Positions 1 through 37,245 of a stretch of 37,245 nucleotides of DNA are shown here, one piece after another (position 1 is the first letter of the stretch; each line of letters begins with the position of its first letter). Location: assembly GCA_030651035.1 (NCBI GenBank), contig JAUSCK010000006.1, positions 1 through 37,245 of the forward strand. Reading direction: 5' to 3'. The position numbers and the translations under genes were made by a program. Below the pieces are notes generated by a model that saw only the letters and a program-made list of their open reading frames with translations, did no database searches and had not been told where the DNA came from. This DNA comes from Elusimicrobiota bacterium (lineage in GTDB: Bacteria; Elusimicrobiota; Elusimicrobia; Elusimicrobiales; UBA9959).

Positions 1-3000
1 TCTACTATTGTCACACAGGACTTTATATACGACACGCAGATCCCGACGGTGACCGTCACCTCGCCGTCCGGCGCTGATGCGTACCTGGGCACGCTGGGCT
101 ATATCAGCGGTACCTCGCTGGATACCAACGGCCTGGGCGAGGTAAGAGAGACCTACCTGCGCGTGAAGAACCAGTCGCTAGGGCAGTACTGGAGCTGGGG
201 CACCAACAACTACACCGAGTCGTCTCCGGACGCGGCGTGGTTCGTGGTTTCCACGACGGAGACGGTCCTGTACTCCAGGTGGTTCAGCACCGGCACGGCG
301 CCGGGCGGCCCGGCCGGGGGTGTGAACCTGGTCACCGGCAGCACCTACGAGATGAGCTCGCGGGTGCTGGATAAGGCCGGGAACTACAATTTGGTCTATT
401 CCACGCGCAGCATCACCTACGACATAACCAAGCCGACGGGCGCGGTGACGGGGCTGGGCGGGGTTTCCCCGGCGGCTTTCCACCGGCAGATAAGCCCCGT
501 GAACGGCTCCGGCTTCGACGGCCTGTCGGGCGGGGCGGCGGGGCTGGCGCTGCTGAACGCGGGGGGCGCGCAGGTGCGCATCCTTGATAAGGGGATCGGC
601 AAATGGTGGGACTACCTGGCCGGCAACTTCAGCATTTCCGGCGGCGATTCCGCCTGGTTCAACGCGAACAGCGGTACTTCCGAGGGATGGAGCTACACGT
701 ACCTGGCGCTGCCCGCCAAGCTGGATACCGAACTTGTCACCGGTAGCACCTATTGTGTGCAGTACCGGGGCAGGGACAAGAGCGCGCCGGTCAACGAGGG
801 CCCGTCTTCGGACGGGAACGACGCTCTCTTTACGCAGCCGAAGGACTCCGTGACCTTCATTGCGGACAGACTGGAGCCGGTCTCAAGAGTGACTTTCCCG
901 CGCGACGGCGCCCATATAAAAGCGCTGGTAACCGTTACCGGCACGGCGGCGGACGCGAACAGCGGCATAGCCGCGATGGGCCAGATCGGGGTAAGCATGC
1001 GGGAAGTCTCCCCGGGCGCCGGCTGGTGGGACGGCTTCTCCACCGGGACCTTCAGCGCCTCCTCCGAGGTCTTCTACCCGCTGTCTATCGACCAGGCCGC
1101 GATCTTCGCCGGCGGCGCCTGGAGCTTCGACTCGCCGGCGCTGCAGCACGGCTATACCTACAGGGTGCGCGTGCGGGTCACCGACAACGCCAAGCCCGGA
1201 GGCAACGTGGAGTCGGCCATCTCTTCCGTGACTTTTGTATATGACATTACGGCCCCGGCCGCCGCCATAGTCTACCCGATAGGCCTGTCGGATCTGAGGG
1301 GGAACATCAAAGCCCCCTCGCTGGTCGTGTCCGGCACCGCCTTCGAGAGCTACGGTATAAAGTCGGCCTCCGTTTCCGTGATGCAGGTAGGCCCCCCTAA
1401 TTTTTACTACGACCCGGCTACTTCGCTGTTCAACGCCCCCTCGGCGGGGGGCCCGAAGTGGATAACAGCCGCTATTCTCGGCCTGGGCCCGAATTACACC
1501 TGGACGGTTACGGCGCCCGCGCTGACCGACAACAAGAATTACGACCTGCAGGTTATCGCCGACGACCTGGCCGACAATGTTCTTGTTCCTCCCACGGCCA
1601 CTACCATCAGGTACGACATAACCCCGCCGGCCTCTGGAGCCATTTCTCCCGCGGACGGCAGTTTCATTAAACAACTGGCCGCTATAACGGGCACAGCGCT
1701 GGACCCCAACTCCAACCCGTCGACCGTGGCGGGCACGCAGATAAAGATAAAGCGCTCCGACGACCAGTACTGGAACGGCTCCACCTGGGGCGCTGAGAAC
1801 TGGCTTGCCGGCGTGGCCGGCAGCCCCGCCTGGAGCAAGACCGCGCAGCTGCCGCCTTCGGATAACCTGACCGGCCTGGAGAACGGGATGCTCTATACGG
1901 TGCAGACCCGCTCCTACGACATAGCCGGCAATACGCAGACGCCGGCCGGCATACTGACCGGCAACTCCTTCAGGTTCGACATCTCCAGCCCCACCGCTTT
2001 TATCTCCCAGCCGCTTAACGGCTCCAGGAAGATCTCCCTGCCCCTTGTTTCCGGCACCGCCAGTGACGTTGTGCCCGGCGCCTTCAACGTGGACTTCCCC
2101 AAGGTACGCCTCTATGACATAGCGCTCAACAGGTTCTGGCTGGACGGCACCGGCTGGGTTGACGATGAATTCGGCGGTTTCCCTGAGATCTGGAACGTTG
2201 CGCTGGATTCCTCCTCCGCCGGCGGCAGCTTCAACTGGCGCTGGACCCCTCCTCCGCTGACAGATCAGCAGCGCGATAACGAACTGCGTACGGATGTCAA
2301 GGTCATGGACCGGGCCGGGAACTATTCCATCACTTCCTCCACGTTCAGCTTTGACAATATTCCGCCCTTGTCGCGCATAAAATACCCGCCGGCGAACGGG
2401 GCGCTGTATTCCTCCATGACGGCGATAACCGGCACTACGTCCGACGTGACTTCCGGCGTGAGCAACGTGAAGATACTCATCTGGTACCTGTCCGGCCCCA
2501 GCACCTATTATTGGCATACCCTCGCCCCGCACTGGTCCATTGATGAAAACTGGGTTGCCATACCCGGAGCGTTCGCCCTTAAAGGCGCGACAGGCAGTCC
2601 ATGGACCTACTCGCCTCTGGACTTCTACACCCCCGGCGAAGACTTCGCCTGGAAGGAAGGCACGCACGATGGCGGCAACGGGAAGACGTTCTATATAGTG
2701 ACGAAGGCCAGGGACGGCACCACCAACGATGAGACAGCGCTAAGCACCCGCACTTTCGTGTTCGACAACGTGCCGCCGGTGTCGGCGCCGTGGCAGCCCG
2801 GCATCGACACCGCGTACAAGGGCCTGCCCACCGTATACGGCACCTCCACTGACGCCGTGACCACGGTGCAGGACGCCAAGATCTGCATACTAAGCGAGAA
2901 CGAGACTGCCGGGCCCAGGTACTTTAACGGCTCCAACTTCGTGAACATGGCGGAGACCTGGCTGCCGATAATGAACCTTTTCCAGTCCTCCTGGACTTAC

Positions 3001-6000
3001 ACGTTCGGCCTGTCGCCCTTTACCACGGGTCAGCACTATGTCGTGAAGTCCTCGGCCACCGACTCGATAGGCAACGTGCAGAATATCGTGGGCCGCTCCC
3101 GCTTCCTGTTCGACCAGCTGGAGCCCCAGTCGGTGGTAGACAGCCCCATCAACACCATGGTCGAAGAAGACGCCAAGTCGCTGCTCGGCAGCTCCTTGGA
3201 CGCGGGCTTTACCTCCGGCATAGACGGCTCCGGCTCCGGCGTTTACCCGGAGGCGGCCAAGCCCTGGCATGCCGGCAAAGTGGAAGTCATGGTCTTCAGG
3301 GACGCGGACCCCTACATAGCTTCCAACGGGCCCCTGAATACCAGCGACGCCGACAGCTCCGGCTATTTCTGGAACGGCTCCACCTGGACGGCGTCAGCCG
3401 GCGGCGAGATCTGGGTGCCCGCCCAGTTCTACGATACGCTGGGCAACTGGCAGTATACCGGCCTGGTCTGCGACGGGCCCGGCGCGCTGCCCGGAGACGA
3501 TGAACGGGCCGCCCATACCTGCTGGGTGCGCGGCGATTCTTACGCCGCCTGGGTGCGCGTTACCGATAACGCCGGCAACCTTCAGACCATTGTTTCCCTC
3601 GGGCCCAAGTTCTACATCGCCGCCAAGGCCGCGAGTTTCCTGGTCACCGTGGCCGCCAACCCGATGACGGCGGGCTCCGACATCAATTTGACCGTGGAAG
3701 CCCGGGACGGCGCGAACGGCGCCGGCAGTACGGCCCGCGCCTACCAGGGCACGGTCAATTTCTCCGTGGACGGGGTGCCCGGCGGCCCCGAGGTCATGGA
3801 TAACGACGATACGATGGACAATTATAACGGCCTGCCGAAGCGCTACACCTTCCTGCCCGGGGATTACGGCGTGAAGACCTTCCAGATGCGCCTGCGCAAG
3901 GCCGCTCCGCGCACGCTGCGCGTGGCGGACCTCGACAATGTCAGCATCTACGGTTCAAGGAACGTGACGGTAAACCCGACCGCGGCGGACCGCGTGCAGG
4001 TGATAGCCGACTTCGACACCGCCGGCCAGCTGCCGGCCCCCGGCCGCACCGAAGCGGTTGTTGAAGGAAGCACCGGCACGCCGCGCAGCAAGCCCGCCGG
4101 CTCAAGCGTGCCGTTCCTGCTGCAGGTAACCGACCTATACTGGAACCTGGTGGTTTCCTCGGCCGCCAGCGTCTATGTCACGGATACCGACCCGAACAAC
4201 GGCAATATCTCCGCCGACGGCTACGTGAATTTCGTGGGGTCTACCACCCTCTACAGGACTTTCGTTTCCGCCTCTCCGTCGGGCTGGGGCGTTACGGCCG
4301 CGGAGCAGGGCATTTCCAACCCGCGCAACCCGTCTTCCAACGTGCCGATCATGCCCCAGGCCGCGACCCGCCTGCTGGCCCTGTTCCCGGGCGAGAGCCG
4401 CGTGCAGGGTAAGTGGGATGTGCAGCCTTTAGGCAAGACCGGGACCATTTCCAGCCTGCTGGCCGGCGCCACCTTCCAGACCAGGGTTTACGGCGTGGAC
4501 GAATACTATAACACCGACACCACGGCCGGCTTCAAGGTCTACGCCTCGATACCGACGGATCCCTACGATATCAATCCGTCGTCCAACACTCTTGTGTCCG
4601 GAGCCACCGCCTTCATCTTCACCCCCGTGGTGGCCGCGACCCATACAATAAAGGCGGAGAGCTCGGCGCTGGCCGGCGCAGCCTCCGTGTATTACACGCC
4701 GGACCCGGTGACGGTCTGGTGGAACCGCCCCGTCAAGCTGCACCTTATAGCTCCCGGCCAGGGGCTGCTGCCCGGCCTGCCGACTTACGGCGCCAACCCC
4801 TCGCCCGGCGGCAAGTCCGGCTCCCCCGGCGCGCTTACGGCCGGCGCCACCGCGGAGATGGCGGTTTACCTGGTGGACGAATACTATAACGTGGTAAAGG
4901 GAACCACGCCTTTCATGGCGGTGTCCTCCAACACGCCGAACATCCAGATAGCTTTCCTCAACGACGCCAACATACAGGGGCGCGGCATGCATCCTGACCC
5001 GTACCAGAGGAGCCTGCTGGCCGGGACCACTACTTTCAGCGTCATCCCCGTGACCCGCAACCTGTCGCCCGGCCTCTCGGTGCAGGTGACGGGTTTCGGC
5101 GGGATCGGCGCGCAGTTCAGCACCGACACGGTAAGCGGCATAGTCGTGAACCCGGCCCCGGCCCGGAAGCTGCTGCTGCTGGTGCCCACCGAGGCCGTGG
5201 CGGAGGGCGCTTCAGGCGGCAAGACCGGCACGGCCGGGCCGCTGACCGCGGGTGCGACCTACACCATCACCGTGCGGTCCATGGATATTTACGGCAACCT
5301 CGCGAACGACGGCCGCAGCGTAAAGCTGAAGTCCAACGATATCTACGCCGTGCACCCGCCCGCGCAGCTGCTGGACGGCGGCATAGCCGATTTTATAATG
5401 GGCTTCGTCCCCAGCGCCGCCACCTCCAACCTGGTGATAGACGCCATCGACTTTGACAGCATAGAGCCGAAGCTTTCCACCAGCACCGACTCCGGCATAG
5501 TGGTGAACCCGGGAACCGCCTCCCGCCTGATAGTCCTGCTCCCCACCCAGTACCTGGTGCCCGGCAAAGTTGTCGCCCCTTTCGGCGTGGAGGGGAATAT
5601 TTCCACGCAGACGGCGGGAGTCGGCTTTAACTCGCTGGTCTACGCGGCCGATACCCGCTATAACAGGGTCACCGCCGGCGTTCCTGATAAGACCCTGCAC
5701 GTCACCACGAACGACCCGTTCGCGGCGGACCTCGGCAATTTCAGCATGACGGCCGGCAGCGCCACCCTGAACAACGTCATCCTGCGCACGGGCGGGCCGA
5801 GGGCCCTGACGGTCAATGACCCGGGCGGGCTCGGGACCACCATCAGCGGCGGCTTCCTGCTGGTCCCGTTCACGCCCACCAAGCTGCGGGCGATGATCCC
5901 CGGCGAGAGCCGCGTGGCCGGCTCCACCACCACAGGCCGCTCCGGCGCCGACGACGGTGAGCGGCAGGCGGGCTTCCCCTTCACCGTTACCGTGGATATC

Positions 6001-9000
6001 ACGGACTCTTTCTGGAACCTCACCCCCGGCGCCAGCCAGCAGGTAAGTCTTGTCGCCGACGACCTCTCGGCCACCGTGGTCCCGCCCTCGCAGGTGATAA
6101 CCGGCTCCGCCACTTTCACCGTGACGCCCAGGAGGGCCGGCAATACTGTCTTGACGGCCGCAATGGGTTCTCCTGCGGTGCCAGGCGGGCCTACGCTGGC
6201 CCCGGATACTGCGACGACCATCCTTGTCGCCCCCGGCATTCCGACGCGCCTGCTGCTGGTCCTGCCGGGAGAGTCTTTCAGCCAGGGCTCGGCCACCGGG
6301 CGCAGCGGGCAGGCCGCGGCCTGGAAGGCCGGCACCGACCTCGGCGTGCGCGTGTATGTGGTGGATGATTACTTCAACAAGGTCCCGGGCAGGCCCGCCG
6401 ATGTGAAAGTCAACACGCCTACGGACGCCTATGTGCCGGCTGTCAGCACCGCGTCCTTAAATACCACCTTGGGCTATACCGACCTGATCCTCTTCAGCAT
6501 GCGCAGGGCGGCCACCCATTACCTCACCGTTTCCGACTTCCTCAGCTCGGGCCTGGCCGTCGATCTTCCGTCCTCCACCTTCACCGTGCGCGCCGCGGAT
6601 CCCATGGGCCTGCAGCTGCTGCTGCCGGGCGAGACGGCGGTGCCCGGCTCCGGCAACTACCCGTCCGGGGGCAAGACCGTGGGCGCGTCCTCCCAGACGG
6701 CCGGCACGGGCTTTTTTGCAACGGTAAACCTGGTTGACCGCTACATGAACGTTTCCCAGGACCTGTCGGTCGGGCCCACGGTCTACCTGGTGACCTCGGA
6801 TATTTACGACATCGACTCGGACAGCGTGCCCCTGAATTACGGCACGAATCAGGTGCCCCTGAACCTGGTCACCAAGGTTAATTCCGCCTCCGCCAGGGCG
6901 TACCCTGTCAACATCGCGGACAACTACGTCTGCTCCGGGAACTTCGGCGGCGTGTGCCTCGCGGACGACGCGGCGGCCAGGGTCTCCTTCAAGGTTTACG
7001 CCTCCACGGCGGTGCGGCTGGAGGTTGTGCTGCCGGGCCAGACGCTGGTTGAGGGCAAGTGCGCCGTAAGCCCTCCCTGCCGCAATGCCTCCCTGGCCTG
7101 GCCGGGCCGCAGCGGCCCCCCGGCGCAGCATACCATAGGCTTAGGCCCGCTTTTCGCCGGGATCTTCCTGACGGACATGTTCTTTAACAAGGCCACGGAG
7201 GCCTCGGCCGCGGACAAGGATACCAACCCCATCGCCGTAATGCCCGAGGTGGGCGTCACCATGCCCGGCGATACCAAAACCGCGCCGCCGGCCGTCCAGA
7301 CGCTTTCTAACGGCAGCGCCGTGTTCTCCCTTGACGCGCGCACCTCCATCAGCAGCTACACCGTGCTGGCCGCCACCTCCGCGGTCTCTCCCGCCGGCAC
7401 CGGCCTTTACCAGTCAGGGATCTCCACGCTGACCGTCAACCCCGGCCCCGCCGCCAGCATGGCTTACGTCGTGGCTTCCACCAATGTGGTGGCCGGTACG
7501 CCTTTCTCGGCGCTGCTTTATGTAAAGGACGCCTACGGCAATATCTGCTCCACCGGCCCCAACGTCTACCGCGGCACCGCGACTTTCGTGGTGACGGACC
7601 AGGCCAAAAATATACAGGACCCGGTGCTCATTGCTCTCACCACCTCCTACTACGCTTCCGACTACGGCGTTAAAAACCTGGTCAACTGGTTCAAGCTGCA
7701 CAAGGCCGGCCCGGACGCCATCGGGGCGCGCGACTCGCTGAACTCCGCCATCAGCGTGACCCCGCTGCTCAGCCTCTACGTAAGCCACGGCCCTCCCACT
7801 ATTTACCGCGTCACGCCGAACCTGGACGAGGAGGTCCCCGCCGGCTCCCTTATCAGCCGCGCCGTGAGGGAAATTACCGGCCAGCTCGCCGACTCTTTCG
7901 ACAACAACATCCCCCAGGCCGGGCTGCCGGCGTACGTGATGATGGGCGAGGTTTACGGCTCCACCGGATCGATAAATTACAAGAGCGGCGTGACCTGGTT
8001 CAGCGTCGGAACCTCCACGCTGGTTTACACCGACGCGCTGGGGCAGGTGGGCGTCTCGACCCCGCTCGGCTACCAGGTCTCCAGCAAGTCGGGGGACTGG
8101 GCCCGCGTGTGGATAGGCACCACCACGGTCCCCCTGTCCCGGGCCGCCTACGACACCTACGCCGCGGCCAGGCAGAACCTGAGCGGCCAGCTTGCCACCA
8201 CCGGCGGCACGCCCTCAAAGCTGGTCTATGTTTCCAGCCAGCCCGCGGCCTGGGTAGGCATACAGGAAGTTCTTGAGAACGGGAACGGCGCGTTCTTCAC
8301 CGTGGAGCGGCGCGACGATTTCGACAACGTGACCAGGCAGGAGGAAACCGGCGTTTACCTGGGCATTCCCTCCGCGCAGGTGGCGGTACATACCGGCCTG
8401 GGCCGCACCATGGGCACCGTCGGCAATGTGGTGGGCGATTACGGCTTCCGCGACACGGAGAACAGCGAATTCATTACCGCCCTGATCATCCCGATCAACC
8501 AGACCCAGGCGTCCTTCCGCTACCATGACAGGACCGCCTCCTATTCCGGCGTGTCGCCGGCTGCCAACGACTTCGAGGACGGCCGGCCCGGCTACTGGCA
8601 GCTGGAGGCCCGCTCCGGCGCCATGCAGCCGGCCATCCATCAGCTGCGCGTAAACCCGTCGGGCATAACCCAGGTGGCTTTCGGCAACGCCCCGCGGTCC
8701 ATGACGGCCGGGAAGCTGAAGGACAGGTTCGGCATCGTGCAGGTGTTCCGGCCCGAGCTGCGGGACACGTTCGCCAACCCGTCGGTGGCCACGGCGGCGG
8801 TGCGGGTGGCGCTCTCCACCCACACGCGCCAGGCGTCGCTGATAAACGACTCTTTCTCCTTCTCTATCTCAAGCGCCTTCTCCGGCGCCTTCCCGCCGGT
8901 TTTCGCCTCGACGATCTCGTTCCTGGATATACCGCTCGACGCCTACTCCGCCACCTTCTATTATCTTGACACCGCGGCCTCCAGCGTCTACGCCTCGTCG

Positions 9001-12000
9001 GCCGCGCCGATCAAGCCCATACTGGGGCTTTCCGTGCCGGAGATGGTCAACTGGGCCGCCTCCACCCAGTCGGTCACGATAGTGCCGGACCTGACCTACA
9101 GGGTAAATGTAAGCTCCGCCGCCGGCCAGAGCCTGACGGCCGGCGCCACCTCGCAGAATTTCATGCTGTCCATCGAGGACCACTACGGCAATCCCACGCC
9201 GGTGGCGGGCGGGCAGGAGGACGCTGCCGACGCCGGGATCGCCTTTACCCTGGACTCCACTTCCCTGGGCGGCACAAAGTTCTCGGCCCCCGACCCGGGA
9301 TACTTCATGTCCAAGCCCGGTTCGGCCAGGATGCTGCTGGGCCAGGCTTCCACGAGCTTCTACCTGATAGACACCCTGGTTTCCGCGCCCACGCACCAGC
9401 TGACCGTGAACACCGTGCTGTCCAAGGGCTGGCTGCCCGCTATTTCCTCGTATACCGTTACGCCCGCCCCGCCCGACCACGTGGTGTTCCATACCACGCC
9501 ACGCCGACTGGTGGCCGGCACCACCGTGCAGTACTACCTGGGCCTTGCCACCGCGACCGTGGTAAGCGTGGCGCTCAAGGACCGCTACGAGAACAATACC
9601 ACCACCAATTCCCCGGTTACGGTGCGCTTCTCGGCGGTGAGGAACACCACCTACGGCGGCATTGACCCGTCGGTCCCGGTGCTGTCCTCCAACCCCAGCT
9701 GGAAGCTGCTCAAGACGAACCCGCTTGACCTGGATATCCCGGTGGGCTACTCTTACGCCAATATTTACGTCTGGGACACGATCGTGGGCTCGACCACCAT
9801 TACGGCCGACCCTTCCATCCCCGCCGACAGCCTGACCCTGCCGTCGATAAGCCAGGACCAGTACATAACGCCCAGCTCCGCGTCCTACTTTACGCTGCAC
9901 CACACCTACACGCTGGGCAGCCCGCTCCGCGTGCGGGCGCCGGGCTACCTGACCCTGCGCGCACGCGACCCGTACGGCAACGCCGCCACCGGCGACAGCA
10001 TAAACGGCAAGTATTATGTGGGCAAGATAAAGATGGCGACCAACTCGCAGGGCTCGGCCGACCTGTGGGCTTACCCCCAGAATACCACCGACTACACCTT
10101 CACGACGGCTGACCGCGGCGAGCACCAGCTGCTGGTGCAGGATACGCTCGTGGAGAACCTGAAGGTGACCGTGACCGATTATAATCTTCCCCTGATCTTC
10201 GGCTATACCAACGACTCGGGCCGCGGCGTGCCCGTCTATTCGAACGCGGACGTGGTGCTGTCCGGCCTTGTGATCACCCCCAGGGATTTCGCCCCCGAGG
10301 ACCCGCTGCCGGCGGACAAAAGAGCCATCGGCATAACCAAGCGCTCCATCTACCAGGGCGACGGCGTCATAGCCGACATCCCCAGCCCGGTGCCGATGCT
10401 GCGCCTGGCGATGAGGACCGCCCCCGCCGGCGCGCCGCCGGCCTTCCTCAAGTCGGTGCAGATCAAGAGCTCGGGCACGCTGACCTTCTCCGACATAATA
10501 GAGGTAGGGATGTACGCCGATAACCCGGCGCCCGGCAAGGGCTCGCTGGGCACCTTTGAAGGCGAAACCGAGCTGGGCGGCTCGCCGGTGGATATCTTCA
10601 TGTCCAGCGGCACCTATGACCCCGCCATGATGGGCTGGAACTTCGAAGACCTCATAGCCAAGGTTTCCACGGCCGCCATAGTCTCCAACACCTCGCGCAA
10701 CTTCTTCTTCACGGTGCGCATGTCCACGGTCGCGGCCACGCCGCGCAGCTTCGCGCTGGTCATGGACAACCCGGACTTCATCGTGCTGGACTCGACCTTC
10801 GTCGGCGTGGCTTACAACAACTTCCCGATAGTGACCGCCACCTCGCCGGTGAGCAACCAGCCGGCCACCATCAAGATAGGCGGCTCCGACATAGGAGCCT
10901 GGTGGAAGCCCGCCAACTCCGCCTCCGGCAGGTATAACTATGTCCAGCAGGGCACGGAGCGCGCCGCCTTCCTGGCTATACAGGCCTGGACGGAAAACTT
11001 CATCGGCACGATAAGGTCCTTCAGGATAATCAAGACCGGCACCGGCGCCGGCTCGGACCTGAAGAGCGTGCGCCTGTTCCTCGACGACGGCAGCGGGGTC
11101 TTCGACCAGGCCATAGACAAGGAGGTGACGGACCCCGCCAACCCGCCCACCTTCGACCCCGCCGACCCGGGAACCTTCGTGCTGCCGCTTTATAACCCCG
11201 GCGTGGACGGCACGGTCTCTATAGCCACCCGCACGTACTTCGTGGTTTACGAGTTCACCGCCGACGCCGTCCCCTCCCCGTTCTATGACCCGCCGAGGCC
11301 CGAGACCCTGATAACCCACGGCGCGCGCCTTGAAAACTCCGCCGTCAGCCTGCTGGACGGCGTGGTGGGGGCCTTCTCGCCCATTGTTTCCTCTACGGTG
11401 CCGCTGTACGCCACCGCGGACATGGTTTACCTGCAGGATGTGAACAAGGCCGCCCCGAACGACTTCAGCAAGCCCTCGTTCGTGACCCAGAACGACGTGA
11501 ACAAGGCCGTGGCCCGCCTGACCCTGGAGATCAAGGACTCCGCGGGTTCCGCGGTCTGGCGCGGGCTGAAACTGGACCGCTGGGTGACCGGAAGCGAAAA
11601 CGGAAACACGGCGGCCTGGAACAAGGTTACCGACGTGAAGAGGATAAGCCTCTGGTACGATTCTACCCGCGACGGCCTGCTGCAGAGCACCTCCGCCGTG
11701 AAGGACATCGAGGTGGTGCTGATAGGCGCCCAGACCCGCACGTTCCCGTACGACACGCTCAGGCTCCCGCTGAAGTCCACCGACACCGTCATCCGCGTCA
11801 CCGACATACAGAAGTTCTTCCCGTCCGACAGCCCCTTCCCCCGCACGCCGGGCAGGCTGATAATGAACGACGGCCAGTCGGACCCGTCGCTTAAAGAGGT
11901 CATCTATTATTCCACAGTGGACGTAGTGGCCAACACTTTCGGCGGGCTTACCCGCTTCGCGGAGGGCACGACGAACTCCGTGGTCTGGGGCAGCGGCACC

Positions 12001-15000
12001 GTGATCTCCGGCCAGGCCGTGCTGCCGCTGATAGGAGAAGCCGGCGGTACCGAAGGCCAGGTCCTTTACACCGAGCCCAAGGACTACTTTGTCACCTACG
12101 ATATAAACCCGCTGGCCAATGTCTCGGCGGCCGCCTATCTCGGCATGGCCATACGCTCCACCGACTACTTCTCCATAGACTACCCCAAGTTCATGAGCCC
12201 CGCCATTATAGGCGTCGCCACGCCGGGCAAGACCCTCTCGCTGATCGGCCGCGTGGCCGAATACGCCGACGCTGTCACGGTAAGGGCCACGGACACCGTC
12301 ACCGGAGGTACGCTGCAGCAGAAGGCGGTGGACCAGACCATAATGAACTTCACCATTGAGACCAGCGTGGCCGACGCGATCTGGCGCTGGGTGCTGGTTT
12401 ACGCCACCGGCACGGTGGTGAAGGAAGGCACTGCCACGGGCGACGTCTCGGCGGTCAAGGTCTGGTACGACAAGGACAACAACGGCTTCCTGGGCAGCGC
12501 GGACCCGCTGATCGGGACCGGCGTCTTCGGCAATACCATCTTCGGCCCGCTGGCTGCCAGGGTCGACATCTCCACGCAGCGCGTGGTCACCTCCGCTGAG
12601 GCCGACTCGCTCCAGCTGTCGCGGCGCTACTTCGTTACCTACGACATAAAGGCTTCCGCCATGCCCAACGACTCCCTGGGCAACCCGCGCTTCCTGGGCG
12701 CCTACCTTAAGCCGGAGTCCTTCCCAACTGGCAGCCCGGGCGCGGAGGACCCGTCAAAGAACTCCATTTCCCTGCCCAATTTCTTCTCGCAGGCGACCTC
12801 CAACCTGAGCTTTACTTCCAGGCTCCGGGAGCTCATCTCGGCGCCCAGCACCGTGACGGTGCGGACCGAGCCCATCTTCTCGCCCGGCGGCGGGGCGTCC
12901 GCCCTTTCCACGCGCCTGGCCCAGGACATAGCCGGCGGCCTTCCCGGAGGCACCACGGATTCCGCCTGGCTGGTAGTTTCCACCGCCGGCCTCCCCTCGT
13001 CCGGCTATATTATTGTGGACAACGAGATAGTGCGCTACGCCGGCACCGCTTTCGGAGCGCTTACTACGGTCATCAGGGGCTCCTTCAACACGCCGGTGGT
13101 GGCCCACAGCTCCGGCTCGGTCGTCGGGGGCATGGTTTCGCAGGGCCTGGACAATTATCCCTACATGAAGATGACGATGGCGACTTCCGGCTACGGCGTG
13201 CGCTGGCGCGGCTTCAAGCTGTCCCGCAAGCAGCCGGCCGGCATAAACGGCTACGACTCCGACGTGGGAACGATCAGGGTCTGGAAGGATAACGGCAACG
13301 GCTTATTCGACCGCGACCCTGTCAGCGGCAGGAACACCTCCGATATTGTCGTAGGCTACGGGAGCTTCGGCGTTAACGACCCGGTGGGCAAGGCCACCAT
13401 CCTGGTGGCCGACCCGGCCCTTAATAAACAGAACTACGTGGTGGTGAGCGCCACCCCCACCGTGATCTTCGTGTCCATGGACATAGACAAGGCCTCGAAG
13501 TTCTCGCACGCGCAGCTCAACCCGCAGAACGACGTGCTGGGCGTCGAGGTCGTGTCCGAGGCCAACTTCATCTTCGGCCCCGATAATTCAGGCCACGACG
13601 CGCAGTTCCTGACGCCGGCCGCGGGGCCCGTCTCCGTGCTGATGCCGACCCTCAATAATATCTCGCTCACCCCGGAGGATATCTCCCCGGTGTCGACGAC
13701 GCAGAACGACAAGAACGTCGGCCTGCTGTCCATGCGCATGCGCGTGGATAAGACCTCGGCGCTCCTTGAGGCGGTTAGGCTGAACCGCCGCGGCTCCGCC
13801 AACGATTCGGACATAGACCTGATAAAGGTCTGGAGGGACTCCAACGATAACTGCCTGCTGGATTCCGTGGACACGGCCACCAATACGGCCGGGCTGTACC
13901 CCAACCTTATGACCTACGGCAACGAGGCCTACTCCTCCGGCACCCTCAACGTGGTGCTGAAGACCCCTATCGTCGTCACCACCAATACGTCCTGCGCCTT
14001 CATAACCTACGATATGTCGCAGTTCGCCCTGGTGGGTTCCAGCGCGGCCCTTAATATAAACTCCATCGCGGACTTTACTGTCGGCATCCCCAATACGCTC
14101 TCTCTTTCGACCTCGCCGATCAATACCATGCCGATAATAGTGCTGGAGATCCCGTCCAATGTGACCCTGGGCGCCACCGACATGGCGGCCGAACTGGTGC
14201 AGGTCGGCGGCGTGGGCCAGGCCCAGGCCGGGGTGCCTATGGCCCGCTTCAACCTTGCCACGGAGGCCGGCAACGCGCGCTGGAGCGCCATAAAGCTGCA
14301 GCGCACCGGCGCCTCCAACGACCCCAACGCGCCCTTCGCCAGGAACACGGACGTCAAGTTCATCTCCATCGTCCAGGATTCCAATCAGAACGACCTGCTG
14401 GACGTGAACGACGTGAACGTCTCGGAAGCCAGGACCACGCTGGCGGTCCTTTTCGCCTCCACCGACACCGTGCCGTTCCAGCTGGTGGTGGAATCCACGG
14501 CGGGCTTCCCGTCCGCCGGCCGCCTCTACATCAGCGGCGCCGAGCTGGCCTCCTACTCCGGGACCGGTATCTCCGCCTCCGGGAAGCCGTACCTGACCGT
14601 CACTTCCCGGGGCGAGAAGCTGGGCGACCTGATGACCCCGCACATCAGCCACGCCGCCCTGGCCTCGGTGCGCAAGGTGGACGTGTTCGACCAGGAGAGC
14701 ACGCTTAACACCCAGCTGACGGTCTTCCTCTCCCAGGTGCAGACCCTGAGCCCGCTGCCGCAGACCTATTTCGGCGTGTTCGATATAGGCGAAATGGCCA
14801 CCAAAGCCAATAAGGTGGGCCTGATGATCCGCGACAAGTCCTGGCTGACCGTTAACGTCCCCCACGACATCTCGCCCAGCATCTACATAGGCGTGACCAA
14901 GGTCCTGCCCAAGGGCACCTATATAGACGTCTTCCCGTTCAGCTCCAGCCTGGTGCCTATACGGGCCATAACGCTCAGGGTGACCGGCACGGACGTGTCG

Positions 15001-17127
15001 CCCAGGTCGGTGGAGAAGAAAACCCGGAACGCGCCGATGATGTCCTTCAGCATGGCCACGCAGTCCGACTATGTCGCGATAGGCCAGGTGAACATCACGC
15101 AGGGCGGCACCATCAGCAGCTCCACGCTGAACTACGGCGACGGGGACATCGCCAGCGTTTCCCTCTGGAAGGACGACGGCGATGGGGCCTTCAGCCCTAT
15201 AACGGATTACCGCCTGGGCTATTCGGTGAATTCAGCCACCAACCCGTTCAAGAACGGCATCCAGGTCAATCTGATGTCAGGCAACCTGCCCTACCTGGTG
15301 GTCTCAACCAGCCCGGTCGTCATGCACGTGACCTGCGACATCAGCTCAGCCACGGACCTCTCCGGCGCCGACACGCTGGGCCACCTCGCCAGCCTGTCGC
15401 TGAAGTACTTTGTCGACCTGCGCGGCCTGGGCGGCCTGCCGCTGGCCGCCGGCCAGTATGCCGGGGACAATTACCCGATGGGCTCGAACCAGGTGCTTAT
15501 CGCCCCGGCCATCATCCCGCTGACGCCGGTCTTTACGCCCATAACGCTGGCCTCCAACGGCTACCCCGCCTACGCGCTTACCGACTCCAGCGGGAACGTG
15601 GTGCAGGGAGCCGGCAATATGCCGCTTGCCAACACGGGATCCCCGCCCTGGATACGCAATAACCCGCCCGCCGGCTGCAAGGCCGGGGAGCCGCTTATAG
15701 ACATAAACGGCGACGGGATCCCGGACAACTTCGATTTCTACGGGACCGGCAAGTGCACCAATATCAGCCTCAACAACTCCGGCCTGCCCTCTTTCGATAT
15801 AGACGGGGACAACCTGCTGGACTTCGAGAGCAACATGGACTATGTGCCGGACCGCATAATGGACGACGGCGCCGGCAAGCCGCTCTATTTCCTGGGAGAC
15901 ACCGTCAAGAACGCCCGGCTGCTGCTGGCCGTCTCGGACCTGGGCTCCGTGCCCTCCGTCTGGTCCGCCAAGACCACCGAGCTGCCGGCGATGTGGAACC
16001 CCGCTTCGGGACTCGTGGTGTCGTATGAACTGTCGCTGGGCAACAGCTTCGCGAACCCCACCGATATTAAGAACGCCTGGCAGCCTACGGGGGCCTCGCT
16101 GGCCGGCAGGGTGACCAACGTGGCGCTGTCGCCGGGCCACTTCACCCGCCTGCTCACCCGCATAGACGTCAATACCTCCTCCTTCACCGTGCAGTCGTCC
16201 GCCGGGTTCGCCGCCGAAGGCATAGTCTACGTGGGCAACGAGATAATGCTGGTAAATAAGCTGGACGCCACCTCGTTCAAGATAGTGGAGCGCGGCATAC
16301 AGGGCTCGTTCAGGGGGCCGCATACCGCCTGGGGTGAGACCGTTTCCGACCGCGGCTATATCATGTCGGTGCGCGGCATAATGGCGGACGGGAGCTATGT
16401 GCCCAGCGAAAACGGCGCGCCGATAATGATCTACCGCATAGACACCACCTACCCCACGACGCCGGGCGCCCCGGAGCCGCAGGTGGCCAAGGGCCAGGCT
16501 TCCGGGCAGGCTTACACGCTCAAATGGACCGCCGCCGAAGACCCCGAGTCGAACCTCATGTCCTACGAAGTACAGGAGCGCGAGGGCACCAGCCCGGTCT
16601 GGAAGACGGTGGCGGCCATCCCCGGCTTCAAGACGGGGGGGGCCATAAACAATATCTATACGATAGGCGACACCAGCCTGCCGGGTGAAACCCCCAGGCC
16701 GCTGGGCACTTACTACACCTACAGGGTGCGCAGCTGGAACTTCGCCGGGCTGCATTCCGAGTGGTCGGATGTTTCCACCCCGGCCGGCACCACCATCGGC
16801 ACGGAGCTGCTGAGCAAGGTTTCCAGCTATCCTAACCCCGTGGATCTGCGCAAGGGCGGCGTTGAGGGAAGGGTTGACATCACTTATACACTGAACGATA
16901 ACGCCGAGGTGACGATGACGATCTACGACCTCCTTGGCTACGTGGTGCGCGAATTCAAGTTCTCGAGCGGCTCGGAGGGCGGCAAGCTGGGCCCGAACCA
17001 TGTGCTCTGGAACGGTCAGAACGGCTTGGGCGGGATCGTGGGAAAAGGCGGCTATATAGTGCGCGTGAAGGCCTCCAGCCCCAAGGGCAGCAAGGTGATA
17101 ATGCGCAAGGTGGGCGTGATACACTAG
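1..17127 (+). CDS. Giant modular surface/secreted protein with FlgD-Ig/T9SS-like C-terminal domain (5' end outside window)
   Basis: The frame is open from base 1 with no stop until TAG at 17125-17127, so the gene begins upstream and 5708 residues are visible. The GTG at 49 is internal: the codons before it already form the 'YDxxxP' motif that opens each module of the first repeat family. Order of parts: Ig-like modules (about residues 10-1200), invasin/filamin-like modules (about 1210-3380), a region with seven calcium-loop-like motifs and interspersed RG-type modules (about 3400-5450), a DxNGDG/DxDGD stretch near residues 5233-5275, an FnIII-like domain (about 5490-5600), and a C-terminal domain with 'YPNP' and 'IYDLLG' motifs (about 5603-5708). 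Such C-terminal domains mark export by T9SS/PorV-type systems, and a PorV-like gene follows directly. I infer a very long extracellular adhesin or fibre. No catalytic domain was recognised. Confidence is high that it is one real gene, moderate for function. Confidence 0.93.
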   Translation, partial: STIVTQDFIYDTQIPTVTVTSPSGADAYLGTLGYISGTSLDTNGLGEVRETYLRVKNQSLGQYWSWGTNNYTESSPDAAWFVVSTTETVLYSRWFSTGTAPGGPAGGVNLVTGSTYEMSSRVLDKAGNYNLVYSTRSITYDITKPTGAVTGLGGVSPAAFHRQISPVNGSGFDGLSGGAAGLALLNAGGAQVRILDKGIGKWWDYLAGNFSISGGDSAWFNANSGTSEGWSYTYLALPAKLDTELVTGSTYCVQYRGRDKSAPVNEGPSSDGNDALFTQPKDSVTFIADRLEPVSRVTFPRDGAHIKALVTVTGTAADANSGIAAMGQIGVSMREVSPGAGWWDGFSTGTFSASSEVFYPLSIDQAAIFAGGAWSFDSPALQHGYTYRVRVRVTDNAKPGGNVESAISSVTFVYDITAPAAAIVYPIGLSDLRGNIKAPSLVVSGTAFESYGIKSASVSVMQVGPPNFYYDPATSLFNAPSAGGPKWITAAILGLGPNYTWTVTAPALTDNKNYDLQVIADDLADNVLVPPTATTIRYDITPPASGAISPADGSFIKQLAAITGTALDPNSNPSTVAGTQIKIKRSDDQYWNGSTWGAENWLAGVAGSPAWSKTAQLPPSDNLTGLENGMLYTVQTRSYDIAGNTQTPAGILTGNSFRFDISSPTAFISQPLNGSRKISLPLVSGTASDVVPGAFNVDFPKVRLYDIALNRFWLDGTGWVDDEFGGFPEIWNVALDSSSAGGSFNWRWTPPPLTDQQRDNELRTDVKVMDRAGNYSITSSTFSFDNIPPLSRIKYPPANGALYSSMTAITGTTSDVTSGVSNVKILIWYLSGPSTYYWHTLAPHWSIDENWVAIPGAFALKGATGSPWTYSPLDFYTPGEDFAWKEGTHDGGNGKTFYIVTKARDGTTNDETALSTRTFVFDNVPPVSAPWQPGIDTAYKGLPTVYGTSTDAVTTVQDAKICILSENETAGPRYFNGSNFVNMAETWLPIMNLFQSSWTYTFGLSPFTTGQHYVVKSSATDSIGNVQNIVGRSRFLFDQLEPQSVVDSPINTMVEEDAKSLLGSSLDAGFTSGIDGSGSGVYPEAAKPWHAGKVEVMVFRDADPYIASNGPLNTSDADSSGYFWNGSTWTASAGGEIWVPAQFYDTLGNWQYTGLVCDGPGALPGDDERAAHTCWVRGDSYAAWVRVTDNAGNLQTIVSLGPKFYIAAKAASFLVTVAANPMTAGSDINLTVEARDGANGAGSTARAYQGTVNFSVDGVPGGPEVMDNDDTMDNYNGLPKRYTFLPGDYGVKTFQMRLRKAAPRTLRVADLDNVSIYGSRNVTVNPTAADRVQVIADFDTAGQLPAPGRTEAVVEGSTGTPRSKPAGSSVPFLLQVTDLYWNLVVSSAASVYVTDTDPNNGNISADGYVNFVGSTTLYRTFVSASPSGWGVTAAEQGISNPRNPSSNVPIMPQAATRLLALFPGESRVQGKWDVQPLGKTGTISSLLAGATFQTRVYGVDEYYNTDTTAGFKVYASIPTDPYDINPSSNTLVSGATAFIFTPVVAATHTIKAESSALAGAASVYYTPDPVTVWWNRPVKLHLIAPGQGLLPGLPTYGANPSPGGKSGSPGALTAGATAEMAVYLVDEYYNVVKGTTPFMAVSSNTPNIQIAFLNDANIQGRGMHPDPYQRSLLAGTTTFSVIPVTRNLSPGLSVQVTGFGGIGAQFSTDTVSGIVVNPAPARKLLLLVPTEAVAEGASGGKTGTAGPLTAGATYTITVRSMDIYGNLANDGRSVKLKSNDIYAVHPPAQLLDGGIADFIMGFVPSAATSNLVIDAIDFDSIEPKLSTSTDSGIVVNPGTASRLIVLLPTQYLVPGKVVAPFGVEGNISTQTAGVGFNSLVYAADTRYNRVTAGVPDKTLHVTTNDPFAADLGNFSMTAGSATLNNVILRTGGPRALTVNDPGGLGTTISGGFLLVPFTPTKLRAMIPGESRVAGSTTTGRSGADDGERQAGFPFTVTVDITDSFWNLTPGASQQVSLVADDLSATVVPPSQVITGSATFTVTPRRAGNTVLTAAMGSPAVPGGPTLAPDTATTILVAPGIPTRLLLVLPGESFSQGSATGRSGQAAAWKAGTDLGVRVYVVDDYFNKVPGRPADVKVNTPTDAYVPAVSTASLNTTLGYTDLILFSMRRAATHYLTVSDFLSSGLAVDLPSSTFTVRAADPMGLQLLLPGETAVPGSGNYPSGGKTVGASSQTAGTGFFATVNLVDRYMNVSQDLSVGPTVYLVTSDIYDIDSDSVPLNYGTNQVPLNLVTKVNSASARAYPVNIADNYVCSGNFGGVCLADDAAARVSFKVYASTAVRLEVVLPGQTLVEGKCAVSPPCRNASLAWPGRSGPPAQHTIGLGPLFAGIFLTDMFFNKATEASAADKDTNPIAVMPEVGVTMPGDTKTAPPAVQTLSNGSAVFSLDARTSISSYTVLAATSAVSPAGTGLYQSGISTLTVNPGPAASMAYVVASTNVVAGTPFSALLYVKDAYGNICSTGPNVYRGTATFVVTDQAKNIQDPVLIALTTSYYASDYGVKNLVNWFKLHKAGPDAIGARDSLNSAISVTPLLSLYVSHGPPTIYRVTPNLDEEVPAGSLISRAVREITGQLADSFDNNIPQAGLPAYVMMGEVYGSTGSINYKSGVTWFSVGTSTLVYTDALGQVGVSTPLGYQVSSKSGDWARVWIGTTTVPLSRAAYDTYAAARQNLSGQLATTGGTPSKLVYVSSQPAAWVGIQEVLENGNGAFFTVERRDDFDNVTRQEETGVYLGIPSAQVAVHTGLGRTMGTVGNVVGDYGFRDTENSEFITALIIPINQTQASFRYHDRTASYSGVSPAANDFEDGRPGYWQLEARSGAMQPAIHQLRVNPSGITQVAFGNAPRSMTAGKLKDRFGIVQVFRPELRDTFANPSVATAAVRVALSTHTRQASLINDSFSFSISSAFSGAFPPVFASTISFLDIPLDAYSATFYYLDTAASSVYASSAAPIKPILGLSVPEMVNWAASTQSVTIVPDLTYRVNVSSAAGQSLTAGATSQNFMLSIEDHYGNPTPVAGGQEDAADAGIAFTLDSTSLGGTKFSAPDPGYFMSKPGSARMLLGQASTSFYLIDTLVSAPTHQLTVNTVLSKGWLPAISSYTVTPAPPDHVVFHTTPRRLVAGTTVQYYLGLATATVVSVALKDRYENNTTTNSPVTVRFSAVRNTTYGGIDPSVPVLSSNPSWKLLKTNPLDLDIPVGYSYANIYVWDTIVGSTTITADPSIPADSLTLPSISQDQYITPSSASYFTLHHTYTLGSPLRVRAPGYLTLRARDPYGNAATGDSINGKYYVGKIKMATNSQGSADLWAYPQNTTDYTFTTADRGEHQLLVQDTLVENLKVTVTDYNLPLIFGYTNDSGRGVPVYSNADVVLSGLVITPRDFAPEDPLPADKRAIGITKRSIYQGDGVIADIPSPVPMLRLAMRTAPAGAPPAFLKSVQIKSSGTLTFSDIIEVGMYADNPAPGKGSLGTFEGETELGGSPVDIFMSSGTYDPAMMGWNFEDLIAKVSTAAIVSNTSRNFFFTVRMSTVAATPRSFALVMDNPDFIVLDSTFVGVAYNNFPIVTATSPVSNQPATIKIGGSDIGAWWKPANSASGRYNYVQQGTERAAFLAIQAWTENFIGTIRSFRIIKTGTGAGSDLKSVRLFLDDGSGVFDQAIDKEVTDPANPPTFDPADPGTFVLPLYNPGVDGTVSIATRTYFVVYEFTADAVPSPFYDPPRPETLITHGARLENSAVSLLDGVVGAFSPIVSSTVPLYATADMVYLQDVNKAAPNDFSKPSFVTQNDVNKAVARLTLEIKDSAGSAVWRGLKLDRWVTGSENGNTAAWNKVTDVKRISLWYDSTRDGLLQSTSAVKDIEVVLIGAQTRTFPYDTLRLPLKSTDTVIRVTDIQKFFPSDSPFPRTPGRLIMNDGQSDPSLKEVIYYSTVDVVANTFGGLTRFAEGTTNSVVWGSGTVISGQAVLPLIGEAGGTEGQVLYTEPKDYFVTYDINPLANVSAAAYLGMAIRSTDYFSIDYPKFMSPAIIGVATPGKTLSLIGRVAEYADAVTVRATDTVTGGTLQQKAVDQTIMNFTIETSVADAIWRWVLVYATGTVVKEGTATGDVSAVKVWYDKDNNGFLGSADPLIGTGVFGNTIFGPLAARVDISTQRVVTSAEADSLQLSRRYFVTYDIKASAMPNDSLGNPRFLGAYLKPESFPTGSPGAEDPSKNSISLPNFFSQATSNLSFTSRLRELISAPSTVTVRTEPIFSPGGGASALSTRLAQDIAGGLPGGTTDSAWLVVSTAGLPSSGYIIVDNEIVRYAGTAFGALTTVIRGSFNTPVVAHSSGSVVGGMVSQGLDNYPYMKMTMATSGYGVRWRGFKLSRKQPAGINGYDSDVGTIRVWKDNGNGLFDRDPVSGRNTSDIVVGYGSFGVNDPVGKATILVADPALNKQNYVVVSATPTVIFVSMDIDKASKFSHAQLNPQNDVLGVEVVSEANFIFGPDNSGHDAQFLTPAAGPVSVLMPTLNNISLTPEDISPVSTTQNDKNVGLLSMRMRVDKTSALLEAVRLNRRGSANDSDIDLIKVWRDSNDNCLLDSVDTATNTAGLYPNLMTYGNEAYSSGTLNVVLKTPIVVTTNTSCAFITYDMSQFALVGSSAALNINSIADFTVGIPNTLSLSTSPINTMPIIVLEIPSNVTLGATDMAAELVQVGGVGQAQAGVPMARFNLATEAGNARWSAIKLQRTGASNDPNAPFARNTDVKFISIVQDSNQNDLLDVNDVNVSEARTTLAVLFASTDTVPFQLVVESTAGFPSAGRLYISGAELASYSGTGISASGKPYLTVTSRGEKLGDLMTPHISHAALASVRKVDVFDQESTLNTQLTVFLSQVQTLSPLPQTYFGVFDIGEMATKANKVGLMIRDKSWLTVNVPHDISPSIYIGVTKVLPKGTYIDVFPFSSSLVPIRAITLRVTGTDVSPRSVEKKTRNAPMMSFSMATQSDYVAIGQVNITQGGTISSSTLNYGDGDIASVSLWKDDGDGAFSPITDYRLGYSVNSATNPFKNGIQVNLMSGNLPYLVVSTSPVVMHVTCDISSATDLSGADTLGHLASLSLKYFVDLRGLGGLPLAAGQYAGDNYPMGSNQVLIAPAIIPLTPVFTPITLASNGYPAYALTDSSGNVVQGAGNMPLANTGSPPWIRNNPPAGCKAGEPLIDINGDGIPDNFDFYGTGKCTNISLNNSGLPSFDIDGDNLLDFESNMDYVPDRIMDDGAGKPLYFLGDTVKNARLLLAVSDLGSVPSVWSAKTTELPAMWNPASGLVVSYELSLGNSFANPTDIKNAWQPTGASLAGRVTNVALSPGHFTRLLTRIDVNTSSFTVQSSAGFAAEGIVYVGNEIMLVNKLDATSFKIVERGIQGSFRGPHTAWGETVSDRGYIMSVRGIMADGSYVPSENGAPIMIYRIDTTYPTTPGAPEPQVAKGQASGQAYTLKWTAAEDPESNLMSYEVQEREGTSPVWKTVAAIPGFKTGGAINNIYTIGDTSLPGETPRPLGTYYTYRVRSWNFAGLHSEWSDVSTPAGTTIGTELLSKVSSYPNPVDLRKGGVEGRVDITYTLNDNAEVTMTIYDLLGYVVREFKFSSGSEGGKLGPNHVLWNGQNGLGGIVGKGGYIVRVKASSPKGSKVIMRKVGVIH
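28..3630 (+). repeat. Tandem Ig-like modules in the giant protein (about nine copies)
   Basis: A motif of the form F-x-[YF]-D-x-x-x-P recurs at about nt 28, 417, 858, 1240, 1612, 1975, 2350, 2760 and 3108, a spacing of roughly 350-440 nt (115-147 residues). Most copies are followed by a 'V-x-G-T-[AST]-x-D' strand and often a W/NGS-x-W turn. This resembles bacterial Ig-like beta-sandwich modules of cell-surface proteins. Copies are well diverged, not recent duplications. Confidence 0.8.
3634..10170 (+). repeat. Invasin/filamin-like beta modules with 'LLLPGE' and 'TAG' motifs (about fifteen copies)
   Basis: Modules begin with a strand like R-L-x-x-x-L-P-G-E/Q at about nt 4366, 4732, 5161, 5518, 5878, 6241, 6604 and 7012. 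More divergent starts lie near 3634, 3988, 7453, 8215, 8668, 9097 and 9475. Each continues with a T-A-G-[AT] turn and a 'D-x-[YF]-x-N' motif (for example DEYYN, DDYFN, DRYMN, DHYGN). The spacing is about 360-440 nt. The pattern matches Big_1/invasin or filamin-type Ig domains that build long surface stalks. Confidence 0.75.
11068..15216 (+). repeat. Seven calcium-loop-like repeats (WxDxxxDGxxD type)
   Basis: A strand-loop motif with hydrophobic-x-W/F followed by an acidic loop (D-x-[DNST]-x-[DN]-G/D-x-[LF]) recurs near nt 11068, 11647, 12454, 13276, 13825, 14365 and 15157. Examples are VWYDKDNNGFL, VWKDNGNGLF and LWKDDGDGAF. This is the geometry of EF-hand/dockerin-like calcium sites. Between them lie four modules of a different type (about 11782-12012, 12952-13131, 14461-14685, 16171-16350) with a 'sAGFPsxGxxxxxxE' strand and usually a later 'RG' motif. 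Calcium binding is inferred from motif only. Confidence 0.65.
16805..17124 (+). other. C-terminal FlgD-Ig/T9SS type A-like sorting domain of the giant protein
   Basis: The last ~105 residues contain YPNP, a 'TYTLNDNAEVTMTIYDLLG' strand pair, 'VR' after it, a W-N/D-G-x-N-x-x-G turn and a final G-x-Y-I-V-R-V strand. This is the canonical pattern of FlgD_ig/T9SS type A C-terminal domains. In Bacteroidota the equivalent domain is recognised by PorV and the T9SS translocon. The neighbouring PorV-like gene supports the same role here. Confidence 0.8.
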
Positions 17128-17151
17128 ATTGACCTGTCAAGCCCTACCCCC

Positions 17152-17179
17152 TTGACAAACAGGTTTTATGTGGTATACT
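17152..17179 (+). promoter_or_regulatory. Sigma70-type promoter with consensus -35 and extended -10
   Basis: TTGACA at 17152-17157 is followed after 16 nt by TATACT at 17174-17179. The preceding TGG makes an extended -10 (TGn). It starts only 24 nt after the giant gene's stop and would begin a transcript near 17186, upstream of the riboswitch. It is the best promoter-like sequence in the window. Confidence 0.8.
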
Positions 17180-17223
17180 ATTAATGCAGTAAATATGTAA
17201 CTGTTTTGTAATGCTGTACTGTT

Positions 17224-17302
17224 ACGATAATAGCAAAGCCGGTTAACGTCGGCGGCGCAAAGTCAAGACCCGCTAAATATGCGGGGGTCAGACTACCGAA
17301 AA
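17224..17302 (+). promoter_or_regulatory. Cyclic-di-GMP-I (GEMM-I) riboswitch
   Basis: Hallmarks of the GEMM-I aptamer occur in order: AGCAAAGCC (17232-17240), GGCGCAAAGTC (17253-17263) and GACTACCGAA (17291-17300). These match the GGCAAACC, GACGCAAAGCC and GUUACCGA blocks of the Vibrio Vc2 class. P2 pairs GCCGGT with GTCGGC wobbles and closes with a UAAC tetraloop, a UMAC loop of GNRA-like fold in place of the usual GAAA. P3 pairs GACCCGC with GCGGGGGTC with two extra Gs. It lies between a strong promoter and the PorV-like gene, so it likely senses c-di-GMP to control that gene and perhaps the motor genes. Whether it acts as an ON or OFF switch cannot be told. Confidence 0.85.
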
Positions 17303-17350
17303 ACGATGAAACGCAATTATTGTATTGCTTTTGCCCCCTTGGCTATATTA

Positions 17351-17373
17351 CTGAAGCGTGTAATGCGCTTCAG
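17351..17373 (+). promoter_or_regulatory. Hairpin presenting the PorV-like start codon (possible riboswitch expression platform)
   Basis: CTGAAGCG (17351-17358) pairs perfectly with CGCTTCAG (17366-17373) around the 7-nt loop TGTAATG, which contains the preferred ATG (17363-17365). The weak GAAG ribosome site is in the 5' stem. No U-run follows, so translational control is likelier than termination. Confidence 0.5.
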
Positions 17374-18916
17374 CGTATCCATGGGGCTTTTTATTGCGTT
17401 CTCGGCGGTCCTGTGCATGGCCCAGAGCGGCGGCCAGCCCGGGCAGTTCATGAGCTACGGCGCCGGCGCCAGGAGCCTCGGGATGGGCGGGGCCTTCTTC
17501 GCGGTGGCCGACGACGCCTCGGCCTCCTACTGGAACCCCGCCGCCCTGACCCTGCTCGAGCGCAAGGAATTTTCCGCCATGCAGGCCTCGATGTTCGCCG
17601 ACACCACACTGAACTTCTTCACCTACGCGCACCCCACCACCACCAAGGGCACCTGGGCTGTCAGCATGACGCAGCTCAAGTCGGTGGGCTTCGAGAAGAT
17701 AGAGATCACCGCCAACCCCGGCGGCGACGAGATCATAGATATCAAAACCCTGGGAACCTTCGACAGCGTAGAGCGCGCGCTGGCTTTCTCCTGGGGCCGC
17801 GACGTTTCCGATAAACTCTCCTTCGGCATCATGGCCAAGAACATAACCCGCACGCTGGACACTTCGGCCGACTCCTTCAACGCCATAGACGTGGCCATGC
17901 TGCAGAAGTTCTCCAAGACCTACCGGGCCGCCATAGGCGTGCAGAACGTCTTCTCGATGGCCTCCGGCGACACCGAGGACAAGCTGCCGCTGATCCTGAA
18001 GTTAGGCCAGGCGCTGAGCCTCTTCAAGGGCAACCTGCTGTTCGGCTTCGACATCATGAAGCCCCAGACCGCCGACATGAACTGGCGCTTCGGCGGCGAG
18101 TACTGGCTGATGTACTGGGCCGCGCTCCGCTTCGGCGTGATGGGCGCCCCCGGCATACAGGAGGCCGATTTCGGCCTGGGCATCAAGTACAAGGACCTGG
18201 GCTTCGACGTGGCGCAGGGCGTGCACGCGCTGGGCACCACCACCCGCTTCTCGGTCACCATGCGCATGGGCCAGTCCAACAAGGGCAAGCACGACCGCGA
18301 GGTCCGCGAGATAGTCCGCCAGGCCCTGCAGTACTTCAAGGCCGGCTACTTCAGCCGCGCCATGGAGAAGCTCCGCGCGGCGATGGACGCCGACCCGGGC
18401 AACGCCGAAATACGCCGCATGGTCACCCGCCTGCAGGGCGCCATAGACTATGTGCCCACCGCCACCGGCAGCGAGGAAGTGCCCACCCTCACCCGCCGCG
18501 GCATCATCGGCTACGTGGACGGCAAGGATATACGCGCCTCGGTCAACGTGCTGCGCCACGCCTTCAACAAAGACGCCAAGAACGACCGCCTGCTCTCGCT
18601 GCTGAACCTGGTGGAGAGGGAGGCCGGCGTGAGCGAGCTCACCCGCAAGCCCGAAGGCCCCGAGATCTTCACCTACATAGACCAGCGGACCTACGACGCC
18701 CGCCAGTCTATCTACGACGGCAAGTACGACATGGCCATGAAGCGCGCCCAGGACATCCTGGACCTGGAGCCCAACAACGAGACCGCGCTGGAGATCATGG
18801 GCAGCGCCTTCTACCTTATGGACCAGAAGGAGAAGGCCAAAGTGATCTGGGAGAAGGTGATAGAGATCAACCCCGGTAACACCATGGTGAAGAATTTCCT
18901 GAAACAGGTCAAATAA
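17363..18916 (+). CDS. PorV/UPF0164-like outer-membrane barrel protein with C-terminal TPRs
   Basis: Starting at ATG 17363 gives a 517-residue protein with a normal signal peptide (hydrophobic core IAFSAVLCMA before QSGG). The in-frame ATGs at 17279 and 17306 would start in or next to the riboswitch and give a poor signal peptide. After the signal the sequence 'GARSLGMGGAFFAVADDASASYWNPAAL' type pattern (cited in pieces: ARSLGMGGAF, ADDASA, WNPAAL) is diagnostic of UPF0164/PorV-PorQ barrels related to FadL. About residues 25-310 form the barrel. Two TPR-like stretches follow (about 315-360 and 435-517), probably periplasmic. PorV carries T9SS substrates across the outer membrane; here the giant protein upstream is the obvious client. 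Regulation by c-di-GMP is suggested by the leader. The barrel-TPR fusion is unlike Bacteroidota PorV. Confidence 0.85.
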   Translation: MRFSVSMGLFIAFSAVLCMAQSGGQPGQFMSYGAGARSLGMGGAFFAVADDASASYWNPAALTLLERKEFSAMQASMFADTTLNFFTYAHPTTTKGTWAVSMTQLKSVGFEKIEITANPGGDEIIDIKTLGTFDSVERALAFSWGRDVSDKLSFGIMAKNITRTLDTSADSFNAIDVAMLQKFSKTYRAAIGVQNVFSMASGDTEDKLPLILKLGQALSLFKGNLLFGFDIMKPQTADMNWRFGGEYWLMYWAALRFGVMGAPGIQEADFGLGIKYKDLGFDVAQGVHALGTTTRFSVTMRMGQSNKGKHDREVREIVRQALQYFKAGYFSRAMEKLRAAMDADPGNAEIRRMVTRLQGAIDYVPTATGSEEVPTLTRRGIIGYVDGKDIRASVNVLRHAFNKDAKNDRLLSLLNLVEREAGVSELTRKPEGPEIFTYIDQRTYDARQSIYDGKYDMAMKRAQDILDLEPNNETALEIMGSAFYLMDQKEKAKVIWEKVIEINPGNTMVKNFLKQVK

Positions 18917-18920
18917 GATT

Positions 18921-18996
18921 GAACATGGATAGACAGGATATACAGGATTTTTGTTTCTCTTTTTTTATCCTGCCTATCCTGCTCATCGATGTGAAT
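18921..18996. repeat. Intergenic inverted repeat, 9-nt-period family, copy A
   Basis: The left arm has the period-9 units GATAGACAG/GATATACAG/GAT and the right arm ATCCTGCCT/ATCCTGCTC/ATCGATGTG; the arms are complementary around a T-rich loop. It fills the gap after the PorV-like gene. Related copies lie at 26653-26730, 32215-32284, 32321-32377 and 33391-33464. It may form a transcript-end hairpin. Confidence 0.85.
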
Positions 18997-19057
18997 ATCC
19001 TTTCTTCTATGTTTCCGAAACTTTTTGGTAATACGGTAAAGATAGAATGATTACTAT

Positions 19058-20968
19058 ATGAGGAAGTTTCTCTTTGCGGTCCTTCTTGCTTTGCCGGCTT
19101 TGCCTGCCGCGCAGACCGGCATGGATTCCTCCCTGATGGAGAAGCAGGATTCCATGCGCCGCGAGACGGAGACCAAGGTCAAGAAGGAGATCCTGGACCC
19201 GATACTGGGGGCGGACAGGTCCTTTGTTTTCGCCGACGTGGAACTGGAGGTGATCGCTAAAAAGGCGGAGCAGACCAAGGAAGGCATGGGCATAATACAG
19301 AAGTACAAGGAGAAGGGCGGCGGGCAGAACAACCCCGACACCGATTTCCTCCTGCCGGGGATCCCGAAGCCCAGGTCCGTGCTGGGGGGGGAGAACAAGC
19401 GCCCGGAGGCGGCCACGGGGCAGCAGGCCCAGCAGGCCAAGAACGTGCAGGAGATACGCTACGGCCTCGAGACCGAGATAACCCGCTTCCAGCTCACCAT
19501 CATACACGACGAAACGCTGCCGAAAGATTCCGTAAAACTGGCCCGCGAGCGCGTCGACGATTACCTGCTTCCTTATAAAATACGCAAGAAGGACGCGCCG
19601 ACCGTGGTTTTCAAGCCGACGAAATTCAAGACGGTCAACCCGCTGGACGACCTGAAGCGGCCGGGGGTTTACCTGCCGTTGCTTTATGCGCTGCTTTTCC
19701 TTATACTTCTATTGTTCCTGTTCGGCCCCCTCTGGGGCTTCTTCCGCAAGTACGTCAAGGCGCTGATGGCCAAGCCCGGCGCCGAGGTCAATATAGAGCA
19801 GAAGATGGAGGAGGGCGGCGGAGGAGGAGGGGAGGATGAAGGGAAGCAGGATACGGAAGGCCACCAGGCCATAGACATGACCTATGGCGAGGCGGGAAAG
19901 GAAGAAGAGGACGAGACTATGAAGAAATTTGAACCCTTCACTTACCTGACCGAGGAAAACCTCAAGCGCCTGATATACCTGTTCCTCATGCGCAAAGAGG
20001 ACCCCTGGGTTATCGCTATAGTGCTGAGCTATATGAAGCCGGACCTCGCCAGGCAGGTTCTTTCGATGCTTCCTATAGAGATGCAGTCCAAGGTTGCCCT
20101 TGAGGCCCTCACCGTGCGCCAGGCCACCCGCGCGCAGATAGAGGCCATAGACAAGGATATACGCGAAAGCGTGGATTTCGTGATGGGCGGCATAGAGCGG
20201 ATGATCAAGATGCTCGAGGAGGCCGACCCCGCCATAAAGAAGAACATCCTGGAGTATCTTAAAACCCAGAAGCCCGATATCTATGAAAAGATAAAAAGGG
20301 CCATCCTCATGTTCGAAGACCTCCCCACCTATTCCGACAAGGACCTGCAGACGATAATAAGGGGCGTGGGCAACGAAGACATCGCCAAGGCCCTCAGCAA
20401 GGCGGATCCGCAGATAGTGACCAAGTTCTTCTCCAACATGTCGCAGGGCGCCTCCAACGCCATTAAGGAAATAATGGAGTACTCCGCCGGGATCAGCGTT
20501 GCCCAGATAGACGAGGCGCAGACGAAGATCCTGGACGCAGTGAAGAAACTGGAGGCCGAGGGGAAGATCACCGCCCGCGAGGGCAGCTCGCAGGAGATCT
20601 GCATGATAGACGGCGGGGATATGTCCTCAGGCGACGACAGACGCCGCAAGTACGAAAGCATGGCCGGCGCCAAAACCGAAGCCACCGGGGGCCTCACTCC
20701 CGAACAGCTGGAGCAGGCCGGCCAGTACCTGGCCGCCGGGGTGGACATGTACAACCAGGGGAAGATACCGGAAAGCCTGCAGTACCTGGAATACGCCTCC
20801 TCGGTCAACGCCGGGGACGCGCAGACCTGGCAGTACCTCGGCGCGGCCTATTATTCCCAGCAGCGCGTGGACGACGCCGTGGCGGCTTACGAGAAGTATG
20901 CCGCCCTTTCAGGCGACCCGGCCGCCGCCGAATGGCTGGCCGGATTTAAGCAGTCGGTCGGAAAATAA
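19058..20968 (+). CDS. FliF-FliG-TPR fusion: minimal flagellar-type rotor protein
   Basis: This 636-residue protein joins parts normally split between the MS-ring and switch. Residues 1-19 are a signal peptide. Residues ~38-199 match the periplasmic FliF domain before the second TM: 'LDPILGADRSFVFADVELE' resembles FliF's LxPvlGxxxxxVxVxxELd, and the later 'YGLETEITRF' segment its companion. RBM1 and RBM2 (YscJ-type) are absent. A TM spans ~204-226. A Gly/Glu-rich linker leads to FliG middle and C domains (~291-498), with EDPW (314-317) where FliG has EHPQ, MGG near 376, MFEDL, and a torque helix at ~445-480. The FliG N domain, which normally binds FliF, is missing, as expected for a covalent fusion. 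Two TPRs end the protein (~546-636). Start ATG 19058 fits the signal peptide; no clear Shine-Dalgarno is seen. An inner-membrane rotor with cytoplasmic FliG facing MotA is inferred. Confidence 0.85.
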   Translation: MRKFLFAVLLALPALPAAQTGMDSSLMEKQDSMRRETETKVKKEILDPILGADRSFVFADVELEVIAKKAEQTKEGMGIIQKYKEKGGGQNNPDTDFLLPGIPKPRSVLGGENKRPEAATGQQAQQAKNVQEIRYGLETEITRFQLTIIHDETLPKDSVKLARERVDDYLLPYKIRKKDAPTVVFKPTKFKTVNPLDDLKRPGVYLPLLYALLFLILLLFLFGPLWGFFRKYVKALMAKPGAEVNIEQKMEEGGGGGGEDEGKQDTEGHQAIDMTYGEAGKEEEDETMKKFEPFTYLTEENLKRLIYLFLMRKEDPWVIAIVLSYMKPDLARQVLSMLPIEMQSKVALEALTVRQATRAQIEAIDKDIRESVDFVMGGIERMIKMLEEADPAIKKNILEYLKTQKPDIYEKIKRAILMFEDLPTYSDKDLQTIIRGVGNEDIAKALSKADPQIVTKFFSNMSQGASNAIKEIMEYSAGISVAQIDEAQTKILDAVKKLEAEGKITAREGSSQEICMIDGGDMSSGDDRRRKYESMAGAKTEATGGLTPEQLEQAGQYLAAGVDMYNQGKIPESLQYLEYASSVNAGDAQTWQYLGAAYYSQQRVDDAVAAYEKYAALSGDPAAAEWLAGFKQSVGK

Positions 20969-20970
20969 AA

Positions 20971-21059
20971 AATCGGGAATCGGGAGTCGGGAATCGGGAA
21001 TCGAAAGTCGAAAGTCGGAAATCGGGGAGCGGGGAGGGGGAGAAGAACGGGGATAGGGA
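20971..21059. repeat. Degenerate heptamer repeat ending in a G-run cluster
   Basis: Units of the form ATCGGGA/GTCGGGA/ATCGAAA/GTCGAAA repeat with a 7-nt period for about ten units directly after the fusion gene's stop. The array passes into GGGGAGCGGGGAGGGGG and two further G-runs (21024-21058), which fit a G-quadruplex motif on the plus strand. The rest of the gap to 21153 is AT-rich with no gene seen. Confidence 0.75.
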
Positions 21060-21153
21060 CTGTTGAAGTATTCAGTTAACAATTTTTTAACTTTATTGAA
21101 ATCGGTTTCTTTTAGAATGTAAAGGACGGCAAGAAGTATTCTGGACTTTTTAT

Positions 21154-23682
21154 ATGGACGACAGGGATAAGAAACTTCCAAAACCCGGCATGCCCCCGCT
21201 GCCGCCCGGCATGCTCAAGCCCAATTTTCCGTCCGCCCCCGGCGGACCCGGCAGACCTTCTTTGCCGCCCATGCCCTTCGGCGCGCTGCCCGCCGCCGGC
21301 TCCGTGCACGGTCCCGCCCAGCCGCAGAAAGACGACTCCGCGCAGCTGCGGAAGGAAGCCGCTGAGGCCGAGGCGCGCCGGACGCAGGAGGATAAGGACA
21401 AGCTTGAGAAGAAGATCACGGACATGGAGAAGCTCCTGTCCCAGGAAAAGGAAAAAGCCCTGCTGGCTACCCTTAAAAACCAGCAGGACGAGGCACTTTC
21501 CTCCCGCGTGGAATCCTCGCTTAAGGACATACAGGAGAAGATGCGCCGCGACCGCCGCGACCATGAGGTCGAGGAGGAGAGGCTCGCTCTCAAGGGCAAG
21601 ATCAAAGAGATGGAAATGCGCCTGTCCCAGGAGCGCGAGACCTGGATGCAGACGCTCAAGAACCAGATGTCCGAGCGGGAAACCCAGGGCCGCGACGTGG
21701 AAGGCCATTTCATCAACCGCCTGCAGGAGATGGAGCGCCGCTGGCTGGACGAGAAGGCGCAGTGGCAGAAGGAAATTTCAAGCCGCGAGGAGACGATACG
21801 CTCCCTCAAGTCCGCGTCCGAGAAGCTGCGCGACCTGGAGGACGAATTCCGCAAGCTTTCGCTCGAGAAGTCCATGACGGAGCGCGAAGCTTCGAAGCTC
21901 CGCGACGAGGTGGCCCGCGCCGAGCGCGAGAAAGCCTCGATAGAATCCTACATAAAGATGATCCCGGAGAAAGAGCGGGAGATAGGCGAGCTCAGGTCGG
22001 AGAACACCGCGCTGCGCGGCCGGGAGGAGATGACAAGCGCCATGCAGCGCGGCCGCGAAGAGGCCATCCGTCTCGAGGCCATACATCGCGACGAAAGGAA
22101 TAATATCGAGCTGGAGAAATTCCAGAGGGAGATAGGCCGCCTGCAGTCCGAGATCGGTTCGCTCTCCGACCGCAAGAACGTAGAGAAGAACGAGGAGCTT
22201 AAGGCGGTTCAGGCCCGCTATGAGGAGCAGCTGCTGGAAAAGGACAAGGCCTTCGCCGATGTTTCCGGAGAGAAGATCCGGGCGATCTCCGAGCTGATGA
22301 AGATCAAAGGCTTCGTCTCGCGGGTGCAGGCTATCAACGCCGTGCTCGACAAGGAGCGCGGCCAGCTGAAGCTTGAAAAAATGCAGCTCGCGCAGAACAT
22401 GGCCGCCCAGCTCGAGGAGCTGAAGCGCCTGAAGGCCGAGAACGACGGTTTCAAAGCCGCCCACCAGTCGGAGCTCCAGATCCAGGCGGAAAATTTCAAG
22501 GCTGAAGTAAACAGGGTGAAGAACGGATACGCGGTGGAGCTCGCCCATAAGCACGCGGAAGAGATGGCTAAGATCCTCCGCGCCCACCAGGAAGAAACCT
22601 CAAGCGCGGCCGCCGCCCGCCAGGCAGAGGACGCAAATACGGCCGCCGCCCACCAGGCGGAGATAGCAAGCGCGGCCGCCACCCGGCAGGCGGAGATAGC
22701 AAGCGCGGCTACCGCCCACCAGGAAGAGACCGCGCGTATGGCCGCCGCCCACCAGGAAGAGACCGCGCGTATGGCCGCCGCCAACCAGCTGGAACTTGCA
22801 AGAACGGCTGCGGCGCGCCAGGCCGAAATGTCGAAGATGGCAGCCGATTATCAGGCCCTGCTGGCCAGGCTGACCGCCGAGCGGCAGTCGGAGTCCGACG
22901 CGAAAATTTCCCAGATGCGCATGCAGTACGAGGCCTCGGCCGAGGAAGAAAAAAACGCCCTCAGGCGCCAGCTGGAGGAATCTCACGCTTTGCAGCTGCA
23001 GGAAGTCAAGGCCGCCGCTGCAGCCGCGCAGGATTCCGTCCTTAAGCTGGATGTCGATAACCGCCGCCTTGCGGCCGATGCCGCTGATTTTGACCGTGCG
23101 CTGGCCGCCAAAACCAAGGAGTTCGAGGACCGTCTTGCCTGGGCCGAAGAAGACGCGCACCGCCAGGAGGCCGAAGCGCGCCGCCAGGAGGCCAGCCGGC
23201 AGGAAGCGCAGGCCGCCGCAGCCGCCGCTCAGAAAGAGGAGGCGGAGAAAGCTTTCCGTGAAGTCGTGGAGGAGCGCAAGTGTATAGCGGACGAATACGC
23301 GGCCATGCTGGAAAAGATCCCGCCGCTGGAGGCCCGGAACTCCGCCGCCGAGGCCGAGGCCGCAAAGCTGGCCGAGAATCTTCGCATCCAGACCGAGAAT
23401 CTCCGCCTTGAAAGCGAGAACCGCACCCGCTTTGAATCCGAACTGCTTTTCCTCAAGCAGAAGATCCAGCAGATGGAATTCCAGTCCCAGGAGAACGAGA
23501 GCCAGCGCGAGGCCGAGCGCGCAACTCTGGCAAACCTCCAGGCCGCCGCCACCGGGCAGCAGAGCCGCGACCTGGCGCGCATTCAAGAGCTTTCAGCCGA
23601 ACTGGAAAGCTACAAGACACTGGAGTCTTCCCTCGCCGGAAGGCTGAAGTGGGCGATAAAAGGGAAAAAGACGGAGGAGTAG
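21154..23682 (+). CDS. Proline-rich/coiled-coil cytoplasmic protein with hendecad repeats
   Basis: This 842-residue protein has no signal peptide or membrane segment. Residues 1-55 are rich in Pro and Gly (PPLPPG, PSLPPMP). From ~60 to the end the sequence is almost wholly charged coiled coil, rich in E, R, K, Q and A. Residues 466-586 form an 11-residue repeat array. No known family was recognised; SMC/AglZ/scaffold-like coils look similar at this level. It sits between the FliF-FliG fusion and flbD-motA-motB, all on one strand, so a structural or regulatory role with the motor is likely. It could act as a scaffold localising the motor, with the Pro-rich head as a docking segment for GYF- or SH3-like domains. 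That partner role is speculative. Confidence 0.8.
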   Translation: MDDRDKKLPKPGMPPLPPGMLKPNFPSAPGGPGRPSLPPMPFGALPAAGSVHGPAQPQKDDSAQLRKEAAEAEARRTQEDKDKLEKKITDMEKLLSQEKEKALLATLKNQQDEALSSRVESSLKDIQEKMRRDRRDHEVEEERLALKGKIKEMEMRLSQERETWMQTLKNQMSERETQGRDVEGHFINRLQEMERRWLDEKAQWQKEISSREETIRSLKSASEKLRDLEDEFRKLSLEKSMTEREASKLRDEVARAEREKASIESYIKMIPEKEREIGELRSENTALRGREEMTSAMQRGREEAIRLEAIHRDERNNIELEKFQREIGRLQSEIGSLSDRKNVEKNEELKAVQARYEEQLLEKDKAFADVSGEKIRAISELMKIKGFVSRVQAINAVLDKERGQLKLEKMQLAQNMAAQLEELKRLKAENDGFKAAHQSELQIQAENFKAEVNRVKNGYAVELAHKHAEEMAKILRAHQEETSSAAAARQAEDANTAAAHQAEIASAAATRQAEIASAATAHQEETARMAAAHQEETARMAAANQLELARTAAARQAEMSKMAADYQALLARLTAERQSESDAKISQMRMQYEASAEEEKNALRRQLEESHALQLQEVKAAAAAAQDSVLKLDVDNRRLAADAADFDRALAAKTKEFEDRLAWAEEDAHRQEAEARRQEASRQEAQAAAAAAQKEEAEKAFREVVEERKCIADEYAAMLEKIPPLEARNSAAEAEAAKLAENLRIQTENLRLESENRTRFESELLFLKQKIQQMEFQSQENESQREAERATLANLQAAATGQQSRDLARIQELSAELESYKTLESSLAGRLKWAIKGKKTEE
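22549..22911 (+). repeat. Eleven hendecad (33-nt) repeats in the coiled-coil gene
   Basis: Eleven consecutive 11-residue blocks follow the pattern A-[HRN]-Q-x-E-x-A-x-x-A-A (for example AHQEETARMAA, ARQAEMSKMAA). Two neighbouring blocks near 22714-22779 are an exact 33-bp tandem duplication, a sign of recent repeat expansion. Hendecads favour a straight or slightly right-handed coiled coil. Confidence 0.9.
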
Positions 23683-23833
23683 CCGTCAGGTGGCAGGTGG
23701 CAGGCGGGCAAGAAAATGAGCACAGCCCTCATTGAACCCCGGCTACTATCTCCTACCCGCTTATCTTCAATTAAGTATAATTATTAAATGGTCGTCTGAT
23801 GGGCATAGCCCCTGTTACGACACCTGCATAGCA
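23683..23833 (+). promoter_or_regulatory. Gap upstream of flbD with short repeat and -10-like TATAAT
   Basis: The gap opens with GGTGGCA-type 7-nt repeats (about 23690-23711), then becomes AT-rich with a perfect TATAAT at 23776-23781, 52 nt before the flbD ATG. No good -35 lies 16-18 nt upstream, so the promoter is only a candidate. An in-frame ATG at 23732 would add 34 non-conserved residues to FlbD and is not preferred. Confidence 0.35.
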
Positions 23834-24061
23834 ATGATAAAACTCGAAAAACTCAACGGATCCATGGTAGTGGTGAACGCCGAACTTATTGAGAGCGTGG
23901 AGGCGACTCCGGATACCGTCATTAATCTCGCTACCGGGAACAGGTTCCTGGTGAGGAACTCCGTGGACGAGGTTATAGCCAAGGTCGTGGAATTTAAAAT
24001 AAAGGTTTACGCCGAGCGGAAGTGCGTGAACCCGCTGGAAGGTCTGGAGAAGAAGGATTAA
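23834..24061 (+). CDS. flbD: FlbD family protein
   Basis: This is a 75-residue protein starting at ATG 23834 with the family signature from its first residue: MIKLEKLNG, then a VVNAELIE segment, EATPDTVI, and a G-x-x-x-x-V-x-x-S-V-D-E-V motif. FlbD proteins are short and normally lie just upstream of motA and motB in spirochaetes and Firmicutes flagellar operons; the same order is kept here. Its biochemical role is not well established. Finding it beside a stator and a minimal rotor, with no filament genes in view, ties it to the stator rather than the filament. There is no strong Shine-Dalgarno. Confidence 0.9.
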   Translation: MIKLEKLNGSMVVVNAELIESVEATPDTVINLATGNRFLVRNSVDEVIAKVVEFKIKVYAERKCVNPLEGLEKKD

Positions 24062-24087
24062 GACTTACAACTTACCGCTTAATCCTT
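24053..24087. repeat. 10-bp inverted repeat at the flbD-motA junction
   Basis: AAGGATTAAG (24053-24062) overlaps the flbD stop and is a perfect complement of CTTAATCCTT (24078-24087), with a 15-nt loop and the motA start 11 nt later. It could modulate motA translation or be another periodic intergenic repeat (CTTACAA/CTTACCG units). Confidence 0.6.
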
Positions 24088-24098
24088 ACCACCTACAT

Positions 24099-24881
24099 AT
24101 GGATATAGCTACATTCACCGGAATAATAGTCTTCCTGGGCTTCGTGTTCGGGGCCATCTACCTTGGCGAGGGCATGGCCGGCTTCAAGCCTTTCATAAAT
24201 ATGGAGGCCTTCCTGATCGTCATGGGCGGAACTTTCTGCGCCCTGCTCGTCAATTTCCCGCTGTCCTCCGTTATAGGCGTGACCAAGGTGCTCAAAAAGG
24301 TCCTTTCCTCCAAGGGCGAGGACACTTCCAAGCTGGTTACCACTTTCGTCGCCCTGTCCCAGAAGGCGAAAAAAGAGGGCTTCCTGGCGCTCGAGTCGGA
24401 CGCTAAAGCGATAGACAACGATTTCCTGAAGCGCGGCGTTCAGCTGGTCATAGACGGCGCCGACCACGAATTCATCCGCAACATGCTCGAGACCGAGATC
24501 GATTTCATAAGGGAGCGCCACAAGGCGGGCCGCGAGATCTTCAACGCCCTGGGCACCTACGCCCCGGCCTTCGGCATCATAGGCACGGTGCTGGGCATGA
24601 TCATGATGTTGTCTTCCATCGACGACGTGGCCCAGGTGCCGCGCCGCATGGCGCTGGCGCTGGCCGCCGCCTTCTACGGCCTGGGCTCAGGCTACTGGCT
24701 TTTCATGCCCATGTCCGGCAAGCTCAAGCACCGCTCCGAAGAGGAACTTTTTGTCAAAGAGATCATCATACGCGGCGTGCTGCTGCTGCAGAGCGGGGCC
24801 ACGCCCAGCGTCGTTGAGGCCAACCTGAAGGCCTACCTGGAGCCGGAAAAGCGCAAGACCGTGAAGAAAGAGGGCGCGTAG
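24099..24881 (+). CDS. motA: MotA/PomA-type flagellar motor stator protein
   Basis: A 260-residue four-helix inner-membrane protein of normal MotA length. TM segments lie at about 3-23, 34-53, 150-172 and 183-205. The cytoplasmic loop carries K91 and E99 in 'KKEGFLALE', aligned with E. coli R90 and E98, which contact FliG. The conserved prolines are present in APAFGIIG and in FMPMSGKL. It forms the ion-conducting stator with MotB, which follows 30 nt later. The ion used cannot be decided from sequence alone, although the KKEGFLALE loop is PomA-like. Located between flbD and motB, in the order known from flagellar operons. Confidence 0.93.
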   Translation: MDIATFTGIIVFLGFVFGAIYLGEGMAGFKPFINMEAFLIVMGGTFCALLVNFPLSSVIGVTKVLKKVLSSKGEDTSKLVTTFVALSQKAKKEGFLALESDAKAIDNDFLKRGVQLVIDGADHEFIRNMLETEIDFIRERHKAGREIFNALGTYAPAFGIIGTVLGMIMMLSSIDDVAQVPRRMALALAAAFYGLGSGYWLFMPMSGKLKHRSEEELFVKEIIIRGVLLLQSGATPSVVEANLKAYLEPEKRKTVKKEGA

Positions 24882-24911
24882 ACGGCGGACAGGGAATAAG
24901 GGCTTGAATTT

Positions 24912-25703
24912 ATGCGGAGAAGAGTCAAGGGAATGATAGATGAGGACGACAAACGGGTAGCCCCGATGGGCGAGCCCGCGCCCCCGTGGATGGTCAACTA
25001 CGCCGACCTGATGACCGAGCTGGTCTGCTTCTTCGTCATCCTTTACGCCCTCAGCGCCGCCCTCAATAAGGACATGCAGAAGGCCCAGGCCGACATACAG
25101 GCGATGATAGAAGAGGGCAAGATGCAGGGGCAGGTCGCCATGGACAAAGAGGGCATGCGCATAACCATGGAGGAGCAGAGCCAGATGGCCTTCTTTGAAA
25201 GCGGGCGCGCCGAGCTCACCGACAATATGCGGGCCCAGCTGGACAAGATCGCCCCGGTGCTCCGCACCCTCTCCGAGAAGCACGATATAGTGGTGGAGGG
25301 CCACACCGACAATATGCCGATAGCCACCAAACAGTTCGCCTCGAACTGGGAGCTGTCCACCGCCCGCGCCACCAGCGTGGTGAAATCCATGCTGGCAAGC
25401 AATTTCACCCCGAAGCGGATGTCCGCGGTGGGCTACGGGGAATACCACCCGATCGTGGTTAACGACAGCGATGCGAACCGCAAGAAAAACCGGAGGGTGG
25501 TGTTCTTTATAAAGAACAACCCCTACCCGGACGCGCCCGCCGCCGGGCCGCCGGGGATAGCCGGGGCGGCCGTGTCCACCGCCGCGGTCACGCAGGCGCC
25601 CGACGGAGAAAATCCGGCGCCCGCCGCCGAGGCGGAAATTCCCGCGCCTGCCGGCGAAGGCGCCGCACCGGAAGGGGCAGCTCCCGCCGGAGGCGGGGAG
25701 TAA
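24912..25703 (+). CDS. motB: MotB-type stator protein with OmpA-like peptidoglycan-binding domain
   Basis: 263 residues. A short cytoplasmic head is followed by PPWMVNYADLMTE, with the ion-binding aspartate at D32, and a TM helix (~28-48). A plug-like amphipathic helix (~52-68) comes next. An OmpA/MotB domain (~90-212) carries VEGHTDN, NWELSTARA and GYGE..P motifs and N-R-K-x-N-R-R-V. The last ~48 residues are an Ala/Pro/Glu-rich tail not typical of MotB. AGGG near 24899 may be the ribosome site. It anchors the MotA stator to peptidoglycan. Confidence 0.93.
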   Translation: MRRRVKGMIDEDDKRVAPMGEPAPPWMVNYADLMTELVCFFVILYALSAALNKDMQKAQADIQAMIEEGKMQGQVAMDKEGMRITMEEQSQMAFFESGRAELTDNMRAQLDKIAPVLRTLSEKHDIVVEGHTDNMPIATKQFASNWELSTARATSVVKSMLASNFTPKRMSAVGYGEYHPIVVNDSDANRKKNRRVVFFIKNNPYPDAPAAGPPGIAGAAVSTAAVTQAPDGENPAPAAEAEIPAPAGEGAAPEGAAPAGGGE

Positions 25704-25752
25704 AAGAAAGGCCGGCAGCTCAGTAAAATATTACAGAGGATTAAAAGTGAAA

Positions 25753-25842
25753 TCACACAAAGACACAAAGACACGAAGTAATAATAGGAAATGAGATCGG
25801 AAAAGTAGTGCCTTGGCTTTGTGGCTTAGCGGCTTTGTGTGA
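25753..25842. repeat. Intergenic inverted repeat with 8-nt-period arms
   Basis: The left arm (25753-25778) contains ACACAAAG/ACACAAAG/ACACGAAG and the right arm (25817-25842) CTTTGTGG/CTTAGCGG/CTTTGTGT. The outer 10 bp (TCACACAAAG/CTTTGTGTGA) pair perfectly. It fills the gap between motB and the lipoprotein gene and ends 8 nt before that gene's start. Confidence 0.85.
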
Positions 25843-25850
25843 CAAAGATT

Positions 25851-26600
25851 ATGAAAAAGGGATTCGTGAAAATGCTGGCAGTAGCCCTGCTTGTTTCGCC
25901 GCTGGCCGGCTGCTTCGGCGGCCTCAAGCGCCTTAAGGTCGTGGATTTTACCGACCAGCGCGTCGGGGACCTTTCCCTCACCAAGAAGATGGTCGGCAAG
26001 CGCGAATTCCTTTTTTTCTCCACCACGAAGATGAGCGTTTTTCTGGACGGCAACGTGCAGGGGGTAATAACAGATTACCAGGGCAATCCCATCGAGGGCG
26101 TTACCGTTAAGGTGGTGCCCGATACCGGCAAAGCCGCGGCGGGCGGCGGAGGCGGGGACGAATTCGCGGCCACCGAGGAGAACGCCAATTCTTCGATAAA
26201 CCTTACCTTCTCCCCGGGCATCAGCGATACGATGGGCCTTTTCAAGATACATTTTTCCCTGCCCGTGACCGACGACGAAGTGGATGTGCGCGGCAAGCTG
26301 GTTTATAACCCCGGCTGGGACCAGCAGAGGATGAACCTGGGCAAGGCCTATGAGCCGCAGCTGAAGGAGTCCCCTTTCCGGCTTTACTACAACCTGGACA
26401 GCGGCTTCCTGGCTTTCGCCGAGGGAGTGCGCAAGATAATAGTGCAGCCCGTGGGCGAAGGCACGGGCAGGATGAAGAACCTGCCGGGGGCCAGGGCGCC
26501 CGAGTCGTCCAAGCCAGTCGCCGCTCCCGCCGCGGAGGGCGAGCCCGCCGCCGGCAAGGCCGAGGAAGACCTGTTCAAGGGCTTCGATTTCGGCCAGTAA
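25851..26600 (+). CDS. Lipoprotein with carboxypeptidase-regulatory-like beta domain
   Basis: Starting at ATG 25851 (rather than the GTG at 25839 inside a repeat) gives 249 residues with a lipoprotein signal: KK, hydrophobic core, and lipobox LAGC with the acylated cysteine near residue 21. Around residues 64-90 is 'GVITDYQGNPIEGVTVKV', the usual opening of CarboxypepD_reg-like or transthyretin-like beta-sandwich domains. The domain seems to run to ~200, and the last ~45 residues are Pro/Ala/Glu-rich, as in the MotB tail. It is probably anchored to the inner leaflet of the outer membrane or to the periplasmic face. Position right after motAB suggests a motor accessory; no specific function can be assigned. 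Confidence 0.8.
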   Translation: MKKGFVKMLAVALLVSPLAGCFGGLKRLKVVDFTDQRVGDLSLTKKMVGKREFLFFSTTKMSVFLDGNVQGVITDYQGNPIEGVTVKVVPDTGKAAAGGGGGDEFAATEENANSSINLTFSPGISDTMGLFKIHFSLPVTDDEVDVRGKLVYNPGWDQQRMNLGKAYEPQLKESPFRLYYNLDSGFLAFAEGVRKIIVQPVGEGTGRMKNLPGARAPESSKPVAAPAAEGEPAAGKAEEDLFKGFDFGQ

Positions 26601-26640
26601 AAATGGCGCAGCCATTTATTGCCGGACAGCCAGGCGGCTG
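26601..26640. terminator. Two tandem small hairpins after the lipoprotein gene
   Basis: AAATGGC-GCA-GCCATTT (26601-26617) starts immediately after the stop and is followed by CAGCC-AGGC-GGCTG (26627-26640). Neither has a clear downstream U-run, so termination or 3'-end protection is only possible. Confidence 0.35.
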
Positions 26641-26652
26641 GACCCATAAATT

Positions 26653-26730
26653 ATTCACATCGATGGACAGGATAGACAGGATAAAAAAGGGAAATAAAAA
26701 TCCTGTACATCCTGTTTATCCATGTTCAAT
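26653..26730. repeat. 9-nt-period inverted repeat, copy B (opposite orientation)
   Basis: ATTCACATCGATGGACAGG opens this copy and it ends in a TATCCATGTTCAAT arm, the reverse of copy A. It occupies the gap before mnmA. Confidence 0.85.
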
Positions 26731-26767
26731 CTTCAGGTTGCCCGGCGAAAAATACTAAAATATAGTC

Positions 26768-27841
26768 ATGAAGAAAGTCGTTGTCGCCATGTCAGGCGGA
26801 GTTGATTCCTCCGTCACCGCCGCGCTGCTTAAGAAAGAAGGCTATGATGTTGTCGGCGTGACCCTGAGGCTTTTTGCCGAGCGCAAGGACGCCGTAAAAT
26901 GCTGCGGGGGGGCTGACAGCGCCGCTAAGGCCCGGGCCTCGGCGCAGGCGCTGGGGATACGCCACTATTTTAAAAGCGCGCAGGAATTGTTCTCAAAAAC
27001 AGTGATAGATACTTTCGTTAGCGGCTACCTGGGGGGCTCCACGCCCAACCCCTGCGTGGAATGTAACCGCCACCTTAAATTCTCCTACCTTTTCGATATC
27101 GCCTGTTCCATGGGGGCGGATTTCCTGGCTACCGGTCATTATGCCGTCATAAAAAAAGAGGGCGGGGAATACGGCCTGTTCCGCGGGGCGGACCCGCTGA
27201 AAGACCAGAGCTATTTCCTGTATTGTCTCCGTAAGGAGCAGCTTGACCGGTTTCTTTTTCCGCTTGGCGGCATGACTAAAAAAGAAGTGCGCAAGCTGGC
27301 AGCGGAATTCTCCCTGCCTTCAGCCTCCGAGCCCGAATCGAACGACATCTGCTTCGTCACGGAGGGGAATTACGACCTTTACCTGAAGAAGACGGCCGGG
27401 ATAAAGCCCCGGCCGGGGAATATCGTGGACATGGCCGGAAAACGCCTGGGCCGGCATAGCGGTTTTTATAATTTTACCGTCGGCCAGCGGCGCGGCACCG
27501 GGGTTTACGGCGGGTCCCGGCTTTATGTCACCGAAGTGAGGCCCGAAGCCAACGAGGTGGTGCTTGGCCCGCTTGAGGCGGCGCACGGCTCCGCCTTTGC
27601 GATGTCCGGCCTGAACTGGCTGGCTGACCCCGGGAAAAAAGATTTCAGCTGCGCGGTCCAGATACGCTACCGGCACAAGCCGGCGCCCTGCCTTGTCAGC
27701 GTGAAGGAAGACGGTAAAGCGGAGGTCCGCCTTGAGAAGCCCCAGTTCGCGGTGGCTCCCGGCCAGGCCGCGGTATTTTACGAAGGGGACAGGGTTTTGG
27801 GCGGGGGGACGATAAGGGAAAGGATGAGGGATAAGGGATAA
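26768..27841 (+). CDS. mnmA: tRNA-specific 2-thiouridylase MnmA
   Basis: 357 residues, normal for the family. MnmA activates U34 of Lys/Glu/Gln tRNAs with ATP and inserts sulfur (s2U). The PP-loop SGGVDSS is at residues 9-15. The catalytic cysteine pair is C96 (TPNPCVECN) and C195 (SNDICFV). DQSYFLY and TVGQRRG motifs are present. No Shine-Dalgarno precedes the ATG; TAAAAT or TATAGT -10-like sequences lie within 12 nt upstream, so a leaderless transcript is possible. The stop codon falls inside an AGGGATA heptamer array. ddl follows 30 nt downstream, likely co-transcribed. Confidence 0.96.
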   Translation: MKKVVVAMSGGVDSSVTAALLKKEGYDVVGVTLRLFAERKDAVKCCGGADSAAKARASAQALGIRHYFKSAQELFSKTVIDTFVSGYLGGSTPNPCVECNRHLKFSYLFDIACSMGADFLATGHYAVIKKEGGEYGLFRGADPLKDQSYFLYCLRKEQLDRFLFPLGGMTKKEVRKLAAEFSLPSASEPESNDICFVTEGNYDLYLKKTAGIKPRPGNIVDMAGKRLGRHSGFYNFTVGQRRGTGVYGGSRLYVTEVRPEANEVVLGPLEAAHGSAFAMSGLNWLADPGKKDFSCAVQIRYRHKPAPCLVSVKEDGKAEVRLEKPQFAVAPGQAAVFYEGDRVLGGGTIRERMRDKG

Positions 27842-27854
27842 GGGATAAGGGCGG
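27811..27854. repeat. AGGGATA heptamer array at the end of mnmA
   Basis: Three exact AGGGATA units (27827-27847), with degenerate units on both sides, cover the last codons of mnmA and its TAA. The C-terminal residues of MnmA are therefore encoded by repeat, implying the array invaded or expanded at the gene end. Confidence 0.8.
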
Positions 27855-27871
27855 GATGAGAGAGATTTATT

Positions 27872-28954
27872 ATGAAAAAAAAGATCGTCGGTGTTATTTT
27901 CGGTGGGAAATCTTCGGAACACGAGGTTTCCATTGAGTCGGCGAAGACCGTTTGCGCCAAGCTGGAGAAGGCCGGTTTTTCCGTGCTGGCTTTTTATGCG
28001 CCCCGCAGCGGCGCCTGGCGGCTGGTGAAAGTAAAAGACCTGCTGTCGGACGGAAAGCTTGCCGGGCCGGAAATCGAGCCCTCGCTGGGCGGCGGCTGCT
28101 TCGTTAAAAAGGGCGGCGGCAGGCTTAAACCCGACGCGCTTTTTCCTATAATTCACGGTTCTACCGGAGAAGACGGGGTTTTGCAGGGCCTGCTGGAGCT
28201 TACCGGTATCCCCTACGCCGGCTGCGGCGTCACGGCTTCGGCCGTGGGGATGGATAAGATAATTTCAAAGGAGCTGGCGGCGCTGGACGGGATCCCCGTG
28301 CTGCCGCACGTGGTCATACGGGCGCATCAGAAAGCCTCGATGGCTCCGCTGCTCAAAAAAGCTATGAAGCTGGGCTTTCCTCTTTTTGTAAAGCCCGTGG
28401 CGCAGGGGTCTTCGGTCGGGATCACCAAAGTAAAGCGGCCGGCCGGGCTGCGCCCGGCGGTGCTCAACGCTTTCCGCTTTGACACAGCTGTGATGATAGA
28501 AAAAGGGATAGACCGGGCCAGGGAAATAGTCTGCGGGGTGCTGGGCTCCAGTGCCGCCGCCAAAGCCAGCGTGACCGGCGAAGTTGTGCCGAAGGGCAGG
28601 CACGAATTTTATGATTACGAGGCCAAGTATCTGGACAACGACGGGATGGAGCTGAAGCTGCCCGCGCCGCTTTCAGTCGAAACCTCGGAAAAGCTAAGGG
28701 CGCTGGCCGTGAAAATTTTCCTGGCGCTGGGCGGCTCCGGCCTGGCCCGCGTGGATTTCTTCGTGGACCCGAAGGACGAGAAAAAAGTCTATTTCTGCGA
28801 GATAAACACCCTCCCGGGTTTCACCTCGCACAGCCTTTACCCGCGCCTGTGGGAAAAAACCGGCCTGAAGCCTGAAAAGGTGCTTAAGGAACTGGTGGGC
28901 ATAGCCCTGCGCGCCGCGGCCCAGAAGCGCCGCCTCTCGATAGCAAGGAAATAA
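27872..28954 (+). CDS. ddl: D-alanine--D-alanine ligase
   Basis: 360 residues, an ATP-grasp enzyme that joins two D-Ala for peptidoglycan precursors in the cytoplasm. Motifs seen: N-terminal GGKSSEHEVS, then 'IHGSTGEDGVLQGLLEL', 'PLFVKP'-type segment (LFVKPVAQGSSVGI), a Mg-binding 'INTLPGFTSHSLYP' and R/D residues in the LARVDFF strand. Usual Ddl has HGxxGEDG, as here. It follows mnmA by 30 nt on the same strand and ends against a convergent gene. A PBP gene lies ~6.6 kb downstream but is separate. Confidence 0.95.
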   Translation: MKKKIVGVIFGGKSSEHEVSIESAKTVCAKLEKAGFSVLAFYAPRSGAWRLVKVKDLLSDGKLAGPEIEPSLGGGCFVKKGGGRLKPDALFPIIHGSTGEDGVLQGLLELTGIPYAGCGVTASAVGMDKIISKELAALDGIPVLPHVVIRAHQKASMAPLLKKAMKLGFPLFVKPVAQGSSVGITKVKRPAGLRPAVLNAFRFDTAVMIEKGIDRAREIVCGVLGSSAAAKASVTGEVVPKGRHEFYDYEAKYLDNDGMELKLPAPLSVETSEKLRALAVKIFLALGGSGLARVDFFVDPKDEKKVYFCEINTLPGFTSHSLYPRLWEKTGLKPEKVLKELVGIALRAAAQKRRLSIARK

Positions 28955-28956
28955 GC

Positions 28957-29045
28957 AGTGAGTAAGCGGGAAAGTGAGTGGGCAAGAAAGTGAGTGGCAC
29001 TCGTTCTCTTTCTCTCTTACTTACCTACTTTCCCGCTTACTCACT
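28957..29045. repeat. 19-bp perfect inverted repeat between convergent genes
   Basis: The 19-nt arm at 28957-28975 (AGTGAGTAAGCGGGAAAGT) is an exact reverse complement of 29027-29045, with a 51-nt spacer rich in GAAAGTGAGTG and CTCTTTC runs. It starts 3 nt after the ddl stop and overlaps the last codons of the minus-strand gene ending at 29041. A bidirectional terminator or a mobile/periodic repeat would both fit. Confidence 0.85.
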
Positions 29046-30993
29046 CACTTTCGTCTTCTTCCACGTATTCATATTCTTCTTCGGGCGCGACCTTCTTCTT
29101 GCCGGCGGCTTTCTTAGGCTTTGCGGCCGGCTTAACCGCGGCTTTCTGCTTTGCGGGGTTCTTAGCGGAGGGCTTTTTCGCGGCGTCGCCGGCCAGCGCG
29201 TTGAAAGCGGCTTTTCCGTCCTCGTTTGAGGGCGATACGGATTTTTTTGCGCGGTCCACCAGGAAAGTATAAGTGAGGCTGCCCGTTTTTGCGGGTATTA
29301 TGGCGTCTATCTCGAACGTTCCTTCTTCGGAGGCCGGCCTGACTTCCCACTTGACCCGGCTGTAGTTGCCGCCGGCTTTGGCTGAGTGCGCATCGATCTT
29401 GCTTTCAAGGATCTGGCCGGCGGGCTTCAGCTTATAGGTGCGGGTAATGAAGATTATTTCAGGCGTGGCGGCAGCGTCCTGCTGCGCCGCTTTTTGCTGG
29501 GCCTGGTCCTTAATCGCCTGCGGCTGCTCCGGCTTCTGCTCCCCTGCGGGCGGAGGCGTCTCTTTCTGTTCCGGCTGCTGGGCCGGCGTCTTCTGCTCGA
29601 ACTCCGCCGCGGGCTCCTGCTGGGCAGGCTTGGCGCCGGTAAAAGGCAGCGGGAAGGGGATAAACTTCGTGGCGTCAAACACGCCTAAATTCTTCATCAT
29701 TATCACGGCCCCCAGCAGCACCGCCACCAGCAGGACCAGCGTGACTATCAATTTGAAGACTTTTTTAAGCATCGGCACTATTGTCGAGCCCTTGCTGCTG
29801 CCCGTGTCCGTTATTTTTGTGGGCTTTACGGCTTCCGCGGGTTCAAGCTTGGCTGCCTGGTGGGCAGGGGCTTTTGCTACGCCGCCTGCGAAAGGATTGG
29901 CTTTTTCGGCCTGCTTTACAGGGGGTATGCCGAAAACCGTGTCCGAATTCTTCTCGACCTCCACCTTCTGAATTCTACCCGATGGGGGACCCCTGAATGC
30001 AACTTTAAGCTCGCCCACTGCGTTTTCAAGGTAAACCAGCTTGCCCATCACCTCGTGCTGGAACTGCGAGTTCTTAATGGAGGAGATAACCTCCCCCATC
30101 TGGTCGAGTTTAACCCTGAGGGGGTCCACCGCCGAATTGAGGTCCTGGCGCGTGGCCGATGTTCTGGCCAGGGAGTCGAGCCGCTGTATCAGGCTCTCAA
30201 GACCGGCCATGTCGGCTACCGCGGGGGACGGCGCTGAGGAGGCCGGCCTGGAAAAGTTTTCAATAACGGGCGCTTCTGCGGCCGCCGGCCTGGAAAAGGA
30301 TTCAATAATGGGGGGCAGTGCGGCTGCCGGAGTGAAGGAGATTGGTTCCGCTTCAGCCGCGGGCATTACCGGCGGCAGTTTCTGTTCACCGAGCTGCGGC
30401 TGCTCGTTCCACGCCGTAGGCTGCGGGAAAGCCCGCTGCGGCTCCAGGGCTATCCCCTCCGCCGCGGCGGGGGGCTGCGCGGTGCCTGGCGTCTCCTCGC
30501 TGGAGATGGTTTCTGAGCGGCGCTCAATGTGGGAAAGGGATATCGGGTCGAAGCTGGAGGAGGCCTGATGGGGCTGGGAAATGGCGGCGGGCTCGGGCCC
30601 GGCTTTGCCCAGGCGGTTGACGGCGATATTTATCCCTGAACTGTGCTCCGCGGGGGGGACCTGCTCCAATTGCTGCGAGGCGTGAAGGGGCTTGAAGCCT
30701 AAAGAAGTAATTCCGATAAGGTTCTGCTTCTCGGGTTCGGCCGCGGGGGCCGGATTTTCCTGTACCGCGGGAGCGGGGGCAAAGGTTTCCCTGGCGGCGG
30801 CGGGAGACCGGGCTCCTCCTGCAAGGGCTGAAAGCTCGGGATAAGTCGAGGACTCCTTCCAGTCTTCCGTTTTCTCTCCCACGGGCGTCTGCGGGCAGAC
30901 AAGCAGCGAAGGTGAAAAAGACGGGAGTTCCAGCAGTTTTTCCTTTTCAAAAGGACCGAGGATCTCATTGTTAACGTATGCCCAATATTTCAT
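29041..30993 (-). CDS. GYF-domain single-pass membrane protein
   Basis: 650 residues. Residues 1-48 read as a GYF_2 (DUF4339-like) domain: YWAYVNNEILGPFEKEKLLEL, with the W-x-Y and G-P-F motifs, and a W near 45. Residues ~50-260 are Pro/Ala/Glu-rich and disordered. A coiled coil (~261-334) precedes a single TM (~413-433). A Gln/Pro-rich periplasmic linker follows, then a beta-type domain (~510-590) and a Lys/Ala/Pro-rich tail ending in an acidic EEEYEYVEEDESE. A strong ribosome site (AGGAAGG) precedes ATG 30993. The layout GYF - Pro-rich - TM - periplasmic domain resembles Myxococcus GltJ, a gliding machinery protein, but no zinc-ribbon or TonB domain was seen. Function is unknown; a link with the nearby motor is speculative. 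Confidence 0.75.
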   Translation of the reverse strand: MKYWAYVNNEILGPFEKEKLLELPSFSPSLLVCPQTPVGEKTEDWKESSTYPELSALAGGARSPAAARETFAPAPAVQENPAPAAEPEKQNLIGITSLGFKPLHASQQLEQVPPAEHSSGINIAVNRLGKAGPEPAAISQPHQASSSFDPISLSHIERRSETISSEETPGTAQPPAAAEGIALEPQRAFPQPTAWNEQPQLGEQKLPPVMPAAEAEPISFTPAAALPPIIESFSRPAAAEAPVIENFSRPASSAPSPAVADMAGLESLIQRLDSLARTSATRQDLNSAVDPLRVKLDQMGEVISSIKNSQFQHEVMGKLVYLENAVGELKVAFRGPPSGRIQKVEVEKNSDTVFGIPPVKQAEKANPFAGGVAKAPAHQAAKLEPAEAVKPTKITDTGSSKGSTIVPMLKKVFKLIVTLVLLVAVLLGAVIMMKNLGVFDATKFIPFPLPFTGAKPAQQEPAAEFEQKTPAQQPEQKETPPPAGEQKPEQPQAIKDQAQQKAAQQDAAATPEIIFITRTYKLKPAGQILESKIDAHSAKAGGNYSRVKWEVRPASEEGTFEIDAIIPAKTGSLTYTFLVDRAKKSVSPSNEDGKAAFNALAGDAAKKPSAKNPAKQKAAVKPAAKPKKAAGKKKVAPEEEYEYVEEDESE

Positions 30994-31144
30994 AAGCGCC
31001 TTCCTGTTCCAGCTGATTGGCCGTCTGCCGGGCTAGCTCCCGATGCGGCACCGGCACAGTCCTGCGTCGCTACGCCTACCCCGTTGAATCGCGTCGCTCC
31101 GCTCTATACCGCCCAACCCCAGTAAGTCCAAAGTGAAAACATCT
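30994..31144. other. Divergent intergenic region, GC-rich part
   Basis: No gene is seen. It holds inverted segments (TGCCGGGCTAGCTCCCG...CGGCA near 31026-31052) and two similar units, GCGTCGCTACGC and GCGTCGCTCCGC, near 31065 and 31088. They look like a decayed palindromic repeat. Confidence 0.4.
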
Positions 31145-31174
31145 TTGCCTTATATGCTATAGCAATTCTAATAT
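31145..31174 (+). promoter_or_regulatory. Candidate promoter for the PrcB_C-like gene
   Basis: TTGCCT (31145-31150) is followed after 18 nt by TAATAT (31169-31174) in an AT-rich tract. It would give a leader of about 125 nt containing a nested hairpin. Match is moderate. Confidence 0.35.
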
Positions 31175-31220
31175 TTAGCTGTTACAAAAATAATAACTAA
31201 TAATTAAATCCTTACTCTAG

Positions 31221-31271
31221 GGCCGCAAAAGAGCGCAAGGCCTGCTGTTTATAGCTGTCAGGCCCGCGGCC
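31221..31271 (+). promoter_or_regulatory. Nested hairpin in the leader of the PrcB_C-like gene
   Basis: GGCCGC (31221-31226) pairs with GCGGCC (31266-31271), enclosing a second stem GGCCTG (31239-31244)/CAGGCC (31259-31264). There is no U-run after it. GAGG at 31295-31298 is the ribosome site for ATG 31306. A structured leader is likely, identity unknown. Confidence 0.45.
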
Positions 31272-31305
31272 TCAAACGCTGATATAAGTCTGCTGAGGCT
31301 CAATA

Positions 31306-32184
31306 ATGTACAATTTACCTATGGACGGCAAAATTTTGCGGCTGCTTATTTCTATCTTTTCCGGTCTTATAGTTGTCTTTGCTCTGCTTATACTGGTTAA
31401 TTATGTCGGCAGCCTCTCCGGCTCCCGCGCGGAGCTTCCGGGACAGGAGGAGGCTGGCGGCAAGCTGCCCGATGCCGGGGTGCTGGCCCAGCAGGCTTTG
31501 GCGGCGGCCAAGGCCGGCGGCGGGGGAAGGGCTTCAATGGTCCCCGGCCCGCGGCATGACCTTTCCACCGCGGCGGTCAACTCGCAAGGGGCCATAATGA
31601 TCGTGAAGGTGAAAGATTTCAGCGGGGTGGGGGAGACACCGCAGGACATGATGGCTATGCTTAACGAGATGGGCGGCGGCAGTAAAAAGAAGCCCGCCCC
31701 TATAGCGCTTAAAGATTCAGACCTGGATAAGAAAATAAGAAATTTAGGGTACGCCCCCGCTAAGGAGCCGAGCCTGAAGGTGTCCTCCATGCCGGAAATG
31801 GGGCGCAGGCCGGGGGAGGAGGGTGTTACCTTGTTCACGGCGCCGGTGGAATATAAGATCTACAAAAGCTCCGAAAACTGGTGGGCCTTCGCCAATTCGC
31901 ATAAATGCCGGTCAGCTATGGAGACGGGGGCAAAGCCCCTTGCCTCGCCGCTGTCCAGCCCCGACTTTTCAAAGGAGTCCGTGCTCGTCCTTATTTCGGT
32001 GTCGGAGCTGCCGAACGGCATCTTTAAAATAATCAAGTTTGAAAAAAACGGGCAGGAACTGCTGGTAAGCTACCGGGTGGACCCCCTGGCCATGGCCGCG
32101 GGCGGCGGAACGGATCAGCACGACTTTTACTCGGCCGCCGTCATTCCAAAAATCTCCGCCGTAAAGTTAATACAGGCCCCTTAG
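31306..32184 (+). CDS. Membrane-anchored protein with PrcB_C-like domain
   Basis: 292 residues. Start ATG 31306 has GAGG 7 nt upstream. Residues ~10-31 are a single N-terminal TM anchor without a clear cleavage site. A low-complexity Gly/Pro/Ala-rich stretch follows to ~110. The C-terminal domain (~185-292) has 'NSHKC...PDFSKESVLVLI', a G-I-F-K-I-I-K strand and a final 'A.VIPKIS.VKL' strand, resembling PrcB_C domains (PrcB is the partner of the PrtP protease in Treponema). Similarity is weak and no protease is adjacent. Function unknown; the domain is expected in the periplasm. Confidence 0.7.
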   Translation: MYNLPMDGKILRLLISIFSGLIVVFALLILVNYVGSLSGSRAELPGQEEAGGKLPDAGVLAQQALAAAKAGGGGRASMVPGPRHDLSTAAVNSQGAIMIVKVKDFSGVGETPQDMMAMLNEMGGGSKKKPAPIALKDSDLDKKIRNLGYAPAKEPSLKVSSMPEMGRRPGEEGVTLFTAPVEYKIYKSSENWWAFANSHKCRSAMETGAKPLASPLSSPDFSKESVLVLISVSELPNGIFKIIKFEKNGQELLVSYRVDPLAMAAGGGTDQHDFYSAAVIPKISAVKLIQAP

Positions 32185-32214
32185 ATCCCTGAACCGGTTC
32201 GGAATAAGAAAAAT

Positions 32215-32284
32215 GAACATGGATAGACAGGATGTACAGGATCGTTATTTTTTTATCCTGTCAATCCTGTATATCCATGTGATT
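32215..32284. repeat. 9-nt-period inverted repeat, copy C
   Basis: GAACATGGATAGACAGGATG opens the copy, followed by a T-rich loop and an ATCCTGTCAATCCTG arm. It lies in the gap between the convergent ends of the PrcB_C-like gene and pdxA, 36 nt before copy D. Confidence 0.85.
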
Positions 32285-32320
32285 ACTTCCGTTTCTTAAC
32301 CAGTTCCCGCTGGAGAGATC

Positions 32321-32377
32321 AAACATAGATAAACAGGATGGACAGGATTTGTTTTAATCCTGTTTATCAATGTGAAT
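32321..32377. repeat. 9-nt-period inverted repeat, copy D (short loop)
   Basis: AAACATAGATAAACAGGATG and ATCCTGTTTATCAATGTGAAT arms surround a short loop (TTGTTTTA). Copies C and D are in the same orientation, filling the convergent junction; D ends 4 nt before the pdxA stop. Confidence 0.85.
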
Positions 32378-32380
32378 GAT

Positions 32381-33325
32381 TTATTTTCTTAAATAGCCGG
32401 GTTTTTTTGTGAGTCTGGCGGCGAAAAGAACAGCCTCCCTCATGCCGGAGGCGTCCGCTTTGCCGCGCCAGGCTATGTCGAAGGCCGTGCCGTGCGCGGG
32501 GGAGGTGCGCGGGAAAGACAGCCCCCACGTCCAATGCACCGGCGGGCCGCCGCCGGGGGCGATCTTCAGGGGGGCCAGGGCCTGGTCGTGGTAAAGGCAG
32601 AGCAGCCCGTCGCATCTCCCGGCGAGGTGCGCGGCCCAGGCCGCGTCGGAGGGCGACGGGCCGGTCACGCGCAGGCCTTCCTTTTTTAACTCCCTGAGCG
32701 CCGGCAGCAGCGTTTTTATTTCTTCCCTGCCTATCACGCCGCCGTCCCCCGCGTGGGGGTTAAGGGCGCAGAGCGCGATGAGCGGCTTTTTATACCCCAG
32801 CGCTTTAAGCGCTGAATTAAAAAGGAGGGCCTTTTTCTTTACAAGCGCCTTAGTGAGCCTGGAGCTCAGGTCTTTGATCGGAACGTGTTCCGTGACCAGG
32901 GCGGCGTTAACCCGGCCGCGGGAAAAAAGCATCAGCGGCTCGCGCTTTTCAATGCTGCGGAAGAGGTCGGTGTGGGCGGGCGCGGGCGCGCCGGCCAGGG
33001 CCCAGGCTTCTTTCGAGATAGGGGCGGTGACCAGCGCGCTGAAAAGCCCCGACTTGATAAGCTTTACCGCCGCCAGCACGGCCTTTAAAGAGGCCGCCCC
33101 GCCGGGGGCTGTCGGGCCGGGGTTTGAGAAATCAAGGCCGGGCGCGTCAACCGGCAGCAGCGGGCAAAGGGCCGGGGTCCAGCCGGCCCGCTTGAGGGCG
33201 GCGGTGTCGCCGATCACAAAAAGGCGGCAGGCCCGGAGCGCGGCCGCGCTTTTCAGCGCCTTCACCGTTATCTCCGGCCCGATCCCCAGCGGGTCCCCCG
33301 CCGTTATGATTATATTAGGTTTCAC
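32381..33325 (-). CDS. pdxA: 4-hydroxythreonine-4-phosphate dehydrogenase PdxA
   Basis: 314 residues from a GTG start at 33325. PdxA oxidises 4-phospho-hydroxy-L-threonine with NAD in pyridoxal 5'-phosphate synthesis (DXP-dependent route). Motifs: N-terminal TAGDPLGIGPEI, TAPISKEA, metal-binding His in the AHTDLF and EHVPI segments and in AHGTAFD, 'NPHAGDGG', and YHDQALAPLK. It is slightly shorter than the usual ~330 residues. It lies downstream of a SurA-like gene on the same strand, the order known from surA-pdxA in proteobacteria, separated by repeat copy E. Confidence 0.95.
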   Translation of the reverse strand: MKPNIIITAGDPLGIGPEITVKALKSAAALRACRLFVIGDTAALKRAGWTPALCPLLPVDAPGLDFSNPGPTAPGGAASLKAVLAAVKLIKSGLFSALVTAPISKEAWALAGAPAPAHTDLFRSIEKREPLMLFSRGRVNAALVTEHVPIKDLSSRLTKALVKKKALLFNSALKALGYKKPLIALCALNPHAGDGGVIGREEIKTLLPALRELKKEGLRVTGPSPSDAAWAAHLAGRCDGLLCLYHDQALAPLKIAPGGGPPVHWTWGLSFPRTSPAHGTAFDIAWRGKADASGMREAVLFAARLTKKPGYLRK

Positions 33326-33390
33326 GTAGAAGGGATAAATACTACATCCGAATTAGCTATTTATTAAGAAGTTCGCTGCATGAAAGATTA

Positions 33391-33464
33391 AACATGGATA
33401 AACAGGATGAACAGGATTTTCATCACCTGTTCTTATCCTGTCTATCCTGTTCATCGATGTAAAT
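33391..33464. repeat. 9-nt-period inverted repeat, copy E
   Basis: AACATGGATAAACAGGATGA and an ATCCTGTCTATCCTGTTCATCG arm, with a short loop. Same orientation as A, C and D. It separates pdxA from the SurA-like gene. Confidence 0.85.
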
Positions 33465-33469
33465 TACTT

Positions 33470-34615
33470 CTATTTTTCTTTCTCGCCGATGAAGATCTGT
33501 ATTTTCGCGTCTTTGTGCAGTTCCTTTATATAGGCGCCCAGCTCGGCGGCGAAGGAATTCTGCGCCAGCACCTGCTCCAGGTCTTCCTTTACGGCCTCGT
33601 AGCGCAGCTTCTGGGCCGCGCGCTTCTCCTCGAGGCGCAGTATATGCCAGCCGAACTTGCTTTCCACCGGCTGGGAATTCTCGCCCACCTGCAGCTTAAA
33701 GGCCTCCGTGTCCACTTCGGGCGGCAGCATGCCCTTCACCACGTAGCCCAGGTCGCCGCCGCGCTGGGCGCTCTCCTGGTCTTCGGAATTCTTCACCGCG
33801 GCCTCGTCGAAATCCAGGCTGCCGTCCAGGTTCTTGCGCAGGGCCAGGGCCTTTTCCTGGGCGGCCTTCTTCTCCTCCGGGGTCGCGCCCTCTTTGAGCT
33901 TGACCAGGATGTGGCGCAGGTGTAGGCGCTCGGCGGTTATCTCCTTGAATTTCCCGGCCACGGCCAGCAGGTCCTGCATGGCCTCCGCGTCCAGGCCTTT
34001 TATCGAGGCCTCTTCGCCCTTGAGCACCAGGATAATATTGTCAAAATAGGCCTTCGTCTCGGCGTCGCCGGGCATCTTGGCGCGGGTTTTTATGGTTTCC
34101 TGCACCAGCTTCTGCACCATAAGCTGCCTGCGTATGCGCTCCCGGAACTCCTCCAGCGTGACGCCTTCTTTCTTGAGCTCGCCGCGGAAGGCCTCCTCGG
34201 CCTTCTCCGTTGAAAGCTGGCCCCCGTCGGGGGAGCGGGAGAAGCGCTTGCGTATCTCGGCTACGCCGGTTTCCAGCTCGCGCTCGTAAACCTTTATTTT
34301 CAGTGACTCGGCTTTCTGCCGCAGCAGGGCCTCGTCCACCAGCTTGTCCAGGGCGGCTTTTTCCAGCTGCGCGGCGGCGTCCTTCTGCTTGAAGAAGTCA
34401 GGCATCGCGGCGGCGTACTGCTCGGTCAGCGCCTCCTTGGCCCGCTGGTAGTCGGAAATGGTGACCGCCTCGTTGTTCACCCTCGCGGCCAGCTCCTCCA
34501 CCACCTTGGCCTGGGCGGGGGCGGCCAGGGCGCAGAGCGCCGAGACCAGCAGGAATTTACCCCGAACTTTGGCCCGGGCACGGGAAAAAGTGCCGGGTTT
34601 ATTTATAGTTTTCAT
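33470..34615 (-). CDS. SurA-like periplasmic chaperone / PpiC peptidyl-prolyl isomerase
   Basis: Starting at ATG 34615 gives 381 residues with a signal peptide ending at PAQA near residue 36 and a strong ribosome site (GTGGAGG, 6 nt spacing). The longer upstream reading adds 29 residues without signal character. Residues ~40-165 match a SurA_N domain (ARVNNEAVTISD...). A PpiC/rotamase domain follows (~260-355) with LRHILVK, GGDLGYV and KFGWHIL motifs. It probably folds outer-membrane barrel proteins, such as the PorV-like protein. The start overlaps the end of the upstream lipoprotein gene by 17 nt, so the two are co-translated. Confidence 0.88.
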   Translation of the reverse strand: MKTINKPGTFSRARAKVRGKFLLVSALCALAAPAQAKVVEELAARVNNEAVTISDYQRAKEALTEQYAAAMPDFFKQKDAAAQLEKAALDKLVDEALLRQKAESLKIKVYERELETGVAEIRKRFSRSPDGGQLSTEKAEEAFRGELKKEGVTLEEFRERIRRQLMVQKLVQETIKTRAKMPGDAETKAYFDNIILVLKGEEASIKGLDAEAMQDLLAVAGKFKEITAERLHLRHILVKLKEGATPEEKKAAQEKALALRKNLDGSLDFDEAAVKNSEDQESAQRGGDLGYVVKGMLPPEVDTEAFKLQVGENSQPVESKFGWHILRLEEKRAAQKLRYEAVKEDLEQVLAQNSFAAELGAYIKELHKDAKIQIFIGEKEK

Positions 34616-35402
34616 CGATAACCTCCACTTTATTCTTCTCCTGGAACTTGGCCAGGTAGGCGTCGAACTTCTTCTTTTCCAGTATCTTGCGGACCCGCTC
34701 AAGCGCAGGGCCTTGCGGCGCCTTGTCCTGCGCCAGTTTCTTTATTATGTGGAAGCCCATGGCGGTTTTTACTATGCCCTGGGTTTCTCCGGTGCGCATC
34801 TTGAAGGCCATGTCCTCCAGCTCGGGCATGAACTCGCCGTACATCACCGGCGGCAGGCGCACGGTTTCCTTGTCCAGCGAGTATTCCCTGGCGGTCCTGT
34901 CGAAGTCGGCCCCGGACTTGAGCTTTTTAATGACCTTTTCCGCTTCCTCGTAGCTGGGCAGGAGTATGTGGGCCAGCGTCACGGTGTTGGGATATTTCTG
35001 GTAATACTCCTGCGCCTCCTGGTCAGTGACCTTCAGCTCTTTTGAGCGCATGTCGTCTATCCACATGCGGGTAAGCATGAAGTCCTTGTAGGCCTGCAGG
35101 GTATCCTTCATTTCCTTCTCTTTTTCCTTTACCTTGCCCTTGTAGTCGCCGCCGGAAGCCACGCGGCTGGTGCGCGCGGCTATCAGCATAAGCCGCTCGT
35201 GGATTATAACGTCTAAAAACTGCCTGCGCCCCGGCTTGGAAGCCAGGTATTCCTGCGCCGCCGGGCTTATCTCCGCGAATTTCTCCTGCAGATAAGTTTC
35301 GGTTATCTTTTCAGAGCCCACCCTGGCAACCACCTTGCCGTCATGCTTTGAGCAGGCCGAGAGCGCGACAGCAGCTGCGATGAGCGTAATAAGTCTTTTC
35401 AT
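34599..35402 (-). CDS. PrsA/SurA-like lipoprotein with PpiC-type domain
   Basis: 267 residues. The start at 35402 gives a lipoprotein signal with lipobox LSAC (Cys ~17). After KVVARVGSEKIT (SurA_N-like beginning) a PpiC-type domain is seen at ~130-230 with LAHILLPS, FDRTAREYS and GFHIIKKL motifs. No Shine-Dalgarno is obvious. It resembles PrsA-type foldases; the active-site residues were not checked. It pairs with the SurA-like gene through a 17-nt overlap, giving two periplasmic foldases in one transcript upstream of pdxA. Confidence 0.85.
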   Translation of the reverse strand: MKRLITLIAAAVALSACSKHDGKVVARVGSEKITETYLQEKFAEISPAAQEYLASKPGRRQFLDVIIHERLMLIAARTSRVASGGDYKGKVKEKEKEMKDTLQAYKDFMLTRMWIDDMRSKELKVTDQEAQEYYQKYPNTVTLAHILLPSYEEAEKVIKKLKSGADFDRTAREYSLDKETVRLPPVMYGEFMPELEDMAFKMRTGETQGIVKTAMGFHIIKKLAQDKAPQGPALERVRKILEKKKFDAYLAKFQEKNKVEVIDENYK

Positions 35403-35539
35403 ATATTAGTGTAAATCTATCATTTTAGCCTCAAGCCGGGCAATCGGGAGAGGGGAAAGTGGACGGTATGCAGGTTTTAAGGAACGCTGTCTCCCTTCTT
35501 TCGCTGTCTACTTACAACTATCGCCGTTCCATAATTTAT

Positions 35540-35545
35540 TATAAT
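35540..35545 (+). promoter_or_regulatory. -10-like TATAAT immediately before the PBP start
   Basis: TATAAT at 35540-35545 ends 6 nt before ATG 35552, which would put the transcription start at or near the A of the ATG. No Shine-Dalgarno and no good -35 are seen, so a leaderless transcript is possible but unproven. Confidence 0.3.
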
Positions 35546-35551
35546 CAGTAT

Positions 35552-37245
35552 ATGGGTTTCATCCGTAAATTCCTGGATTATCTGGACGGGCTTTCGGCCC
35601 GGGAGCTGGTCCTCAAGGCGGTTTATATCATAGGGGTGCTGTCCGCCGCCTGCATCCTGGTCGCCTCCGTGCTGATGCGCAAGACGCTTACCGATATCCC
35701 CTCGATAGACAAGCTCGACGAGTATACGCCCTCTCTTACTACCTACGTTTACGATATAAATAACCAGGTGATAAAGGAATTCTCGGTGGAGAAGCGGTCT
35801 ATCCTGCCGCTGAGCAAGATCCCCGTGGATATGCAGAACGCCGTTATCGCGATGGAGGACCAGAATTTTTTCCGGCACTGGGGGATCTCGCCCAGGGGCA
35901 TCATGCGGGCGCTGCTGCGCGACATCCTGCACCGGCGCAGCGCCCAGGGCGGCTCCACCATCACCCAGCAGCTTTCCCGCGGCATCTTCCTCAAGGCCGA
36001 GAAAACCATCACGCGCAAAGTAAAGGAGATAGTCCTGGCCCTGCAGATAGAGCGCAATTTCTCGAAGCAGGAAATACTTACGCTGTATCTTAACCAGATC
36101 TATTTCGGCAACGGCGTCTACGGCGTGCAATCGGCCTCCAAGCTTTATTTCGGCAAGGACGTCTCCGAGATGACGCTCGGCGAGTGCGCCATGCTCACAG
36201 GCCTGATCCCCTCCCCGGAGCGCTTCTCGCCTTTCAACAGTCTTGAAAAGGCGACGCAGCGCCGCAGCCTGGTGCTGCAGCGCATGAAGAATGAAAATTA
36301 TATCACCGCCGCGGAGGCGGCCGCCGCCGCTACCGAGCCTATTCCCAGGGAAAAATCCACGCTGTTCTCCAGCCACGCGGCTTACTTCGTGGAATACGTG
36401 CGCCAGCAGCTGGAGCCTAAATACGGCGTGACGCAGCTTTGGAAGGGCGGCATGAAGATCTATACCACGCTGGACCTCGCCATGCAGATACCGGCGGAAG
36501 CTATCATGGAGAAGAACCTGGCCAAGTACGACGTGGACGCGGCCAAGAACCGCGCCCCGCTGCCCGAGTCCGCCACCGATAATGAGAAAGAGGCCGAGGT
36601 TATAGCTTCGTCCGTCCCGCTGCAGGGAGCTTTTATCATACTCGACACGAAAACCGGCGCGATAAAGGCCATGATAGGCGGGCGCAACTACGAGGTCAGC
36701 AAGTTCAACCGCGTGACGCAGGCCGCGCGCCAGGCCGGCTCCACCTTCAAGCCCATGGTCTGGATGGCCGCCCTGATGAACGGCTATACCCCGGCCAGCC
36801 TGGTGGAAGATTCCCCGATGGCCTATTATTACGACGGCAAGGACTGGCGGCTGCTCGAAGGAGCCACGGACCAGTACTCCATAGACCTGGCCATACAGCC
36901 CTTCCTGGGCAACAAGGATTTCAAGATCTGGGTGCCGAACAACTTCGACAGCAAGTTCCAGGGCCGCATAACCCTGCGCCGCGGGCTGGAGCTTTCGCGC
37001 AACCTCTCGTCGGTCTACCTGGTGACCCGGGTGGGCCCCACGCTGGTGGCCGACGTGGCGCACCGCGCCGGCATCAAGCGCAACCTCGAGGCCGTGCCCT
37101 CGATCGGGCTCGGAACCTCGGGGGTGAGCCCCATGGAAATGACCAGCTCTTTTTCCACTTTCGCCAACGGCGGCATCCACGCCGTGCCTTTCGGCGTGCT
37201 GAAGGTGACGGATAATGCGGGCCGCGTGCTCGAGGAGTTCGTGCC
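35552..37245 (+). CDS. Class A penicillin-binding protein (PBP1A-like), 3' end outside window
   Basis: The frame runs open from ATG 35552 to the window edge (564 codons plus two bases) and no stop is met. A TM (~22-44) precedes a GT51 glycosyltransferase domain: EDQNFFRHWG with the catalytic Glu at E102, then QGGSTITQQLSR, a KEIVLALQIERNFSK segment and LYLNQIYFGNGVYGV. The transpeptidase domain follows, with the SxxK serine at S397 (GSTFKP) and the SxN motif SRN; KTG lies beyond the edge. It polymerises and cross-links peptidoglycan at the inner membrane. It is divergent from the PrsA-like gene. A long minus-strand open frame across it (35477-37180) is a shadow. Confidence 0.95.
   Translation, partial: MGFIRKFLDYLDGLSARELVLKAVYIIGVLSAACILVASVLMRKTLTDIPSIDKLDEYTPSLTTYVYDINNQVIKEFSVEKRSILPLSKIPVDMQNAVIAMEDQNFFRHWGISPRGIMRALLRDILHRRSAQGGSTITQQLSRGIFLKAEKTITRKVKEIVLALQIERNFSKQEILTLYLNQIYFGNGVYGVQSASKLYFGKDVSEMTLGECAMLTGLIPSPERFSPFNSLEKATQRRSLVLQRMKNENYITAAEAAAAATEPIPREKSTLFSSHAAYFVEYVRQQLEPKYGVTQLWKGGMKIYTTLDLAMQIPAEAIMEKNLAKYDVDAAKNRAPLPESATDNEKEAEVIASSVPLQGAFIILDTKTGAIKAMIGGRNYEVSKFNRVTQAARQAGSTFKPMVWMAALMNGYTPASLVEDSPMAYYYDGKDWRLLEGATDQYSIDLAIQPFLGNKDFKIWVPNNFDSKFQGRITLRRGLELSRNLSSVYLVTRVGPTLVADVAHRAGIKRNLEAVPSIGLGTSGVSPMEMTSSFSTFANGGIHAVPFGVLKVTDNAGRVLEEFV

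Follow-up and report, generated by a model that had tools for sequence, protein, structure and literature searches.

The flagellar rotor has hitherto been regarded as inseparable from the flagellum, and the flagellar type of MotAB stator is treated as a clade with one job, that of driving this organelle (PMC12505986). One paper notes that Elusimicrobia lack flagellar genes (PMC7031533). What does a gene that joins FliF to FliG, encoded together with MotA and MotB, do in such a genome? To answer this question, we analyzed the window, a stretch of 37,245 nucleotides that makes up the entire contig C34 of a 4.47-Mb metagenome-assembled genome (96% complete). The best overall explanation, which we consider probable, is a non-flagellar, proton-driven rotary motor across the envelope, with the fusion (hereafter FliFG) as its rotor and a gliding-like output. 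We thereby propose a motor for bacteria thought to be flagellum-free, and suggest that Elusimicrobiota, most of which are without a flagellum, have a rotary machine that serves movement or export at their cell surface.

The fusion protein and its operon

FliFG is part of a co-directional block of eight genes, after which housekeeping genes follow:

1..17127, + strand: giant secreted surface protein of at least 5,708 amino acids (5′ end outside the contig), with Ig-like repeats and a FlgD-Ig/T9SS sorting-domain-like C-terminal tail (Pfam Big_13 3.7e-6, above the cut-off; Pfam FlgD_ig 9.6e-6, just below the cut-off; NCBIfam Por_Secre_tail 0.0021, below the cut-off)
17279..18916, + strand: PorV/PorQ-family outer-membrane beta-barrel with C-terminal TPRs, here PorV-TPR (NCBIfam NF033709 PorV_fam, 114 bits against a cut-off of 90; Pfam TPR_2/TPR_19)
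19058..20968, + strand: FliF(RBM3/collar)-TM-FliG(M,C)-TPR fusion of 636 amino acids, a single uninterrupted frame in the ORF analysis of the window (Pfam, phmmer, structure models)
21154..23682, + strand: long coiled-coil protein of 842 amino acids with a proline-rich N terminus (sequence); no TM or signal by hydropathy, and no Pfam family; its length is greater in deep-branching relatives, where it reaches 2,103 amino acids
23834..24061, + strand: FlbD-family small motility protein (PF06289, 3.3e-24)
24099..24881, + strand: full-length MotA of the flagellar type, MotP/MotA/PomA-like (PF01618 3.7e-28; NCBIfam MotP 9.8e-72, MotA 5.3e-67)
24912..25703, + strand: MotB with plug/TM, Asp32, and an OmpA-type peptidoglycan-binding domain (PF13677 6.3e-12; PF00691 8.1e-20)
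25839..26600, + strand: predicted lipoprotein (LAGC box), conserved after MotB (sequence; recurrence in loci)

Within the fusion, the following parts can be told apart:

19058..19114, + strand: signal peptide, residues 1-19, MRKFLFAVLLALPALPAAQ (sequence; hydropathy)
19115..19627, + strand: FliF RBM3/beta-collar domain, residues 20-190, predicted periplasmic (Pfam on orthologues, AF2, Foldseek)
19661..19771, + strand: TM helix, residues 202-238, with a hydrophobic core at 204-222 (model; hydropathy)
19985..20170, + strand: FliG middle domain (FliG_M), residues 310-371 (Pfam, 3.3e-10, above the cut-off; alignment)
20255..20572, + strand: FliG C-terminal torque domain (FliG_C), residues 400-505 (Pfam, 6.7e-28, above the cut-off; phmmer, structure, alignment)
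20699..20959, + strand: TPR domain, residues 548-634, predicted cytoplasmic (Pfam, TPRs at 559-620; model)

Hydropathy gives two hydrophobic segments, residues 4-22, which have the n/h/c organization of a signal peptide with ALPAAQ as its final letters, and the TM core. In a phmmer search against the PDB, Thermotoga maritima FliG matches residues 292-516 (1.7e-31), and PDB matches recognize the FliG part by structure as well; FliG_C extends to about residue 508, and the NCBIfam fliG model scores 117 bits, below its cut-off of 226.7. RBM1 and RBM2 are absent, as the modeled chain opens directly with the RBM3 helix after the signal peptide. FliG_N is likewise absent by Pfam and model, the interval between TM and FliG_M being an acidic, glycine-rich linker (about 240-285) of low model confidence. 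A Pfam FliG_N match at 319-398 was discarded, being below the cut-off and overlapping FliG_M.

The N domain of the window protein itself has no FliF match in Pfam. Among 48 aligned orthologous N domains, YscJ_FliF_C matched 22 and was the sole clearly recurrent family, and a paralogue on contig C29 of the same genome matches it above the cut-off (1.6e-9). An AF2 model of residues 20-240, of moderate confidence (mean pLDDT 74, pTM 0.47), consists, in model numbering, of a helix (2-31), long strands (36-53 and 113-132), a second helix (137-150), and a strand (163-169), followed by the TM. The top 17 Foldseek matches of this model in the PDB were all FliF RBM3/collar or MS-ring structures (best 1.6e-5). 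VIA-align superposed it on FliF structures with Z of about 12 and rmsd mostly of 2.1-2.8 (best: Z 12.2, rmsd 2.2, 100 residues) over segments (Salmonella FliF 228-438, Vibrio FliF 256-452) that correspond to RBM3/collar, and the next unrelated fold, OsmC/Ohr, had a Z of 9.7. An hhalign comparison of the N-domain profile with FliF showed no signal (prob 0.7); the FliF alignment, made of two sequences, was too shallow for it. At the level of structure prediction, the N domain is thus confirmed as a FliF RBM3/collar fold leading into a TM helix.

These results uphold the domain order given by a previous sequence-only reading of this DNA (signal peptide, FliF RBM3, one TM, FliG M and C, and TPRs in a single frame) by Pfam, phmmer, AF2, and hydropathy, and the modeled and Pfam domain boundaries agree with its view that RBM1, RBM2, and FliG_N are lacking. 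Its suggestion that a covalent link replaces the FliF-FliG interface, with FliG_N gone, is borne out by the domain make-up, and its idea of a stripped-down MS ring holds on the domain reading.

We scanned 84,980 species genomes with two short peptide patterns and obtained 79 loci, 75 of which are relatives of the fusion and place it in the phylum Elusimicrobiota; their contigs bear the names Elusimicrobia, Elusimicrobiota, Elusimicrobiales, Endomicrobia(les), or just "bacterium". The remaining four were rejected as ordinary FliG, one in Poribacteria (flagellar FliG) and three in Listeria (FliF and FliG as separate genes). A frameshift or misassembly that joined fliF and fliG is therefore ruled out, as the same fusion is conserved at 75 loci in other, independent assemblies. 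PorV lies directly upstream of FliFG at 57 of the 64 testable loci, and the giant protein recurs upstream in relatives. At the 54 fusion loci with more than 5.5 kb of 3′ sequence, the downstream genes include the coiled coil in every case, MotA and MotB in 48 each, FlbD in 47, and the lipoprotein in 43. FlbD belongs to what we take to be the family of Bacillus subtilis SwrD/YlzI. According to the passage of PMC9195833 that cites Hall 2018, SwrD/YlzI raises motor power, a role that by analogy would fit FlbD in a torque-generating unit. Deep-branching relatives have an inserted second coiled coil of 1,500-2,100 amino acids, in some with a TPR-like tail. At locus L057 (2814-9125, − strand), a 2,103-aa coiled coil with such a tail comes immediately after FliFG and would measure ~300 nm if it were one continuous coil. 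Locus L055 (3-19535) carries tandem motor sets, FliFG-MotA-MotB and then PorV-FliFG-coiled coils-FlbD-MotA-MotB.

Co-occurrence with MotA and the torque interface

Within the phylum, FliFG matches were found in 153 of 341 genomes, spread over 69 of 100 genera, and MotA was also found in 153. Both were present in 149 genomes, FliFG alone in 4, MotA alone in 4, and neither in 184 (Fisher p about 3e-86, relatedness ignored). Some deep-branching genomes have FliFG and MotA on separate contigs (G244, C1 and C31; G329, C11 and C21), and the correlation therefore reflects more than linkage.

FliG positions were assigned by alignment with T. maritima FliG and are named here by what we take to be their E. 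coli numbers (K264, R281, D288, D289, and R297). Of these torque charges only the D288 position is kept, as Glu in all 50 fusions (Glu471 in the window protein). The R281 position is Gly in 48 of 50 (Gly464 in the window protein), the R297 position is mostly Thr or Ser, and the D289 and K264 positions vary. The 52 MotA proteins encoded at these loci have Lys (50) or Arg (2) at the R90 position (Lys91 in the window MotA) and Gln (31) or Glu (21) at the E98 position. In flagella, R90 contacts D288-D289 and E98 contacts R281 (PMC12505986). Rotor and stator thus agree in having kept one contact pair and lost the other, as would be expected of partners that work together and co-evolve. Asp32 of MotB, moreover, is invariant in all 50 readable relatives. 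The pairing of rotor and stator is well supported by the operon, the co-occurrence, and the matched changes at the torque interface, and on these sequences FliFG is very likely the rotor that the MotAB of its operon would drive. A point against our best explanation is that the fusions have lost the equivalents of R281 and R297, which sets them apart from the FliG of flagella. With D288/R90 retained and R281/E98 lost on both sides, the system offers a natural experiment on the importance of individual FliG-MotA contacts.

The EHPQ motif of FliG_M binds FliM in flagella. In the fusions it has become E[E/D]PW, and the GG hinge is retained (377-378 in the window protein). FlhA (PF00771) was not detected in this genome and is present in 5 of the 341 genomes of the phylum, and FliM/FliN (PF01052) were detected in none of 51 relatives, this genome included; each search was positive in 4 of 14 controls. 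With the altered EHPQ motif and with FliM/FliN and FlhA undetected, nothing points to a C-ring or to switching, and a true flagellar switch is rejected. The "switch" of the sequence-only reading is accordingly unsupported, as is its placing of the TPRs "where the C-ring would be". What identifies the system is a context that this reading did not take up, namely an operon with MotA, MotB, FlbD, PorV-TPR, and the giant secreted protein, together with several paralogous clusters elsewhere in the genome.

A proposed motor and its alternatives

From FliF and FliG structures, sequence, and gene order, we infer ring formation, rotation, coupling to PorV, and a gliding output, as follows. Many copies of the fusion would form a ring through the periplasmic FliF RBM3/collar, each subunit anchored by one TM helix, and the FliG C domains would face MotA in the cytoplasm, as suggested by FliF and FliG structures. 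The operon's MotA and MotB would be the stators, with MotB as the tether to peptidoglycan, and ion flow would turn the ring through a simplified interface in which MotA Lys91 faces FliG Glu471. From the periplasmic collar, torque would reach the TPRs of the PorV-family outer-membrane protein, and this protein would carry or sort the giant T9SS-type surface protein; read from gene order, this route via PorV-TPR to giant surface proteins is in our view probable. The most likely output would be gliding-like movement of surface adhesins, the job of GldLM in Bacteroidota. We give gliding a slightly better than even chance of being the result and regard secretion as doubtful. A cytoplasmic scaffold for placing or linking motors would probably be built from the long coiled coil and the TPRs of the fusion, and the occurrence of several paralogous sets within a genome points to several machines that differ in cargo. 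The full proposal is that of a separate kind of bacterial rotary machine, in which a MotAB-driven FliFG ring without export apparatus or C-ring would span the periplasm to PorV-type carriers and pull giant surface proteins along in gliding; each cell would have several copies of it, specific to different cargoes. We advance it tentatively, at somewhat less than even odds.

The leading alternative, in our judgment unlikely, is that the motor powers type IX secretion itself, taking the place of PorLM/GldLM in the export of the giant proteins by way of SprA, and that motility is not involved. SprA, sorting domains, and the PorV family, which speak for it, are present in the genome. A SprA homologue (G000:C52:8500-13689, a frame of 1,836 amino acids) is 57% identical over about 1,705 amino acids to an Elusimicrobiota SprA. 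The latter, picked from a weak PF14349 match, served as a closer query and detected the homologue, which PF14349 had missed. CHU_C sorting domains occur at 11 places, 5 of them above the cut-off, and several PorV-TPR proteins are encoded. GldM (PF12081) and GldL (TIGR03513) were not found in searches in which no control genome gave a true positive, and the same applies to the PorU sortase (PF01364). Secretion and SprB movement, moreover, are served by one motor in Flavobacterium (PMC8986121). However, genera g14 and g18 of the same order keep SprA and are missing both FliFG and MotA; the motor is therefore not required for the translocon as such, which favors surface-protein movement over a role in secretion. 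In addition, each FliFG set is accompanied by a PorV of its own and in many cases by a separate giant protein, an arrangement better suited to cargo-specific machines than to a motor for secretion in general.

We regard it as improbable that FliFG-MotAB is a non-rotary complex, that is, a static scaffold or force sensor that passes a PMF-driven conformational change across the envelope. The loss of two classical charged FliG residues would agree with such a complex, as would the coiled-coil and TPR parts, which suggest scaffolding, and a HATPase_c domain on one paralogue coiled coil. Yet the K91-E471 pair is retained, MotB keeps its invariant Asp32, MotA is of the full flagellar type, and RBM3 is the domain by which the S ring oligomerizes in FliF structures, all of which speak against a non-rotary complex. 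That the unit is a degenerate remnant of a lost flagellum, as the flagellar descent of its rotor and stator parts (FlbD included) might suggest, is highly improbable given a conserved operon, co-occurrence across 69 of 100 genera, best MotA matches mostly more than 55% identical across the phylum, several paralogues per genome, and one genome (G110) in which FlhA stands alongside a full-length fusion, which is therefore no stand-in for a lost flagellar part.

Comparison with known systems and paralogous sets

The proposed rotary motor shares with the flagellar motor the FliF RBM3/collar fold, FliG_M and FliG_C, a flagellar-type MotA, a MotB with Asp32 and an OmpA domain, and FlbD. It differs in that FliF and FliG form one chain, which lacks RBM1, RBM2, and FliG_N and has gained TPRs, in that the genome is without detected FlhA, FliM, and FliN, in the loss of the R281/E98 pair, and in its operon partners, PorV and giant secreted proteins. 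With the Bacteroidota T9SS/gliding motor (GldLM, SprA, PorV, SprF, and SprB) it shares a PMF motor, a PorV-family barrel, SprA, T9SS-like sorting domains, and a giant repeat surface protein, but MotAB and a FliFG rotor stand in place of GldLM, GldL and GldM being undetected in searches that had no positive control. The Agl-Glt gliding machine of Myxococcus, with AglRQS, the AglZ coiled coil, and TPR proteins, resembles it in having a MotAB-family motor, a long cytoplasmic coiled coil, and TPR envelope proteins and in being flagellum-free. Unlike those considered here, the AglRQS stators fall in the generic (non-flagellar) clade (PMC12505986), and no FliF or FliG rotor accompanies them. Engineered FliF-FliG fusions of Salmonella and Vibrio, which are also covalent chains, assemble rings (PMC6079021, PMC11481574). 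The Salmonella fusion is described as full-frame and should keep all FliF and FliG domains, whereas the present fusion is natural, non-flagellar, and without RBM1, RBM2, and FliG_N.

Because defining flagellar features (FlhA, FliM/FliN) are missing and the motor differs from the known T9SS/gliding machine, we classify this as a new kind of system built from known parts, known here from its genes. If the proposal is true, a FliG rotor would here, for the first time to our knowledge, serve outside the flagellum, and this across most genera of a phylum. A literature search on FliG and gliding, Elusimicrobia, FliF-FliG fusions, and non-flagellar FliG, with subscription journals and preprints outside its scope, found no description of such a system. 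Occurring naturally and phylum-wide, and lacking an export gate, FliM, and FliN, the FliFG-MotAB unit shows what the minimum requirements of a torque-generating rotor may be, and suggests how the core of the flagellar motor could act alone, or be reused, in driving the outer membrane.

The genome holds further FliFG sets on contigs C29 (PorV-TPR, FliFG, and coiled coil), C111 (giant protein, PorV-TPR, FliFG, MotA, and MotB), and C31 (CHU_C protein, PorV-TPR, sensor kinase, FliFG, and a coiled coil with HATPase_c); a single machine seems to have been duplicated for different cargoes. In a FliG_MC tree, the window-type fusions form a single clade (support 0.97), and the root and the C29, C111, and C31 paralogues are left unplaced. 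The C31 coiled coil (L012, 9737-11710, − strand) ends in its HATPase_c domain (2.2e-18), and the sensor kinase is on the opposite flank of FliFG; together they are a possible signaling input to the motor. At the same locus (16763-17149, − strand), a 128-aa exported protein with hardly anything besides a CHU_C type IX sorting domain adjoins a PorV-TPR gene, and similar small proteins precede PorV in L057, L058, and L153. A putative L,D-transpeptidase-like protein (HGCIR motif; L008, 15059-15754, + strand) follows the FliFG and coiled-coil genes of C29. Stand-alone RBM3 proteins with a signal peptide and no FliG occur on C173 and C268 (181 amino acids at L013, 2969-3514, − strand; 198 amino acids at L014, 7145-7741, + strand), and a 194-aa MotA-like protein comes next after the former. 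Lastly, an Elusimicrobiota genome with FlhA encodes, at L167 (G168:C208), a flagellar FliF of 383 amino acids (866-2017) with apparently RBM1/RBM2 and a TM and no RBM3, followed by a 248-aa FliG (2023-2769) with N and M parts and no C domain. Roughly speaking, this pair mirrors the window fusion, in which RBM3 and FliG_C are retained, and is possibly a torque-less, flagellar-type secretion apparatus.

Follow-up and report, generated by a model that had tools for sequence, protein, structure and literature searches.

The standard explanation of flagellar torque builds on two pairs of charged residues, each with one partner in MotA and one in FliG. In Salmonella, the torque-making pair is said to be E98–R281. 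A study on the same organism reports that the R90–D289 contact positions the stator and that a gfp-motB fliG(D289K) strain is non-motile (PMC7564593). A role in the gliding motor of Bacteroidota has been assigned to GldLM (PMC8986121). The role of rotor genes in genomes that lack filaments has been raised as an open point (PMC12199754), and the gene described here bears on it.

We analysed positions 1 to 37,245 (forward strand) of contig JAUSCK010000006.1 from an Elusimicrobiota bacterium of the family UBA9959 (GCA_030651035.1; 96.4 percent complete, 320 contigs); this whole stretch of 37,245 nucleotides is referred to as the window. It encodes a protein that is not a flagellar FliG. It carries the C-terminal half of FliF at its N-terminus and TPRs at its end. 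A full-text literature search, which covers few subscription journals, returned no recognisable paper on a natural FliF–FliG fusion.

A FliF–FliG fusion beside MotA and MotB genes

The fusion gene and its surroundings have the following features:

49..17127, + strand: giant surface-type protein of 5692 aa with Ig-like domains and a FlgD_ig/T9SS-tail-like C-terminus
17279..18916, + strand: PorV/PorQ-family outer-membrane protein with C-terminal TPR (NF033709, 114 bits, cut-off 90; synteny)
19058..20968, + strand: FliF(C-half)–FliG fusion protein of 636 aa with C-terminal TPR (open reading frame, Pfam, hhalign, models)
19058..19114, + strand: probable signal peptide, residues 1-19 (hydrophobic N-terminus, by eye)
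19115..19630, + strand: periplasmic FliF RBM3/collar-like domain, residues 20-191 (hhalign, fold match, PF08345 in relatives)
19661..19741, + strand: transmembrane helix, residues ~202-228, at the position of FliF TM2 (sequence, predicted helix)
19985..20170, + strand: FliG_M, residues 310-371 (Pfam, 40.5 bits, cut-off 25)
20255..20572, + strand: FliG_C, residues 400-505 (Pfam, 97.5 bits, cut-off 23.3; structure match)
21154..23682, + strand: coiled-coil-like protein of 842 aa, conserved neighbour (composition by eye; synteny)
24099..24881, + strand: MotA-family subunit of the stator, with K91 at the R90 site and E99 at the E98 site (MotA_ExbB, alignment)
24912..25703, + strand: MotB-family subunit with OmpA-type peptidoglycan-binding domain (MotB_plug and OmpA domains)
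25839..26600, + strand: probable lipoprotein of 253 aa, conserved neighbour (lipobox-like LAGC by eye; synteny)

Both FliG_M and FliG_C of the fusion protein exceed their Pfam cut-offs, and the protein as a whole scores 117.1 bits against the NCBI equivalog for FliG (TIGR00207), under the cut-off of 226.7. The EHPQ motif of FliG_M, a FliM contact, reads EDPW in the window protein and E[DE]PW in 38 of 39 orthologs.

The N-half of the fusion is the C-terminal half of FliF. When 23 N-halves from across the phylum (alignment A4) were compared by hhalign with six FliF sequences, they matched FliF residues 224-470 with a probability of 96.4 and an E-value of 1.1e-9. In a fold search with a model of the N-half (mean pLDDT 69), the best 15 rows were all FliF chains (Z 10.7-12.3), FliF 8Z5V_A superposing at 2.1 Å over 101 residues; unrelated OsmC/Ohr chains reached up to Z 9.8. 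With an E-value limit of 10, PF08345 matched 8 of the 23 phylum N-halves, the best at 2.2e-7, and a Pfam search with the window protein alone found no PF08345 match. The family-only profile (A1) gave a probability of 27.9 and E 6e-4 against FliF in hhalign, Pfam matches for 3 of 24 N-halves (best E 0.011) and no FliF match in the PDB; the PDB sequence search with A4 placed SpoIIIAG on top at E 0.012 and FliF only at E >1. Fold searches with the full-length AlphaFold model (pTM 0.28) returned FliG, TPR and other helical chains, with no FliF row for the N-half.

The own genome holds three more paralogs of the FliF–FliG type, on contigs C29 (L041:8190-10034), C31 (L042:10710-12164) and C111 (L043:9772-11202), whose torque-helix sites differ again. 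In the C29 paralog, a single chain contains FliG_M, FliG_C and a PF08345 match of 38.3 bits (cut-off 23.8), and the YscJ_FliF_C similarity of the C31 and C111 FliG_C genes stays under the Pfam cut-off. The C111 paralog adjoins MotA and two MotB genes.

The order PorV-like/TPR, fusion, coiled coil, MotA, MotB and lipoprotein recurs in the window's family and is partly kept in other families of the phylum, as seen in 30 loci chosen for display; at L130, L134 and L136 no MotA lies inside the fetched stretch. The PorV/PorQ-family TPR gene adjoins the fusion in many loci across the phylum, and genes of the tRNA methyltransferase type and for D-Ala-D-Ala ligase (26768..28954 in the window) adjoin the cluster in many relatives. 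The coiled-coil-like protein has no Pfam match. In the window, the gene for the giant protein stands directly upstream of the motor cluster.

Searches of the own genome for FliMN_C and for FlhA were each negative (0/1), and the controls matched in both cases. Across the phylum, FliM was found in 1 of 294 genomes versus 110 of 294 for FliG_C (E<=1e-15). The single FliM (PF02154) match came from genome G269 and not from the genomes of L054 and L143, two loci with flagellar-type fliF-fliG-fliH-fliI operons, which occur in few Elusimicrobiota. Genome G009 has separate FliF, FliG, FliH-like and FliI-type genes plus a fusion.

Register and conservation of the torque-helix sites

The torque-helix region of FliG_C comprises these features of the window:

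20396..20398, + strand: S447, the K264 site (MAFFT and profile HMM alignments)
20444..20482, + strand: torque helix, modelled at residues 463-475 (predicted secondary structure, structural register)
20447..20449, + strand: G464, the R281 site (profile HMM; ortholog counts)
20468..20473, + strand: E471-I472, the D288-D289 sites (profile HMM; ortholog counts)
20495..20497, + strand: S480, the R297 site (profile HMM; ortholog counts)

An earlier note, made from the sequence by eye, had assigned K264, R281, D289 and R297 of E. coli FliG to S447, G464, I472 and S480, with E471 at the D288 site as the sole kept charge. Sequence and structure agree with this assignment, and the E. coli numbering used there is correct at all five sites against MG1655 fliG. 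The window FliG_C thus retains one of the five charges of the E. coli set. In a phmmer search of the PDB, residues 292-516 aligned to Thermotoga maritima FliG (1lkv, 3ajc), with FliG_C free of gaps. Identical columns came from a MAFFT alignment that included the relatives fetched first and from a profile HMM covering every fetched locus. The profile alignment of FliG_C with flagellar and fusion sequences, which the note had proposed as a check, left the register unchanged. AlphaFold was run on a 24-sequence alignment (A2), with pLDDT of ~65 to 86 in FliG_C (blocks of ten); the predicted domain superposed on 1QC7_B with 89 of 89 residues at 0.9 Å and on the MotAB-bound FliG 8UCS_H with 88 of 88 residues at 1.2 Å. 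The gap-free sequence register together with the structure superposition identifies S447, G464, E471, I472 and S480 as the five sites. No charge-restoring register shift was found by phmmer, MAFFT, profile HMM or structure superposition.

The pattern was followed through 39 unique FliG_C sequences from same-family genomes and from a scan of named genome contigs, identical sequences being entered once. The scan yielded 37 loci, mostly Elusimicrobia/Elusimicrobiota, with peptide patterns chosen outside the torque helix; since the loci are the best-scoring ones of each search, strong matches are over-represented in the samples. Some form of FliG_C match occurs in 54 of 59 same-family genomes. In all 39 orthologs the R281 site is G and the D288 site is E; the D289 site is I in 38 and V in one, and the R297 site holds S (19), T (18) or N (2) and never R. 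The K264 site varies freely (A 20, S 6, Y 6, H 4, K 2, N 1), K being kept in two family members (L012 and L013), and the column shows no constraint in the window's lineage. For comparison, 13 flagellar FliGs of other phyla were read, one from E. coli and twelve from plasmid records; K264, R281, D288, D289 and R297 are kept in 13, 12, 11, 13 and 11 of them, respectively.

Adding 58 fusion-type sequences from other Elusimicrobiota families brings the total to 97, after the paralogs L002, L060, L156, L161 and L170 and the flagellar-operon FliGs L014, L054 and L099 were dropped. An acid stands at the D288 site in 97 of 97, and R281 and R297 are kept in none. K264 and D289 are each kept in 26 of 56 fusion-type sequences of other families, a tally that counts as paralogs L148 and L172, which stand as fusions among the 58. 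L003 and L004 appear in the MAFFT alignment and are absent from the HMM-based table, L144 and L158 are short frames, and for L156-L195, whose N-half was partly fetched, the status as fusion is based on frame length and tree. A tree was built by quick search from 118 rows and 200 columns, with the sites masked in 109 rows; several of its branches are long. In it, a single branch separates the 97 fusion rows from the remainder, and the window's family (39 rows) is recovered as a group with SH-aLRT 100. Mapped on this tree, the fusions show two changes at the K264 site, three at D289 and none at R281, D288 or R297. The earlier description of the charges as lost is therefore apt for K264 and D289 in the window's lineage only: no member of the fusion clade has R281 or R297, and the group may have been without them from the start.

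A pseudogene or frame error is ruled out by the same pattern in 39 unique orthologs. Because the examined close relatives share the trait, it probably points to remodelling of the drive surface and not to its decay. Residues 456-475 are the most conserved 20-mer of FliG_C (mean identity 0.85 vs 0.76 for the domain in the 24-row alignment) and rank 59th of the 197 20-mers across residues 290-505. Projected on an ideal helix, G464, A468, E471, I472 and Y475 of the family line the stripe centred on E. coli positions 281, 288 and 289. This facing stripe consists of small, hydrophobic and aromatic residues and a single acid. The aromatic residue at 475 is found in 94 of 97 fusions vs 1 of 13 flagellar FliGs; T. 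maritima FliG likewise has Y at this position.

A proposed reduced contact with MotA and its alternatives

On the stator side, all 34 partner MotAs from the window's family have K at the R90 site, and the 8 partner MotAs from elsewhere have K or R. At the E98 site, 26 of the 34 family members have E and 8 have Q, and five of the other eight have Q, two E and one D; Q or D thus stands there in 14 of 42 partner MotAs, and Q also occurs in a MotA near a flagellar-type operon (L143). The earlier statement that the MotA counterparts remain charged accordingly holds for the window (K91, E99) and for the R90 site in general (K or R in 42 of 42) and is not general at the E98 site, which is often Q in relatives. 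Since 26 of the 34 family MotAs retain the E98 acid despite the missing R281, the covariation of this site with the FliG sites is weak, too weak to use. The MotB plug/TM segment has D32 within YADLMT.

We lean, with some reserve, towards a reading in which MotAB drives a non-flagellar machine that has the fusion as its rotor subunit and a stator contact reduced to one pair. A single chain holds the C-half of FliF (periplasmic ring domain, collar and second membrane helix), FliG_M/FliG_C and the TPR tail. With half of FliF and FliG in one chain, MS-ring and rotor ring would be a single part, and FliM/FliN would be dispensed with. MotA would probably still grip the torque helix of FliG_C, K91 at the R90 site pairing with E471 at the D288 site, the sole retained acid. 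The pair of MotA E98 and FliG R281 is missing, D289 is replaced by isoleucine, and K264 is free to vary. An always kept acid at D288 and base at R90, an absent R281 and an often relaxed E98 fit such a one-pair contact. Against the reading stand the stator-positioning role of R90–D289 in Salmonella, given the isoleucine at the D289 site here, the weak covariation of E98, the modest rank of 456-475 over residues 290-505 and the low pTM of the full-length model. That E471 alone would suffice as contact, with I at the D289 site, is a guess. Register, conservation, FliF homology, gene cluster and the lack of a FliM/FliN match in the genome were observed directly; from them we infer the assembly of a ring, its contact with MotA, rotation and the coupling to PorV-like and adhesin-like partners.

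It is unlikely that the drive contact has moved to another surface, formed by K456, K470 and the family's K448 with E474, leaving the classical stripe for packing only. The earlier note had raised K448, K456 and K470 as possible torque charges, and their conservation speaks for it: K456 is basic in 96 of 97 fusion-type sequences vs 3 of 13 flagellar ones, K470 in 95 of 97 vs 5 of 13, and K448 in 34 of 39 window-family sequences vs 1 of the 58 other fusions. On an ideal helix, however, ~137 degrees separate K470 from the middle of the stripe that classically faces the stator, and K470 hence need not face MotA; the stripe residues G464, E471 and Y475 are conserved about as well as the lysines, and all 42 partner MotAs have the classical basic residue.

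We give rather little weight to a FliG-like part that forms a scaffold ring without torque, MotAB acting elsewhere, for example on the coiled coil. Four of the five charge sites are empty, a FliM/FliN match is absent, and the TPR tail and the coiled-coil neighbour offer alternative partners. Yet the torque-helix stretch is where FliG_C is most conserved, and the fusion is clustered with MotA and MotB across families.

Ordinary divergence, in which the charges are partly redundant in flagella too and their absence has no mechanistic meaning, appears quite improbable. Flagellar FliGs do lack single sites: this is the case for those carried on plasmids in Priestia, Arthrobacter and S. meliloti (pSymB), and in two flagellar-type FliGs of Elusimicrobiota the R281 site is E and the R297 site S. 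Work based on Vibrio describes the stator charges as redundant (PMC6079164). Drift, however, does not produce columns in which G, E and I hold in 38 or 39 of the 39 orthologs, and only the K264 column looks drift-like. A misalignment whose correction would restore the charges is practically out of the question, given that four methods, including superposition on the MotAB-bound FliG, are gap-free.

A lineage that keeps one pair and has G and I fixed elsewhere is a natural experiment on the electrostatics needed for torque. A rotor without FliM/FliN, joined to a membrane ring and standing outside the flagellum, would bear on the evolution of rotors and stators.

Comparison with gliding, stator and flagellar systems

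A 1826-aa SprA/Sov-like frame elsewhere in the own genome (L198:1212-6692, G000, contig C52) matches with E 1.6e-32 and 111.8 bits, under the curated cut-off of 200, and possibly represents a type IX translocon in Elusimicrobiota. The SprA_N search of the own genome gave 0 matches with silent controls, and the GldL search gave 0 matches in a search that had no working control. We infer a link of the cluster to type IX-like secretion or gliding. Tentatively, and with clearly less conviction than for the rotor itself, a flagellum-free MotAB rotary motor, with the fusion ring and a single charge pair, could power a PorV/SprA-like adhesin machine in place of GldLM; such a machine would then move or export giant adhesins. 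The Bacteroidota GldLM/T9SS likewise places a proton motor beside a PorV-like protein and a large surface protein, and the SprA-like frame may be a further parallel, whereas the motor here consists of MotAB and a FliG rotor.

With MotAB/PomAB stators, the window's subunits share the MotA_ExbB, MotB_plug and OmpA domains, D32, K91 and E99; unlike them, they have a non-flagellar partner rotor, and their relatives often carry Q at the E98 site. The fusion resembles flagellar FliG in FliG_M/FliG_C, in a superposition at 0.9-1.2 Å and in the acid at D288, and differs in its FliF C-half and TPR, in four of five missing charges, in EDPW for EHPQ and in a genome without a FliM/FliN match. With the FliF MS-ring, it has in common the profile match to FliF 224-470, a fold similarity of Z ~12 and a helix at the place of TM2, but it is without the N-terminal half of FliF and its chain runs on into FliG. 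Laboratory FliF–FliG fusions of Salmonella and Vibrio are single chains as well (PMC6079021, PMC11481574). They join the full proteins, whereas the fusion described here is natural, contains half of FliF and occurs phylum-wide.
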